This document shows, piece after piece, positions 1 to 64,000 of a DNA stretch of 64,000 nucleotides; the stretch's first letter is position 1, and each line of letters opens with the position of its first letter. A model generated the notes under the pieces. It was not told the DNA's origin. It searched no databases and worked only from the letters and a program-made list of their open reading frames with translations. Source of the stretch: Novilysobacter antarcticus. GTDB taxonomy: Bacteria; Pseudomonadota; Gammaproteobacteria; Xanthomonadales; Xanthomonadaceae. The stretch is from NCBI RefSeq assembly GCF_019802285.1, contig NZ_JAIEUJ010000001.1, forward strand, positions 682,001 to 746,000, read 5' to 3'. A program made the position numbers and the translations under genes.

Positions 1-1160
1 GACGGGATGGGAAGTCCGATCGCGCCATTGTATTCGGCCAGGTCCATCGGGTTGATACAGGCGGCAGGCGCGGTTTCGGTCAGGCCGTACGCCTCGATCA
101 GGGTGCAGCCGGTGATCTTCTTCCAGCGCTCGGCAACGGAACGTTGCACCGCCATGCCACCGCCAAGGGTCAGGTGCAGCTTGGAAAAATCGACCTCGTC
201 GAAACCGGGTGTATTCAACAATCCATTGAACAGGGTGTTGACACCGGTAATTGCGGTGAAGGGGACCTTCTTGAGTTCCTTGACGAAGCCCGGCATGTCG
301 CGCGGATTGGTGATCATGTGGTTCAGGCCCCCGAACTTCATGAACACCAGGCCGTTCGCCGTCAACGCGAAGATGTGGTAAAGCGGCAACGCTGTGATGA
401 TTATTTCCTGACCAAGCGCGACGTTGGTGCCGACCCAGGCGGAGGCCTGCTGCATGTTGGCGACCATGTTGCGGTGGGTCAGCATCGCGCCCTTTGCCAC
501 GCCGGTGGTGCCGCCGGTGTACTGCAGGAAGGCAATGTCCTCCGGCCCGACGTCGATTTCCGGCAGTGAGTGTTTGGCTCCGGCTTTCAGGGCCTCATTG
601 AAACGGACCGCACCGTGAATACGGTACTCCGGCACCATTTTCTTGATGTACTTGAGCACAAAGTTCATCACCGTGCCCTTGACCCCGAGCATGTCGCCCA
701 GACCGGTCGTGATGACGTGCTGCACCCTGGTATCCGGGAGCACTTCGGCGGCGGTGTCGCCAAAGTTGTCCAGCACCAGCAGCACCTTGGCCCCGGAATC
801 GACCAGCTGGTGCCGCAGCTCGCGGGCCGTGTACATCGGGTTGGTGTTCACCACCGTGAGGCCTCCGCGTAGTACCCCAAACGTGGCGACTGGATACTGG
901 AGGCAGTTGGGCATCATGATCGCTACGCGATCGCCCTTGCGCAGCTTCAGCACTCCCAGCAGGTAGGCCGCGAACTGGGCGCTGAGTGTGTCGATCTCAG
1001 CGTAGGTCAGTGCCTTGCCGAAGTTCGCAAACGCGGGTCGGTCACGGAAGCTGCCGATCGCAGCGTCCATGACCGCGACGATCGATGTGTACTCGTCCGG
1101 GTCGATCTGGGCCGGCACGCCGGCCGGGTACTGGTCGAGCCATGGACGTTCAACACTCAT
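1..1160 (-). CDS. fadD: Long-chain fatty acid-CoA ligase, FadD/RpfB type (3' end outside window)
   Basis: Activates long-chain fatty acids to acyl-CoA through an acyl-adenylate, at the inner face of the cytoplasmic membrane. About 386 residues from the ATG at 1160 are visible. The ATP/AMP motif TGGTTGVAKGA lies near residue 200 and the YGLTE adenylate motif near residue 365. The C-terminal lid domain is beyond the window. The N-terminus (MSVERPWLDQYPAGVPAQID) closely resembles my recollection of RpfB of Xanthomonas, the FadD homologue of the DSF quorum-sensing cluster. The nearby acnA and acnB fit the rpf neighbourhood, because rpfA of Xanthomonas encodes an aconitase. Whether this copy acts in DSF turnover or general beta-oxidation cannot be told from sequence; rpfF would be expected just beyond position 1. 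Confidence 0.93.
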   Translation of the reverse strand, partial: MSVERPWLDQYPAGVPAQIDPDEYTSIVAVMDAAIGSFRDRPAFANFGKALTYAEIDTLSAQFAAYLLGVLKLRKGDRVAIMMPNCLQYPVATFGVLRGGLTVVNTNPMYTARELRHQLVDSGAKVLLVLDNFGDTAAEVLPDTRVQHVITTGLGDMLGVKGTVMNFVLKYIKKMVPEYRIHGAVRFNEALKAGAKHSLPEIDVGPEDIAFLQYTGGTTGVAKGAMLTHRNMVANMQQASAWVGTNVALGQEIIITALPLYHIFALTANGLVFMKFGGLNHMITNPRDMPGFVKELKKVPFTAITGVNTLFNGLLNTPGFDEVDFSKLHLTLGGGMAVQRSVAERWKKITGCTLIEAYGLTETAPAACINPMDLAEYNGAIGLPIP

Positions 1161-1283
1161 CGCGATCCCCTTGATAACTGTGGTGCGTGCGCGACCGTTG
1201 GTTCCGATCCGCGACGGCGCATTATTCCAAAGATTTGAGCATAGGCCCCGAAGAGTGGCAAGGAGACGGCCGGCCGTTTCCGC

Positions 1284-2543
1284 TCAGGGCTCGACGACGT
1301 CGGGAGGAACGGCATCGCCGCGCGCGGCCTTCGCGACGATGCTGGTAGCCGCGAGGTCAGCGGTGACGTTGCCGAGCGTCGCGAACACGTCCGGGATGGT
1401 ATCCACTGCCAGCAACAGCCCCAGGGGCGCCACGGGAAGTCCCATCGCCTGCGCTACCGGCAGATTGGTGGCCATGTAGCTGACCTGGCCGGGCAGCCCG
1501 ACGGAACCCAGGCTGATCACCACCGCCAGCGCGCAACCTGCGGCGAGCTGGGCAACGCCCAGATCGATCCCGTAGGCCCAGGCGATGAAGGCGGCCGCAC
1601 TGAGGTACTGCACCGGGCTGGTGATCCGGAACAGCGTCACCGCCATTGGCAGGACCAGTCCGGAGATCTGCCGGGGGTAGCGCAAGCGGTCATTGGCGAC
1701 CTCCAGCATTGCCGGCAGGGAAGCCAGTGACGACTGGGTGCTCGCTGCCACCACCTGGGCCGGTGCAATGGCTGCGGAAAAGCGCCTGATCGACTCGCCG
1801 CCCCACACGACAGCGACCAGAACCATGGCCCCGGCTACGGTCAGATAGAGGAAGCATTGAAGAGCGATGTAGATGCCCAGCGCGCTGAGCATGCTCAGTC
1901 CGGCCCTGGCGGTAACGGCCAGGATGAGCGCGAACACTCCGAGCGGTGCTGCCCAGAGCACCCAACGAACGATCATGATCATCGCGTCGGCCAGGGCCTG
2001 GAAAAACTCGACCATCAGCGCGCGTCGAGGCCCTTCGATCCGGGTCAGGGCGAATCCGAAGAACAGCGCAAACACGACCAGTGGCAGCATGGCGCCGTTG
2101 GCAGCCGCCTCCACTGCGTTACTGGGAACGATGCCGGTGACCCATTGCGACCAACCAGCCGGAGCGGGCAGGGCAGCGGTCTCGCTCGCGCCACCACCCA
2201 GCGCAACGGCAAGGCTCGGGTCATGCGGCAGCATCGACAGCAAGGCAGGTGCGGCGATCGCGGTGAATACCGCCGCCAAGGCCAGCAGGGCGATGAATAC
2301 CAGGATGGCGTTGCGCGCGATCCGCCCCGAGGCAGCCGCATCGGCCGCGGTACTGACGCCGACCACGACCAATGCCAGTACCAGCGGCACAACGGTCATC
2401 TGCAGCGCGTTCAACCACAACCGACCGAACGGGTGGACAACATCGGCAACGCGGGTCGCGACTTCCGGGTCGAACCAGGCCAGACCCAGGCCGGTCACCG
2501 CCCCGAAGCCGAGCGCCAGCAGCACGCGCGAGGTGCCCGTCAT
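1284..2543 (-). CDS. Dicarboxylate/amino acid:cation symporter family (DAACS) protein with altered binding motifs
   Basis: Inner-membrane secondary transporter of the GltP/DctA/SDF family, 419 residues, with hydrophobic segments throughout. The early VVPLVLALVVVGV segment and the TQSSLASLP hairpin are typical. Two key sites are not. The NMDGT-type cation motif of transmembrane segment 7 is replaced by FRITS. In the segment that reads DMxRTxxNVxGD in acidic amino acid carriers, this protein reads DVFATLGNVTAD, so the Arg that pairs with the substrate side-chain carboxylate is Ala. The two Asp, the Thr and the Asn of that helix remain. I infer a neutral substrate and different ion coupling. It lies 164 bases downstream of the RpiR-type regulator on the same strand, so it probably belongs to the same peptide-use locus. 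Confidence 0.85.
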   Translation of the reverse strand: MTGTSRVLLALGFGAVTGLGLAWFDPEVATRVADVVHPFGRLWLNALQMTVVPLVLALVVVGVSTAADAAASGRIARNAILVFIALLALAAVFTAIAAPALLSMLPHDPSLAVALGGGASETAALPAPAGWSQWVTGIVPSNAVEAAANGAMLPLVVFALFFGFALTRIEGPRRALMVEFFQALADAMIMIVRWVLWAAPLGVFALILAVTARAGLSMLSALGIYIALQCFLYLTVAGAMVLVAVVWGGESIRRFSAAIAPAQVVAASTQSSLASLPAMLEVANDRLRYPRQISGLVLPMAVTLFRITSPVQYLSAAAFIAWAYGIDLGVAQLAAGCALAVVISLGSVGLPGQVSYMATNLPVAQAMGLPVAPLGLLLAVDTIPDVFATLGNVTADLAATSIVAKAARGDAVPPDVVEP

Positions 2544-2707
2544 GGATGCGCACCCTGCTCGAACGGGATCGCTGCGGCAGTTGCGGGCGCGCCGGGATGC
2601 GGGTCAAAAACGGCAGGTCGTTGCATGTACGGTCTCGTGACAGGCATTGGCGGCCGCGCAGCGCGGCCGGAGTGGATCGGGGAAACGAGCGGGTGTCGCC
2701 GTTGCAC

Positions 2708-3556
2708 TCAAGGTTCAAGCATCGGTTGCAGGCGCTCGAGGTTCTCACGCAACTGCTGGTCGCGTCCGCCCTCGCAAAGACGGACGAATACGCGGTCCAT
2801 CAGGTGCTGTGCGGCAGCCTGGTAAAGCAAGGGCTGGATATGCACCTGCTCATCGTGGGCGGATACCAGCAGGGCGATGTCGGCGTACGCGCGCAACGGG
2901 TTGGACGTGTGACGGGTGATGGACACGACGGTACCACCACGTTCGCGGAAGCAGCGAGCGATGTAGCACAGCGGTGGCGGTTTGCCGTGTTCGGAGAACA
3001 CCATCAGCACGTCGCCCGCGCAGGCCGCACTGACGCTGGCCGCCATGTGCGCCGGATCGAAGTTGTGAACCGTCAGGATGCCAAGCAACGACAGCCGCAG
3101 GGCGAGCGCGCGGGCGCGAATGTCGTCATCGCCCAGACCGATCAGGAATACCTTGCCGCCCGCGCTGGCGATCGTGATTGCGGCCGCGACCGCAGCGACG
3201 GTGCCCGGCGGATTGATCGACCGCGTTTCCTCCTCGGCCGCGGATTTTCGTCGCCACAACTCCGCAGCCATGGCGTCGGCAGGGTGCTCCGGCGCACTGG
3301 TTGCGGGCGGCTCGTCGCCGTTGTCGGCGCGGGCAATATCCTCGCCAACGGAGTACTTGAGGTCCGGATAGCCCTTGAAGCCGAGCTTCTGGCAGAACTT
3401 CACCACGCTGGACTGGCTGACGCCAAGCGCGTTGGCGAGCTGCTGCGACGAGTAGTCGCGCAGCAGGTTGGCGTTGTCGAGCACGAAGTCGGCGATGCGG
3501 CGCTCGATCGCCGACATCTGGTCACGCCGCGAGCGGATGGTCAGCAGCGCCGACAT
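2708..3556 (-). CDS. MurR/RpiR family transcriptional regulator (HTH plus SIS domain)
   Basis: DNA-binding regulator of 282 residues. The N-terminal HTH_6 domain covers about residues 1-80, with the recognition region YSSQQLANALGVSQSSVVKF. A SIS sugar-isomerase-fold domain covers about 120-250 and contains GKVFLIGLGDDDI and the second-half GGTVVSIT strand. RpiR-family SIS domains usually sense phosphosugars such as MurNAc-6-phosphate. The start at 3556 was chosen because it sits one base after the stop of the upstream epimerase gene (TGAGATG), which implies translational coupling; an upstream extension would run deep inside that gene. It probably controls the adjacent peptidase-epimerase operon, perhaps through the inverted repeat at 6219-6236. 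The effector is unknown. Confidence 0.88.
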   Translation of the reverse strand: MSALLTIRSRRDQMSAIERRIADFVLDNANLLRDYSSQQLANALGVSQSSVVKFCQKLGFKGYPDLKYSVGEDIARADNGDEPPATSAPEHPADAMAAELWRRKSAAEEETRSINPPGTVAAVAAAITIASAGGKVFLIGLGDDDIRARALALRLSLLGILTVHNFDPAHMAASVSAACAGDVLMVFSEHGKPPPLCYIARCFRERGGTVVSITRHTSNPLRAYADIALLVSAHDEQVHIQPLLYQAAAQHLMDRVFVRLCEGGRDQQLRENLERLQPMLEP

Positions 3557-3557
3557 C

Positions 3558-4670
3558 TCAGGCGGCGGCGTTGCAGTTGCTGATCGGCTCCAGTCCGCGG
3601 ATCTCGCGGATACCGAGCCCCGGCGCATCGGTGATCGAGATCTCCGACTCGTTGAAGATCACGCCGCCTTCCACCGGGTTGTAGGCGCACAGCGACGGAC
3701 CGTCGAGGTCGACCTTGGTGATGACATCGGACTTGGCCACCGCCAGATGCACCGCCGCAGCAACGCTGATGCTGCTCTCCAGCATGCAGCCGATCATGCA
3801 CTCCACCTGGTGCATCGCGGCGATGTCGGCAATACGCACGGCGTTGGAAATTCCGCCGGTTTTCATCAGCTTGATGTTGATGATGTCGGCCGCACGCATG
3901 TGGATGAGTTTGATCACTTCCATCGGGCCGAACACGCTTTCGTCGGCCATGATCGGCGTATGCACGCGCTCGGTCACGTAGCGCATGCCTTCCAGGTCGC
4001 GCGCGCGGACCGGTTGCTCCACCAGCTCCAGCCGGACGCCCGCATCCTCCAGTCCGCGGATGGCGTACACCGCCTCCTTGGCACTCCAGCCCTGGTTGGC
4101 GTCCAGCCGCAGCAAGGCGCGGTTCTCCACCGCCGCGTAGATGGCCTTGACCCGTTCGATGTCGACTCCGATGTCCTTGCCGACCTTGATCTTCAGCGAA
4201 TCGAAACCCCGATCGACCGCGCTGATCGAGTCGGCGACCATCTTGTCGATCGTGTCCACGCTGATGGTGATGTCGGTAGTGACCAGCGGATCTCCGCCGC
4301 CAAGCATCTTGTACAGCGGCGCACCGTAGAGCTGGCCGAAGAGGTCGTAGATGGCGATCTCAACAGCAGCCTTCGCGCTGGAATTCTTCTCCATCGCGGT
4401 CTGGATCAAACGGGTGATGCGGTTGAGGTCGGCGATCTCCTCGCCGATCAGCCGTGGCGAGATGTAGTGACGGATCGCGTCGACGATCGAGCCGTGCGTG
4501 TCGCCGGTAATGACCGCGGTGGCGGGCGCCTCGCCGTAACCGATGTTGCCGCTGTCGGTGTGGACCATCACAACGATGTCCTCGACCTGTTGGACCGTCC
4601 GCAGCGCGGTCTTGAACGGGGTTTTCAGCGGCACGCGGAGCATGCCGAATTCAATGCGGGTGATCTTCAT
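3558..4670 (-). CDS. Dipeptide epimerase (L-Ala-D/L-Glu epimerase type, enolase superfamily)
   Basis: Cytoplasmic Mg-dependent epimerase of 370 residues, the usual family length. The catalytic KxK motif (SLKIKVG) is near residue 160. The metal ligands appear in LDANQGW, VEQPV and ADES at about 188, 216 and 241, and the second-face lysine in INIKLMKTGG near 265. Enzymes with this set epimerise the D-Glu of murein-derived L-Ala-D-Glu so that ordinary peptidases can use it; related enzymes act on other dipeptides. Its start overlaps the end of the NlpC/P60 gene by 20 bases and its stop almost touches the regulator gene, so the three form an operon. This matches the ykfB-ykfC pairing of Bacillus. 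The exact dipeptide specificity is inferred. Confidence 0.9.
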   Translation of the reverse strand: MKITRIEFGMLRVPLKTPFKTALRTVQQVEDIVVMVHTDSGNIGYGEAPATAVITGDTHGSIVDAIRHYISPRLIGEEIADLNRITRLIQTAMEKNSSAKAAVEIAIYDLFGQLYGAPLYKMLGGGDPLVTTDITISVDTIDKMVADSISAVDRGFDSLKIKVGKDIGVDIERVKAIYAAVENRALLRLDANQGWSAKEAVYAIRGLEDAGVRLELVEQPVRARDLEGMRYVTERVHTPIMADESVFGPMEVIKLIHMRAADIINIKLMKTGGISNAVRIADIAAMHQVECMIGCMLESSISVAAAVHLAVAKSDVITKVDLDGPSLCAYNPVEGGVIFNESEISITDAPGLGIREIRGLEPISNCNAAA

Positions 4671-6156
4671 TTGTCGCAGGTCCGGTTGCTGTGTGCGTCG
4701 TTGGGTCAGTGGGCGGCAGGCGCAGCGCGCCGTGCGGGCGCACGATGCTGGTCATGCGATCGATGTAGCTCTCATCCTCGCTGAACATCATCGGTTCCAG
4801 TGGTGTCACCACCACACCGTTCAGTGCCATCGAGACCAGCTCGCCGTCGGCGCCCCTGTAGCGGCCGCCATGGGTGTCGTGGATCAGGTAGGTCATGCCG
4901 CCGTGATGGCCGATCACCATCATCACGTGACCGGGGATGTAGACAAGGTCACCGACCTGCAATTGGGCAACGGCCGCGTGGCGCTTGGCGGAATCGTCAT
5001 TGCGCTCGAAGCTGATGTGCTGCAGCGCCGGGCTGACCGCCTGCGCGCTGGTGTTGCGGGGAAGCTCGACGCCCATGCTGCGGTAGATCTCCGAGACAAA
5101 CCCGCTGCAATCGCGTGTGCCGTAGGCATGTCCCCAGCCATAGCGCTCGCCCAGGAACTTGAAGCCCTGGTCCACCAGGTTCGCCGGTGTCAACGGCAGA
5201 TAATCCGCGGCGCTGTCGGCGCGGCGCGGCAGCAACGCCGGTGACATGGCGAGGCTGCCATCTTCGTTGCGCACCGGCATGTCCAGCACGTATGAAGCGT
5301 AGGGGTGATGGCCGTTCACCGGCTTGTTGGCGGGAACGTCGGCCAGCGGCAGGCGGATACCCATGTCGAGCTGCAGCTGGGACACGCGCGGCTCCTCGCG
5401 GGTAAACACGGTGTGTTCAGTGCCGCCGGTAATGATCCGGTAGGGCGAAGCGGTGCGGTAACCGAGCACCTGTGCGCGGCTGCCCTCGGCGACATGACGC
5501 TTGTCGACCCACGCCGCATAGCGCGGACTGACCACGAACAGCCACTCGCCGTCGGCACTCTCATGCGCGATCACTACCGGCGTGCCCGGGAAAAGGGCAC
5601 TCTCCTGGAGCCGGTCGATGTCGGTATCACCGCGCGTGCTGAAGATGCGCATCGTGGTGGGCAGGCTGCGCATGTCCGTTCGGTGGACGACCAGCCCGTA
5701 GCGTGTGGCCTGCATGGCGGGGATGCTTTCGGCAGCAGTGTTGGCGAACATCGCATCGATTGCGTCTGGAGCGACTTCATTGCCGTCCACGTCCCAGCGC
5801 GGCGTGGTGGGGCGGGACGCGGCACCGTCGAGCCACTCACCGACCCGCTTGGCGTCGAGTCGGCTTGGCATCTTGCCTAGGTCATGCATCGACCGGTCCA
5901 GCTCAAACAAGCGCCGGTTCTGCGCTCCGATAGCCGAGGTATCGAGCAGAACCCGGTCGGGCGCGGACATCGCTGAAGTCCAATAGCCCGGCGTGAGCAT
6001 CGCCTCGTCGGTGATGCCGACCACCCCGTGCGCAGGCACGTGAGCGGCGGCGGTAGCCGGCGCCGGTCCAACCGCGGACGAGGGCGGCCTGGCGTGCAGC
6101 GGCTGGCACAGTCCGCCGGCCAGCAGGAGGCTCGCGGCAAGTAAGGTGATGCGCAT
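4651..6156 (-). CDS. Secreted SH3b-NlpC/P60 peptidase, gamma-D-Glu-L-amino acid endopeptidase type
   Basis: Predicted exported cysteine peptidase of 501 residues. An N-terminal signal peptide ends near the Ala-rich stretch at residues 20-25. SH3-like domains fill roughly 130-320 and the NlpC/P60 domain about 330-470. The catalytic Cys is in GTRDCSGFVSEIYRSMG (about 347), the His in YIPGHVMMVIG, and the third polar residue in LIHDTHG. Relatives such as YkfC cut between gamma-D-Glu and the diamino acid of murein stem peptides that have a free N-terminal L-Ala. It is the first gene of the leftward operon, directly followed by the epimerase that would process the released L-Ala-D-Glu. The start at 6156 gives a well-formed signal peptide. 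Confidence 0.88.
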   Translation of the reverse strand: MRITLLAASLLLAGGLCQPLHARPPSSAVGPAPATAAAHVPAHGVVGITDEAMLTPGYWTSAMSAPDRVLLDTSAIGAQNRRLFELDRSMHDLGKMPSRLDAKRVGEWLDGAASRPTTPRWDVDGNEVAPDAIDAMFANTAAESIPAMQATRYGLVVHRTDMRSLPTTMRIFSTRGDTDIDRLQESALFPGTPVVIAHESADGEWLFVVSPRYAAWVDKRHVAEGSRAQVLGYRTASPYRIITGGTEHTVFTREEPRVSQLQLDMGIRLPLADVPANKPVNGHHPYASYVLDMPVRNEDGSLAMSPALLPRRADSAADYLPLTPANLVDQGFKFLGERYGWGHAYGTRDCSGFVSEIYRSMGVELPRNTSAQAVSPALQHISFERNDDSAKRHAAVAQLQVGDLVYIPGHVMMVIGHHGGMTYLIHDTHGGRYRGADGELVSMALNGVVVTPLEPMMFSEDESYIDRMTSIVRPHGALRLPPTDPTTHTATGPATNEDHPH

Positions 6157-6218
6157 TGTTGCCCTCGGGTTTTCAGTGCCGGCGCAGGTCCCCTTGCGAC
6201 GGCGTTGCTCGCGGAATA

Positions 6219-6236
6219 CGTGATTCTTATATCACG
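6219..6236. promoter_or_regulatory. Inverted repeat CGTGAT-N6-ATCACG over a probable promoter
   Basis: Perfect 6-base arms around a 6-base spacer in an AT-rich patch of the divergent spacer 6157-6409. Read on the minus strand it contains a TATAAG-like -10 inside the repeat, so a protein bound here would block the leftward peptidase-epimerase operon. The downstream RpiR-type regulator is the obvious candidate binder. Function is inferred. The rest of the spacer shows only a further AT-rich stretch (about 6246-6260). Confidence 0.5.
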
Positions 6237-6409
6237 CAATCGCAGAATATATTATTGCTTCCACTTCCGCTCCGTGCTACACATCGCGTTGGATCACCGG
6301 CTTGGGGCAGGCAGTGGTGGATGGGGTCGCAATAACAGTAGCGAGTGACGGTGCATGCGGTTTCCGCCCACCGGGGCACAGCTTTCATGGCTCGCGCACC
6401 GGAGTTGCG

Positions 6410-7945
6410 GTGAACGCCCGCTGCCGGCTCATCGTGTTTGCGATCGCCCTGGTCATGGGCACGGGCGCCACCGCCCACCAGGATTCGGCGGTTGTCGGGG
6501 AACGGGACCGGTCTTCCGTTGCGCAGGTAAACCATGGTTCAAGTGTCGACGTGGGCGCGATCGTGGCAAAGGTCGATGCCGGCGAATTCCTACAGGCGGA
6601 ATCTGCAATCGCTGCAGCATTGAACGCACAGGCACATGACGACTCTGCGCGCGAGGCGGTCCTGTTTGAACAAGAGCGGATGCGCCGCATCCTGATGGAC
6701 TTCAGTCTTGATGAAGCAGCCGTCCGGGAGCAGTTGCGACGTCAGATCCCTGACCTGCGCGAGGCGGAATTCAAGCAGTGGCTCGATGCCGGCTTGATTG
6801 AGCATCGGGTCATCGACGGACGCACGCTCTATTTCCAGCGCGCTGTACCCAACCTGTTCCGGCTCAGCCCGCAAGCCGCTGGGCGGCGTGCGGCTCCGAC
6901 GCCCTTCCGTGACGGCCCGATGGAAGCGTTCAACGCGCACCACATCGCGATCGCCGAGACCGCGATGGCAAGTGGGGAAAGCAGCGTGCTGCCGCAGCGC
7001 ATTCGGGTCACCCAGTCGCTCACGGTCAATGCCGACGCGGTTCCGGCAGGCGAAGCAGTGCAGGCGTGGATTCCGTTCCCGAGGGAAATCCCCGGCCAAC
7101 AGGAGGACATCCGCCTTTTGCAGAGCGAGCCCGTAAAAGCCGAGATGGCCCCGGTGTCGGTCGCCCAGCGGACGATCCATATGCAAAAACCTGCGAAGGC
7201 CGGTGAGCCGACCAGTTTCAGTATCCAGTACGAAATGACCGTCTACGGCCGCTATCACGACATTGACGGTGATCGTGTTCAACCCACCCCGAGCGACCCC
7301 GCACTCGCCGAAAGTCTGAGCGAGCGTCCGCCGCACATCGTATTCACCCCGGCCTTGCGCGCATTTTCCCGGGACGTGGTTGGTGATGAAACCAATGCGT
7401 ATCGGATCACCCAGAAGCTCTTTGCCGCCGTCGACCGCATTCCCTGGGCAGGCGCCCGCGAGTATTCGACGATCTCCAATATCAGCGAACACGCCCTGCG
7501 TACGGGCTTCGCCGATTGCGGACAGCAGACCCTGCTGCTGATCACGTTGCTACGGCTCAATGGCATTCCGGCGCGTTGGCAATCGGGAATGGTCTACTCG
7601 GACTCACAGGTGGCCGGCGCCGATCGCGCCGATTACTGGAACCTCCACGATTGGGGTCAGGTGTATCTGGCACCGTATGGCTGGGTGCCGATGGACGTCA
7701 CAACCGGCAGGTTGCCGGGTGCTGTGGACGGGCAGGGCAGGAGCCTTGAGTGGTTCTATCTGGGGGGGCTGGATGCCTACCGGATTGCTTTCAATGACGA
7801 CTTCGGTACTCCATTCGAGCCGGCGAAGCGGTATTTCCGGTCCGAGACGGTGGACTCGCAGCGGGGCGAGGTCGAATGGAGCGGTGGGAATCTGTACTTC
7901 GATCAATGGACCTATGACTTCAATACGGAGGTCCTGCTGCCTTAG
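6410..7945 (+). CDS. Exported transglutaminase-fold (transglutaminase-like superfamily) protein
   Basis: Predicted periplasmic protein of 511 residues. The GTG at 6410 is preferred over upstream in-frame starts because GGAG lies five bases before it and a signal peptide (VNARCRLIVFAIALVMGTGATAH) follows directly. The transglutaminase core is in the C-terminal third. The nucleophile Cys is in TGFADCGQQTLLLITLL, the His in YWNLHDWGQVYL, and the Asp in GWVPMDVTTG, so the Cys-His-Asp triad is complete. Bacterial members are mostly peptidases or amidases rather than cross-linkers. It is divergent from the peptidase-epimerase operon and 49 bases upstream of a TonB-dependent receptor, so a role in peptide release at the cell surface is likely. 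The substrate is unknown. Confidence 0.85.
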   Translation: MNARCRLIVFAIALVMGTGATAHQDSAVVGERDRSSVAQVNHGSSVDVGAIVAKVDAGEFLQAESAIAAALNAQAHDDSAREAVLFEQERMRRILMDFSLDEAAVREQLRRQIPDLREAEFKQWLDAGLIEHRVIDGRTLYFQRAVPNLFRLSPQAAGRRAAPTPFRDGPMEAFNAHHIAIAETAMASGESSVLPQRIRVTQSLTVNADAVPAGEAVQAWIPFPREIPGQQEDIRLLQSEPVKAEMAPVSVAQRTIHMQKPAKAGEPTSFSIQYEMTVYGRYHDIDGDRVQPTPSDPALAESLSERPPHIVFTPALRAFSRDVVGDETNAYRITQKLFAAVDRIPWAGAREYSTISNISEHALRTGFADCGQQTLLLITLLRLNGIPARWQSGMVYSDSQVAGADRADYWNLHDWGQVYLAPYGWVPMDVTTGRLPGAVDGQGRSLEWFYLGGLDAYRIAFNDDFGTPFEPAKRYFRSETVDSQRGEVEWSGGNLYFDQWTYDFNTEVLLP

Positions 7946-7994
7946 GGGGTGACTGCAGGACCTGAGATTTCACAAACCTTTCGGGAGAGGGGAC

Positions 7995-10976
7995 ATGCGA
8001 CACACACGATTGCGCAAGAGCGTACTGAGCCTGGCCATGGGCGCCTGTCTGGCAACCATGGTTCCTGGCGTTGGCTTCGCGCAGAGCGTCACCGGAGCGG
8101 TGGCGGGGCGGGCCGAGGCAGGCACGCAGGTCACGATCACCAACACTTCCACCGGTGTATCGAGAACCGCCACGGCAAGCAGGGACGGAAGCTACCGCAT
8201 AGCCCAGTTGGCGCCGGGCGATTACATCCTGACTTCCGGCTCGGGAGCCCCGGTGTCTTTCACCGTCTCGCTGGGCGGCACGACGACCGTCAACCTGACC
8301 AATGATGGCGCAGTGAACCTGGCGACCATCCAGGTGGTGGGCTCCCGCGTAGTCAACCGGGTCGACGTGCACTCCACCGAGTCCTCTACCAACATCACAC
8401 GCACAGAGCTCGCGAAGTTGCCGGTCGACCAGAGTCTGGGTTCGGTCGCCCTGTTGGCTCCGGGAGTGGTGAATTCAGGCGCCAGTTTCGGCGGGCTTTC
8501 TTTCGGTGGATCGTCGGTTGCGGAGAACGTCGCTTACATCAATGGACTGAACGTTACCGACCCCTATCGACGCCAGGGCTTCTCGTCCGTCCCGTTTGCG
8601 TTCTATGAGGAGTTCCAGATCAAGACCGGCGGCTACTCGGCGGAGTTCGGTCGCAGCACCGGCGGCGTCATCAACGCCGTTACGCGCTCGGGCGGAAACG
8701 AGTTCCACGCCGGTGCCGAGGTCACCATGGAACCCGCAGCGTGGACATCCTCAAGAAAGGACCGCTTCCACAGGGACGGCACGATCGTTGAGCAGGATCG
8801 CATGAGCCGTGACGACGGGTCGTTTACCAAGGCGAACGTGTGGGCGTCCGGCGCGATCGTGCAGGATAAATTGTTCTTCTTCGGCATGTATGAAAAGCGG
8901 GACAGCAATCCGCGCGATATCGACACGACCGAGGCGTGGTACACGAAGAGCGACAACGACTTCTGGGGTGCCAAGGTCGACTGGCATATCAACGAGAACC
9001 ACTTGCTGGAGGCGCTGGCGTTCTCCGACAAATCGGATTCGACGACTAGCAACTACGACTACACCTGGGATACCGCGCAGCGCGGTGACAAAGTGGGTGA
9101 GAGCTACGGCGGATCCGGCGGCGACAACTGGTCGCTGACCTATACGGGCCACTTCACCGATAATTTCGTGGCCAAGGCGATGTATGGCGTAAACGAGCGC
9201 AGCGCCACGGCCGGCAGTCCGTGGGACGCGGGTTGCAGTATTGTGACCCGGACTGGCGGTTACACCGAGGTGTTCGGACCAGCGACGGTGCGGGAAGGCT
9301 GCCATCCGAGCAACAGCAGCATCAGCAGCCGTTTCGACAAGCGAGAGGCCGCACGCCTCGACTTCGAATGGGTGCTTGGTGATCACCTGGTCCGCTTCGG
9401 CGCCGATCAGGAAATCATGGATTCCAATAGTGCGCGGGTCTATCCCGGCGACGGCGTAAGCTACCAGGCCCAAGCAGCAACTCCGGGTGGAGTGCTTCCC
9501 AACGGCGCCGTCATTCCCGCTGGCGTTACCAGCATTGTCGACGCGCGCCGTTACATCACCGGTGCTCCGGTTTCGACCGAGGCGCAGGCGATCTATGTGG
9601 AAGATAATTGGAATGTGACGCCCGACCTGTTGTTGAACCTTGGCATCCGAGCTGACAAGTTCCACAACAAGCTGGCATCAGGCACGAGTTTCGCCAAAGC
9701 CGATTTCTCCGACATGATCTCTCCGCGCTTCGGCTTCAGCTGGGACGTCAGGGGTGATGGAGCCACCAAGGTGTTCGGCAATGCCGGGCGCTACTACACC
9801 CCGCTCACCAACAAGCTGACCGACTATTTCGGCGGTGGAACTACAGACGAGCACACCTACTACGTGATGGACGGCTTCGTCGAGCAGATTGATCCCGTCA
9901 ACGGCAAGCCGTACCTGTTCCCCAACATCGGTGCACAACTGGGTCCAGTGAATACCGAAGGCAATGCGCCGGCACCAAGCAACGTCGACACCGCGGTTGC
10001 GCGTGATCTCAAGCAGGTCTACCAGGACGAATTCATCCTGGGCTTCCAGCAGGCACTGAGCAACGCCTGGTCGTATGGCGTCAACGCGACCTACCGCGAA
10101 ATGACCCGCACGGTTGAGGACGTCCGCATCAACCACGTGGACGGGTGCCCCTGGTACTCCGGCGATTGGCCCATCATCAACCCGGGAGAAAGCACGACGC
10201 TTTGGTGCCCGACAACCTCTGACTGGGTGACTTTTGACAACTCCCAGGATGGGTACGAAGCACTGGGAAGCGGCGCCGTCATGGGCTACAAGAAACCCAA
10301 GCGTACTTACAAGGCCGTCGAATTCCAGTTGGACCGCGCATGGGACGACAAGTGGGCATTCAATGCCAGCTACCTGTGGTCCAAATCCGAGGGCAACATG
10401 GAGGGCCCGGTCAACTCGGACACCGGCTATAACGACACCAACCTCGTGCAGCACTACGATCATCCGGCCGTCAACGAGCGGTACGGCGTGTTGTTCAACG
10501 ACTCCCGTCACCAGATCAAGCTGCGCGGGAGCTACAAGCTCAACGAGATATGGGGATTCGGTGCCACCCTCTCCGCTCGATCCGGCGGCCCGATCACGGC
10601 ATTTGGCGTGCGTTGGCCCAATGACAACCGCAGCGCAGGCGGTCCCGGCGAGTACAGCGGTGGCGGATCGGGGTGGTTGTGCAACTCCGGCTGCGGCGAT
10701 TACACAACGCGTGACCTGACGTACTCACCGCGTGGCGCTTTCGGTCGCATGCCTTGGGTAAAGGACGTAGGCGTCAGCGTGACTTGGACCCTGCCAGTCG
10801 AAGACATCGACCTCAAGGCTCGCTTGTCCATCTACAACCTGTTCAACAGCCAGACCGAGGTCAACGTGCATTCCCGTTACGAAAGCACCCCCGGCAACAA
10901 GATGCCTTACTTCGGGGAAGGGACCAATTGGCAGTCGCCGCGTTATGCACAGCTGGTCGTCACCTACGCGTTCTGA
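7995..10976 (+). CDS. Oar-like TonB-dependent receptor with N-terminal carboxypeptidase-regulatory-like domain
   Basis: Outer-membrane active-transport channel of 993 residues. The signal peptide ends at GFAQ (about residue 30). A carboxypeptidase-regulatory-like fold covers about 31-105 (TQVTITNTSTG, DGSYRIAQLAPGDY). The plug follows at about 110-230, containing AENVAYINGLNV and YSAEFGRSTGGVINAVTRSGG. A long beta-barrel ends in the aromatic terminus VVTYAF, as outer-membrane proteins do. A strong ribosome binding site (GGGAGAGGGG) precedes the ATG. This Oar-type class is common in Xanthomonadales and often sits beside peptidases. Here it lies between a transglutaminase-fold protein and two serine hydrolases, suggesting uptake of peptides or their fragments. 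The ligand cannot be read from sequence. Confidence 0.93.
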   Translation: MRHTRLRKSVLSLAMGACLATMVPGVGFAQSVTGAVAGRAEAGTQVTITNTSTGVSRTATASRDGSYRIAQLAPGDYILTSGSGAPVSFTVSLGGTTTVNLTNDGAVNLATIQVVGSRVVNRVDVHSTESSTNITRTELAKLPVDQSLGSVALLAPGVVNSGASFGGLSFGGSSVAENVAYINGLNVTDPYRRQGFSSVPFAFYEEFQIKTGGYSAEFGRSTGGVINAVTRSGGNEFHAGAEVTMEPAAWTSSRKDRFHRDGTIVEQDRMSRDDGSFTKANVWASGAIVQDKLFFFGMYEKRDSNPRDIDTTEAWYTKSDNDFWGAKVDWHINENHLLEALAFSDKSDSTTSNYDYTWDTAQRGDKVGESYGGSGGDNWSLTYTGHFTDNFVAKAMYGVNERSATAGSPWDAGCSIVTRTGGYTEVFGPATVREGCHPSNSSISSRFDKREAARLDFEWVLGDHLVRFGADQEIMDSNSARVYPGDGVSYQAQAATPGGVLPNGAVIPAGVTSIVDARRYITGAPVSTEAQAIYVEDNWNVTPDLLLNLGIRADKFHNKLASGTSFAKADFSDMISPRFGFSWDVRGDGATKVFGNAGRYYTPLTNKLTDYFGGGTTDEHTYYVMDGFVEQIDPVNGKPYLFPNIGAQLGPVNTEGNAPAPSNVDTAVARDLKQVYQDEFILGFQQALSNAWSYGVNATYREMTRTVEDVRINHVDGCPWYSGDWPIINPGESTTLWCPTTSDWVTFDNSQDGYEALGSGAVMGYKKPKRTYKAVEFQLDRAWDDKWAFNASYLWSKSEGNMEGPVNSDTGYNDTNLVQHYDHPAVNERYGVLFNDSRHQIKLRGSYKLNEIWGFGATLSARSGGPITAFGVRWPNDNRSAGGPGEYSGGGSGWLCNSGCGDYTTRDLTYSPRGAFGRMPWVKDVGVSVTWTLPVEDIDLKARLSIYNLFNSQTEVNVHSRYESTPGNKMPYFGEGTNWQSPRYAQLVVTYAF

Positions 10977-11006
10977 GGCGAGGACAGCTGCATAGATAAA
11001 GGTGAT

Positions 11007-11032
11007 GGCGCCCCGGCTCCTGGCGGGGCGCC
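11007..11032 (+). terminator. Strong intercistronic hairpin between receptor and hydrolase genes
   Basis: A perfect 9-base stem (GGCGCCCCG / CGGGGCGCC) with an 8-base loop lies 30 bases after the receptor stop. There is no U-tract behind it, so it may be a weak terminator or an mRNA-stabilising structure that lets the receptor be made in excess over the downstream hydrolase. Confidence 0.5.
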
Positions 11033-11053
11033 AAACACTGGATCAGGAGATGC

Positions 11054-12679
11054 GTGGTGGCACGTAATTATGTTTTTCCGGCGGCCGCATTAGCGGCCGT
11101 GCTTTTTCTGGCGCCGGTGAATGCGCAGGCATCGCCACAGACCACGTTTCCCTCCGCAGCAATCACCGCCGCGGTTGACGATGCGGTCGCGCGCTACGAC
11201 CTGCCGGGGATCGCCGTGGGCGTGGTCGTGGACGGCGAGGTTCGACAGTGGGAAGTACGCGGGGAGACCGTTGCTGGAAGTGGCGAGCGGGTGGGCCGCG
11301 ATACGCTTTTCAAGGTGGCGTCCAATACCAAGGCCATGACCGCGGCGTTGCTCGCGCGCCAAGTCGATGCGGGCCTTCTGGCATGGGACGACCCGGTGGT
11401 GAAGCACCTGCCCGGATTCCGCATGTACGAGGATTGGGTGACCCGCGAGATGCAGGTGCGGGACCTGCTGATCCACAACAGCGGCATGGGGCCGGGCGCT
11501 GGCGATCTGATGCTGTGGCCGGAACCGAACCGGTTCACGCGCGACGACGTGATTGCCGGTCTGGCGTACCTCAAACCGCGCTGGAGCTTCCGCTCCCGTT
11601 ACGCCTACGACAACACGCTATACATCGTCGCCGGCGAAGTGGCCGCGGCTGTGGGGGGTGCTCCTTATGACGTCTTGCTGCAGCGCGAAGTGTTCGAGCC
11701 ATTGGGTATGGACGCCTGCCGGATCGGCGAATGGCGGGTAGCGGATGCGGGCAGCGTGGCCTCACCTCACGTCAAGCGTCAGGGGAACTGGGTCGCCAGG
11801 CAGGACGGTGAAGTCGTGACCGACATGCCGATGGCGGCTGCCGGCGGGGTGCGCTGCAGTCTGGACAGCATGTTGCGGTGGACCAAAGCGTGGCTGGCGG
11901 AAGAGGTCAATTCCCCAACGTATGCGTGGCTTTCAGCGCAGCAGCGCGCGGCAATGTGGACGCCGCACACGCCGATGCCACTGCCATCCCGTATGCGCAA
12001 GTGGAATGGCAGCCACTTCTATGCGTATGGCTACGGGTGGCGCCTGAGCGATGTGGACGGCACCGCCAAAGTAGCCCACACCGGCACGCTTTCGGGCATG
12101 TATTCCGCAGTGACCCTGCTGCCGGAGCTGGATACGGGATTTGTAATCCTGATCAATGGTGAAGCTGGCGAAGCGCGCACGGTACTGGAGCAGGTCCTGA
12201 CCAAGCAATTCACTGGACCCGGCGAGAAGCGCACGGTCGCTCACTATGCCGAGGATCTTGCGCGCGAGAACGCGGAGCGGGCATCCACCGTTGCAGAGGA
12301 CGCGGCGGATGTAACGACGGCGGATGCGCGGGCGTCGGCGCGGCGCTCGGCGGCGTCGCCGGATCAACTTGTTTCGTGGCTTGGCAAGTATCGCGACCCC
12401 TGGTTTGGCGACGTGTCCATCTGCACGTCCGATGCCGGCGTGCGTTTCGAGTCGGCCAATTCACCGCGCCTGTCAGGGCCGGTACTTGATGGAGGAGGTC
12501 GTTGGCTGGTCGATTTCGACACCCTTGAGTCGGATGCTGATGCCTGGCTGGATTTTGCCAATGAATCCGCTGACGGCAGAACGCAACTCACGATGGCAAA
12601 GGTCGACCCGCACGCGGACTTCAGCTACGACTACGAAGACCTCAGCTTTCAACGAATTGGCGAGTGCGCACGCCGATGA
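11054..12679 (+). CDS. Exported serine hydrolase, beta-lactamase/D-aminopeptidase family, with C-terminal extension
   Basis: Predicted periplasmic hydrolase of 541 residues starting at GTG 11054, with CAGGAGA just upstream and a signal peptide ending near NAQA. The class C beta-lactamase-like domain has the nucleophile motif SxxK as SNTK (about residue 95), the Tyr motif as YDN (about 180) and HTG in place of KTG (about 345). About 130 further residues follow, resembling the accessory beta domain common in family S12 proteins. Members include D-aminopeptidases, esterases and D-Ala-D-Ala carboxypeptidases, so the substrate is open. It follows the TonB receptor on the same strand and precedes a second member of the family, which supports a shared peptide-scavenging role. 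Confidence 0.88.
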   Translation: MVARNYVFPAAALAAVLFLAPVNAQASPQTTFPSAAITAAVDDAVARYDLPGIAVGVVVDGEVRQWEVRGETVAGSGERVGRDTLFKVASNTKAMTAALLARQVDAGLLAWDDPVVKHLPGFRMYEDWVTREMQVRDLLIHNSGMGPGAGDLMLWPEPNRFTRDDVIAGLAYLKPRWSFRSRYAYDNTLYIVAGEVAAAVGGAPYDVLLQREVFEPLGMDACRIGEWRVADAGSVASPHVKRQGNWVARQDGEVVTDMPMAAAGGVRCSLDSMLRWTKAWLAEEVNSPTYAWLSAQQRAAMWTPHTPMPLPSRMRKWNGSHFYAYGYGWRLSDVDGTAKVAHTGTLSGMYSAVTLLPELDTGFVILINGEAGEARTVLEQVLTKQFTGPGEKRTVAHYAEDLARENAERASTVAEDAADVTTADARASARRSAASPDQLVSWLGKYRDPWFGDVSICTSDAGVRFESANSPRLSGPVLDGGGRWLVDFDTLESDADAWLDFANESADGRTQLTMAKVDPHADFSYDYEDLSFQRIGECARR

Positions 12680-12737
12680 TGCCCCTACGCTCATTTCCCA
12701 CTTGGGTAGACCCGACGGGATCAACCCGGAGACTCAA

Positions 12738-13862
12738 ATGCTGCGAATTCATTTCGTCAGGAAGTTTCTGCCGGCCCCGTTATTCGGGCGGCTCCTTATC
12801 ATCTCGGTGCTTGGAGGCTGCGCGATGACGTCGCTTGCCAGCGAACCTCTACCCGCGGGTTCAGCCCCCGCAGAGTACGCGGAAGTGGTAACGAAGATCG
12901 ACCAGCTGATGGCGCGCTATGCCGGCAGCGGCCCGGGAGCGTCGCTGTTGATCGCGCGCGCGGGCGAGCCGGCGATCCGTCGGTCCTATGGCATGGCTGA
13001 CGTCGAGAAAGCGGTGCCGGTCACCCCGGCCACAAATTTCCGGCTCGCGTCAGTGAGTAAGCAGTTCACCGCGGCGGCAATCCTTCTCCTGGTCGAGGAC
13101 GGGCGTCTGGCGCTGGAGGACCCGGTGCGCAAATGGTTGCCGGAGTTGCCCGCTGGAAATTCGGGCACCACTATTCGCCACCTGCTGACCCACGGCTCGG
13201 GTTTGATCGACTACGAGGACGAACTGCCCGCAGACCTGGATCGCCAGGTGCACGATGCCGACGTGCTGGAGATCCTGGCCAAGCAGGACAGCACGTACTT
13301 CCCGCCTGGCGGAGATTTCCAGTACAGCAACAGCGGCTATGCGCTGCTGGCACTGATTGTGGAGCGGGTATCCGGGCAGCAGTACCCGGCGTTCCTGCAA
13401 CATCGCATCTTCGAGCCGCTGGAAATGACCGGGTCGCTGGCCTTCGTCCAGGGCGGTCCGCAGATCAAAGATCGCGCGTATGGCTACAGCCTGGAGGCGG
13501 GCGCATGGGTGAGAACCGACCAGAGCTCCACCAGCGCCGTCCTGGGTGATGGCGGCATCTATTCCTCAATCGACGATCTGGCGAAGTGGAACGCCGCGCT
13601 CGATGACGACCGGCTCCTGTCGGATCAGTCCCGGGAACTGGCATTTACCCCGGCCACTTCGACGCACGATCCGTCGGTGGATTACGGACTTGGCTGGTAT
13701 GTGGGCGGCGACCGGGTCTGGCACTCGGGTGAGACGATCGGCTTCCGCAACGTGATCTTGCGTTATCCGCAGCATGGCTTGGCGATCGTGATCCTGAGCA
13801 ACCGCAATGATCCCGAACCCATGGAAACCGCGCTGGCGATTGCCGCCCTGTTTCTGCGGTAA
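12738..13862 (+). CDS. Serine hydrolase of the beta-lactamase family, probable lipoprotein
   Basis: A 374-residue class C beta-lactamase-like hydrolase. The N-terminal hydrophobic segment ends in ISVLGGC, a plausible lipobox with Cys at about residue 28, so membrane anchoring is likely. The catalytic SxxK is SVSK (about 110), the Tyr motif is YSN in YSNSGYALLALI (about 200), and the third motif is HSG in VWHSGETIGF (about 330). It starts at the ATG at 12738, 58 bases after the previous hydrolase gene; the open frame extends further upstream inside that gene but without any family similarity. It shares only the family fold with its neighbour, so this looks like an old pair rather than a recent duplication. 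It closes the rightward arm and is followed by a terminator. Confidence 0.88.
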   Translation: MLRIHFVRKFLPAPLFGRLLIISVLGGCAMTSLASEPLPAGSAPAEYAEVVTKIDQLMARYAGSGPGASLLIARAGEPAIRRSYGMADVEKAVPVTPATNFRLASVSKQFTAAAILLLVEDGRLALEDPVRKWLPELPAGNSGTTIRHLLTHGSGLIDYEDELPADLDRQVHDADVLEILAKQDSTYFPPGGDFQYSNSGYALLALIVERVSGQQYPAFLQHRIFEPLEMTGSLAFVQGGPQIKDRAYGYSLEAGAWVRTDQSSTSAVLGDGGIYSSIDDLAKWNAALDDDRLLSDQSRELAFTPATSTHDPSVDYGLGWYVGGDRVWHSGETIGFRNVILRYPQHGLAIVILSNRNDPEPMETALAIAALFLR

Positions 13863-13910
13863 CGCGCAAGCAATGGCTGGTCGCTGTGAATTTGCAGCCA
13901 TGCAGACATG

Positions 13911-13936
13911 AAAAAAGCGGCTTGAGCCGCTTTTTT
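13911..13936. terminator. Bidirectional Rho-independent terminator
   Basis: The stem AAAAAAGCGGC/GCCGCTTTTTT with a short loop (TTGA) sits between the convergent serine hydrolase gene and acnA and has T-runs in both directions. A second 7-base hairpin at 13946-13967 (GCCCGGC/GCCGGGC) lies between it and acnA. Confidence 0.9.
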
Positions 13937-13981
13937 CATCGCCCGGCCCGGCTTATGAAAGCCGGGCCTGGGCCGGGACCG

Positions 13982-16738
<2,757 letters not shown>

Positions 16739-16989
16739 GTGGGGAGCTCCTTGTTGCGGATGGCGTGCGTGACAGGGCTTGACCAGCCGTGCCGGCTTGC
16801 GATGCGCGCGGCAGGTACCACGCGATCACGGTCAGTCGCAGCCAAGGGCCTGGCGCGTCGATCCGTGAAGACCGCCAGCATACAAGGGGATGTGTGGTTT
16901 TTGCGTCATCGCACCGGCGAGTCCAGTGGTGGAATCCTTTCCGGCGCTGAGCGGGAACCGTGTAGGTGAAAATCGGTATGCATGGCAAA

Positions 16990-17010
16990 GTATGTATAAT
17001 CCCTACATAC
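16990..17010 (+). promoter_or_regulatory. VapB promoter with palindromic operator
   Basis: GTATGTA and TACATAC form perfect 7-base arms around a 7-base spacer. A consensus -10 box TATAAT (16995-17000) lies inside the repeat, 27 bases before the vapB start. No good -35 is visible. The layout is typical of toxin-antitoxin autorepression, and the AbrB-type antitoxin is the likely binder. Confidence 0.7.
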
Positions 17011-17027
17011 CCGAAGTAGGGAACGCC

Positions 17028-17252
17028 ATGGAAGCCACTGTTGCAGAACGCGGTCAGATCACCTTGCCCAAGGCCGTCCGCGATGCGCTCGGGCTCACCA
17101 AGGGCACCTTGCTCAAGGTGGAGCTGGATGGCAGCCGCATCATCCTGAGAAAAAGCGTCGATGACGCGATCTCCCGGGTTCGCGGCAAGTTCGAGCTTGA
17201 CGACGTCGAACCCGCCACGAAGCTCCACGCCGCATCCCGTAGCGGTGAGTAG
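17028..17252 (+). CDS. vapB: AbrB/MazE-type antitoxin (VapB)
   Basis: A small DNA-binding antitoxin of 74 residues. The swapped-hairpin AbrB fold is clear at residues 3-45 (VAERGQITLPKAVRDALGL, then GTLLKVELDGSRIILRK). The C-terminal tail (about 46-74) is polar and would wrap the toxin. The start at 17028 follows directly after the operator-promoter; an upstream extension would read through the promoter. The toxin gene begins five bases after its stop, so the two are co-transcribed. The fold and the PIN-domain partner together support a type II toxin-antitoxin call. Confidence 0.9.
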   Translation: MEATVAERGQITLPKAVRDALGLTKGTLLKVELDGSRIILRKSVDDAISRVRGKFELDDVEPATKLHAASRSGE

Positions 17253-17257
17253 GCGCG

Positions 17258-17656
17258 ATGATCGCAGTCGATGCCCCGGTCCTGATCGAGCTGCTCAGCA
17301 ACGGCCCCCAGGCCGACGCGGTCGAGTCCTGCCTGCGCCAGGCGCTTGTGGGCGGTCGGGTCGTGATCTGCAGCGTCACCCTGGCGGAGCTTTGCGCGTC
17401 GCTGCGTGGCGGCTCGCAGGCCCAGGAAGCACTGGAGGAGATGGGCATCCACTTCAATCCCATGGAGGCCAAGTCGGCCCTGCGAGCCGGCGAGATGCAG
17501 CGGCGCCATCGCCAGCGCACGGGTGAGTCCCGGCGAATGGACGACTTCATGGTCGGTGCCCACGCCTTGTTGCAGTGCGACGCCCTGATCACCTGGGACG
17601 ACGCGCTTTACCGCGATTACTTCAAGGGCCTGAAGCTGATCGTGCCCCACGCTTGA
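17258..17656 (+). CDS. vapC: PIN-domain toxin (VapC-type ribonuclease)
   Basis: A 132-residue PIN-domain protein. The first acidic residue is Asp5 ([10 protein letters not shown]). A central Glu sits in [11 protein letters not shown] (about 42), and the third and fourth acidic positions lie in [13 protein letters not shown] (about 93-94) and [11 protein letters not shown] (about 114-119). VapC toxins cut specific RNAs, often initiator tRNA or the 23S sarcin-ricin loop; the target here is unknown. The [10 protein letters not shown] segment is typical of chromosomal PIN toxins. It ends 50 bases before acnB on the same strand with no terminator between, so some acnB transcription may come from the vapB promoter. 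Confidence 0.88.
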
Positions 17657-17706
17657 TCCCGAATCCGTTCCGCACCCCATTTTCCCGAGACCAATCCGGA
17701 GTTGTC

Positions 17707-20295
17707 ATGTTGGAAGCCTATCGCCACCACGTCGCCGAGCGCGCAGCACTTGGTATCCCGCCACTGCCGCTGAGCGCGCAGCAGACCGCCGAGGTCATCG
17801 AGTTGCTCGAGAACCCGCCCCAGGGCGAAGCGGACTTCCTGCTCGACCTGCTGATCCATCGCGTCCCGGCGGGCGTGGATGATGCCGCCAAGGTAAAGGC
17901 ATCCTGGCTGGCAGCGCTCGCGCTGGGCAGCCAGTCCAACGAGCTGATCAGCCGCGAGCGTGCCACCGAGCTGCTGGGCACGATGCTCGGCGGGTACAAC
18001 GTGGCACCTCTGATCGAGCTGCTGGACGACGCCGCTCTTGCGCCCATCGCGGCCGACGCCCTCAAGAACACCTTGCTGGTCTTTGATGCGTTCCACGACG
18101 TGGAGCAGAAGGCGCGGGTCGGCAATGCGAGCGCGCAGGCCGTGCTGCAGAGCTGGGCCGATGCGGAGTGGTTCACCAGCCGCCCGGAGGTCCCCGAGAG
18201 CCTGACCATCACCGTGTTCAAGGTGACCGGCGAGACCAACACCGACGACCTGTCGCCAGCCCCCGACGCGACCACCCGCCCTGACATTCCCCTGCATGCT
18301 CTGGCGATGCTGAAGAACGCGCGTGAAGGTATCGAGCCTGAAGAAGACGGCAAGCGCGGACCGATCGGTTTCATCCAGTCGCTGAAGGAGAAGGGGCATC
18401 TGGTCGCCTATGTCGGTGACGTGGTCGGCACCGGCTCCAGCCGCAAGTCGGCCACCAACTCAGTTCTGTGGTTCACCGGCCAGGACATCCCCTACGTGCC
18501 CAACAAGCGCTTCGGTGGTGTCTGCCTGGGCTCAAAGATCGCGCCGATCTTCTACAACACCATGGAAGACGCGGGTGCGCTGCCAATCGAGCTCGACGTC
18601 TCGCAGATGCACATGGGGGATGTGGTCGAACTGCGTCCGTACGAAGGCAAGGCGCTCAAGGATGGCAAGGTCATTGCCGAGTTCGCACTCAAGTCCGATG
18701 TGCTGTTCGATGAGGTGCGCGCCGGCGGCCGCATTCCACTGATCATTGGCCGAGGCCTGACGGCGAAGGCCCGCGAATCGCTCGGTCTGGAGCCGACCGA
18801 CCTGTTCCGCCTGCCAATGGTGCCGCCCGACACCGGCAAGGGCTTCTCCCTGGCGCAGAAGATGGTCGGCCGCGCCTGTGGGCTTCCGGAAGGGCAGGGC
18901 ATGCGCCCGGGCACCTATTGCGAGCCCAAGATGACCTCGGTCGGCTCACAGGACACCACGGGGCCGATGACCCGCGACGAGCTCAAGGACCTGGCTTGCC
19001 TGGGCTTCTCGGCCGATCTGGTGATGCAGTCGTTCTGCCACACCGCCGCGTACCCTAAGCCGGTCGACGTCAAGACCCACCACACCTTGCCCGAATTCAT
19101 CTCCACCCGAGGCGGCGTGTCGTTGCGGGTCGGTGACGGAGTGATCCACAGCTGGCTCAACCGCATGCTTCTGCCCGACACGGTCGGCACCGGCGGCGAC
19201 TCGCACACCCGTTTCCCCGTCGGCATCTCGTTCCCGGCCGGGTCCGGACTGGTGGCGTTCGCCGCCGCCACGGGCGTGATGCCGCTCGACATGCCCGAGT
19301 CCGTATTGGTGCGCTTCAAGGGAGAAATGCAGCCCGGCGTCACCTTGCGTGACCTGGTCAACGCGATTCCGCTGGCGGCGATCCAGCAGGGCCTGCTGAC
19401 CGTGGCGAAGCAGGGCAAGAAGAACGTGTTCTCCGGCCGCATCCTCGAGATCGAGGGCCTTCCCAACCTCAAGGTCGAGCAGGCATTTGAATTGTCCGAC
19501 GCATCCGCCGAGCGGTCCGCCGCCGGCTGCACCGTGCGCCTCGACAAGGCTCCGGTCATCGAATACCTGACCAGCAACGTCGCCCTGCTGAAGTGGATGA
19601 TCGCCCAGGGTTACCAGGACGCGCGTTCGTTGGCGCGTCGCATCGAGAAGATGGAAAGCTGGCTGGCCGATCCGCAGTTGCTTGAACCGGATGCGGATGC
19701 CGAGTACGCCGCGGTCATCGAGATCGACCTGGCCGACATCCACGAGCCGATCGTTGCCTGCCCGAACGACCCGGATGACGTGAAGACGCTCTCGGATGTT
19801 GCCGGCGCCAAGATCGACGAGGTGTTCATCGGCTCGTGCATGACCAACATCGGTCACTTCCGCGCCGCCTCGAAGCTGCTGGAGGGCAAGCGCGATATTC
19901 CAACCAAGCTCTGGGTCGCACCGCCGACCAAGATGGACGCCGCCGAGCTGACCAAGGAAGGCCATTACGGCACTTTCGGCAGCGCCGGCGCGCGCATGGA
20001 GATGCCGGGCTGCTCGCTGTGCATGGGCAACCAGGCGCAGGTGAAGGAGGGCGCCACCGTGTTCTCCACCAGCACGCGCAACTTCCCCAACCGCCTGGGC
20101 CGCAACTCCAACGTGTACCTAGGCTCGGCCGAACTGGCCGCCATCTGCTCGCGCCTGGGACGGATCCCCACCAAGGCCGAGTACATGGCCGACGTCGGCG
20201 TCTTGGATGCGGCGAGTGCGGACATCTATCGCTACATGAACTTCGACCAGATCGAGGACTACGCGGAAGTCGGCGACAAGGCCGCAATTGCCTGA
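17707..20295 (+). CDS. acnB: Aconitate hydratase B (RpfA-like aconitase)
   Basis: The main TCA-cycle aconitase, 862 residues, with the AcnB domain order: N-terminal HEAT-like helical domain (about 1-155), swivel domain, then the catalytic core. The cluster and active-site segments include [15 protein letters not shown] (about 498), [12 protein letters not shown] (about 710) and [11 protein letters not shown] (about 768). The ATG at 17707 has GGAG five bases before it; a longer open frame upstream overlaps vapC and is not used. The gene is followed by a strong terminator. In Xanthomonas an aconitase gene near the DSF cluster is named rpfA, and loss affects virulence factors; assigning that name here is inference. 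Confidence 0.96.
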
Positions 20296-20329
20296 CGCGG
20301 GACGACCCCGCGTTGATGCGGCAAGTATG

Positions 20330-20358
20330 AAAAACCCCGGCTTCGGCCGGGGTTTTTT
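20330..20358. terminator. Bidirectional Rho-independent terminator
   Basis: CCCCGGC-TTCG-GCCGGGG, a UUCG tetraloop hairpin with an A-run before and a T-run after it, lies between the convergent acnB and hflD genes and serves both strands. Confidence 0.95.
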
Positions 20359-20387
20359 ATACCGCAACAGTACCGACAGATCGCGGG

Positions 20388-21044
20388 TCAGCGGCCCAGA
20401 TGTGCGTTGACCGCCGCGGTGAGGTCACGCTTGCGCAGGAGGAAATCCAGCAGACCGCCGCCGGACTGACGCCACAATACGGCCGAGCGGACCGCCGACA
20501 GCAGTACGGCGCGCACTTCGGCCACGACCGCCGGCTGGCCAAGATAGTGCGGGTTTCCCTGCACCAGCACGCGCGGCCGCAGGTTGCTCAAGGTTTTGGA
20601 GTACAGCCCGCCGAGCGCGGCCATCACCTCGGGATGGGCGACGCCCAGCTCATCGGCCTTGTCCTTCTGCGCGAGGATGCCTGCCTGCACTTCGCTCACC
20701 ATGTCCATATCGGCGACGAAACGGCGCTCCAGCTGGGTCACCGACAACGCCAGTCGCGGCAACTGCGGGTCCTTGGTGGTGCCGCCGAAGTAATCCCGCA
20801 GCAGCAGCAATCCCGGCCTCAAGGCGGCTGCACCGCCATAGACGTCCGCAACCGATGCGGCATCGATCTGGAACACCGAGGTGAGCAGGGTTTCCAGCAC
20901 CGAGGCCTCCGCCTGCCCGGTGTCGGCGATCCGACGCACCTGCGCGAGCGCCTGAGCGAGGCCGGCAAGGGCCAGCACCCGGTCGGACATGGGGTTGAAG
21001 CGGGTGCTGGGCGATGGGATTGCGGTGGATCCAATGTCGGTCAT
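20388..21044 (-). CDS. hflD: HflD family protein (high-frequency lysogenization protein homologue)
   Basis: A helical protein of 218 residues. In E. coli HflD affects lambda lysogenisation by binding CII and is peripherally membrane-associated; its general role is unclear. The family signatures seen are [19 protein letters not shown] near the N-terminus and [21 protein letters not shown] followed by [15 protein letters not shown]. The start at 21044 overlaps the mnmA stop as ATGA, which favours it over a longer open frame. The order nudJ-mnmA-hflD is the same as in E. coli. Confidence 0.92.
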
Positions 21045-22180
21045 TCGGAAGCGGTTCTCAGACGTTGTTCGAGGGGAGCGTCGGTGCGCGCGATCACCGC
21101 ACCACCAAGGCACACGGGCCCGTCGTAGAGGACCAGGGATTGCCCGGGCGTCACTGCACGCTGGGGGTGCGCGAAGCGCACTTCAAGGCAGCCATCATCG
21201 CCCACCAGCACCTCGCAGGGCTCATCCGCCTGCCGGTAGCGCGTCTGCGCGGTGCAATGGAAGCGACCCGCCGGTGGATCGCCATCGATCCAGTGCGCCT
21301 GCTCGGACCATAACAGGGTGGATTTCAGCCACGGTGTGTCGCTGCCCTGGTCCACGTACAGCACATTGCTCGACACATCCTTGCCGACAACGTACCAGGG
21401 CTCCGCGCGAAAGCCGCGCACGCCACCGATATTGAGTCCTTCGCGCTGCCCCAAGGTGAAATAGAACACGCCCGGATGGCTGCCGATCACGTGCCCGTCC
21501 GGCGTGCGCATCCCGCCGCTGCGGGCGGGCAGGTACTGGCCCAGGAAGGTGCGGAAATCACGCTCACCGATGAAACAGATCCCGGTGGAGTCCTTCTTGG
21601 CCGCGGTTGGCAGGCCCGCATCCCGCGCCATCTGGCGGATGGCTGGTTTGTGCAGGTCCCCCAGCGGGAACCGCGTGGCCGCGAGTTGTTCCTGCCCCAG
21701 CTGGTGCAGGAAATAGCTCTGGTCCTTGTCGCGATCCACGCCGCGCAGCAGGCGGTGCCTGCCGTGCTGGTGATCAATGCGGGCGTAGTGGCCGGTCGCG
21801 ATGAAGTCGGCGCCAAGCTCCCGGGCGGCGTCCAGAAAATACTTGAATTTGATCTCGCGGTTGCACAGCACGTCGGGATTTGGCGTGCGGCCAGCCGCGT
21901 ATTCGGCGAGGAAGTGCGCAAACACACCATCCCAGTACTCACCGGAAAAGTCGCGAAAATGGATCGGGATGCCCAGTCGGCCACACACCGCCACCGCATC
22001 GCGTCGGTCGTCATCGGCGCGACAGTCGCCACTGCCGTCGTCCGCCCAGTTCTGCATAAACAGACCGGCGATGGACTCGCCAGCGTCGCGCAGCAACAAC
22101 GCGGCGACCGAGGAGTCGACCCCCCCCGACATGCCGACAATCGTGCGCGGCCCGCCCTTCAATGTCGCGCTGTGATTCAC
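21041..22180 (-). CDS. mnmA: tRNA-specific 2-thiouridylase MnmA
   Basis: Introduces the 2-thio group at wobble uridine 34 of tRNA-Lys, -Glu and -Gln, taking sulfur from the TusE relay and activating the base with ATP. The PP-loop [15 protein letters not shown] is near residue 17. The catalytic Cys pair is in [10 protein letters not shown] (about 105) and [10 protein letters not shown] (about 202). From the GTG at 22180 the protein is 379 residues. That start overlaps the stop of the Nudix gene as GTGA, and the PP-loop then falls at the usual distance; the frame is open further upstream but without family similarity. Both ends are coupled to neighbours, so the three genes are one operon. Confidence 0.95.
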
Positions 22181-22653
22181 GCCTGCTGCAACAGCGCGAG
22201 AGGGTGCCGCTGACCGGCGAGGTAGTCGGCGACCGTCCGCCATACCAGGGGACTGCGATGGCGATCGGAGGCCAGTTCCAGCTCGTCCGGGGTCATCCAG
22301 AGTGCCCGGGCAATGCCGTCGTCGAGGGTGCGCGATGGATCTTCAGCGACTGCCTCGCCGACAAAGGCGAAACGCAGGTAGTAGCGCGCCTTGTCGCCAG
22401 CATCCAGCGGCGGAGCGCTCCACTGGTAGGCGCCGATGAACGCGGTCAGGCGAATGTCCCAGCGGGTTTCTTCGCGGGCTTCGCGCACGGCAGCTTCCTG
22501 CAGACTTTCGTCGGGTTCGAGGTGACCGGCCGGTTGGTTCAGCACCAGACGACCTTTCGAGGTCTCCTCGACGATCAGCAGACGACCGTCGCGCTCGACG
22601 ACGGTCGCCACGGTCACGTCCGGCTGCCAGAATCGGCCTTCACGGTAGGTCAT
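22177..22653 (-). CDS. nudJ: Nudix hydrolase, phosphatase NudJ type
   Basis: A 158-residue pyrophosphohydrolase. The Nudix box is complete at about residues 43-67 ([20 protein letters not shown]), with the REUXEE glutamates present. E. coli NudJ acts on nucleoside di- and triphosphates and on the thiamine precursor HMP-PP; the substrate here is inferred from position next to mnmA-hflD, as in E. coli. It begins right beside the stop of the exported-protein gene upstream and overlaps mnmA by four bases. Confidence 0.9.
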
Positions 22654-23181
22654 TCAGAACTCATCGGAGCCGGGGCTCAACTCGGTTTCCATCGCGTCCG
22701 CGGTGGTGACAGCGGCGGCAATCGCGTCCTCCAACTCCTTGGTGCTGGCGTCTGCGGCGATCTTGACCACAAACATCGCGATGTCCCCCTGTTTAACCCA
22801 GCTGCCGAGTACGGAGTCGTGGGAATCTTCCAGAAGGCGGACGGAGACGGGGGCGGGAAAGCGACCACCATCGACACGATAGGCGGGCGACCATATTTCA
22901 CGGATCCGGTGCGATCCGAACTCGTGCACGGGGCTGCGCACGTAGGCGAGCTGGGTGCGATCATCGTCCATTTGCATAACCAGCTTGTAATCGCCGTCGT
23001 CATCCACGTCGTGGGCGTAGCCGAGCTCGTCAAGCTGCTTGCCAATCGACACCTCCACCGCAGCCGCTTCAACGGCCCCAGACTTGGAGGATCCGACAGT
23101 CGCGTACTGCGCAGCGGCACCGGCGCTGGCCATCATCATGGCGACTCCTACGGCGCCGACGGCGCTGCGATTCAGTTTCAT
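22654..23181 (-). CDS. Exported hypothetical protein, possibly YbjN-like
   Basis: A 175-residue protein with a clear signal peptide ending at about AGAAAQ (residues 1-25). The mature part contains [22 protein letters not shown], which resembles the start of YbjN/type III chaperone-like folds, with an acidic turn and alternating strands; this is only a suggestion. Acidic residues are frequent and the tail ends SPGSDEF. It stops right next to the nudJ start on the same strand, so it may lead that operon, while clpS diverges from it. I do not recognise a specific function. Confidence 0.75.
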
Positions 23182-23267
23182 GGATGTTGCCCCTGATTAA
23201 ACCGTCAATTCTGCGGCAGTGCCTGAAGCGCGTCCATACGGGGCGGGAAAGCGGGCATCCGGCGATC

Positions 23268-23273
23268 TATAAT
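23268..23273 (+). promoter_or_regulatory. Consensus -10 box of clpS, implying a leaderless mRNA
   Basis: TATAAT ends six bases before the clpS ATG at 23280, so transcription would start at or next to the start codon. No Shine-Dalgarno sequence lies between. The -35 region is weak. Confidence 0.55.
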
Positions 23274-23279
23274 GCGCGT

Positions 23280-23600
23280 ATGCCAAGACACACCGAAACC
23301 GAACACCACCACGGCACTGTCGCCGAGGTGGGCAGGCCCGAGCTGGCCCCCCCGCCGATGTACTCCGTCCTGCTGCTCAATGATGACTACACCCCGATGG
23401 ACTTCGTGGTGGAGGTGCTGACGCGCTTTTTCCCGATGACGGCGGAGAATGCGACCCAGATCATGCTGCACGTGCACACCCGTGGCCGCGGGGTATGCGG
23501 TGTTTTCACGCGCGACGTGGCCGAATCGAAGGTAGCGCAGGTCAACGAGTTCTCCAGACTGAACCAACACCCGTTGCTATGTACGATGGAGAGGGCCTGA
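23280..23600 (+). CDS. clpS: ATP-dependent Clp protease adaptor ClpS
   Basis: A 106-residue adaptor that hands N-degron proteins to ClpAP. The ClpS core is clear from about residue 26: [20 protein letters not shown] with the DD that grips the substrate N-terminus, then [21 protein letters not shown]. The N-terminal extension ([11 protein letters not shown]) is flexible, as in the family. It lies 73 bases upstream of clpA on the same strand, the usual pairing. No ribosome binding site precedes the ATG, and a -10 box is very close, so the transcript may be leaderless. Confidence 0.96.
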
Positions 23601-23673
23601 AGAGTCGGCGGCGTGGAAATCGGTGCCGGCACCCCCATCTTGGGATGCAGTAGTTACCGGAGGCAAACGCCCC

Positions 23674-25956
23674 ATGTTCAGTAAAGATCTCGAGTTCAGC
23701 ATCGGCCAGTGCTATAAGCGCGCCCGTGAGGCACGCCACGAGTACATGACCGTCGAGCACCTGTTGTTGGCCCTGCTCGACAACCCCTCGGCCGAATCGG
23801 TCCTGAAGGCCTGCGACGCGGATAACCACCGCCTGCGCAGCGATCTGGAAGAAGCCATTGCCACGTCGGTCTCGGTACTCCCCGATGATCTCGACCGCGA
23901 CACCCAGCCAACCCTTGGCTTCCAGCGCGTGCTGCAACGCGCTGTCTATCACGTCCAGTCCTCCGGCAAGAAGGAGGTCACTGGCGCGAATGTGCTGGTG
24001 GCAATCTTCGGCGAGAAGGATTCGCACGCCGTGTACTTCCTCAACCAGCAGGACATTGCCCGCCTGGACGTCGTGAATTACCTGTCCCACGGCATCGCGC
24101 GTCACGGCGACGCGGAAGACAGCCAGCCGACCGATGGCGAAGCGCGCCCGGCGGACGCGGAAGGCGAGGGCAAAGCCGACGCGCTGTCGGAATTTGCCGT
24201 CGACCTCAACCAGCTGGCCCGGGACGGAAAGATCGACCCGCTCGTGGGCCGCGGTGAGGAGGTCGAGCGCACGATCCAGGTGCTCTGCCGCCGCCGCAAG
24301 AACAACCCGCTGTACGTGGGTGAAGCCGGCGTGGGCAAGACCGCCATCGCCGAAGGACTGGCCAAGCGCATCGTGGACGGGGAGGTGCCCGAAGTGCTGG
24401 CCGACGCCGTCATCTATGCGCTGGACCTGGGCGCGCTGGTAGCCGGCACGAAATACCGCGGCGATTTTGAGAAGCGCCTGAAGGCCGTCCTGGCGCAGAT
24501 GAAGAAGATTCCCGAAGCGATCCTGTTCATCGATGAGATCCACACGATCATCGGGGCCGGTTCGGCGTCGGGCGGCACGATGGATGCGAGCAACCTGATC
24601 AAGCCCGCGCTGTCATCGGGCGACCTGCGCTGCATTGGCTCGACCACGTTCCAGGAGTACCGCGGCATCTTCGAGAAGGACCGTGCGCTCGCCCGCCGGT
24701 TCCAGAAGATCGACATTGTCGAACCCACCACCGGCGAGACCGTCCAGATCCTGCACGGCCTGAAGCCGCGATATGAAGCGCACCACGGCGTCACCTACAA
24801 CGACGACGCGCTGCAGGCGGCGGTGGATCTCTCGGTCAAGCACATTGGTGACCGGTTGCTGCCAGACAAGGCGATCGACGTTATCGACGAGGCCGGTGCA
24901 CGCCAGCGCCTGCTGCCAGAAGGCCAGCGCAAGTCGCAGATCGATGTCGACGAGATCGAGACGATCGTGGCCAAGATGGCGCGGATCCCGGCGCGTCAGG
25001 TATCGGCGACCGACAAGGATGTGCTGCGGAACCTGGAGCGCAACCTGAAAATGGTGATCTTCGGCCAGGATCCGGCGATCGACTCACTCACGTCCGCGAT
25101 CAAGCTGTCCCGCTCCGGGCTGGGCAACCCCGACAAGCCGATCGGCAACTTCCTGTTCGCCGGCCCGACCGGCGTGGGCAAGACCGAGGTGACCCGTCAG
25201 CTGGCCCTGCAGTTGGGCATCGAACTGGTCCGCTTCGACATGTCCGAGTACATGGAGCCGCACTCGGTTTCGCGCCTGATCGGTGCGCCTCCCGGTTACG
25301 TGGGCTTCGACCAGGGCGGATTGCTGACCGAGAAGATCGTCAAGACGCCGCATTGCGTGTTGCTGCTCGATGAGGTGGAGAAAGCGCATCCGGATATCTT
25401 CAACATCCTGCTGCAGGTCATGGACCGCGGCGCCTTGACCGACACCAACGGTCGCGAGGCGAACTTCCGCAACGTGATCCTGGTGATGACGACCAACGCC
25501 GGCGCCGCTCTTGCGTCGCGACGGACGATTGGCTTTACCCGGCAGGACCACAGCACCGATGCGATGGAAGCCATCCGCAAGGCCTTCAGCCCGGAATTCC
25601 GCAACCGTCTGGATGCGGTGGTGCAGTTCGATGCACTGGGCTTCGAGCACATCCTGCGCGTGGTGGACAAGTTCCTGATCGAGCTGGAAGCACAGCTGCA
25701 GGAGAAGGGCGTGACCCTGTCGACCACGCCGGAGGCACGCGAGTGGCTCGCCCAGCACGGCTTCGATCCGCAGATGGGTGCACGGCCGATGGCGCGGGTG
25801 ATCCAGGACAAGATCAAGCGCCCGCTGGCCGACGAACTGCTGTTTGGCAAGCTGATGAACGGCGGACGGGTCAGCGTGGAGGTCAAGGACGACGAGCTGG
25901 TGATCGACTCACGTTCCGACGAGCCGGAAAAGTTGCTGCCCGCCTCGGTGGAGTAG
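23674..25956 (+). CDS. clpA: ATP-dependent Clp protease ATP-binding subunit ClpA
   Basis: Hsp100 unfoldase of ClpAP, 760 residues. It has the N-terminal Clp repeat domain (about 1-140), AAA+ module 1 with Walker [14 protein letters not shown] (about 215) and Walker [12 protein letters not shown], and AAA+ module 2 with Walker [14 protein letters not shown] (about 497) and Walker [13 protein letters not shown]. The C-terminal D2-small domain is complete. The start at 23674 was chosen because GGAGG precedes it and the product then begins MFSKDLEFS as usual for ClpA. It is convergent with infA and closed by a terminator. Confidence 0.97.
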
Positions 25957-26037
25957 CAGAGTGGATGTCCGGGTCGGGCCTTCGTGGCCGACCCGGCATT
26001 GAGTTCGCACTGTCACGGATGACACTCGTGCAGACGC

Positions 26038-26065
26038 AAAAAGGCGGCCATTTGGCCGCCTTTTT
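26038..26065. terminator. Bidirectional Rho-independent terminator
   Basis: AAAAAGGCGGCCA-TTT-GGCCGCCTTTTT lies between clpA and the convergent infA, with A and T runs on both sides. Confidence 0.95.
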
Positions 26066-26086
26066 CTTGTGTCGTACCCGCCGCGA

Positions 26087-26305
26087 TTACTTGTTGCGGT
26101 AGGTGATGCGCCCCTTGGTCAGGTCGTACGGAGTCATCTCCACTTTTACCTTGTCGCCGGTCAGGATGCGGATGTAGTTCTTGCGCATCCGGCCTGAAAT
26201 GTGGGCGATGATCTCGTGCCCGTTTTCGAGGCGCACGCGGAACAGGGTGTTCGGAAGGGTTTCCGCCACCGTGCCCTCGAATTCGATCACGTCGTCTTTT
26301 GCCAT
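26087..26305 (-). CDS. infA: Translation initiation factor IF-1
   Basis: A 72-residue OB-fold protein that binds the 30S A site during initiation. The sequence is nearly invariant for the family, including [22 protein letters not shown] and [15 protein letters not shown]. Its position between clpA and aat is conserved across gammaproteobacteria. It lies about 100 bases downstream of aat on the same strand. Confidence 0.98.
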
Positions 26306-26408
26306 GTGTTTCCTGTATCACTCAAATGGCGGCGCAACAATGCGGCCGCGAAGCCCGGCATTCTGCCACGATCAGGCCGATCACGCAAAACCAGCGCTGA
26401 TTTTCTGT

Positions 26409-27191
26409 TCACTTGCTGCAACCGTTGTCACCCTCGGACAAGCTCGCACTACTGGTCTCGACCGCGAGGCACCAGGCCGGGACGACACCGAAGCGTTCAC
26501 TCCAGTTGCCGGGCTCACCCGGTTCGCCAGCCAGCGTGCCGGCGACGTCCAGAAAACGATCGCGCGGCCACGACACGGCACCCAATGACATCAGGTGTGC
26601 ATTCTCAACCTGCGCGTCGATCAGTGGCCAGCCACGCAGGTCCAGATGATGGGCGAGGGCGGCCAACGCGGTTTTGGATCCACCGGACGCCGCGCTGAAC
26701 ATGCTCTCCCCGAAGAACATCCTGCCGATGGCCACGCCGTACAGTCCGCCGGCGAGATTTGCGCCGTCCCAGACCTCGATGGAATGGGCGTACCCCAGCT
26801 CGTGCAGCGCGCCGTATGCCTCGGACATGGCGGGGGTGATCCAAGTGCCCGGCTGGCCGGCTCGGGGTGATTGCGCGCACGCGTCGATGACCTGCCGGAA
26901 CGCGGTATCGGCGGTGACTGTCCAAGTGGAGCGTCGCAGATCACGGCGGAAGTGTCGGGAGAGATGGACAGCATTGGTGCGGAAAACCGTGCGTGGATCC
27001 GGCGACCACCACAGCAATGGCTGGCCCTCCGCATACCAGGGGAAGATCCCGCTCGCATAGGCGGTGAGGAGCCGGTTGGGCGACAGGTCTCCGCCCATTG
27101 CCAACAACCCGTCCGGGTCGCGCAGGGCGTTGCGCGGATCGGGAAACGGCGCGGCCGGATCGCCCGACAGTTCAGGAAGATAGATCGGCAT
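26409..27191 (-). CDS. aat: Leucyl/phenylalanyl-tRNA-protein transferase
   Basis: Adds Leu or Phe to proteins with N-terminal Arg or Lys, making N-degrons for ClpS-ClpAP. The product is 260 residues with the typical start FPDPRNALRDPDGLLAMGGDL, then GIFPWY and WWSPDPR. The ATG at 27191 gives the family N-terminus; a longer open frame upstream lies within the acyltransferase gene. It overlaps that gene by 20 bases. The N-end-rule set aat, clpS and clpA is therefore contained within 4 kb. Confidence 0.95.
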   Translation of the reverse strand: MPIYLPELSGDPAAPFPDPRNALRDPDGLLAMGGDLSPNRLLTAYASGIFPWYAEGQPLLWWSPDPRTVFRTNAVHLSRHFRRDLRRSTWTVTADTAFRQVIDACAQSPRAGQPGTWITPAMSEAYGALHELGYAHSIEVWDGANLAGGLYGVAIGRMFFGESMFSAASGGSKTALAALAHHLDLRGWPLIDAQVENAHLMSLGAVSWPRDRFLDVAGTLAGEPGEPGNWSERFGVVPAWCLAVETSSASLSEGDNGCSK

Positions 27192-28356
27192 CGGCTGCCT
27201 GCCCCGCATCTCCCTGCTTGAATGGTGAGTGCGCAGACAGCGTCCGGGCGTAGGCACGCACCGATTCGGCTTCGTGGCCGCACCATTGCCGCAGCGCATC
27301 GCGAAACACCGGTTCGGCGATCCAGTGGTGACTGTGCACGAAGACGGGCAGGAAACCGCGTGCGAGCTTGTGTTCACCCTGGGCGCCGGGTTCAAAGTGC
27401 GAGAGTCCTTCGCGCAGGCAGTATTCGATGCCCTGGTAGTAACAGGTTTCAAAGTGCAGCCCGGGCACCGCTTCGATCGAGCCCCAGTAGCGGCCATAAA
27501 GCGTATCGCCACCACGCAGACACAGCGCACCAGCGATCGGCCGGCCGTCGCGCTCGGCGAAGAACAGCACCAGTGACCGGGGCATCGTTGCTGCAAGGTG
27601 GTGCAGGAACGGTAGCGTCAGCGCCGGGTGGTTGCCGTATTCGGCGAATGTCTGCAGGTAGAAACCATGGATCTGTTGCAGATCTTCGGCAGTCGCCGTC
27701 GCGCCGTCGACGATGCGGAAGCTCACCCCGGCGGCGGCGACCCGGGCCCGCTCCTGCCTGATGTTCTTCCGGCGCTTATGGCTGAGAGCAGCCAGAAAGT
27801 CGGCGAAGTCGGCCCATTCGCCGTGATTGCTCCAGTGATACTGGACGTCGATACGGGCGAGCCATTGCACGCTCGTCGAGGCGTCCTTGAATGCCACTCG
27901 TTGGCTTTCCGGATGGAAGTTCACGTGCGCCGAGGAGCGGCCCATGCGTGCCGCATCGTCTGCCATCGCATCGACGAGGGCACGCTCAATCCCCGCATCG
28001 TCGCTGGCCAGCAGGCGCGGCCCGGTGACCGGGGAGTAGGGCACCGCGTAAAGATGCTTGGGGAAGTACTCCAGGCCTTGCGAGGCGTACGCACGTGCCC
28101 AGGCGTGGTCGAACACGAACTCGCCATGCGAGTTCTCTTTCAGATAGCCCGGCGCACCGGCCACCAAGGCGCCATCCCGCCACAGCGTCAGGTGCCTGGG
28201 AGTCCAGCCCCATTCCGCCTGGATGCAGCCGTGCCGCTCCAGCCCCGCAAGAAACGCGTGGTGCACAAACGGATTGCTGCCGTCGTGCAGCCGATCCCAC
28301 GCTGCGGGCTCAATCTCGTCCAGGCGGGAGACGGTGCGAGCGAGCAGGGCGCTCAT
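27172..28356 (-). CDS. FemAB/GNAT-like N-acyltransferase (DUF482 family)
   Basis: A 394-residue protein of the family annotated as peptidogalycan biosynthesis or GNAT-fold acyltransferase (PF04339). Characteristic segments are NPFVHHAFLAGLERHGC near the N-terminus, KSERRKNIRQ-like HKRRKNIRQERARV near 210, GALCLRGGDTLYGRYWG near 320 and CYYQGIEYC followed by FEPGAQGEHKLARGF. FemAB-like relatives transfer amino acids from tRNA to peptides or lipids; the substrate of this family is not established. The start at 28356 gives the usual short N-terminus. It lies between trxB and aat on the same strand with short or overlapping gaps. Confidence 0.87.
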   Translation of the reverse strand: MSALLARTVSRLDEIEPAAWDRLHDGSNPFVHHAFLAGLERHGCIQAEWGWTPRHLTLWRDGALVAGAPGYLKENSHGEFVFDHAWARAYASQGLEYFPKHLYAVPYSPVTGPRLLASDDAGIERALVDAMADDAARMGRSSAHVNFHPESQRVAFKDASTSVQWLARIDVQYHWSNHGEWADFADFLAALSHKRRKNIRQERARVAAAGVSFRIVDGATATAEDLQQIHGFYLQTFAEYGNHPALTLPFLHHLAATMPRSLVLFFAERDGRPIAGALCLRGGDTLYGRYWGSIEAVPGLHFETCYYQGIEYCLREGLSHFEPGAQGEHKLARGFLPVFVHSHHWIAEPVFRDALRQWCGHEAESVRAYARTLSAHSPFKQGDAGQAADADLSS

Positions 28357-28372
28357 GGGCGCTTGCCGATGC

Positions 28373-29488
<1,116 letters not shown>

Positions 29489-29537
29489 TCACGTATATTC
29501 AATGGCTAACGCAACTTAGCTAAGGCGGAACATCACG

Positions 29538-31904
29538 GTGGCGCAAGCGTCGGCTGCATCCCGGAAAAAGAAAGCCCCATTGAGCTCCAGCGCTGCGAAA
29601 TCGCCTTCGCCGGCGCGCCAGCGGCTGATGCGCGACATCGCGATGATCCTGATCGCGCCGATCCTGCTCTATCTGATCGCGAGCCTGTTCACCTATTCAC
29701 CCACCGACCCGGGCTGGTCGCAGTCGGTCAGCGTGACGGCACCGACCAGCAACGTTGGCGGCTATTTCGGCGCGTGGACGGCCAGCGTGCTGCTCGCCCT
29801 GTGTGGCTACGTGGCGTTCCTGTTGCCGGTGATGCTGGGGCTCGTGGCTTGGATCGCGCTGTTCGGAATGGACACCGACGGCGACGGCGAGGCCGACCTG
29901 GGTCCTGCGCTTCGCCTGGTCGGCATCGTCGGATTTCTGGTGTCGGCGACCGGATTGCTGCAGCTGCGCATCGGCCCGGTGGCCGACTTTTCGGCCGGAG
30001 CGGGCGGGATTCTCGGCAAGCTCGTGGGCGATTCGCTGTACAAGGGCTTCGGGCCCGTCGGCGGTAACCTGTTCCTGCTGGCATTGCTGCTGGTGTCGGT
30101 GACGCTCGCCACGGGCATCTCCTGGTTGGCGGTCATGGACCGCATCGGCCAGGGCGTGATGCGTCTGGGACCGTTGCTGGGTGGTCTGTTCCGTCGTGGC
30201 ACCAAGCAGGCCAGCGAATGGCAACACACCCGGGCCCTGCGCGAGGAGCGCGAGGAGGTCCGCAAGGTCGATACCGAACTGCGGGCAAAACGTGCGCCGG
30301 TCAGGATCGAGCCGCCCGCACCGGCGGCGGTGGAGCGCAGCGACCGCGCCCACCGGGAGCAGCAGATCCCGCTGCTCAACGTCAGCGATGGCAGCGGTAT
30401 TCCGCCGCTGTCGCTGCTGGATGATCCCAAGCCGCAGCCCAAGGGCTACAACTCCGAAACGCTGGAGACGCTGTCGCGGCAGATCGAGTTCAAGCTCAAG
30501 GACTTCCGTATCGATGCGACCGTGGTCGGTGCCTACCCGGGTCCGGTCATTACCCGCTTCGAGATCGAGCCGGCTCCGGGCATCAAGGTCAGCCAGATCA
30601 GCTCGCTGGACAAGGACATCGCCCGCGGCTTGTCGGTGAAATCGGTGCGCGTGGTCGACGTCATCCCCGGCAAGGCGGTGATCGGGCTGGAAACGCCGAA
30701 CGACAAGCGCGAGATGATCTACCTGTCGGAGCTGTTGCGCTCCAAGGAATACGACAAGTCGTCCAGTCCGCTGACCATCGCGCTGGGCAAGGACATCGGC
30801 GGTCGTCCGACGGTCGCGGACCTGGCGCGCATGCCGCACCTGCTGGTGGCCGGCACCACTGGCTCGGGCAAGTCGGTTGGGGTCAACGCCATGGTGTTGA
30901 GCCTGCTGTACAAGGCGTCCGCCAAAGACGTGCGCATGTTGATGATCGATCCGAAGATGCTGGAACTCTCCGTATACGAGGGCATCCCGCATCTGCTGGC
31001 GCCGGTGGTCACCGACATGAAGGAGGCCGCCAACGCACTGCGCTGGTGCGTGGCCGAGATGGAGCGGCGCTACAAGCTGATGAGCGCGGTCGGTGTGCGC
31101 AACCTGGCCGGCTTCAACAAGAAGGTGCGCGACGCGATCGACGCGGGTCAGCCGATGAGCGACCCTCTGTTCAAGCCGAATCCGGAGGTCGACGAGGCGG
31201 CGCCGCTGCTGGAACCACTGCCGTTCATCGTGATCTTCATCGACGAATTCGCCGACATGATGATGATCGTCGGCAAGAAGGTCGAGGAACTCATCGCGCG
31301 CCTGGCGCAGAAGTCCCGCGCTGCGGGCATCCACCTGATCCTTGCCACGCAGCGCCCGTCGGTGGACGTCATCACCGGGCTGATCAAGGCCAATATCCCG
31401 ACCCGGATCGCCTTCCAGGTGTCCAGCAAGATCGACTCGCGGACCATCCTCGACCAGTCGGGGGCGGAAACGCTGCTGGGCAACGGCGACATGCTCTACC
31501 TGCCACCGGGCACCGCGATGCCGGAGCGTGTTCACGGTGCGTTCGTGTCCGACGACGAAGTGCATCGCGTGGTCGAGTTCCTCAAGCAGACCGGCGGCGG
31601 ACCGGATTACATCACCGGCGTGCTCGAGGATGTCCAGACCATGGGCGACGGTGTCGTGGTGGGGGCCAGCGGTCTGCCGGAAACGGTCAGCAGCGGCGAT
31701 GAGTCCGATCCACTCTACGACGAGGCGGTGCGGGTGGTCACCGAAACGCGGCGGGCGTCGATCTCCGGAGTGCAGCGGCGACTCAAGATCGGCTACAACC
31801 GCGCCGCGCGACTGGTCGAGGCAATGGAGGCAGCCGGCATCGTCAGTCCCCAGGAACACAACGGCGACCGCAGCGTATTGGCGCCACCGCCACCACGGGA
31901 CTGA
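29538..31904 (+). CDS. ftsK: DNA translocase FtsK
   Basis: Septal DNA pump of 788 residues that clears the chromosome terminus and activates XerCD at dif. About four membrane segments lie in residues 30-205. A short charged linker follows, so this is the compact form without the long linker of E. coli. The motor has Walker [15 protein letters not shown] (about 443) and Walker [13 protein letters not shown] (about 565). The C-terminal gamma winged helix (about 725-788, [20 protein letters not shown]) reads KOPS and contacts XerD. Translation starts at GTG, with AAGGCGG nine bases before it. Confidence 0.96.
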
Positions 31905-31998
31905 ACCGTCTCGCACGATGTCGAGTACCTGTTCAGCTTGTCCCGCACACACTCGACGCCTGATGGACAGAAATGATGATGCAACCGGAGATCGACCT

Positions 31999-32628
31999 AT
32001 GAACCCGATGATTCGCTGGGGTACCGGATTGCTGCTGGGCGCGTTCGTCGCCGGCAGCGCGCTTGCGGGCGCACGCGATGATCTCTCGCAATTCACCAAG
32101 GGCCTGACCGGGCTGGATGGTGCCTTTACCCAGCAGGTGTATGACGCCGGTGGCAAGCTGAAGGAAACCTCGACCGGACACGTCCAGCTGTCGGTGCCAC
32201 ATCTGTTCCGCTGGGAGTACGTCAAACCGTATCCGCAGCTGATCGTCGCCGACGGCAGCAAGGTGTGGATATTCGACCCGGATCTGGAGCAGGTGACCGT
32301 GCGTGCGCAGGGCGCCGAGGAACAGAGCAGCCCGCTTGCTGCCTTGTTCGAGCCGGCCAAGCTGGACCAGCGTTTCGTGGTCAAGGAGACCGGCAAGGCC
32401 GACGGTCTGGACTGGCTGAGCCTGGCGCCCAAAAGCGACGAAGAGGCCAGCTTCCGTAGCGCCCGCCTGGGGTTTGCGGACGCCAGGTTGATGCGCATGG
32501 AGGTTGAGGACGCTGTCGGCCAGCGCACCCGCATCGAGTTCGGCCCGTGGAAGCGCAATCCCGATTTCGCCGCATCAACCTTCAAGTACACCCCGCCAAA
32601 AGGCGTGGACGTGATCGGCGAAGGCTGA
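31999..32628 (+). CDS. lolA: Outer-membrane lipoprotein carrier protein LolA
   Basis: Periplasmic chaperone of 209 residues that carries lipoproteins from LolCDE to LolB. A signal peptide ends at GSALAG (about 24). The LolA core follows: LDGAFTQQVYDAGGK, STGHVQLSVPHLFRWEY (the conserved phenylalanine/arginine patch), and PQLIVADGSKVWIFDPDLEQV. The ATG at 31999 follows GGAG and gives the signal peptide; the open frame upstream lies inside ftsK. It sits between ftsK and rarA as in most gammaproteobacteria. Confidence 0.95.
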   Translation: MNPMIRWGTGLLLGAFVAGSALAGARDDLSQFTKGLTGLDGAFTQQVYDAGGKLKETSTGHVQLSVPHLFRWEYVKPYPQLIVADGSKVWIFDPDLEQVTVRAQGAEEQSSPLAALFEPAKLDQRFVVKETGKADGLDWLSLAPKSDEEASFRSARLGFADARLMRMEVEDAVGQRTRIEFGPWKRNPDFAASTFKYTPPKGVDVIGEG

Positions 32629-32641
32629 TCACTCTCGCAGC

Positions 32642-34009
32642 TTGGCCAGATCACGTGCCTCCGGTACCGACGCTTCGGTCGTAACGCCTGACTTGCTGAG
32701 CGTGGGCAAGAGCGCGCTGCAACCCCTTGCGGAGCGGATGCGGCCGAGCTCGCTCGACGAGATGGTCGGCCAGCGGCGCCTGCTCGCTCCCGAGTCGGCA
32801 CTGCGTCGCGCGGTGGAGTCCGGCCACGCCCATTCGATGATCCTGTGGGGACCGCCGGGCTGCGGAAAAACCACTTTCGCGCTGCTGCTGGCGCAGTACA
32901 CCGATGCGGAGTTTCGGGCGATTTCGGCGGTCCTGTCGGGCCTCCCGGAAGTGCGCAAGGTGTTGGCCGAGGCAGCGCAGCGTTTCGCCGAAGGACGGCG
33001 GACGGTGCTGTTCGTGGACGAGGTGCACCGGTTCAACAAGACCCAGCAGGACGCGTTCCTGCCGCACATCGAGCGCGGCACGATCCTGTTTGTTGGGGCG
33101 ACGACCGAGAATCCGTCGTTCGAGCTTAATTCCGCGCTGCTTTCCCGCTGCCGCGTGCATGTCATGGACCCGGTGTCCGCCGACGATATCGCGATCGCAT
33201 TGCGCCGCGCGCTCGATGACACCGAACGTGGGCTGGGTCGGCAGGACCTGACGGTCACTGACGACGCATTGCTAGAGATTGCGGGCGCTGCGGATGGCGA
33301 CGTACGGCGCGGCTTGACGCTGCTGGAAATCGCCGCAGAACTCGCCCTGGGCGAGCGGGGTGAGATCACACCGGCGACTCTCCTCCAGGTCCTGGCCGAT
33401 CGGACCCGCCGCTTCGACAAGGGTGGCGAGCAGTTCTACGACCAGATTTCCGCGCTGCACAAATCGGTGCGCAGCTCCAACCCCGACGCCGCGCTGTATT
33501 GGTTCGCGCGGATGCTGGACGGCGGCTGCGATCCGGCATATCTGGCCCGCCGGCTGACCCGCATGGCGACCGAGGATATCGGGCTGGCCGACCCGCGCGC
33601 CCAGCAGATGGCGATCGACGCGTGGGATACCTACGACCGCCTCGGCAGCCCGGAGGGCGATCTCGCCCTGGCTCAACTGGTCATCTATCTGGCCAGCACG
33701 GCCAAGTCCAATGCCACCTACACGGCGTGGAACGCCGCCCGCCGGGACGTGCGTGAGCACGGCACGCAGGAGGTGCCGATGCATCTGCGCAACGCGCCGA
33801 CCAAGCTGATGAAGGAACTGGGCTACGCCAAGGGCTACCAGTACGACCATGACGCGGCCGACGGCATCGCGCTGGACCAGACGGGTTTTCCCGATGCGAT
33901 GGGCGAGCAGGTCTACTACCGCCCGGTAGAGCGGGGCATGGAAATCAAGCTGAAGGAAAAGATCGACCGGATACGCGCCGCGCGCAAAGCCGCGGCGAAG
34001 CCAAAGTAG
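32642..34009 (+). CDS. rarA: Replication-associated recombination protein A (RarA/MgsA)
   Basis: AAA+ ATPase of about 455 residues acting at stalled replication forks. The clamp-loader-like core has PLAERMRPSSLDEMVGQ near residue 28, Walker A GPPGCGKTTFALLL (about 70), Walker B VLFVDEVHRFNKTQQDAF (about 120) and the sensor GATTENPSFELNSALLSRC. The tetramerisation domain follows (KSVRSSNPDAALYWFARMLDGG, ATEDIGLADPRA). The start used is TTG at 32642, 13 bases after lolA; in-frame GTG codons a few residues in are alternatives. Both ends are otherwise complete. Confidence 0.94.
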   Translation: MARSRASGTDASVVTPDLLSVGKSALQPLAERMRPSSLDEMVGQRRLLAPESALRRAVESGHAHSMILWGPPGCGKTTFALLLAQYTDAEFRAISAVLSGLPEVRKVLAEAAQRFAEGRRTVLFVDEVHRFNKTQQDAFLPHIERGTILFVGATTENPSFELNSALLSRCRVHVMDPVSADDIAIALRRALDDTERGLGRQDLTVTDDALLEIAGAADGDVRRGLTLLEIAAELALGERGEITPATLLQVLADRTRRFDKGGEQFYDQISALHKSVRSSNPDAALYWFARMLDGGCDPAYLARRLTRMATEDIGLADPRAQQMAIDAWDTYDRLGSPEGDLALAQLVIYLASTAKSNATYTAWNAARRDVREHGTQEVPMHLRNAPTKLMKELGYAKGYQYDHDAADGIALDQTGFPDAMGEQVYYRPVERGMEIKLKEKIDRIRAARKAAAKPK

Positions 34010-34041
34010 AGAGCTGAAGCCACGAGCGTTCGCTCATCCCG

Positions 34042-34617
34042 TCACAGACGCGAAACATGCGGATTGTCCGGCACGTACCAGCGCCACGGCAGCTCGGTCG
34101 CCCGCGAAATGCCGATGCGTGTGGTCACCACGGGAGTAGGCGGGGGAGGGACGCCGTCGTCGAGCAACCGGAAAGGCCCGCTCAGCAGATCCGTCGCGTC
34201 ATCCTCGCCGGTGATGCCAAGCGCCTGCGCAAGCCTTGCTGGCCCGCGGCACAGATCCAGATCGCGTCGCGCCTTGGTGCGTGCTTCCCGCATCCGTTCC
34301 AGCCCGGCAACAGGCTCAAGCGCCCTGATCAGCACGGCGGTGCCTTCGCCTTCATTCCCGCACACGACGTTCGCGCACCAGTGGATGCCGTAGCTGAGGT
34401 AAACGTAAAGCCGACCGGCGGGGCCGAACATAGTCGCGTTCCGGGTGGTCTGGCCCCTGTGCGAATGCGACGCGGGATCGCCGGAACCGGTGTAGGCCTC
34501 GACCTCGACAATCCGGCCGGCGCGTCCGTCGGCGGCCACCAGCAATTTATTCAACAGAGCCGGACCGAGCTCGGTCGCGGCCCGCTGGTAGAAGGTAACT
34601 GGAGGGGTTTCTGTCAA
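34042..34617 (-). CDS. DNA-3-methyladenine glycosylase, AAG/MPG family
   Basis: Base-excision repair glycosylase of 191 residues that removes alkylated purines. Family features are the catalytic Glu in GRIVEVEAYTGSGDPASHS (about residue 40), GPAGRLYVYLSYGIHWCANVV, LIRALEP, and LCRGPARLAQALGI near 125. The end is the typical PWRWYVPDNPHVSRL. It is convergent with rarA; between the two stops is only a small 5-base stem (34024-34035) without a T-run. Confidence 0.93.
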   Translation of the reverse strand: MTETPPVTFYQRAATELGPALLNKLLVAADGRAGRIVEVEAYTGSGDPASHSHRGQTTRNATMFGPAGRLYVYLSYGIHWCANVVCGNEGEGTAVLIRALEPVAGLERMREARTKARRDLDLCRGPARLAQALGITGEDDATDLLSGPFRLLDDGVPPPPTPVVTTRIGISRATELPWRWYVPDNPHVSRL

Positions 34618-34742
34618 CGTGCGAATGGTTCAATCGTCAGCGTTTGCTACGCAGCTGTGCGCCGCCGAGGGAGGTACCAGCGCGAGTGCGGATCGCAGCG
34701 GCATCCGAAATGGAGGCCGCTGCGCAGCAGTCCCGTATCGAC

Positions 34743-35195
34743 TCAGTCCTCGGTGATCGGCTCACCGGCAATCCGCGCCTGGCGACCGACGCTGCTCAGT
34801 ATGTTCATCGCCACCAGCAGCCCGCGCCGCGCATCCTCGTCACGGTTGAACTGGCGGATGCCCTGCCACAGCGTCGGCGGGGTCTCCACGCGTCCCGCCT
34901 GTGCGGTGGAATGGCGGGTGATGTTGCTCAGGTTCCATGCCCCGGCCACCACTTCCTCGTAGCCCTTCATCAGCTTCTGCACCATCGCGTCGTCGGCCAT
35001 GTCAACGACATCGGACACAGCCGACAACAGGTCGACAACGTTGTGCAGCCGTTTGCCCTGCAACAGCGGCGCCAGTTTGGCGACGATGTCGGCGATGCCT
35101 TCCAGAGTGGCCTGGTCGTTCAACTCGGGGGACTGGCGTGCCAGATCCGCGAGCGAGCCCATCGGCTGGGCCTGTAGTTCCATTTCGTTACTCAT
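34743..35195 (-). CDS. DUF1641 domain protein
   Basis: A 150-residue helical protein of the DUF1641 family, which often accompanies flavoproteins or formate dehydrogenases; no biochemical role is established. The domain runs over about residues 30-140, with LEGIADIVAKLAPLLQGKRLHNVVDL and VQKLMKGYEEVVAGAWNL. It lies 12 bases downstream of the SQR-like gene and is the last gene of the operon. Confidence 0.85.
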   Translation of the reverse strand: MSNEMELQAQPMGSLADLARQSPELNDQATLEGIADIVAKLAPLLQGKRLHNVVDLLSAVSDVVDMADDAMVQKLMKGYEEVVAGAWNLSNITRHSTAQAGRVETPPTLWQGIRQFNRDEDARRGLLVAMNILSSVGRQARIAGEPITED

Positions 35196-35207
35196 GTTCG
35201 CTCCTCC

Positions 35208-36398
35208 TCAGACCAGGCCGCGGGCGACGGACCAGTACACGCCACGGTTGAATGCCTTGCGCATCATCCCGCCGATCTTGGTCGCGGGGGTGGGTTGCAC
35301 GTCCTTGTCGTAGTCGTACCAGAGCGGCATTCCCGCCTCCAGGCCCATCTGCGCGACCGCCTGCACCTTGCCGTCGTATTCCGCGACAGTGTGGCCGAGC
35401 CGGATCAGGCCTGCGATGTTGTCGCAGATCACCGGCGCCTGGTTGTGGCAGCTGCCTCCCGCCTTGCTGATGGGCAGGTCCACCGTGTCGCCCATGGGGA
35501 ACACATTGGGGAACCCGTCCATCTGCATCGTCAGGCGATCGGTTGGCAACCAGCCTTCATTGTTCGGCGCCTCAGATACGTCGGAGTTGAGCACCGCATC
35601 AACCGCGCGGATCGGTGGGGTCTGCATCAGGATGTCGAAGGGTTCCTCGCCACCTTCCTCGGAGTAGGCGATCTTGGCATCCGGATCGACCCGGTTGAGG
35701 GTAAAGCCGCGTTTGTACTTGATCCCCTTGGAGTCGAAGACGCCCGGCAGCACCTCGCCGACGTCCTTTTGCAGGAACAGGCAGTTGCGCAGCAGCTGTG
35801 AAATCGTGGGGTACGTGTACACGATCTCGACCTGATCGCGAACGCCGCGTTTCCGCAGCAGGTCGTCCAGCATGAGGGTGGTCTCCATCGGCGCGATACC
35901 GCACTGATGAGGCACGTTTGGCGTCTGGGGGAAGGTCACGCCAATGAAGATGCGGCCCTTCTCGATCGTCCGCAGCTTGTTGTAAAGCTTGAGCGCGGGG
36001 TCGTGCTGGTAGAAGTGGTCTCCGCCCTCGACCAGGCCCTCGATTCGCTCGGGGGAGGGGATGCAGCCGGTCGATACGACCAGATAATCGTAGCTGTGGT
36101 CGGTGCCTGACTTGGTGCGCAGCCTGCTGTCCTTGAAATCGAACGCGGTGACTTCGTCGAGGATGAAATTGACCTCCGGACGCAGCAGCGACGCCTGCCG
36201 GCGACGCAATTCGTTCTTGTAGAACATGCCAAACGCGACGTACATGAAGGCCGGCTTGTAGTAATGCCACGGGCTGTTGGATATCAGTGAGACGCGGACT
36301 TCGCCGCGCTGGATCTCCGGATAGAGTTTGGCGACAAGGCTGTTGGCGGTCATGGTGCCGCCGATCCCTCCGCCGATCACGAAAATATCTTTTTTCAC
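35208..36398 (-). CDS. SQR-like NAD(P)/FAD-dependent oxidoreductase
   Basis: A 396-residue flavoprotein resembling sulfide:quinone oxidoreductases and flavocytochrome c sulfide dehydrogenase. The N-terminal FAD motif is VIGGGIGGTMTANSLVAKL. The second strand holds YDYLVVSTGCIPSP (Cys at about 132). Cys-containing PHQCGIAPMET (about 180) and GGSCHNQAPVICDNIAG (about 335) are at the positions of catalytic cysteines in SQR. GFPNVFPMGDTVDLP is the C-terminal FAD site. It would oxidise sulfide or another sulfur species at the inner membrane and reduce quinone. It overlaps the upstream Fe-S scaffold-like gene by four bases (ATGA). Confidence 0.85.
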   Translation of the reverse strand: MKKDIFVIGGGIGGTMTANSLVAKLYPEIQRGEVRVSLISNSPWHYYKPAFMYVAFGMFYKNELRRRQASLLRPEVNFILDEVTAFDFKDSRLRTKSGTDHSYDYLVVSTGCIPSPERIEGLVEGGDHFYQHDPALKLYNKLRTIEKGRIFIGVTFPQTPNVPHQCGIAPMETTLMLDDLLRKRGVRDQVEIVYTYPTISQLLRNCLFLQKDVGEVLPGVFDSKGIKYKRGFTLNRVDPDAKIAYSEEGGEEPFDILMQTPPIRAVDAVLNSDVSEAPNNEGWLPTDRLTMQMDGFPNVFPMGDTVDLPISKAGGSCHNQAPVICDNIAGLIRLGHTVAEYDGKVQAVAQMGLEAGMPLWYDYDKDVQPTPATKIGGMMRKAFNRGVYWSVARGLV

Positions 36399-36853
36399 AC
36401 GGACTCTCCTTCAGTTGCGCCGCCGCCAAGGCCGTCTTCATTGGTGAAAAGTTTCTGGAACGCCACGAATGGAAGCAAAATCGCCCCATGCCGGGCGGTA
36501 TGTGGCTTGGCGGCTGCGAAAATCTCGACTTCAGGCCAGTCGAGTGGGGCATCGGGTTCGAATGAACCGGAAAGCAATTGCTCAAGCTGGGTCTGGACAC
36601 GCGCCAGACCTTCCGCATTCATACCGATCGCGCGTTTCGCGGCAATTGCGGTTGAGGCCTGTCCGAGCGAGCATGCGCGGACACGATAACCAACATCGGT
36701 AACACGGCCGTTGACGATCTCGGCATCCAGGGTCAATTTGCTGCCGCAGACCTCGCTGTAGACATCGACCGAACGGGCAGGCGGCACCGGCAGGCGTTTG
36801 TCTTTTCGTACCTGCGGCACGTACTTCTTGAGTGCATCGTAGAGCGACTCCAT
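36395..36853 (-). CDS. NifU/IscU-like iron-sulfur scaffold homologue with two of three cysteines
   Basis: A 152-residue protein like the N-terminal scaffold domain of NifU/IscU. The first Cys is in SEVCGSKLTLDAEIVNG (about 36) and the second in RACSLGQASTAIAA (about 61). The third scaffold cysteine is absent: the equivalent segment reads ARHGAILLPF. It may therefore bind or sense rather than build clusters. It heads an operon with the SQR-like flavoprotein and DUF1641 gene. The ATG at 36853 has no ribosome binding site, whereas AGGAG lies seven bases before an in-frame ATC at 36880, so a rare AUC start adding nine residues is possible. Confidence 0.82.
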   Translation of the reverse strand: MESLYDALKKYVPQVRKDKRLPVPPARSVDVYSEVCGSKLTLDAEIVNGRVTDVGYRVRACSLGQASTAIAAKRAIGMNAEGLARVQTQLEQLLSGSFEPDAPLDWPEVEIFAAAKPHTARHGAILLPFVAFQKLFTNEDGLGGGATEGESV

Positions 36854-37239
36854 GGAGGGACCGTCAACTTGCGTGGCGATATCTCGTCTCCTAGATTCAC
36901 TCCAACCACCGTAGCACGGTGCCGGGAAAGGATCAGGTATCCGATCTGGGACTGCAACGCCCTTGGACGGGGCGGCATGGCTGTGCTGTTTGGCAACCGC
37001 CGGTTACCTACCGCGCCATCGCGTACTTCGCAATCTTGGTACTTATTGGGACTGTTGCGATGCAAGAATCCTAAGATATGAGGGGCTCTTTCAATATTTT
37101 TGCTGACAACCCGTTGCCTCGCGTCGAAAGCCCGAAGTGTTGCGCCATCAGACAAGGGCAGCGCAACGGTCTTTCGCTTCTCCGGGCATTCTTTGTCCTG
37201 CTGGTGTTGTGTTACAACTGGAGCCGTAGCCTAGATGCG
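36854..37239. other. Intergenic region at the left edge of the island
   Basis: No convincing gene. It contains the leader of the leftward NifU-like operon, a small inverted repeat CACCGT-AGC-ACGGTG (36907-36921), and from about 37070 a drop in GC that marks the transition to acquired DNA. The short open frame at 37078-37389 shows no recognisable protein. I found no tRNA gene and no second dif-like site here. Confidence 0.6.
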
Positions 37240-37434
37240 CTAAGAGTCACGGAAATCGTCGCATCCGGCGACGAGATTCTCAACACCCGGATCCTTGGAA
37301 TCAGGTCGAGCTACCAGAATCGCTCTCACGCGTCGTTGAGGATTAGCTATTGGGGGGCATCCCAAAGCCAGTCGATGAGCAGCCGGTGAAGGTCCTTGGC
37401 TGGCATTCCGAACCTAATCATCAGGATCTACCAT
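37240..37434 (-). pseudogene. Degenerate copy of a small hsdR-linked gene (copy 1)
   Basis: From ATG 37434, preceded by GGAGAGG, the frame reads MVDPDD and hits TAG at once. The next frame continues RFGMPA...LIDWLWDAP, and after a C6 run the first frame resumes with RRVRAILVARPD and ends LVAGCDDFRDS at 37240. All three pieces match the gene behind hsdR at 44882-45190, which has DPDDRFGMP, LIDWMWESP, KKILVARPD and LVAESDDY in one frame. Two compensating frameshifts and an internal deletion thus separate this copy from the other. Function unknown. Confidence 0.7.
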
Positions 37435-37508
37435 AATCGACCTCTCCTCCAGTTGCAGTTGTCCAGCTATTGTCCCACTACCGAGCATTCGGCGAGGGCG
37501 CAGCTCCA

Positions 37509-38030
37509 TCAGGATGGCGGTCTGGCCTTCCTGATCAGGAAGGCATGTCCACTAGGTAATGTCTCGACGTGTAGAAAGCCGCTGTTTATGAGCACCGCCC
37601 TCATCCCGTCAGAAGCAGGTAACAGACGAGCTCCAATGCGGATACCGCGTTCATCGAGCTGATCGCATAGGAATTTCGTTAGTGCCGTCATGACGCCCTT
37701 CCTACGCTGATTTGGGGCAATCCCGGCCAGCCAAAACTCATTGATCTTCACATCATGGAGATCGAGAACCGTTGTAATTCCGAACCCCGCTTTATCACCG
37801 TCAGCATCCACCATAACTATGCTGGCGGGAACTTCGTTGCCCTTTGAATCAAGCCGCGTATTAGTCGCGGCCATCTTTTGGATGTTTTGCATCAGGCCTG
37901 CGCTCGCGCGCGGATCCAGAAGGCCAGCGTCAAAGTGCCCAGTCGAAACTTCGCTCATGATCAGCTGATGAATGAAGTGACAGTCCTGCGCCCCCAATGC
38001 GGGTCTGAAGCGTACGTTCAAGGCGATCAC
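37509..38030 (-). CDS. GNAT family N-acetyltransferase
   Basis: A 173-residue acetyltransferase beginning at GTG 38030. The acetyl-CoA binding segment EFWLAGIAPNQRRKGVMTALTKFLCDQL (about 97-124) carries the R/Q-x-x-G-x-G/V motif A. Motif B follows in GMRAVLINSGFLHVE near 145. The N-terminal part has the usual FRPALGAQDCHFI start, so the GTG is preferred over the internal ATG at 37958. The substrate is unknown. It is isolated in the island, next to a broken small gene, and could be a resistance, toxin-like or modifying enzyme. Confidence 0.8.
   Translation of the reverse strand: MIALNVRFRPALGAQDCHFIHQLIMSEVSTGHFDAGLLDPRASAGLMQNIQKMAATNTRLDSKGNEVPASIVMVDADGDKAGFGITTVLDLHDVKINEFWLAGIAPNQRRKGVMTALTKFLCDQLDERGIRIGARLLPASDGMRAVLINSGFLHVETLPSGHAFLIRKARPPS
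37525..37544. repeat. Perfect 20-base palindrome
   Basis: GCCTTCCTGATCAGGAAGGC reads the same on both strands without a loop. It lies inside the last codons of the GNAT gene (AFLIRKA). It could be a protein-binding site, or a cruciform/transcription-end signal for the leftward gene, but there is no T-run. Confidence 0.5.
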
Positions 38031-38243
38031 CCTTGGAGAATTGGAATTTAATGGCTGGAAGCTGGACTTGTTATATCACAAGCAAAACCAGGCATGAGAT
38101 GCCGCATACGGTTGCATGAGGCATACACAGCCAGTCACTAAGTAGCCCCACAGAGATCCTTATGCGACACGTCGCAGCGCGGACGACTATATCTGGTCCG
38201 TTTGCCGCTACGCTTTAGAGCCAGAGGCTCAAGAAGCGGCGGC

Positions 38244-38726
38244 ATGACCTGGCAGAACGATTTGAGGCGTACGGCCCGAGACCCCGAACTGGTCGTCAAA
38301 GTCATCGCGGCCGTCGAGCTGCTGCTGGCGCGCGATTCATACCTGTTCGTCCATCGCGTCGGCGAGCGCGCGATCTCCCATCGGTTAGCAATCTACATGG
38401 AGGCACAATTCCCGGGGTGGGACGTCGACTGCGAGTACGACCGCGATGGTGAAGCGCGAAAGATGATTCCTGACGGTTCCGGGGACGACCATGACGAGGG
38501 CAGCGCGGTGTTGCCCGATATCATCGTCCACCATCGTGGGCCGGGTGGAAACCACCTCGTTTTCGAACTCAAAAAGTCCACCAATCGCGAACCGGATGAT
38601 CGGGACCTCGAAAAGTTGCGCGCCTACGGTCGCCACCTGGGCTACGACCACGGCGTCTTCATTCGCTTTGTCGTGGGACGGGCCATGCCCGACGTCAGTC
38701 GGGCGGAGTTCGTATACCCCGATTAA
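38244..38726 (+). CDS. PD-(D/E)xK-like small protein, putative nuclease
   Basis: A 160-residue protein from ATG 38244. The pattern fits the PD-(D/E)xK nuclease fold: a helix with Glu in HRVGERAISHRLAIYME, then a strand LPDIIVHHRG with the Asp, then NHLVFELKKS with the E-x-K. The acidic loop between (DGSGDDHDEGS) is exposed. After the core comes ELKKSTNREPDDRDLEKLRAY and a Tyr-rich tail. No partner methylase lies beside it. Given its place among phage-defence genes it may be a nuclease effector; alternatively it is an orphan of a larger operon. The frame extends upstream only to TTG codons. Confidence 0.6.
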   Translation: MTWQNDLRRTARDPELVVKVIAAVELLLARDSYLFVHRVGERAISHRLAIYMEAQFPGWDVDCEYDRDGEARKMIPDGSGDDHDEGSAVLPDIIVHHRGPGGNHLVFELKKSTNREPDDRDLEKLRAYGRHLGYDHGVFIRFVVGRAMPDVSRAEFVYPD

Positions 38727-38834
38727 TGAGAATGGGATCCCTTGCTTCAGGGTGCTGCGCTCGGCTGCAGCAGAGCAGCGAAAGTCGCAGTGCTTGTGTT
38801 TCGGAAGGACCACAGCGCCCGACGTGCGATGTGC

Positions 38835-39851
38835 CTAGAGCGAGTCAACGAGTTGCCTGCAAAGGTCCTTTGCCGAGAAAAAGGTCACGGTGGTCGGCAA
38901 CCGATTCGCCCGGCGGAGCACGTGGATCAGCAGACAAGCCGTATAGATCCAGCCGGTCGCATCATCGTCCGCGTCCGCGTCCAGGACGAGCGCCTTGAAT
39001 CTCTCGGCAACGGGTGGATGGGTATCCACGATCGCCGCTTGCAGGCCGGCCGGCTCCACGTGGGCTATGCAGAACGCCGCGGTCGCGAGCCCCATGATCC
39101 GCTTGTTCAGCACCTGGGAGTAGGGCTCCCCGGTCGTCGCACAGTAGTCGGCCACGTGGTCGAGCAACATGGAGCGCGCATGCACATCACAGGCACGTTC
39201 CTCTTCGACGGTGAGCGGGGGAGCATCGCATTGCGCCGCGAACTGCACGTGGCGCAGCTCGTGGAAGAAGGTCGTCGCCGCGGCGAGGCAGGCGAGATCG
39301 AACGTGGCTTTGCCTATCGGATCCAACGAAGGGTCCGGGCAGGTGCCCGGCAGCGGGATCGTGGCTGGCCATTCCAGCTCGTCCAATTGCTTCGCTTGCC
39401 AAATCAGCCGCGCGAAGTAGGTCGCTTCGTCCATCTGGGACTCGACCGAAGCGACGTCGGCATCCTCGGTGAGATCGTGCACGGAAAGGGGAACGTTCCT
39501 GGCTTGGGCGAGAAGGATGTGGGGGCTGTATGCCGTGAGCGCCTGCATCCCCATCGTCGCGATCACCCAATCGAGCGCGAAGGTTTTGTGCATCCAGCTG
39601 ACACGGTTGCCGTTGGCGCTGATGGCGGCCTCAACGTCGTCTTCCCTGAGATAGAACTCCGGCTTGAACGATTCCCAGCTCTGCCGCATCTCAGCCTCGC
39701 GTTCCGGACAGGCGCCCAACAGAACGTTCTCGACGACGTGCGGGGCAACCGGTTGATACGGGGGCATGAACGTGCACCTTGGGCAATCGGCGTGGAGATG
39801 CCGCATCTGGGCGCGCAAGCTTGACAGACGATCATCGGATTTGACTATCAC
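38835..39851 (-). CDS. Lit-like phage-exclusion metalloprotease (peptidase U49 family)
   Basis: A 338-residue protein resembling E. coli Lit, the protease that cleaves elongation factor EF-Tu when phage T4 Gol peptide appears, aborting infection. The zinc motif HExxH is HELRH at about residues 198-202 (TFFHELRHVQFA), followed by the helix EEERACDVHARSML with a probable third ligand. The N-terminus carries a CPRC pair near residue 23 that is not part of classic Lit. It stands alone on the minus strand, divergent from the Gabija-like pair. The EF-Tu target is inferred from family membership only. Confidence 0.75.
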   Translation of the reverse strand: MIVKSDDRLSSLRAQMRHLHADCPRCTFMPPYQPVAPHVVENVLLGACPEREAEMRQSWESFKPEFYLREDDVEAAISANGNRVSWMHKTFALDWVIATMGMQALTAYSPHILLAQARNVPLSVHDLTEDADVASVESQMDEATYFARLIWQAKQLDELEWPATIPLPGTCPDPSLDPIGKATFDLACLAAATTFFHELRHVQFAAQCDAPPLTVEEERACDVHARSMLLDHVADYCATTGEPYSQVLNKRIMGLATAAFCIAHVEPAGLQAAIVDTHPPVAERFKALVLDADADDDATGWIYTACLLIHVLRRANRLPTTVTFFSAKDLCRQLVDSL

Positions 39852-40186
39852 CTGATCGCGTTCGATCTGATCGCGCTAAATTCGGTTCCACGGCGTCCCC
39901 AGTGAGACCGTAAGCTCCCCCGAAAGCGTTGGGCACGTGCAACACTCAAACGGCTGTTCCAGTGATAGACATCGCAGAGTGTTTCGTTTTCCCACCAGGC
40001 GTAGACCCCAACGATGTCCGGTCATCGCCCCCAAAGCGGCCAAGGCGAAGCTCTGATGGATACCTCACTCAGAAGCCCGATCGCACGTTGGATCACAGTT
40101 ATCCTCGGCAAAACTACACTCTCCTGTAGCGCTAGGCTGTGCGCTTCGAGGGGCGGTTCGTTCTCCCACTTCCATCAAGGATGACC
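39852..40186. other. Divergent spacer between the Lit-like and Gabija-like genes
   Basis: 335 bases without a convincing gene. It must hold the promoters of both defence loci. A short open frame (39929-40129) has no similarity I recognise. I see no consensus sigma-70 box pair with good spacing and no strong operator-like palindrome. Confidence 0.5.
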
Positions 40187-42484
40187 ATGCAGATCCACCA
40201 TTTGGAAATTGCCAATTTCCGCAAGCTTCTATCCGTTCGCGTAGACCTTACCGAAAAAACAACCTTACTAGTTGGTGCCAACAACAGCGGAAAATCATCG
40301 GCAATGCTTGCCCTTCGCAGGTTCCTGGTCTCCAAGCCGGGGGCCTTTCGGAGTCTCGATTTCACCCTGTCCCACTTCGCGAACATCGACCAAATCGGGC
40401 AAGCCTGGGAGCAAGCGTCCAGCGCCGACCCGGTGCCGGCGTCGGAGGACTGGGACGGCTTGTTGCCGATGCTCGATATCTGGATATCCGCCAAACAGGG
40501 CGAGTTGCATCACCTCCGAGACCTCATCCCAAACTTTGCTTGGAAGGGCGGCTTGGTTGGCATGCGATTTCGCCTTCAACCCAAGGATATTGAAGCCCTT
40601 TACAAGGACTACCGGGTCGAGCGCGAGCGCGTCGGAGCCTTGGCGGCAGAGGCAGCCAAGACAAGTAAGGTCGGCGGAAAGCAACTGACGCTATGGCCAG
40701 TTAGTCTCACCGACTATCTCAATCGGCGTCTTGGTGCGCACTTCACGGTTCGCTGGTACCGGCTCAACCCAGCCCTTCTAGTCAACCCTGACTCCGAGAC
40801 TCGAATGGCCCGCCCCCAACCACTGGGGCCGCTGGCTGCGCCGCTCGAGCACAACCCGCTTAACGGGCTTATCCGTGTGCATGAAATCAATGCACAGCGC
40901 GGCTTTGGCGAAGTGGGTTCAGAGGATGCAGACAACGACGAATCGCCCGCCCGGACCGGACGCAAACTCTCCGAACAGTTGCGGACCTATTATCGCCGAC
41001 ACCTCGACCCCGGCGATTCGCCTGATGTGTCGGACCTCGACGCGCTTCGTGCCATCGAGGCAGCGCAGGACTCGTTCGATATGCGCTTGACCACCAGCTT
41101 TCAGCCGGCGCTGAAGGAGGTCGAAGGCCTTGGTTATCCCGGCGCAAATGACCCGAAGATCTGCGTAGCTACTCGGCTGGGTGCCGTTGACGGAATGAAT
41201 CACGAGGCTGCAGTGCTCTTTGAGCTCGATTCGGTCGGGGGAGTGCCGGGCGCCCCACCGCTGCGGCTGCCTGAGAGTTCCAACGGTCTTGGCTACCAAA
41301 ACCTTATTTCCATGATTTTTCGCCTGATGAGTTTCCGGGATGCCTGGCTTCGGAAGAACAAAGCAGCTAACCCTATGACCGACGTCGGCATTGAACCCAT
41401 CCACCTTGTACTCATCGAAGAGCCCGAGGCGCACCTGCACGTGCAAGTCCAGCAGGTTTTCGTCAAACACGCTTACCAAGTGCTGAGACGGGACAAGCTG
41501 CTTGAAGAATTCCCTCACCTTTCCACGCAATTGGTGGTCAGTTCCCACTCAAGCCATGTGGCCCACGAGGTGAACTACGACTGCCTGCGCTATTTCCGCC
41601 GATTGCCGGCTGGTATGAACGGGGTGAGCGTTCCCGTGTCGACCGTGTCAAACCTTTCCCATGTGTTCGGCCAAGGTACTCAGACGAAGGAGTTTGTTAC
41701 CCGCTACCTTCGCGCCCAGCACGCCGATGTGTTTTTTGCCGACGCCATCATCCTGGTCGAAGGCGCAGCCGAGCGGATGGTGCTACCCCACTTTATCCGC
41801 GACCACTTTGGCGTTCTTGACCAGTGCTACATCACGGTGCTCGACATCGGCGGAAGCCACGCGCACCGGCTCAGGCCACTGGTCGACGCACTTGGACTCG
41901 TCACTCTGGTGATTACAGACCTCGATGCCGGGAAGGGCAAGAGCGCGACCCCGGTCCGGCGGAACGTGGGACAGCGGAGCAACAATCCGACCTTGAAGCA
42001 CTGGATGCGTGGACTCAAGCAACCGCCCACTGTTGACGTGTTGCTCAACCTTGCCGACCCCGACAAGGAAGACGAGATCGATGACCTCTTTGCGATTCGG
42101 ATTGCCTACCAGACGCCTATCGCCGTTCCGCTGTCGAAGACCGGCAACACAGAAGAGGGGCTTCCTAACACGTTTGAGGACGCACTCGTTCTTACCAATG
42201 CGGCCCATTTTGAGGGAAAGAACGGTAAGGGTCTGGTACGGCAATTCGCTGGCGCACTCAAAAACAGCGTTGATGCCGATGAGCTCGGCGCTGCTCTGTT
42301 CGATGCCCTTCGAAGTGGCGATAAGGCGGAATTTGCGCTGACGGTGCTCAGCGACCCGGATTTTGGCAGTCTTCAGATGCCTGCCTACATCGAGGAAGGA
42401 CTCACTTGGCTCCAGGAACGACTGCTCAAGAAGCAAAATGAGATTCTGGTCGTGGTGCCCCTGGCGGGGGAGATTCCGACATGA
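40187..42484 (+). CDS. OLD-family ATPase/TOPRIM endonuclease (GajA-like)
   Basis: A 765-residue class 2 OLD nuclease. The N-terminal ABC/SMC-like ATPase has Walker A LVGANNSGKSSAMLAL (about residue 28). The signature and Walker B region are split far downstream: VLIEEPEAHLHVQVQQV (about 410), then the H-loop LVVSSHSSHVAHE (about 450). The C-terminal TOPRIM domain has the Glu in AIILVEGAAERMVLPHF (about 525) and the DxD in LVITDLDAGKG (about 577). GajA of the Gabija defence system has this order but is usually under 600 residues, so this version has a large insertion in the ATPase. AAGGA precedes ATG 40187. It overlaps the helicase gene by four bases. Confidence 0.82.
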   Translation: MQIHHLEIANFRKLLSVRVDLTEKTTLLVGANNSGKSSAMLALRRFLVSKPGAFRSLDFTLSHFANIDQIGQAWEQASSADPVPASEDWDGLLPMLDIWISAKQGELHHLRDLIPNFAWKGGLVGMRFRLQPKDIEALYKDYRVERERVGALAAEAAKTSKVGGKQLTLWPVSLTDYLNRRLGAHFTVRWYRLNPALLVNPDSETRMARPQPLGPLAAPLEHNPLNGLIRVHEINAQRGFGEVGSEDADNDESPARTGRKLSEQLRTYYRRHLDPGDSPDVSDLDALRAIEAAQDSFDMRLTTSFQPALKEVEGLGYPGANDPKICVATRLGAVDGMNHEAAVLFELDSVGGVPGAPPLRLPESSNGLGYQNLISMIFRLMSFRDAWLRKNKAANPMTDVGIEPIHLVLIEEPEAHLHVQVQQVFVKHAYQVLRRDKLLEEFPHLSTQLVVSSHSSHVAHEVNYDCLRYFRRLPAGMNGVSVPVSTVSNLSHVFGQGTQTKEFVTRYLRAQHADVFFADAIILVEGAAERMVLPHFIRDHFGVLDQCYITVLDIGGSHAHRLRPLVDALGLVTLVITDLDAGKGKSATPVRRNVGQRSNNPTLKHWMRGLKQPPTVDVLLNLADPDKEDEIDDLFAIRIAYQTPIAVPLSKTGNTEEGLPNTFEDALVLTNAAHFEGKNGKGLVRQFAGALKNSVDADELGAALFDALRSGDKAEFALTVLSDPDFGSLQMPAYIEEGLTWLQERLLKKQNEILVVVPLAGEIPT

Positions 42485-44364
42485 CGGAGGCGGTCGTAGC
42501 GCTCGACGACAAGGTTGACGAGGGGGCGGATGCCACCATCCGTGAATGCCTCAACCTCTCAACACCCCGCAGCTTCTTTCTTTACGCGGGCGCCGGCTCG
42601 GGTAAGACGCGTTCACTCGTGGAGGCCGTGCGGTACCTGAGGGTACGGGAGCGACAGCGTCTTGTGTTCAAGGCCCAGCGCATCGCCATTATCACGTACA
42701 CCAATGCGGCCTGCGACGAGATTTCCCGCCGATTGGAATTTGACCCACTGGTAGATGTCTCCACCATCCACGCCTTTGCCTGGCGCCTTATCAAAGGATT
42801 TAACACTGACATCCGGGAGTGGGTGCGTAGATCGGTATCCGGAGATATCCAGAAGCTTGACGAACAATTGTCCAAGTCACGGGGTGAGAACAAGACGACC
42901 ATTGCCCGGAGAGAAGAGCGTGGGCGAAAGCAACGCCGCCTTGATCGTCTCGACGATATCCGGCAGTTCATCTACAGCCCTACGGGTGAAAACCGGGGGC
43001 GTGACTCGCTCAACCACAGCGAAGTCATCCAGATGGCGGCCGCCTTTCTGCAAGACCCGCCCCTGCGCGACGTGCTGGTCGACCTCCACCCCGTCTTGCT
43101 CATCGACGAGAGCCAGGACACTAACCGTCACCTTATGGATGCTCTGCTGGCGGTCCAAAAGTCAGCACCGGAGCGGTTCTGCCTTGGGCTCTTTGGCGAC
43201 ACCATGCAGCGCATCTATAACGACGGGAAAGAACGGCTCGAAGACGCTATCTCGGCCGACTGGGCGCGTCCCGCAAAGCGCATGAACTATCGGTGCCCCA
43301 AGCGCGTCGTGCGGCTCATCAACCAGATTCGGGCTGATGTCGATGACCAGGTCCAGCAGCCTCTTGCGGCGAAGATTGAAGGTACTGTCCGACTGTTCGT
43401 GACTGGGCATCGTGCGGAACCCACATTCGAGCTTGAGGAGAGCATTGCCGGGCTGATGGCCCAAGCGTCAGGTGACCAAGCGTGGTGCGAGGGTGAAGCC
43501 AAGCGTAAAACGCTGATTCTCGAACACAAGATGGCCGCGCGGCGCATGGAATTCGAGGGCGTCTTCAGTCCCTTGTATGCCGCCGAACATCTGCGCACGG
43601 GACTGCTCGACGGAACGCTGCCTGGGGTCAAGTTTTTCTTCGAATCGGTGATGCCTATTGTGGATGCGGGTCTTAAGGACGACGGATTTGCACTGGTTGA
43701 CGCCGTGCGTACCCGCTCGCCGCTGCTCGACCTCAAGCTGCTCGCGTCGAGTGAAACGCAGCTCGATCTCTTGGAGAACGCAGGTGCGGCGGCGACTTCA
43801 CTGACCGACTTGTTTAAGGACCGGGACCCGCTTCTCTTTGACGTGGTCGGAGAGCTACTTCGCTCGGCCCTGTTGGACGTCCCGGAATCTATTGGCGCCG
43901 CCTGTACCGCCGGCGTGACTACTGACGACCCGCCTGAAACAACCGACCGCAACCTGCTTGAGGTACATGCCTACCGGAGGGTTCTCGGCGTGAAGTTCTC
44001 GCAGATGAGGCGATTCGCGAACTACGCAGCGGGGCTCTCGCCGTTTGACACGCACCAAGGCGTCAAGGGGCTGGAGTTCCCTCGCGTGATGGTGGTCATC
44101 AGTGATGGGGAAGCCGGCGGCTTCATGTTCAGCTACGAGAAGCTCCTCGGCATCACAGAGCCAACCCCAAGGGATATCGAGAATGAGAACGAGGGTAAGG
44201 ATTCGAGCCTATCGCGCACGCGTCGCCTCCTATACGTGACCTGCAGCCGTGCTGAGGAGAGCTTGGCTCTGGTGGTCTATTCATCCAATCCTGTAGGCGT
44301 GAGAGATTGGGTGGTGCGGGAGGGCTGGTTTGAATCGAAAGAGGTGGTGCTCCTCGACGAGTGA
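42481..44364 (+). CDS. UvrD/PcrA-like superfamily 1 helicase (GajB-like)
   Basis: A 627-residue SF1A helicase. Motifs in order: Walker A YAGAGSGKTRSLVEAV (about 35), Ia AIITYTNAACDEISRRL, Ib STIHAFAWRLI, II LLIDESQDTNRHLMDALL (about 205), III LFGDTMQRIYNDG, IV MNYRCPKRVVRLIN, V THQGVKGLEFPRVMVV (about 525) and VI LLYVTCSRAEESLALVVYS (about 592). All motifs are complete, so it should be an active ATPase. The ATGA overlap with the OLD nuclease gene means the two are made together, the arrangement of Gabija (GajA-GajB), in which the helicase senses DNA ends or termini and the nuclease cuts. It is longer than typical GajB. Confidence 0.82.
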   Translation: MTEAVVALDDKVDEGADATIRECLNLSTPRSFFLYAGAGSGKTRSLVEAVRYLRVRERQRLVFKAQRIAIITYTNAACDEISRRLEFDPLVDVSTIHAFAWRLIKGFNTDIREWVRRSVSGDIQKLDEQLSKSRGENKTTIARREERGRKQRRLDRLDDIRQFIYSPTGENRGRDSLNHSEVIQMAAAFLQDPPLRDVLVDLHPVLLIDESQDTNRHLMDALLAVQKSAPERFCLGLFGDTMQRIYNDGKERLEDAISADWARPAKRMNYRCPKRVVRLINQIRADVDDQVQQPLAAKIEGTVRLFVTGHRAEPTFELEESIAGLMAQASGDQAWCEGEAKRKTLILEHKMAARRMEFEGVFSPLYAAEHLRTGLLDGTLPGVKFFFESVMPIVDAGLKDDGFALVDAVRTRSPLLDLKLLASSETQLDLLENAGAAATSLTDLFKDRDPLLFDVVGELLRSALLDVPESIGAACTAGVTTDDPPETTDRNLLEVHAYRRVLGVKFSQMRRFANYAAGLSPFDTHQGVKGLEFPRVMVVISDGEAGGFMFSYEKLLGITEPTPRDIENENEGKDSSLSRTRRLLYVTCSRAEESLALVVYSSNPVGVRDWVVREGWFESKEVVLLDE

Positions 44365-44500
44365 ACCACCCGGGTTTCCCCAAGCTCCTCAACCATAGCT
44401 ACGATAGAAGTCGAGGTCTCTGTGGGCAGTGAGCGGTACCACTCGACGACCGTCGCCGCGAGTACGATAACGTCTATGCCTTTCCACAGGAGTCACCACT

Positions 44501-44817
44501 ATGAGCAATACCGACCCCGAAAAGGCCACTAAGCGGGTCGTCGTTTTAATGACCCCGAAGCAAAAAGTCGAGGTCAGCCGCCGCGCGAAATCGGCGCGAT
44601 TATCGTTGAGTGCCTTCATGTGCCGCCAAGCGCTGGGGGACGAAGAGGTGCTCTCGATTGTGGTGAGCGAAATTCGCGCGAATCCACGAGCACCGTGGCG
44701 GCACTCGATCACGCATTGAATAGGCTGGCCGAAGCGCAAGCGTCCCAGCCAGAACGCAACGAGCAAGCTCGCGCCAGGGCGAGGGCGGAGTTCGCTCAGT
44801 TGGGCCTGGTGAGTTGA
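44501..44817 (+). pseudogene. Frameshifted ribbon-helix-helix (MobC-like) small protein
   Basis: From ATG 44501 (CAGGAG nine bases before) the frame encodes KRVVVLMTPKQKVEVSRRA, then LSLSAFMCRQALGDEEVLSI, an RHH-type fold of the kind found in MobC-like relaxosome or antitoxin proteins. It then drifts into RANPRAPWRHSITH and stops at 44719. The -1 frame takes over near 44685 with a helical tail STVAALDHALNRLAEAQASQ that ends at 44817 and fits the family better. A one-base change in the 44650-44690 region would join them. It may be a true pseudogene or a truncated but functional DNA-binding protein. Confidence 0.6.
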
Positions 44818-44881
44818 GGTCTTCCGGGCTCCGCCTCAATCGGTGCTTCCATCAGCGCACCTGCAACTACTGATCCCAAGC

Positions 44882-45190
44882 CTAGACAGCCAGATAGTCA
44901 TCGGACTCTGCAACCAGCTTCAACACCACGCTGCCTTCAGCATCCGGTCTTGCCACCAAGATCTTTTTCACTTCAGCGATTTGCTCATTGCTCGGGATCA
45001 GCTCGGCTGGCGATTCCCACATCCAGTCGATGAGAACCTCGGAGAGGCTTTCCGCAGGCTATTCCGCAACCTCTTCCCGGGTTGGTACATACATTCCCGA
45101 CCGGATCGTTGAGTTGTCGACCCCATAGGATTCACGTGCCGCACGATACGCGCTTTCAGGCATTCCGAATCTGTCATCAGGATCGGTTAT
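44882..45190 (-). pseudogene. Small gene behind hsdR with lost start and in-frame amber codon (copy 2)
   Basis: Seven bases after the hsdR stop, GAGG is followed by ATA where copy 1 at 37434 has ATG. The frame then reads TDPDDRFGMPESAYRAARES ... PTREEVAE, meets TAG at 45061-45059, and continues in the same frame as PAESLSEVLIDWMWESPAEL ... KKILVARPDAEGSVVLKLVAESDDYLAV to a stop at 44882. Restored, it would be about 102 residues and translationally coupled to hsdR. The start codon change and the stop both look like decay. Family unknown. Confidence 0.65.
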
Positions 45191-45197
45191 GGTCGCC

Positions 45198-48100
45198 TCA
45201 GATGTCAGTCGGGGAGGTGGTGGGGTAGGCGCTGGTGCCTGCGCCAAAGTAGTGGTCGTACACGTGAGAGTACGCCCGTGCGAGCTTCTCGGTACGGATG
45301 TCTCTGGTGTAAGGCTCGGGTAGCCGGCGCATCTTGAGCTTCAGTGTTTGCATCACCGCGGCGCGGGCTTGCTGCTTTTCGCGCCAGTCCAGCACCAGCA
45401 TCTCGCGTTTCAATGTCTCCAGCAGTTCGCGGCAGACTTTTTTGACCTCGGCTTCCTCTTTCTTGGTCAGCATCGGCGCGGGCTTGGTCAAAATATCGAA
45501 GATCGCGAGCTCCTCTTCACTGAGGCGTTCGACGATGTGCCGCTTCTCCTCCTGGGTCAAAGCAACAGCCATGCCTTTGAGGTCTGCAAACAGCTCCTCG
45601 ATGTTCTTGCTCCCGGCGTTGTAGTCGTCAATGATCTTCTGGAACTTCTCGGCAAAGTCGCTGCGCGACGGGTTCAACCGCAGCATTTCCGCGAGCTTGC
45701 CTTCGATCAGGCGCCGCAGCTTCTCGGCTTCGGTGTGCTTGCGGCCGGTAGCAAATTTCTCTTGCAGTGCGTCGAAATCGATCTCGGACAGATTGATCAG
45801 TGCTTCGGCACGACTGATCGGGCCTATGTGATAGCCCTCGGTCGCGATCGAGTCGTTCAGGAGCGACTCGATGTCGCCCATTACCGCAGAGATTTCTGGC
45901 TGCTCCGTCTCCGCCCTGATCTTGGCCGCCAGATAGACCACCAGAATTGCTATCGGCGCCAGTTCATTGGCCATCGGGTCCGGCAGTATCGCCTTGAACA
46001 AGCGCGCCACCCGACCCGCCAACTGCACGTAGCGCTTCTTGTCCTCATCGGTGCGCAGGATCGCTTCGATGGCGTCGTCAATGCGGCCGATCCGCTCAAA
46101 CCCTTGTGATCGCGCCACCGCCGGCAACTCCACACCACGCGCTTCGCAGAAGCGCTGCGCTTCCTCCAGCGCCTCGCGCAGGGCGGCTACCAGCAACGTC
46201 TTCGTCTCGATCGGGTCGCTGGTCTCGCCATTGTTGCCAGGCTTGGTCTTGGCGTAGATCGCCAACGCCTTCTGCAACGCACGGAAGATGCCGACGTAAT
46301 CGACGATCAGGCCGGATTCCTTGCCCGGCGCGACTCGGTTGGCCCGGGCGATGGTTTGCATCAGCGTGTGCGCCCGCATCGGCTTGTCGAGGTAGATCGT
46401 CGAACAGGTCGGCACATCGAAGCCGGTGATCCACATCGCGCATACAAACACCAGGCGCAGTTCGCCGTCGGGCTTCTTGAACGACTCGGCCAGATCCTCC
46501 TTGAGCATGCGTTGCCTATGCGGCGTGATGTCTAGACCTTTGGCCTGGAGGTCCTCGACCTCGTTTTGTCCCTGCGAGACCACCACCGCCATATCGGTGC
46601 TCTCCATCAGCCGAATGCGCGCGATCAGCCGCTCGCGGTCGTCGCCTTGGGTCGCCGCGGCCAGTGCCGACTTCAGACGCGTAGTTTCGGCCTGCCAGTG
46701 CGCCTGTACCTTGTCGTACATCCGCACGGCCGTCGCCTTGTCGATGCAGATCATCATCGCCTTGCCGCGGTAGCCGCGGCCGGTGAAATGGGCGACAACA
46801 TCCTTGGCGATGGCGTCCAGGCGCTCCTCGCGGGTGATGACGTGGTACTCACGGGCGAACTCCCGCTCCAGCTTCTTTTCCTGCGCCTCGTCCAGCTCGG
46901 CGTCTTCCAGCAGGTTCTCCAAGTCGCGGTTGAGGTCCTGATTGGTGAGCTGTACCTCGGGAATGCGGTTCTCGTAGTACAAGGGCACCGTCGCGCCGTC
47001 CTCGATCGAGCGGGCGAAATCGTAAACGCTGACGTAGTCGCCGAACACTTCGCGGGTGCGCTCCTCCTCGCCGGCGATCAGCGGCGTGCCGGTGAAGCCA
47101 ATGAATCCGGCGTTAGGGAGTGCGTTGCGCATGTTGAGCGCGAAGATGTCGTATTGGCTGCGGTGCGCCTCGTCGGTGATGACGATGACATCCGAGCGCT
47201 CGGAAAGGACGGGGTAGGGCTGCCCAGCCTCGGTCCGGAACTTCTGAATCAGGGTGAAGATGTAGCGTTCGTTACCACGCAGCATCTCCTTTAGGTGTTC
47301 GCCGCTGGTGGCGCGCACGTCCTCGCGAGTGGTCGCACCGGTCGCCTTGAAGGTCTTGCTGATCTGGTCGTCCAGCTCCTCGCGGTCGGTGACGACAACA
47401 AAGCTCCAGGTGCCGGACAGGGTGCGCAGGATCTTCTGGGTGAAGAATACCATCGACAGCGACTTGCCTGAGCCCTGCGTGTGCCAGAACACACCGAGGC
47501 GCTTGCGTTCGACCTTGTTGGACGCGCGCAGCTCCACCAGCCGGGCGATGGCCTTGTTGACGCCGAGGAACTGGTGGTTCCTCGCCGTCTTTTTGATCAG
47601 GCCGCCTTTGCCTTCCTCGAATACGGTGAAGTTTTCGATGTAGTCCAACAACCGGGGCGGCTCCATCAAGCCGCGAAGCGCTCGCTCCAACGACACTTTT
47701 CCGGTCTCGCCTTCGTCGTCGACACGCTTCCAATCGGAGAAGTGTTCCCACGCGCTGGTCAACGTGCCAATGCGCGTGTCGGACCCGTTGGACAACATGA
47801 TGAAGGCATTGGGATGGAACAACTGCGGAACGGACTGGCCGCGGTAGTCGCGCAAGTTGTCATCGAAGGCGCTGCGCAGTGGTACCGACGGCTTCTTGAG
47901 CTCGATGAACACCAGCGGCAGGCCGTTGACGAACGCCAGCAAGTCGCAGCGACGGCGGTACATGTCGCCGGCGACCCACATCTGCGAAGTCAGCAGGTAG
48001 TCGTTGTTGGCCGGCAGCGTCCAGTCGATTACTCGCAGCACTTCGGTGCTGTGACCGCCGTGCTCATCGGGGATTGTCACCTTCACGCCGTCCTTGATCA

Positions 48101-48413
48101 GACTGTAGAGCTCACGGTTGGCGTTGACCGGGATTTTCTTGCTGCGATCCTGGGTGATCTGCTGGATGGCCTGGGCATAGGCGTCGTCGGGAAAGCCGGG
48201 ATTCAAACGTCGCAGCGCCGCCCGCAGGCGGCGCGTGAGGATTACCTTATGCTCACTCTCGCGCCCCTCAGTGCCGTGCTCTCCAAAGGACTCGGCGAAC
48301 AGGTTGCGGTGCTCCCAACCCAGCTCGGTCAGCAACTCAATCGCGGGCTGTTCGACCAGCATCAGCTCGCCATAACCCGCGGGAATATCGCCGAGTGGAT
48401 TGCGCGGGGTCAT
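45198..48413 (-). CDS. hsdR: Type I restriction enzyme, R (endonuclease/translocase) subunit
   Basis: A 1071-residue motor subunit. The N-terminal nuclease domain has the PD-(D/E)xK pattern CDLLAFVNGLPLVFIELKKP (about 155-175). The superfamily 2 translocase has Walker A HTQGSGKSLSMVFF (about 310), DEAH-type box VIVITDEAHRSQYD (about 415), motif III GFTGTPLI, and motif VI QTIARANRVAPGK near 695. The C-terminal helical domain that binds the methylase core completes the protein. It overlaps hsdS by four bases. Target cutting needs HsdM and HsdS. Confidence 0.96.
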   Translation of the reverse strand: MTPRNPLGDIPAGYGELMLVEQPAIELLTELGWEHRNLFAESFGEHGTEGRESEHKVILTRRLRAALRRLNPGFPDDAYAQAIQQITQDRSKKIPVNANRELYSLIKDGVKVTIPDEHGGHSTEVLRVIDWTLPANNDYLLTSQMWVAGDMYRRRCDLLAFVNGLPLVFIELKKPSVPLRSAFDDNLRDYRGQSVPQLFHPNAFIMLSNGSDTRIGTLTSAWEHFSDWKRVDDEGETGKVSLERALRGLMEPPRLLDYIENFTVFEEGKGGLIKKTARNHQFLGVNKAIARLVELRASNKVERKRLGVFWHTQGSGKSLSMVFFTQKILRTLSGTWSFVVVTDREELDDQISKTFKATGATTREDVRATSGEHLKEMLRGNERYIFTLIQKFRTEAGQPYPVLSERSDVIVITDEAHRSQYDIFALNMRNALPNAGFIGFTGTPLIAGEEERTREVFGDYVSVYDFARSIEDGATVPLYYENRIPEVQLTNQDLNRDLENLLEDAELDEAQEKKLEREFAREYHVITREERLDAIAKDVVAHFTGRGYRGKAMMICIDKATAVRMYDKVQAHWQAETTRLKSALAAATQGDDRERLIARIRLMESTDMAVVVSQGQNEVEDLQAKGLDITPHRQRMLKEDLAESFKKPDGELRLVFVCAMWITGFDVPTCSTIYLDKPMRAHTLMQTIARANRVAPGKESGLIVDYVGIFRALQKALAIYAKTKPGNNGETSDPIETKTLLVAALREALEEAQRFCEARGVELPAVARSQGFERIGRIDDAIEAILRTDEDKKRYVQLAGRVARLFKAILPDPMANELAPIAILVVYLAAKIRAETEQPEISAVMGDIESLLNDSIATEGYHIGPISRAEALINLSEIDFDALQEKFATGRKHTEAEKLRRLIEGKLAEMLRLNPSRSDFAEKFQKIIDDYNAGSKNIEELFADLKGMAVALTQEEKRHIVERLSEEELAIFDILTKPAPMLTKKEEAEVKKVCRELLETLKREMLVLDWREKQQARAAVMQTLKLKMRRLPEPYTRDIRTEKLARAYSHVYDHYFGAGTSAYPTTSPTDI

Positions 48414-49582
48414 GGGGTGGTGGCCTCCGGTTCGGGGAGTTCGGACACGTCCAGTTCGCCGGAAATGAGTTTGGGAAGAAGCAGGTCACGTGTTGCGCGC
48501 AGGTTGAGGTTCTTCCGGACCAACGTGGTGATCTGTTGCAGCAGCGGGGTTACGCATTTCTCAAAGCGAGCTAAAACATCGTTGGAGGGCAACAGTACTG
48601 GCATTTCCGATAACACATCCCAGTTGATCGTCGGCATCTTCATTCCCCCGGAATGTTGAATGGCCCAAGACACGGTCTCGTCAGCGAAGGCGGTGCTGAA
48701 CAGAAATGCCGGTCCAAACTCCCCCTTATTCTCAAATATGTGAACTGACACGTTAGAAACTCCGTCAAAAGGTGCGAGTAGTACCTTGTGAAAGTTTGGA
48801 CGGATTGCGCCGAAAAGAACCTCACCCTGGCGGAAGATCAGCCGAGAGGTCTTTATTTCATCGGATAGTCCCACCCCTAACAGTGAGTTAGACCGCCGTG
48901 GAATGCGCGACAGGTCAATCAAGGGAAGCGACGAGTGAAGTGAATCTGTGTAACGCTCGGTTTTCTTCTTGGCAACATCGCCAAATGAGCCGCGGCGCCA
49001 TCCCTCTGGGAGAGGACCTAACGCAGACTCCGCAGTCCGCACGTTCTCGTGGCCTGGAAAGCGGAAGCTGACAAACCACTCGCTGTAGATGCGTCTAACC
49101 ATCTCCTCCATGATCGCAATTCGCTGCGTATTGTTTTCAATCAGGTCGTCATAGGCGGATAGGATGTAAACAATTTTTTCTTGACGAGGCAGTGTTGGCA
49201 GCTTGATCTCAATGCCATTGAGGATCGTTAAAGTTAGGAACTTTGTAGCCGCGCCCGTCGAAATTGACCGAAGGTGTTCGAGCTGGACCTGTAGCGCATA
49301 ATAGAGATACCTGTTTAACAGCACTTTCTTATCTAACGACTCAATGACATAAGTCCTTTGATAAGCATCAAATCGACCCGAAAAATACTTAATAGGGTAG
49401 ATGCCGTTGGCATTGTTGCCGGCCAGCAACACGCACTCGGTGTCGAACGAATAAGTATCAGTTCGATACGTTTCTTGAGAGCAAGTAAAAAACGGATACG
49501 CCCCGCTAGGATTTGCGGCGTTTGAATTCAGCTTCCCCGTGCGAAAGGATACGAGCCCACCGAGGTTATGGACTGAAGTCAC
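48410..49582 (-). CDS. hsdS: Type I restriction enzyme, S (specificity) subunit
   Basis: A 390-residue target-recognition subunit with the two-domain layout. TRD1 covers about residues 1-120. The first conserved helix [28 protein letters not shown] follows (about 129-155). TRD2 starts at [19 protein letters not shown] (about 195), and the second helix runs [22 protein letters not shown] near 335. TRDs are among the most variable sequences, so the recognised DNA cannot be read. Base composition is clearly more AT-rich than the flanking core genes. It overlaps hsdM and hsdR by four bases each. Confidence 0.94.
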
Positions 49583-51138
49583 GCCTGCGCCTCCAGAAGG
49601 TCGCTGACGTTTTGACCGATTCTTTCTTGAAGCTCAATTGACTCAACGTTGAGTTGCGCTAGCTCTTCGTTCAACTCTGCCAGACGTTCGACGAAAATAA
49701 ACTCATCCGGCATCCGCTCACCGATCCCGACATAGCGTCCGGGGTTAAGGCTCCAGTTCTTCGCTTCGATTTCGGCGAGGGTGGCTGCCTTGCACAGGCC
49801 CGCCACATCTTCGTAGGATCTCTCGGGGAACCGCTTTTTTAGCAACTCGCTGCTGTCTAACTCGAATTCCGGTGCCTCGGCGCGATAAAGCCGGACGACG
49901 TTGGATATGAACTCCAAATGTTGCGGCGTGAATTCGCGCACGGAGCGGGTGACTTGCTTGAAAAACGGTCGTGCATCAAGGAACAGCACTCGATCCTTGC
50001 GCGCCTTCGGCTTGCCCTTGTCCAAGAACCATAGGGTGCAGGGCAGGGTGACGGTATAGAAGAAGTTTGAGCCGACGCTTACGATGACGTCTACTGCGCC
50101 AGACTCGATCAGTTTTTTGCGGATTTCCAACTCACTGCCACGCGCATCGCCGGCGGAGTTGGCCATCACGAACCCAGCGCGACCCTTTGCATTGAGCGCG
50201 CTGTGGAACAGTTGGATCCACAGGTAGTTGGCGTTGTTAGTGCTGGGCAAGCCGAGCGGAAAGCGCGGGTCGTCAATGAGCCGGTCCTTGTCCACCCCTG
50301 AGACGTTGAACGGCGGATTAGCCATGACGAAGTCGAAGCGGCCCAGGCCATTTTCGGCAACTGCATTGTGGGGGTCTTCGTAGTAGGTGTTGGACTCGCG
50401 GATGTCACCAGATAGGCCATGCACGGCGAGGTTCATCTTGGCCAGTTTGACGGTGTCGCTGGCCTTTTCGGTGCCGTAAACGGTCAGCTCGCGCGTGGCC
50501 GATTTGTGGTGGCGCTGCACAAACGCCGCCGACTGCACAAACATGCCGCCTGAGCCGCAGGCCGGGTCGAAGATGCGGCCATGGAACGGCTGCAGGATCT
50601 CGACGATCAGGCGAACGATGCTGGTCGGGGTGTAGAACACGCCACCCTTTTGCCCTTCCTTCATCGCGAAATTGCCAAGGAAGTACTCGTAGACCTTGCC
50701 GAAGGCGTCGCCTTCAAGGTCCAAAGGCGCCAGCAGGCGCAACAGCTCGGTCAGGGTGGCGTTGGGGAGTTTGTTGTAGGCACGGGGCAGGACGCCTTTC
50801 AATTCCTCATTGCTGGCCTCCACCAGCGTCATGGCCGTGTTGATGGCGCGGCCCAGGTTGTCGCCTTCGGTGAGCGTGAGCAGATACGAGAACCGCGCTT
50901 GCTCGGGCAGGAACATCACGCCTTCGGCCTGGTAGTCCATTGGCTCCAGTTCGTCGGCATCAAGCCCTGCGGTCCTCAACTTGGCGGTGGTCTCGATGAA
51001 TCGCATGTCTGCGAAGCGCAGGAAAATCAACCCCAGAACCGGCGTGGAGAACTCCGCCGGCTTCAGGCTAGTGTTGGCCCAAAGCTGGTCTGCGGCCGCC
51101 CACAGGCGGTTCTCTACTGCGACAAGGTCTGCTGCCAT
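49579..51138 (-). CDS. hsdM: Type I restriction enzyme, M (adenine-N6 methyltransferase) subunit
   Basis: A 519-residue methylase. The AdoMet motif I is [16 protein letters not shown] (about 190) and the catalytic motif IV is [11 protein letters not shown] (about 275), the NPPF form of N6-adenine methylases. The N-terminal helical domain begins [21 protein letters not shown]. The C-terminal coiled helix that pairs with HsdS is present. It is first in the hsdM-hsdS-hsdR operon, with ATGA overlaps at both joints. A small XRE-type regulator gene lies 126 bases upstream on the same strand. Confidence 0.96.
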
Positions 51139-51264
51139 GATTCCCCAGGAAATTCGGTCCGATCGTCGAAAGCGCGATGCGGCAATGCCTGAGTATCGGC
51201 CAAGTAGGCAGGCACGTCAGCCTTCAGGGACTGCTGGCTGGCCGAAAGCGGCGGCGGGACAGTC

Positions 51265-51489
51265 TTACAGCCCGGCGTCGCTCATCAGGCTGGCAATTGT
51301 GATGTCCAAGCCTTCCGCCACCCGGCGCATCGTCTGCAATGTGACGTTCCGCTCTCCTCGTTCGATGGAACTGAAGTACGCCCTGTGCATCCCAATGGCG
51401 TCCGCAAAAGTGTCCTGACTGTGACCAGATGCCAGCCGACGCTTCCGCACCGCACCCCCTAACTTTCGCTGTAGCGATATCTCATCCAT
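51265..51489 (-). CDS. Small XRE-family regulator, controller-protein-like
   Basis: A 74-residue helix-turn-helix protein consisting only of the DNA-binding domain. The HTH is at about residues 20-65 (SGHSQDTFADAIGMHRAYFSSIERGERNVTLQTMRRVAEGL). Size and fold match the C proteins that time restriction-modification expression, though these normally serve type II systems. It lies upstream of hsdM on the same strand and has a palindrome in the spacer behind its start (51534-51546). Control of the hsd operon is inferred. Confidence 0.8.
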   Translation of the reverse strand: MDEISLQRKLGGAVRKRRLASGHSQDTFADAIGMHRAYFSSIERGERNVTLQTMRRVAEGLDITIASLMSDAGL

Positions 51490-51533
51490 GAGCGCACGCT
51501 ATGGATGTGATACTTCTACAGCTACGCCTGTAT

Positions 51534-51546
51534 ATGTAGTCTACAT
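51534..51546. promoter_or_regulatory. Palindromic operator candidate ATGTAG-T-CTACAT
   Basis: Perfect 6-base arms around one base in the 82-base AT-rich spacer between the divergent XRE gene (51489) and the gene at 51572. Further related half-sites lie nearby (CTACAG at 51516; GATAC at 51508 and GTATC at 51551). The XRE protein is the likely binder; the site would control both genes. Confidence 0.5.
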
Positions 51547-51571
51547 TTATGTATCGAAATGGCTGGCGAAA

Positions 51572-51946
51572 ATGACTTGGCTTCTCATTGACACAGAATC
51601 CGACATCGTGGTCGAAATTCCAGCCACCGCGCTCCCCCCGGAGACGGTCAGGACACAATGGGAGCGGTTGGGCGATGACGAGGCGAAGGAGGCGTTCGGA
51701 CAGAAACTTGGCGAACTTCTCGAATCGTCACTGATCGATTGTCTGGATAGCGATCTAAAGCCCCCCACTGCAGCGCAAACGTCTTATGCGATCGCTATCG
51801 CCAAGAGGCTCGGCGTGCCGGCCTCGGCGGAAGTGTTCAGATTTCGCAACGTAATGACTCACTTTTTGAGAGAACATGCGCCTGTGTTCAAAGCTCTTGC
51901 TACCAGCTCCTCCAAAACTCGCCCGAGGAAAATCGGGACAGAGTAG
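51572..51946 (+). CDS. Hypothetical protein
   Basis: A 124-residue protein from ATG 51572. It contains TWLLIDTESDIVVEIPATAL, then an amphipathic stretch EAKEAFGQKLGELLESSLIDCL, and a Lys/Arg-rich end. A later segment PPTAAQTSYAIAIAKRLGVP ... FRFRNVMTHFLREHAPVF resembles short DUF3072-like or SAP-like helices that bind DNA, but only weakly. It diverges from the XRE regulator and shares its operator region, and it converges on the recombinase helper gene. I do not recognise a family. Confidence 0.6.
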   Translation: MTWLLIDTESDIVVEIPATALPPETVRTQWERLGDDEAKEAFGQKLGELLESSLIDCLDSDLKPPTAAQTSYAIAIAKRLGVPASAEVFRFRNVMTHFLREHAPVFKALATSSSKTRPRKIGTE

Positions 51947-51951
51947 GGCGG

Positions 51952-52437
51952 TTACTTCTGCCTGCGTGGAAGGAGCGACTCCACCTCAGCTTCCGGCAGT
52001 GCACCCAATTGCGCCAGCTGGTCCCTTGAACTGCGGTACGACTCATAGAACTGTGCCCATTTGCTAAAGCCACCCAGCTCGCCAACGGCACGGATCATCG
52101 CGACGTGGGATGCCGTTAGAATAGCGACCTGGGATTCGAGCGCGGCGATGCGCACGTCACGATCTGCCAGTGCGCTGGCAGCGGCGACACCGGATAGCTT
52201 GCCTGGCCTGCCACGCCAGCGACGGAACTCGGCTTGACGCTTCTGGTACTCGTCCAAGAGCCGGCTGCGATCTTTGCTGCGGGTAATCGATGAGGCGGCA
52301 TTTATCCGTGGATGCAGTCGTGCAACTGCCCGTGCGGTGATGTCCTCGTCGCGGGCGAGGAGGTCGTCCAGCACTTGGCGCATCTCGGGATCAGGATCGA
52401 GATCGGATGTGCGTTGTTCCAAGGTGTCGTTATCCAT
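51952..52437 (-). CDS. Small helical accessory protein of the recombinase module (TnpC/DUF6262-like)
   Basis: A 161-residue charged, mostly helical protein. The N-terminal half has DEDITARAVARLHPRINAASSITRSKDRSRLLDEYQKRQ, resembling the helix-turn-helix start of small proteins that accompany Tn554-type recombinases. A likely coiled coil follows at about 85-120 (ALADRDVRIAALESQVAIL). Its start overlaps the end of the third recombinase gene by eight bases, so it is the last gene of that operon. In Tn554, the small TnpC modulates transposition; the equivalence is inferred from size and order. Confidence 0.65.
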   Translation of the reverse strand: MDNDTLEQRTSDLDPDPEMRQVLDDLLARDEDITARAVARLHPRINAASSITRSKDRSRLLDEYQKRQAEFRRWRGRPGKLSGVAAASALADRDVRIAALESQVAILTASHVAMIRAVGELGGFSKWAQFYESYRSSRDQLAQLGALPEAEVESLLPRRQK

Positions 52438-54757
52438 CCATGACTCCCGTGCGGCGAGGAAGAGAGAGATCGGGGCCATCGGGAAATGGCTTTTCGCCTT
52501 GTTTGGTCGCCAGGAGCGTACGCACGCCGTCGAGTCGGACCTTCGCGTGCTGAATCTGGTTGGTGCGGCCGATGCTCTTTGATGGTCTGGCCTCCGCAGT
52601 CTCGACAGCTGCGATCAGCTTGAGTTCGAGGGTCTGCAGATGGCTACGATTCTCAGGCAAGTTGGTCGCCGAGAGATGGCGGCAACCGGAAAAGCACTCA
52701 AGATGCTTCGGGCACGGATCGACCGTAAAGCTGTTCACGCAATGTCCGTAGGGCGTCGCGTGAAAGCCGTCGGCTTCGACCTTCAAGAACTCAAACGCGG
52801 CGGTGTCGCCCTCGCTGCCCTGGATACGTTTGAATGCGTCCACGATCGGACCGCTGGCCCTCCCGGATTGGATCATCTTGGCGACAGTGCTGGCTTTGTC
52901 GCCGAGCGCCATTTCCACTTCGACAGGCAGTTCGAGTTGATCCAGCTCTTCAGCCAGACTGCGATGGTCGTACTCGTAGCTTTGAGCCACGCTGCGGCGA
53001 TTGAAGCGCTTGGAGATGATGGTGTCGGCTACTCCCAGACGTAAGAGCTCAGTGTTCTGCAGGTGGCGAAGGGTGTGGGAAGTGAGCACCAAATCCTTGT
53101 CGTCGTCAGACTGTCCGTAGCGTTTGAATAGCGTATCGCAGGACTTCTGCTCGCCAAGGGAAAGGTTGACCAGGGTCGTATCAGGTCGACCAACGGCTGC
53201 GTAGCGGGTGATATCGCAGATGCCCTTGTTTCGCTCCTCAGCGAGGGATCGTTTTGGATGCAGGAAAAGGAACTCCCAAGAAGCAAAACTGCGGTCAGTT
53301 AGCCTGAAAGGCTCGGTGTCCGACAACTTTGAAGCGGACGCCACACGGAGGTAATTTTCAAGATCCCCGATCTTCACAAAGACCTTGCTCATGTCACGCC
53401 TACCCCCAACCGAGATAGCGGTTCCTCCAGAATTTCTTAGCACCAGCGCGTGACTACCGTCATATTTGGTCATTCGGCGGAAGTATATGCGAGCGGCCGC
53501 ACTCATTTCACCTTGAGAGTGAATGCACCTTTGCTCCTGCATCTTCTGGAGCTCGTCGAAGCACTCGATTGAATAGTTATTCCGGCACTTCTGTATCCAA
53601 GACCGCTTTTGCTCCTCGCTGACATCTAGCCAGAAAGCATTTCCGGTGAGCCGAGTGTAAATTTGCGTGATCGGGGCCAGCTCGCTGAGTGCAAAATCCG
53701 GTAGGACACGCCCTGTTTCCGTCTGCTTCCTCAGCGTGTTCCGTAACGGGCTGGTTATTTCAGCAGCACGGGTCAGGGTCTCGGTCACAATCTCTTCAAA
53801 CATCTGAGGGACGTAGTGAGTCCTATCGACGAGCACTCTACTGTCCGCGTTCTTTGCTTGCTGCTTCTCGGCAAAGTGCCGGATCATGAGAGATTGGGAA
53901 TACCCACCTAGTTCCCCTGCGGGCTGCTGCTTCGAGTCGTAGTAATGGCGATCTGTGCGCCATTCAGCGGGGAGGAGTGTGGCCTCTCCAATCCGAAAAC
54001 CCGTCAAGATCATGATGCGAATGGCCGCAAAGCGGAGTTCGTCCATGAAGGTGAGGGGCTGCTCGGTCATGACGATCCTGACTAGCTCCCAGAACGCGCG
54101 ACGATCCGGGAGTCGCTCGGCACGCTTGCGGTCCTCCAGGTTGTGCCGAATCTCAGAATGAGATTTCAGGAATTTGGCTCGTCGCGCCAGCCTGGGCTGC
54201 AGGCGGGTCGTGGCCAAGGTAGGGTAGAGCGGTCCCACATCGGCCAAGTGGTTGGTATCAAACAACACCTTGGTCAGCCCCGCGATCAAATCGCCTAGCT
54301 TGCCCGATGCCTGGATGCTGTTGCCGGTACGAACCGCGAGACCCATCTCATCAACGGTGACACTCCACGGCTCGGTGTCTACTGCACAGGTAGCGATCAC
54401 CCGTAAGGGACGCGCCACATTGTTGGCAATGTGACCAAACGAGTTCCGGCGAACAAACAGCTGCTCCATGACGGCAGCTTTAATGAGGTCCTGCCAAGCA
54501 GGCGACAAAGTGCGGTGAGGCAGAACCTGTAGTCCGCTGGCGGAGCGCACTGGGTTAAGCGCATCAAGTGCCGAACGTTCCGAGCTGAAGTGGCGCAACC
54601 GATGCTTGGGAGCAACGCCTCCCGCTAGCGCTGTGATATCCCATTCATGCCCTTTGATCGCTGTTCCGCTCTGGTCAAGTGGAATTTCCCAGGCAACTCC
54701 ATGCGTTTCGGCCAACTCCTTTCCGAGCTGGATGAAAGCTGAGAAGTGCGGATTCAA
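52430..54757 (-). CDS. Large tyrosine-recombinase-like protein (third of trio)
   Basis: A 775-residue protein with the tyrosine recombinase catalytic set in its middle-to-C-terminal part. The first Arg is in LTGFRIGEATLLP (about 255). The HxxR is in SHTLRHLQNTELLRLG (about 560) and the Tyr is probably in RSVAQSYEYDHRSL (about 590). A Cys-rich segment near 690 (HCVNSFTVDPCPKHLECFSGCRH) may bind zinc. It starts on the ATGA overlap with the second recombinase. Long third members with a zinc-like tail occur in recombinase trios; the precise task of each member is not known. Confidence 0.75.
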   Translation of the reverse strand: MNPHFSAFIQLGKELAETHGVAWEIPLDQSGTAIKGHEWDITALAGGVAPKHRLRHFSSERSALDALNPVRSASGLQVLPHRTLSPAWQDLIKAAVMEQLFVRRNSFGHIANNVARPLRVIATCAVDTEPWSVTVDEMGLAVRTGNSIQASGKLGDLIAGLTKVLFDTNHLADVGPLYPTLATTRLQPRLARRAKFLKSHSEIRHNLEDRKRAERLPDRRAFWELVRIVMTEQPLTFMDELRFAAIRIMILTGFRIGEATLLPAEWRTDRHYYDSKQQPAGELGGYSQSLMIRHFAEKQQAKNADSRVLVDRTHYVPQMFEEIVTETLTRAAEITSPLRNTLRKQTETGRVLPDFALSELAPITQIYTRLTGNAFWLDVSEEQKRSWIQKCRNNYSIECFDELQKMQEQRCIHSQGEMSAAARIYFRRMTKYDGSHALVLRNSGGTAISVGGRRDMSKVFVKIGDLENYLRVASASKLSDTEPFRLTDRSFASWEFLFLHPKRSLAEERNKGICDITRYAAVGRPDTTLVNLSLGEQKSCDTLFKRYGQSDDDKDLVLTSHTLRHLQNTELLRLGVADTIISKRFNRRSVAQSYEYDHRSLAEELDQLELPVEVEMALGDKASTVAKMIQSGRASGPIVDAFKRIQGSEGDTAAFEFLKVEADGFHATPYGHCVNSFTVDPCPKHLECFSGCRHLSATNLPENRSHLQTLELKLIAAVETAEARPSKSIGRTNQIQHAKVRLDGVRTLLATKQGEKPFPDGPDLSLPRRTGVMDG

Positions 54758-56268
54758 GACTGCGAACCTTCGAGCTCAGCCACCACCGCCTGCACTTCGG
54801 CGATCGTCCGCTCAAGCTGTAGATAGGCGGGCGAAGCCGCATCGCCACGAGATGAGTCATGGAAGAACCGCGCCACACCTCGAAAGTCGGATAGAACTTT
54901 CGAGTGCATCTGAACGTCGTGAATCGGCATGAACTTCCTGCAGCCATAGCAGGACAAGATTGGGTTGTAGGGGCACGCAGCCTGCCCGGATGTGCACCCT
55001 CCGATCCCGGCGATCGGCACACCATGCGGCGCTCCGCCGATCTGCTGTGATTCCTTCAATTGCGCGAGCTCTTCGTGACCAATAAAGCGGTCGTGGGCAA
55101 TACGAGCCACGCGCTGGTAGATCTCTGAGATCCCCAGTGCCTTGTTCACTCGCTCAGCCTGGTTGGCCGATGTTTCGTAGTACACGAGTGCGGTAGTTGT
55201 GTCGGAGTGCCCGAGGAACTCGGCCAGTTCCTCATGGCTTGCGCCTGCGTCGACGAGGCGCTGGGCGGCTGTATGTCGTAGGTGCACGGCAGAAGCTCGC
55301 CCTTCAACGAGACTACTAAGAAGCGATGCAATACGCAGGCTCGCCTCGGTGGTGGACTTCATTCCGAACGCTTTGGCGCCCATATCTTGGTTGCTCGCCC
55401 GCGCTCGTAGGTTTACCTGCGCGAGTATGGGTGTCCACTCGCGCTTTACGCGCCGTTGCAGTGGTCTAGTGGCCGTCGCCGTTCGTTGCTTCACCATGTG
55501 AAAGGTAAGGTGGACCGTCCGAAAGTCCTCTAATGGATCGTTGCGAACTCGTATGTCTCGCAATGTCAGCATCGCAATCTGGATAGGACGCATCCCAAAC
55601 TGGTAACAACATAGAAGCATCGCCGCATCTCGCAGGTCATCATCATCGATCGACGCTTTGGCGGACCTCAATGCGGTCTCGTTAAGAAATCTGACGACCG
55701 CCGCTTCGTCATTTGCAGATATGAAAGCATTTCCAGAGCGGACGGACGAATATTTATCCAGAAACGGGAGAGGAAGGGCGGAGATCATGCCAAGATATGA
55801 CTCGTTCCAACCTCCAATTCTATACTTGCACAACACTCGAAGGAAGGTCTTCAGGCACAGATACACATCTCTCTGAAGTGCGCGCGAACTTAGGGTTACC
55901 CAGTGCGACTGAACTTTTGTCGGCCCTCCTCCGAGAAAGTTTCCGACATCGCTTGCATCCAGGCGAATTCCTGCCTGTATGTATGAGGAAGCAGTTCGTG
56001 CCGCAAGGTCTTCCGCCAGCAGGTATATGAATGCGTGCTTGAGCAAGAATGCCAAATGCTCCGAGGCTGAGTCGAACGAGAGAGTAGAAACCAGGCCATT
56101 GGCGCGCACTGAAAACCGCTTGGTGCTGGATGGATCCCGTATAGAACGTTGTTGGTCCGCGTAGTTGTCGTAGTACCTAACTACAGAGGGGAGGGGAGGG
56201 AGTTGAGAGACGATGTCACGTAAAGCCCGCCCACCAGGCAATTGATGGTGCGTGCGCAAGTTGGTCAT
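54754..56268 (-). CDS. Tyrosine recombinase (second of trio)
   Basis: A 504-residue recombinase. The first catalytic Arg is in CYQFGMRPIQIAMLTLRD (about 230). The HxxR appears as VHLRHTAAQRLVDAG (about 335), followed by LAEFLGHSDTTTALVYYET with the His and the nucleophile Tyr. A Cys cluster lies near the end (IGGCTSGQAACPYNPILSCYGCRKF). I prefer the ATG at 56268, which has CAGGAG seven bases upstream, to the ATG at 56382; the latter lies inside the first recombinase gene and lacks a good ribosome binding site. Confidence 0.82.
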   Translation of the reverse strand: MTNLRTHHQLPGGRALRDIVSQLPPLPSVVRYYDNYADQQRSIRDPSSTKRFSVRANGLVSTLSFDSASEHLAFLLKHAFIYLLAEDLAARTASSYIQAGIRLDASDVGNFLGGGPTKVQSHWVTLSSRALQRDVYLCLKTFLRVLCKYRIGGWNESYLGMISALPLPFLDKYSSVRSGNAFISANDEAAVVRFLNETALRSAKASIDDDDLRDAAMLLCCYQFGMRPIQIAMLTLRDIRVRNDPLEDFRTVHLTFHMVKQRTATATRPLQRRVKREWTPILAQVNLRARASNQDMGAKAFGMKSTTEASLRIASLLSSLVEGRASAVHLRHTAAQRLVDAGASHEELAEFLGHSDTTTALVYYETSANQAERVNKALGISEIYQRVARIAHDRFIGHEELAQLKESQQIGGAPHGVPIAGIGGCTSGQAACPYNPILSCYGCRKFMPIHDVQMHSKVLSDFRGVARFFHDSSRGDAASPAYLQLERTIAEVQAVVAELEGSQS

Positions 56269-56290
56269 CAAATGGCTCCTGGCAGCATGC

Positions 56291-57508
56291 TCATGGCGGG
56301 ATGGCGCTAAGAATTGAAGCTCGGTCGTCCAAGTCTTTGGCCCAAACTGATGCAAGTCGATCTTCAAAGACCGCTCGGGCATACCTGACCGGCATCTGAG
56401 AATCTTTCGACCAGCCGAAGAATGCGCGCAGCTTCTGTAACGCTTCGTCCATGGGGTCGCTTTGATCCAGGAGTTGATGTAAGCGAACGACTGCGCATGT
56501 ATGGCGGAGGTCGTGCGGCGTCACTGAACTCTTACCCGTTCGATCCTTCAACTCTTGAATGACATGAGGTTGCAGTTGACCTGATATTTTCAAAAACATC
56601 CTTGTCAAAGACTCTGTTGACAAGGGACTATTTTGCTGAGTGTTGAGAAGGAACGCATGGTTCGGGCTTCCTCTGTGGTTCTCCACATAAGCTTGGATAA
56701 GGCCAGATATCGTGCTGCTCACCGGCAGCTGACGTACAGAGTTCGCAGTCTTGATGCTCGGTCGCGAGTACCTTGGGTCTTCTTCACCTGAGTACTTGCT
56801 TTCCTGTACGTTCAACCAGTAGCGGGGGCGTTGTTGCCTTTCATCGAAGCCACTCTTAACCACGTCGGCTGTTAGAAGAAGAACTTCGCCTCGTCGCAGG
56901 CCTTGGTGCAGCATCAGCAGAAATGCCATGAACGCCAGCCATCGGGTATGCGTTCGTGAGAAGGGGTTGCTAGCCGAGGAGGGGTCCAGCATTTCGTATA
57001 ACGCTTCCACCACGCTGGCCGGCAGCGAGCGGAGTTGGCTCATCTGTCTCGGCTTTCGTACATGGAGTTGTCCATACAGATGCGACAGCCTATGTAGCCG
57101 GCTCTCAATCTGCTTTAGCCGATCTGTTGGGAGAGTTGATTTGGACAGCCAGGTAACCACGGAGCTCACAAAGGAAAATCCGGTCCTCCAGCGCAACTCG
57201 TCGGCCGAACTGACAATCGCCTGATTGCGAATCGAGACAAACCACGACTCAAGGATTTCCGCGAGTCGGACGTCATCCAGACCACCCAGCGCATCATCCA
57301 GTGCGTGGGCTCCGAACATCCGATCTGCATGGCTGTAGAGGTTCTCGACATGACGGAGTCTCTTGATCCGGCTTGACTCAGCGAGTTCAGAGCTCGACAT
57401 CAAATCCCAAACGCTAGCCCAGTAGCGAGGCAGCTTGTGTTCGTCATCGACGATCAATGCACCGCGAAGCGAACTGGGGAGTTGAGGGTCCTGGAGCAAC
57501 GTGAGCAT
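56291..57508 (-). CDS. Tyrosine recombinase/integrase (first of trio)
   Basis: A 405-residue integrase. A SAM-like core-binding domain fills about residues 30-150. The catalytic residues are Arg205/206 in HQGLRRGEVLLL, His332 and Arg335 in PHDLRHTCAV, and Tyr376 in VRYARAVFED; the usual Gly-His before the Tyr is Gly-Trp (FFGWSKDS). It is the promoter-proximal gene of the operon and lies about 110 bases from the dif-like site at 57617-57644, where an integrase would be expected to act. Confidence 0.85.
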   Translation of the reverse strand: MLTLLQDPQLPSSLRGALIVDDEHKLPRYWASVWDLMSSSELAESSRIKRLRHVENLYSHADRMFGAHALDDALGGLDDVRLAEILESWFVSIRNQAIVSSADELRWRTGFSFVSSVVTWLSKSTLPTDRLKQIESRLHRLSHLYGQLHVRKPRQMSQLRSLPASVVEALYEMLDPSSASNPFSRTHTRWLAFMAFLLMLHQGLRRGEVLLLTADVVKSGFDERQQRPRYWLNVQESKYSGEEDPRYSRPSIKTANSVRQLPVSSTISGLIQAYVENHRGSPNHAFLLNTQQNSPLSTESLTRMFLKISGQLQPHVIQELKDRTGKSSVTPHDLRHTCAVVRLHQLLDQSDPMDEALQKLRAFFGWSKDSQMPVRYARAVFEDRLASVWAKDLDDRASILSAIPP

Positions 57509-57530
57509 GGGGAACGCTCTTTGAGGGCAA

Positions 57531-57553
57531 CATGATTAGTACCATTTATCATG
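57531..57553. promoter_or_regulatory. Inverted repeat upstream of the recombinase operon
   Basis: CATGAT and ATCATG flank an 11-base AT-rich spacer, and outer GCAAC/GTTGC arms (57527-57531 and 57559-57563) extend it. It covers the likely promoter of the recombinase operon, so it may be an operator or a recombinase arm-binding site. Confidence 0.4.
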
Positions 57554-57616
57554 CTGCCGTTGCGGTTGGGGATGGCTGCTAGGCTTCCTCCACGCAACAG
57601 GTCCTAATGTACCAGA

Positions 57617-57644
57617 AGTTCGCATAATGCATATTATGTAAATA
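57617..57644. other. dif-like XerCD recombination site
   Basis: The left arm and centre, TTCGCATAATGCATA, differ by one base from the 15-base core TTCGCATAATGTATA, which I recall as the attachment/dif core used by Xanthomonas filamentous phages. The right arm reads TTATGTAAATA against the usual TTATGTTAAAT, so the XerD side is off by one missing T. It may be the chromosomal dif, a hybrid att site left by a dif-using element, or the crossover site of the adjacent recombinase trio. Confidence 0.6.
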
Positions 57645-57715
57645 GAACGGCGGCCATCCGTCGCGTCCTGTCCGAATGGCAGTCGTTACCCCTCGATCGA
57701 TGGGCGCGTTGTGGT

Positions 57716-60130
57716 TTACACCTTCGGTGGATCGCTTTCGCGCTCCGGATGACGGTGCCGCGCCACGGCGTCGATAAACGCCTTGAGGGTCGCATCCAGG
57801 TTCTGTTCGTCGCTCGCCAGCACTCCTGGGTCAGCCTTTCCGTCGTCAAGTTTGGTCGGAATGCCTGCGTCCTTGAGCAACGAATGCGACCCTCCCAGTG
57901 CGAGGATCGCCTTACCGTGCCGGTACTGATCCTTGATGAACTCCGCGGTGTGTCCGTCGCGGCCCAGCGCGGCAATGGCTTCGTCGCCCGGTGGCAACAC
58001 CACGGCATCAAACAGCACCGAGGGCTCGTTCTCCATCGACGCGTCGGCGTCCAGTCGATCGCCAGTTGCCGTCTTGACCGGGCCGATGCGGCTGCCAACG
58101 AGGCGCGGCACCGCACCTGCGGCCAGCAATGCCGCCTGCACCTTGGCGACGGAATCGCCGTCGACGCCGGCCGCCACCAGCAACGCGATCTTGCGCGTCC
58201 TGATGCCACCATCGCCAGGCCTCGCCAACAATGACAATGCCGGCGAACGTTTCACCTCGGGCGTCGGTGGATTGGCGATGGCACGCGGCATTGGCGCAGG
58301 CAGTTCCATGCCAAGACCCTGCGCGACCTGCTTCGCGAGCGATTCCGATACGTTTCGCAGCATCGACAACATCCGCTCGCGGATCGCCGGCACCGTGCAC
58401 TTGCTGAGTTCGAAGCGAAATGCGGCCACGATGTGCGCCTGCTCCGGCGCGGACTGGCTTTCATAGAACAGCGTCGCCTGGTTGAAGTGCTCGGCGAACT
58501 TTTCCGGCTTGCCGCGCACCTCGTCGGCGTGCCCCGGTTCGGGGAATGGCACGAACCCGGTGGCGCCGGTCTGGAACGGGCAGCCACCAGCCAGACTGTT
58601 GGGCTCGTAGGACACCGACCCGCGGTGGATCGCCTGACGATGCATGCCGTCGCGCTGGTTGTTCTGCACCGGTGCGATTGGAGCGTTGATTGGAATCTCG
58701 TGGAAGTTCGGTCCACCCAGCCGACTGAGCTGGGTGTCGATGTAGGAGTGGATGCGCCCGGCCAGCAACGGATCATTGGTGAAGTCGATGCCTGGAACCA
58801 CGTGTGCGCTGCAGAACGCGACCTGCTCGGTCTCCGCGAAAAAATTGTCCGGATTCCGGTTCAGCGTCATGCGGCCGATCGGCTTCACCGGCACCAGTTC
58901 CTCGGGCACGATCTTGGTCGAGTCGAGCACGTCAAAGCTGAATTTCTCCGCGTCCTCCTCGCTGAATATCTGCACGCCCAGCTCCCACGACGGGTACTCC
59001 CCCGCCTCAATGGCGTCCCACAGGTCCCGGCGGTTGAAGTCCGGGTCCGCGCCGCCAATCTTGACGGCCTCGTCCCAGACCAGCGAATGGGTTCCAAGGA
59101 TCGGATTCCAGTGGAACTTGACGAACACCGACTCCCCCGCCGCGTTGACGAACCGGAAGGTGTGCACGCCAAAGCCCTGCATCATGCGGAAGCTGCGGGG
59201 AATCGCCCGGTCCGACATCAGCCACATGATGGTGTGGATCGACTCGGGCATCAGGCCGATGAAGTCCCAGAACGTGTTGTGGGCGGACGCCGCCTGCGGC
59301 AATGCATGGTGTGGTTCCGGCTTGACCGCGTGCACCAGGTCCGGGAATTTCATCGCGTCCTGGATGAAGAAAACCGGCATGTTGTTGCCCACCAGATCCC
59401 AGTTGCCCTCGTCGGTGTAGAACTTCACTGCAAACCCGCGCACGTCGCGTGGTGTGTCCTTGGAACCACGCTCACCGGCGACCGTCGAGAAGCGGACGAA
59501 CACCGGCGTGACTTTGCCGGCCTCCTGGAACGGCGCCGCGCGGGTGATGTCGGTCAGCGGCTCGTAGCATTCGAAGATTCCGTGGGCACCCGATCCGCGC
59601 GCATGCACGACGCGCTCCGGAATTCGTTCGTGGTCGAAGTGGGTGAGCTTTTCGCGCAGGATGAAGTCCTTCAGCAGCGCCGGGCCGCGCACTCCCGACT
59701 TCAGCGAGTCTTGGTTGTTGGCCACCCCTACTCCCTGATTGGTGGTCATGGGCTGCCCGGTTGCGTCCACGCGGACCCGATCCAGCGGATCAACGGTGGG
59801 ATTTCGGCCGGCCGTCGCCGGTCGCCCGGTTTTATCCGAGCTATTCCCCTCCGCCAGCGTGCTGGCTCCGACCAGACCGGATGCGGGATCGTGGTGCGCC
59901 CCCTCAGTCGCCTTCCGGGCGTTGTCCTGGCCGTATTCAGCTGCTTTGGTCGGGTTGTACGGCATCGCCGCAACCGTGGCGTTGACATCGGCCGCCTGTT
60001 TTGCCGGGGCGTCATCGACGTCCGATCGTGGCGCCGATGCCGGCCCGCTGTCTGAGGTTCGCGCGGCCGCCTTCGCGCCTGCCCCGCTCTTCTTGCTGCC
60101 GTTGGACGGGGGGCGTTTTGAGGTGGGCAT
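57716..60130 (-). CDS. katE: Large-subunit catalase HPII
   Basis: Haem catalase of 804 residues that removes hydrogen peroxide, typically in stationary phase. The core has [17 protein letters not shown] with the catalytic His (about 175), the Asn region [18 protein letters not shown] (about 245) and the proximal Tyr in [18 protein letters not shown] (about 460). A flavodoxin/GATase-like C-terminal domain of about 150 residues follows ([16 protein letters not shown]), marking the large-subunit class. An unusually long Ser/Pro/Ala-rich N-terminus (about 1-100) is low complexity. It is the first core gene to the right of the island. Confidence 0.96.
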
Positions 60131-60240
60131 GAGGCTCTCTCAGGCGTGGACTGGAATGGGCAACTTACGGCGCGGGAAGTGAAACGGGCATCAATTGCAG
60201 CGACGGCGAAACAAGGTTACGTGCCGCTCCCGCGCGGCTT

Positions 60241-62721
60241 TCAGCCTGCCGACCACCGCGAAAGGTCCTGCTTGATGGTGTCGATCCCTTCCCAGGGATC
60301 CTTGCGCCGGCGGGCAAGGTGCTTGGGCACCGTGCGCAAATCGAACTGGTTGCCTGCGGTAACCCGGCTCAGCTGTGCCCACGTGAGTGGCATCGCGACT
60401 GGTGCGCCTTCCCGGGCGCGCAGTGAGTAGCTCGCCACTGCCGTGGCGCCGCGGCTGTTTCGCAGATAGTCGATAAAGATCTTTCCCGGGCGCAATTTCA
60501 GCGTCGACACCGCGATGAAACGCTCAGGCTCGGACTCGGCCAGTGCGTCGGCAAAGCCGTGCGCGAACGTCTTCACCAAATCCCACTCGCAACCCGGATT
60601 CAGCGGCACGACCACGTGCAACCCCTTGCCGCCGGTGGTCCGCAGGAAGCTGGTCAGGCCGGCCTTCTGCAAGAGCTTGCGGACGTCGCGGGCCGCCTTC
60701 TTGACGTCGTCGAAGGGAACGCCCGGCCCCGGATCGAGGTCGAAGATGACCCGGTTGGCCCGGTCGGGCTTTTCGGCAAAGGAGCCCCAAGGATGGAATT
60801 CCAGCGCGTTGAACTGGACCAGCTCCATCAGCCCTTGGGCGTCCCTCACCACCAGATAGCTGGCGTTGTTGCCCGACTCCTCGGTCAGGCGCACCAGGTC
60901 CACGCGTTCCAGGCCCGGGGTGTGGTGCTTCTGGAAAAAGCAGCCCTTGCCGGTACCCGACGGACAGCGGATCACGGACAGCGGGCGGTCGACGACCTCT
61001 GGCAACAGGTACTCCATGACCTTCTCGTAGTATTCGGCGACGTCCCCTTTGGTGATGCCGGTCTCGGGGTACATCACCTTGTCGGGGCTGCTGATCGTGA
61101 CGGGCTCAGCATTCTTGTCCGCAGTCTTTTCGTTGTTCACCAGGTCACCGGGATCCTTGTCCAGTCGAATGGTCTTGAGGGAGGGCTGACGCAACAGTCC
61201 CTGACTGCTGATGCCGCGGATAAACACCTCGGCGACAAACAAGGGCGAGAACCAGGTCGCTGCGCGTAACGGCACCTGCTGGCTTGAAGGGATCGGCACG
61301 GTGGGCGTCGCGCCTCCCGCCTGGCCGATATGCGCACTGATTTCTTCCAGCTGACGATCGCTGAAGCCGCTGTCTACCCGGCCAGCGTACGACCAGCCCC
61401 CTGCCCCGTCGGGCCGCGCAAGCAACAAGGCTCCGAACCCCTTGCGCGCGCCTTTCGCCGGCAGCGTCCCCACCACGGCGAATTCCTCGCTCGCCACGTG
61501 TTTCGTCTTGCGCCAGTCCTCGCCGCGACCGGCGCGATATGCCTTATCGGCTCGCTTGGAAATGATTCCCTCGAAATCCTGCTCCCCCGCCAACTCGAAC
61601 GCGGCACCGCCATCGACCGGAACGTGCGAGCTATAGGCAAGATGCGCCGGCGCATTCGCCAACAGTTTCTCCAACAGCTGCTTGCGCTCGACCAGCGGCG
61701 ACCGGTCGATGGCGACACCATCAAGATGGAGCAGATCAAATAGCACGTAGCTGAGCACCCCCTGCTGCTCGCCGGACAGGGTCGCCTGCAGCAGATTGAA
61801 GTCTTTTTGCGTGCCGCTTCCGGCAATCAGCTCGCCATCCAGAGCAGCATTTTTCAAGCCTAGCGCTGCGAGTGCTGCGGCGATCTCCGGGACCCTTTGT
61901 GTCCATTCCAAGCCATTGCGCGACCACAGCCGCACGTCTCCGCCGACGATCGTCGTCACCAGCCGGTAGCCGTCCCACTTCACCTCATGCAGCCAGTGCT
62001 CGCCATTGGGCGGCGTCTGGTCAAGCTTGGCCAGCTGCGGCTCGAACGTGCGACCCGACAGTTCTGCCTTCTTCGCGCCCGTCAGCTTGGCTGCGGTCGC
62101 GGCCCAGTTCCTTTTTGCGGCGCGCGGCACCGGCGGCGCCTTCAGCCCCTTCTTCCCGGACTTGCCGGCGCCGGCGCGCTTGATGTCTGCGGCCGGCGCG
62201 GGGGTCACGCCGCCGAGCAGGTCATCGGCTTCCAATTCGGAGGCGAACTCGTCGTCGTCCTTGAACAGGAGCCACTGCGGCTGTTTGGCCGATTTTCCGG
62301 AGCGCACCAGATGCCAGCCGCCCTTGAGCTTTTCACCGAACAGCTGAAACCGGAGATGGCCCTTGGCCAGCTGTGCTTCGGCGTTGTGGGCGGTGCTCCA
62401 GACCCCATGGTCGAACTGCGCTACGTGCCCGCCGCCGTACTGCCCCTTGGGAATGTCGCCTTCGAAGCTGGCGTAATCGACCGGGTGGTCCTCGACTTCC
62501 ACTGCCATGCGCTTGACCGTGGGATCGAAGCTGGGACCTTTGGGAACCGCCCAGGATTTCAGCGCGTCACCGACCTGCAGGCGAAAATCGTAGTGGCGGC
62601 GCGAGGCGTGGTGCAGCTGGACAACGAAGATCGCCCGCTCACCGGAGATCAAAGGCTTGCCGGGCTCGGGTTCGCTGGTCTTGGTGAACTGCCGCTTCCT
62701 GCGGTACTCGGTAAGACTCAT
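60241..62721 (-). CDS. ligD: Multifunctional DNA ligase D (PE-ligase-polymerase)
   Basis: An 826-residue enzyme of bacterial non-homologous end joining. Domain order is phosphoesterase (about 10-160; VQLHHASRRHYDFRLQ with metal-binding His), ligase (about 220-500; adenylated Lys in EVKWDGYR, then LWSRNGLEWTQ) and polymerase/primase (about 530-820; DLDPGPGVPFDDVKKAA and TTGGKGLHVVVPL). This is the order seen in Pseudomonas LigD. The start at 62721 gives the usual N-terminus MSLTEYRRKRQFTKT. Its partner Ku is not in the window. It lies 110 bases upstream of katE on the same strand. Confidence 0.95.
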   Translation of the reverse strand: MSLTEYRRKRQFTKTSEPEPGKPLISGERAIFVVQLHHASRRHYDFRLQVGDALKSWAVPKGPSFDPTVKRMAVEVEDHPVDYASFEGDIPKGQYGGGHVAQFDHGVWSTAHNAEAQLAKGHLRFQLFGEKLKGGWHLVRSGKSAKQPQWLLFKDDDEFASELEADDLLGGVTPAPAADIKRAGAGKSGKKGLKAPPVPRAAKRNWAATAAKLTGAKKAELSGRTFEPQLAKLDQTPPNGEHWLHEVKWDGYRLVTTIVGGDVRLWSRNGLEWTQRVPEIAAALAALGLKNAALDGELIAGSGTQKDFNLLQATLSGEQQGVLSYVLFDLLHLDGVAIDRSPLVERKQLLEKLLANAPAHLAYSSHVPVDGGAAFELAGEQDFEGIISKRADKAYRAGRGEDWRKTKHVASEEFAVVGTLPAKGARKGFGALLLARPDGAGGWSYAGRVDSGFSDRQLEEISAHIGQAGGATPTVPIPSSQQVPLRAATWFSPLFVAEVFIRGISSQGLLRQPSLKTIRLDKDPGDLVNNEKTADKNAEPVTISSPDKVMYPETGITKGDVAEYYEKVMEYLLPEVVDRPLSVIRCPSGTGKGCFFQKHHTPGLERVDLVRLTEESGNNASYLVVRDAQGLMELVQFNALEFHPWGSFAEKPDRANRVIFDLDPGPGVPFDDVKKAARDVRKLLQKAGLTSFLRTTGGKGLHVVVPLNPGCEWDLVKTFAHGFADALAESEPERFIAVSTLKLRPGKIFIDYLRNSRGATAVASYSLRAREGAPVAMPLTWAQLSRVTAGNQFDLRTVPKHLARRRKDPWEGIDTIKQDLSRWSAG

Positions 62722-62851
62722 GGGCGCTCGGTTCCGGGATGCGCTTGGTCCGCCAGTTTTGCCGGGATATTGGAGGTTGCTCCAACCATGGCTCGGGGGG
62801 CGCATATGCAACGTGATGCGCGAGACCGGTCCGACGTGCGTGAACCTCGCT

Positions 62852-63481
62852 TCAGTCCGTAATGCGGACCAGCTTGATCAGACGGGGATCATCGGCGAAA
62901 TCCAGCAACATCGAGCGCACGCGCTCCTGCCAGCCTTCGGCAAACGCGCGCTTTTGTGCTTCGCTGGCGACACCCTGCATGATCGCGATCAGCAAGCCTC
63001 GCTGGTTCGGGTCGCCGGGCACCGGAGAGGTGTCCAGTTCGGCTGATACCGCGTCACCGGTATCGCGGCGCCGGAACGTCACTGCCCCTGACGTGGGTTG
63101 CTCAGCGAAGCTCAGCAGGCCGTTGCGCGCATAGCGTCCGCCGATGCCCTTGAAGCCGTTCTCGGCCGCCGCGCCGGTGAGCAGCGTCAACACTTGGGCC
63201 GTGACCCCGGTGGTGCCGTGGCTGGCTGGCGCTGGCATCGCCACCTCGATCTGCCCGCGCTCGGCCCGACCGTCCGGATATAACGCCTGCATCGCGGCAC
63301 GCCCCATGAGAAAGGAGCCGGCCACCGTCGGACAGGAGTGCCCGGAGAACCGCACTGCGTCAGCGTAGACATAGTCAAAACATCCGTCGCTCGGGGCGCC
63401 CAGCAGCTGGGCGAGCGGATCGAAGGCTTTCACAACGGGAGCCTGCTCAAAAAAGGCTGGAAAGATCACGTCGCGCTCCAA
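62852..63481 (-). CDS. FmdE-like domain protein
   Basis: A 209-residue protein whose first half resembles the FmdE/Tras family, named after a subunit associated with formylmethanofuran dehydrogenase. The typical feature is a His-Cys pair after a small helix, here RFSGHSCPTVAGSFLMGRAAM (about 46-66). IEVAMPAPASHGTTGVTAQVL and GFKGIGGRYARNGLL follow. Such proteins bind zinc; the function in bacteria is unknown. It stands upstream of ligD on the same strand, with a gap of 130 bases. Confidence 0.6.
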   Translation of the reverse strand: MERDVIFPAFFEQAPVVKAFDPLAQLLGAPSDGCFDYVYADAVRFSGHSCPTVAGSFLMGRAAMQALYPDGRAERGQIEVAMPAPASHGTTGVTAQVLTLLTGAAAENGFKGIGGRYARNGLLSFAEQPTSGAVTFRRRDTGDAVSAELDTSPVPGDPNQRGLLIAIMQGVASEAQKRAFAEGWQERVRSMLLDFADDPRLIKLVRITD

Positions 63482-63602
63482 GGAATGGTTGTCACTACGC
63501 TACCCATCCATGCCTTTTTGCCCCGTGATGCAGGTCAAGCACGCGCGTGTGGCGTCCCGGCGGGGAGGTGACGGCGAGACGAACCCGGGGCAGTCGGCCA
63601 CT

Positions 63603-64000
63603 TCAATGAGGGCCTTTTTGGGGAGGCTGGCGTCGCCGCGGCAATCCAATCCACCGCGGCACGTGCTGGCGGTACTCCGCGAACGCGGACCCGAAGCGCG
63701 CCGCAAGGTGCCGCTCTTCGCGCTTGATGGCGAGTTGGTTCACCAATACCGCTGCGACCAGCGCAGTGACCAGCAGCCACGGCCAGCCCAACGCGAGCGC
63801 GGCCCCTAGCAACAGCAACGTGTTGCCAAGATAGATCGGGTTACGTGACACGGCAAAAACCCCGCCGCTCACCAGCCGCCCGGCAGCGCGGTGGGGCAGG
63901 ATATTCGTCCGCGCGCGGTGCATCGTGAGCATGGCCGCCAGATCGAATCCCACCCCTGCACACGCAAGGACGACGCCCACCACCTTGAACCATGCCCCTG
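63603..64000 (-). CDS. Isoprenylcysteine carboxyl methyltransferase family protein (5' end outside window)
   Basis: The C-terminal about 132 residues of an integral membrane methyltransferase-like protein. The open frame continues through the window edge (AWFKVVGVVLACAG), so the start lies beyond position 64000. Family motifs are NILPHRAAGRLVSGGVFAVSRNPIYLGNTLLLLG and the ending REERHLAARFGSAFAEYRQHVPRWI, which matches the E/D-x-x-L...F...Y..Y..V.R pattern of bacterial PEMT/ICMT proteins. Hydrophobic segments precede and separate them. The substrate is unknown. Confidence 0.85.
   Translation of the reverse strand, partial: GAWFKVVGVVLACAGVGFDLAAMLTMHRARTNILPHRAAGRLVSGGVFAVSRNPIYLGNTLLLLGAALALGWPWLLVTALVAAVLVNQLAIKREERHLAARFGSAFAEYRQHVPRWIGLPRRRQPPQKGPH

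What the first reader, a model, noticed from the sequence alone, without database searches (positions are those of the whole stretch)
37240..37434. Second, independently broken copy of the same small gene at the island's left end
The copy at 37240-37434 has DPDD, RFGMPA, LIDWLWDAP, ILVARPD and LVAGCDD in three frame segments, separated by a stop and a C6 run. It is in the same orientation as the copy at 44882-45190, so the pair bracket the GNAT-Lit-Gabija segment. This suggests the segment arrived by recombination between copies, or that the gene is costly and repeatedly lost.
Basis: seen in the sequence. Interest (0 to 1): 0.6.

Follow-up and report, generated by a model that had tools for sequence, protein, structure and literature searches.

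The report
Decayed accessory genes in a GInt
Two decayed copies of a small gene that elsewhere travels beside DNA-recombining enzymes lie inside a 20-kb mobile island packed with antiviral genes and inserted at the chromosome's terminus site; they look like scars of how the island was assembled.

Summary
In detail: 37240-37434 (A) and 44882-45190 (B) are decayed, same-orientation copies of one ~102-aa gene (alignment score 85; shuffle maximum 39). Their lesions differ. Both lie inside a GInt (ginABCD recombinase island) of about 20.6 kb, 37027-57624, inserted at the chromosomal dif site: the site stands where the island is missing in two relatives, occurs once in the genome, and shares its core pattern with E. 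coli dif. Cargo: type I R-M, Gabija, Lit, a PD-Lambda-3_A-like gene. A lies ~200 bp inside the left end; B just behind hsdR, beside another broken gene.

Of 12 open relatives in the order sample, 7 follow a TnpS-like recombinase divergent from a KfrA_N protein, 3 lie at orf2 beside ginABCD, 2 stand alone. In the window the place between orf2 and ginD is empty.

Best reading: A and B are relics of earlier mobile-element layers captured as cargo; the moving unit is the whole GInt. Entry of the A-B segment by recombination between copies is disfavoured. The gene is decayed in 5 of 17 loci, so dispensable; cost is not shown. Function is inferred from position only. GInts at dif were not found in the papers searched.

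The parts
37240..37434 (-). Copy A: decayed small gene (frameshifts, nonsense codon, about 35 codons missing)
44882..45190 (-). Copy B: decayed small gene (in-frame TAG at codon 44, ATA at the start position), seven bases behind the hsdR stop
37027..37032 (+). Left junction of the GInt: last bases shared with the empty site (TACTTCGCA), short repeat TTCGCA
57617..57644 (+). Right junction: dif-type site, 111 bases from the ginA start
   Evidence: E. coli dif core compared
56291..57508 (-). ginA: tyrosine recombinase (Phage_integrase)
54754..56382 (-). ginB: tyrosine recombinase (Phage_integrase)
52430..54757 (-). ginC: large recombinase-like protein (weak Phage_integrase match)
51952..52479 (-). 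ginD-like small protein
   Evidence: 41-43% identity to the corresponding gene of G1060 and G1135
51572..51946 (+). orf2: the small gene follows its relative in G1060 and G1135, but here nothing lies between orf2 and ginD
51265..51489 (-). Short helix-turn-helix gene (XRE-type by eye) divergent from orf2
   Evidence: frame read by eye; the XRE of G1060 gave no tblastn match here
45198..51138 (-). Type I restriction-modification genes hsdR, hsdS, hsdM
44502..44816 (+). Second broken gene beside B (ribbon-helix-helix-like by eye, frameshifted)
40190..44364 (+). Gabija gajA and gajB
38835..39824 (-). Lit-like peptidase
38202..38726 (+). PD-Lambda-3_A-like gene
37509..38030 (-). GNAT acetyltransferase, upstream of copy A

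Best explanation
A and B are pseudogenes of one small (about 102 aa), acidic, helical protein family that mostly sits in the gene sets of tyrosine-recombinase mobile elements. They lie inside a GInt of about 20.6 kb that entered the chromosome at dif. GinABCD (by homology) cut and join at dif-like ends. The cargo was built up by successive captures, and A and B are remnants of recombination modules of earlier elements left at the seams: A near the left end behind GNAT, B between the Gabija block and the hsd block beside another broken gene. The place the gene has in two other GInts, between orf2 and ginD, is empty here. Shown: homology, decay, the gin genes, the dif-type site and two sites without the island. 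Inferred: that the copies mark separate acquisition events, and that the intact protein assists or regulates its recombinase.
For: Homology of A and B. Of 12 open family loci in the order sample, 7 lie directly behind a TnpS-like tyrosine recombinase divergent from a KfrA_N protein, 3 at orf2 beside gin genes (G1060, G1135, G1139), 2 alone. A 4-bp overlap with the recombinase stop is present in all 8 named loci checked (Rhodanobacter, Solimonas, Castellaniella). Of 5 genomes with GinC among 398 of the order, 4 (the window's own included) also carry the small gene, against 8 of 393 others (Fisher p 2.4e-6; 3 of the 4 are one genus). GInt: three Phage_integrase matches plus ginD. Two relatives carry the dif-type site where the island is missing. 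The site occurs once in the genome, GC skew is on balance positive left and negative right of it, and its core pattern is that of E. coli dif. The G1135 GInt has the same type of site 104 bases from its ginA start, against 111 in the window. Another broken gene lies beside B.
Against: No recombinase remnant was found beside A or B (best is a 35-aa match at E 0.004 inside hsdR, taken as chance). A's best-scoring partner among 14 family members is B (80.0; next 65.5), and the alignment runs on about 20 bases past the stops, which a duplication inside the island would also give. Some relatives stand alone without a recombinase (L012, L018, G1082, Xanthomonas fragments). No GinC match in 8 named genomes with the small gene (no positive control in that search). 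Of the three other intact GinC islands only G1135 shows a dif-type site; none in the stretches fetched for G1060 and G1139. A third relative with the same left flank, G1038, shows neither the site nor the right-flank gene in 19.9 kb. GC skew is negative in the 4-kb bins starting at 16001 and 20001, left of the site.
Confidence: 0.58

Rival explanations
1. The small gene duplicated inside this island and both copies then decayed, so the pair records an internal duplication and not two acquisitions.
For: A's best-scoring family partner is B (80.0 against 65.5 for the next of 14); both are minus-strand; the alignment runs about 20 bases past the stops.
Against: Only 136 of 177 aligned bases match, no shared lesion, different upstream genes, and no longer repeat of the flanks.
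Confidence: 0.22
2. The GNAT-Lit-Gabija block entered by recombination between copies of the small gene.
For: The copies are in the same orientation and bracket the block.
Against: Divergence and separate lesions make a recent exchange unlikely; two relatives lack the whole GInt; no relative with a single copy at that place was found.
Confidence: 0.08
3. The gene is costly, for example because it acts on recombination or on a host factor, and is inactivated by selection wherever it lands.
For: 5 of 17 loci in the order sample are decayed: A, B, one copy in G277, one in G1133 split by an insertion with a 5-bp duplication, and a fragment in G1096. All 10 Xanthomonas plasmid records matched only in part.
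Against: 12 of 17 are open; two genomes keep two open copies each (G105, G283); drift in a dispensable gene gives the same picture.
Confidence: 0.12

Closest known systems
GInt, genomic island with three integrases (ginABCD; Bardaji et al. 2017, PMC5385486: abstract and Results section read, main text word-searched)
   Same: Three tandem recombinase genes plus a small ginD at one end, variable cargo that often includes restriction-modification systems, related genomes without the island.
   Different: Inserted at dif; the targets named in the part read are an ABC transporter gene, ssb and a ribonucleotide reductase gene, and the word dif does not occur in its main text. Carries orf2 and a short HTH gene before ginD and two decayed small-gene copies.
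TnpS/TnpT resolution module of Tn3-family transposons (PMC7157771, passages read)
   Same: Most open small genes follow a tyrosine recombinase divergent from a second DNA-binding protein, the TnpS/TnpT layout; that recombinase is 34% identical to the protein annotated as Tn4401 resolvase.
   Different: A third small gene overlaps the recombinase by 4 bp. No direct comparison with TnpS and TnpT of Tn4651 was made. Beside A and B no such module is left.
IMEX elements that use host XerC/XerD to enter dif (PMC5357621 and PMC9765430, passages read)
   Same: Insertion at dif with a good site at one end and a degenerate one at the other.
   Different: This element carries its own ginABCD recombinases. 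Whether Xer is used was not tested.

Membership tests
GInt | ginABC (three recombinase genes) followed by small ginD in one row | tested here: met
   GinA and GinB above the Pfam cut-off, GinC below it (E 9.4e-4, 19.4 bits against 27.1) but 52-53% identical to GinC of G1060 and G1135; ginD-like gene 41-43% identical to theirs
GInt | gin genes at one end, then cargo, then a far end | tested here: met
   layout
GInt | short AT-rich far end | tested here: inconclusive
   37030-37240 is 51.7% G+C, the whole GInt 57.8%; conserved AT-rich stretches were not tested
GInt | imperfect direct repeats of 10-17 bases at the ends and empty sites in relatives | tested here: inconclusive
   Sites without the island seen in 2 relatives; only six identical contiguous bases (TTCGCA) shown as a repeat
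GInt | excision as a circle requiring all four gin genes | not testable with these tools
   needs PCR and mutants
dif-inserted element | insertion at the chromosomal dif site at the terminus | tested here: met
   single match in the genome, overall change of sign of GC skew, though noisy, same core pattern as E. coli dif
IMEX | integration by host XerC and XerD | not testable with these tools
   needs xer mutants
small-gene family (no Pfam or NCBIfam match) | sequence homology over the conserved words DPDDRFGM, YVPTR-EVA, WMWESP-ELIP | tested here: met
   B: 51-63% identity to the 12 other rows; A: partial, E 2.1e-5 when only its region was searched, E 0.0017 over the whole genome
TnpS/TnpT module | divergent tyrosine recombinase and helper beside A or B | tested here: not met
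   no recombinase or KfrA_N remnant beside either copy; the module is seen only beside relatives elsewhere

The most novel reading that the evidence does not exclude
The small acidic protein is an accessory factor shared by two different tyrosine-recombinase systems (GInt ginABCD and TnpS/TnpT-like modules) that regulates strand exchange or its direction, and some GInts (2 of the 4 intact GinC islands seen here) have made the chromosomal dif site their home. Decayed copies then record how defence islands at dif are assembled layer by layer.
Probability: 0.2. Interest if true: 0.65.

Novelty: new variant of a known kind. Interest (0 to 1): 0.42.

Why it matters
Defence genes cluster in islands, but how they come together is seldom visible. 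Here a GInt at dif holds genes of four kinds of defence system, with decayed copies of a recombination-module gene at two places in the cargo. If the small protein acts with tyrosine recombinases, a family without a name gets a testable role. GInts at dif would also mean that elements with their own recombinases, not only Xer-exploiting ones, use the dimer-resolution site. The two broken copies alone would be a minor matter.

Tried and rejected
Rejected: chance matches. Rejected: a tRNA-linked island (no tRNA found in the window). Not found: recombinase remnants beside A or B. Weak small-gene hits in G141, G180 and G190 (E about 0.001 to 0.002) were dropped before counting: G180 and G190 were read and I saw no such gene; G141 was not fetched and matches the same query span as G180. 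G957 (E 9e-4) was not examined. No relatives among phage records or, by the two short patterns used, in the viral collection; apart from the window's own genome, none in 369 genomes of the class and one weak hit in 398 of the phylum. The rows shown suggest that these two samples hold few genomes of the window's order. No Pfam or NCBIfam match for an intact member. Structure of an intact member: mean pLDDT 80.5, five helices and no strand of three or more residues; no PDB match at E 0.001 or better; best VIA-align Z 5.3 over 73 residues, rmsd 2.8, not informative for a helical protein. The left-end DNA has only a 20-base match, E 0.39, in the other loci. GinC search in 8 named genomes: none, no positive control. 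Papers (held library only): GInts with dif and XerC, 0 papers; four terms with GInt and dif site, 0; three tyrosine recombinases with dif, 2 papers, of which PMC9703825 (passages) has dif only in its reference list and the other was seen as a listing only; the word dif is absent from the main texts of PMC5385486 and PMC10214605.

Full report
Observation. Copies A (37240-37434) and B (44882-45190) lie on the minus strand and are homologous: local DNA score 85 against mean 25.6, s.d. 3.7, maximum 39 in 500 dinucleotide shuffles. A has a frameshift after codon 6, lacks about 35 codons of the middle, has a nonsense codon after LIDWLWDAP and changes frame again before ILVARPD. B has one in-frame TAG (codon 44), and its first codon is ATA. 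I see no shared lesion. The genome has no further match.

The island. In two relatives of the same genus (G1042 and G1037; 10 genomes searched, 4 with the left-flank gene including the window's own) the left flank, matched up to window 37032 in G1042 and up to 36936 in G1037, is followed by the site TTCGCATAATGCATATTATGTA and then by the gene found at window 62875. G1037 has about 0.8 kb of other DNA before the site. The fourth genome, G1038, shows neither site nor right-flank gene in the 19.9 kb fetched. The same site stands once in the window, at 57619, and once in the whole genome at up to 2 mismatches. It fits dif: the pattern CGCATAATGNNNATTATG also matches E. coli K-12 beside hipA (that this place is dif is recalled). 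GC skew is positive to the left (0.0172 over window 1-37026; 0.0249 at 660-680 kb of the contig) and negative to the right (-0.0281 over window 57640-64000; -0.0079 at 748-768 kb), but noisy: the 4-kb bins starting at 16001 and 20001 are negative. Beside the site are three tandem genes with Phage_integrase matches (the third, GinC, weak) and a small gene with 41-43% identity to the corresponding gene of other islands: the ginABCD set of GInts (PMC5385486; abstract and Results read). The element therefore runs from about 37027 to about 57624 (20.6 kb). Catalase and ligD (57719-62811) lie outside it and are absent between the site and the next gene in G1042 and G1037.

Cargo. Type I hsdR, hsdS and hsdM, gajAB, Lit, a PD-Lambda-3_A-like gene and a GNAT gene. 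A lies about 200 bp inside the left end. Seven bases lie between the hsdR stop and B, and next to B is a frameshifted gene, ribbon-helix-helix-like by eye.

The small-gene family. It has no Pfam or NCBIfam match. Relatives: 6 of 299 genomes of the order with the single protein and 15 of 398 with the alignment, of which I dropped 3 weak ones, leaving 12 including the window's own. Outside Lysobacterales there are Solimonas (Nevskiales) and a Castellaniella bin (Burkholderiales), and among plasmids 13 records: 3 full-length in Rhodanobacter, 10 partial in Xanthomonas.

Neighbours. Of the 12 open loci, 7 lie directly behind a tyrosine recombinase of about 387 aa that is divergent from a KfrA_N protein (G105 twice, G283 twice, G210, G1133, G090), 3 lie at orf2 beside gin genes (G1060, G1135, G1139) and 2 have neither (G277, G1082). 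In 8 named loci checked, the recombinase stop overlaps the small gene's ATG by 4 bp in all 8. This is the layout described for TnpS/TnpT (PMC7157771, passages), but I did not compare it with Tn4651's own proteins. In G1060 and G1135 the gene lies between orf2 and ginD; in G1139 it lies behind orf2 on the ginA side. The window has an orf2 homologue (35-38% identity) next to ginD with no small gene between them. Among the 398 genomes (same n and same handles, taken as the same draw), 5 have GinC at E 1e-20 or better, one of them (G1045) in two pieces with stops; 4 of these 5 carry the small gene, against 8 of 393 others (Fisher p 2.4e-6; three of the four are one genus, so not independent). The G1135 GInt has a dif-type site 104 bases from its ginA start, against 111 in the window. 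In the stretches fetched for G1060 and G1139 none was found.

Decay. One search lists 23 places. Without the 3 weak ones, and with the pieces of G277 (three) and G1133 (two) merged, 17 loci remain: 12 open and 5 decayed (A, B, one in G277, one in G1133, a fragment in G1096). In G1133 the gene is split by about 38 kb with matching inverted ends and a 5-bp duplication, next to a 1027-aa protein that resembles Tn3 transposases by eye (not scanned). The gene is dispensable in many hosts; cost is not shown.

Interpretation. Exchange between A and B as the route of entry is disfavoured: 136 of 177 aligned bases match with many gaps, similarity past the gene is limited to about 20 bases behind the stops, and two relatives lack the whole GInt. 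A's best-scoring partner is B (80.0 against 65.5), so an internal duplication is not excluded. The best reading is that both are remnants of recombination modules of earlier mobile layers, left at seams of the cargo. The intact protein is acidic (pI 4.6) and predicted helical, with no informative structural match. A role as an accessory to tyrosine recombinases is inferred from position alone.

Defence neighbours of relatives (10 proteins scanned, 5 with a match). G1135's GInt region carries SIR2 and HerA; L012 (Oleiagrimonas) has a PDC-S65/SIR2-type gene nearby; G1060 has an IetA-like gene; L020 (Xanthomonas) has part of a PDC-S06 gene.

Noticed in passing
57719-62811: Long catalase and ligD genes lie just right of the dif-type site but are absent between that site and the next gene in G1042 and G1037: a second variable block at dif.
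   Followed up: no
44502-44816: Frameshifted ribbon-helix-helix-like gene beside copy B; one relative (39% over 54 aa, E 8.5e-8) near a small-gene fragment on a Xanthomonas plasmid, L023.
   Followed up: partly
L059 and L060 (G1133): A small gene is split by about 38 kb with matching inverted ends and a 5-bp target duplication, as Tn3-family insertions make.
   Followed up: partly
L018:6001-6540: In Pseudoxanthomonas kaohsiungensis an open small gene lies about 215 bp from a dif-type site; no GinC match in that genome (no positive control).
   Followed up: partly
L020:7253 and L025:11253: A dif-like (plasmid Xer-type) site lies about 1.1 kb from the small-gene fragment on Xanthomonas sequences.
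   Followed up: no
L051:5478-6243 (G1037): About 0.8 kb with a gene that looks by eye like a glutathione S-transferase fills the place left of dif in a relative.
   Followed up: no
L056:5482-6591 (G1139): The XRE, orf2 and small-gene set lies on the ginA side of the gin operon, not after ginD, as if a second element abutted it.
   Followed up: no
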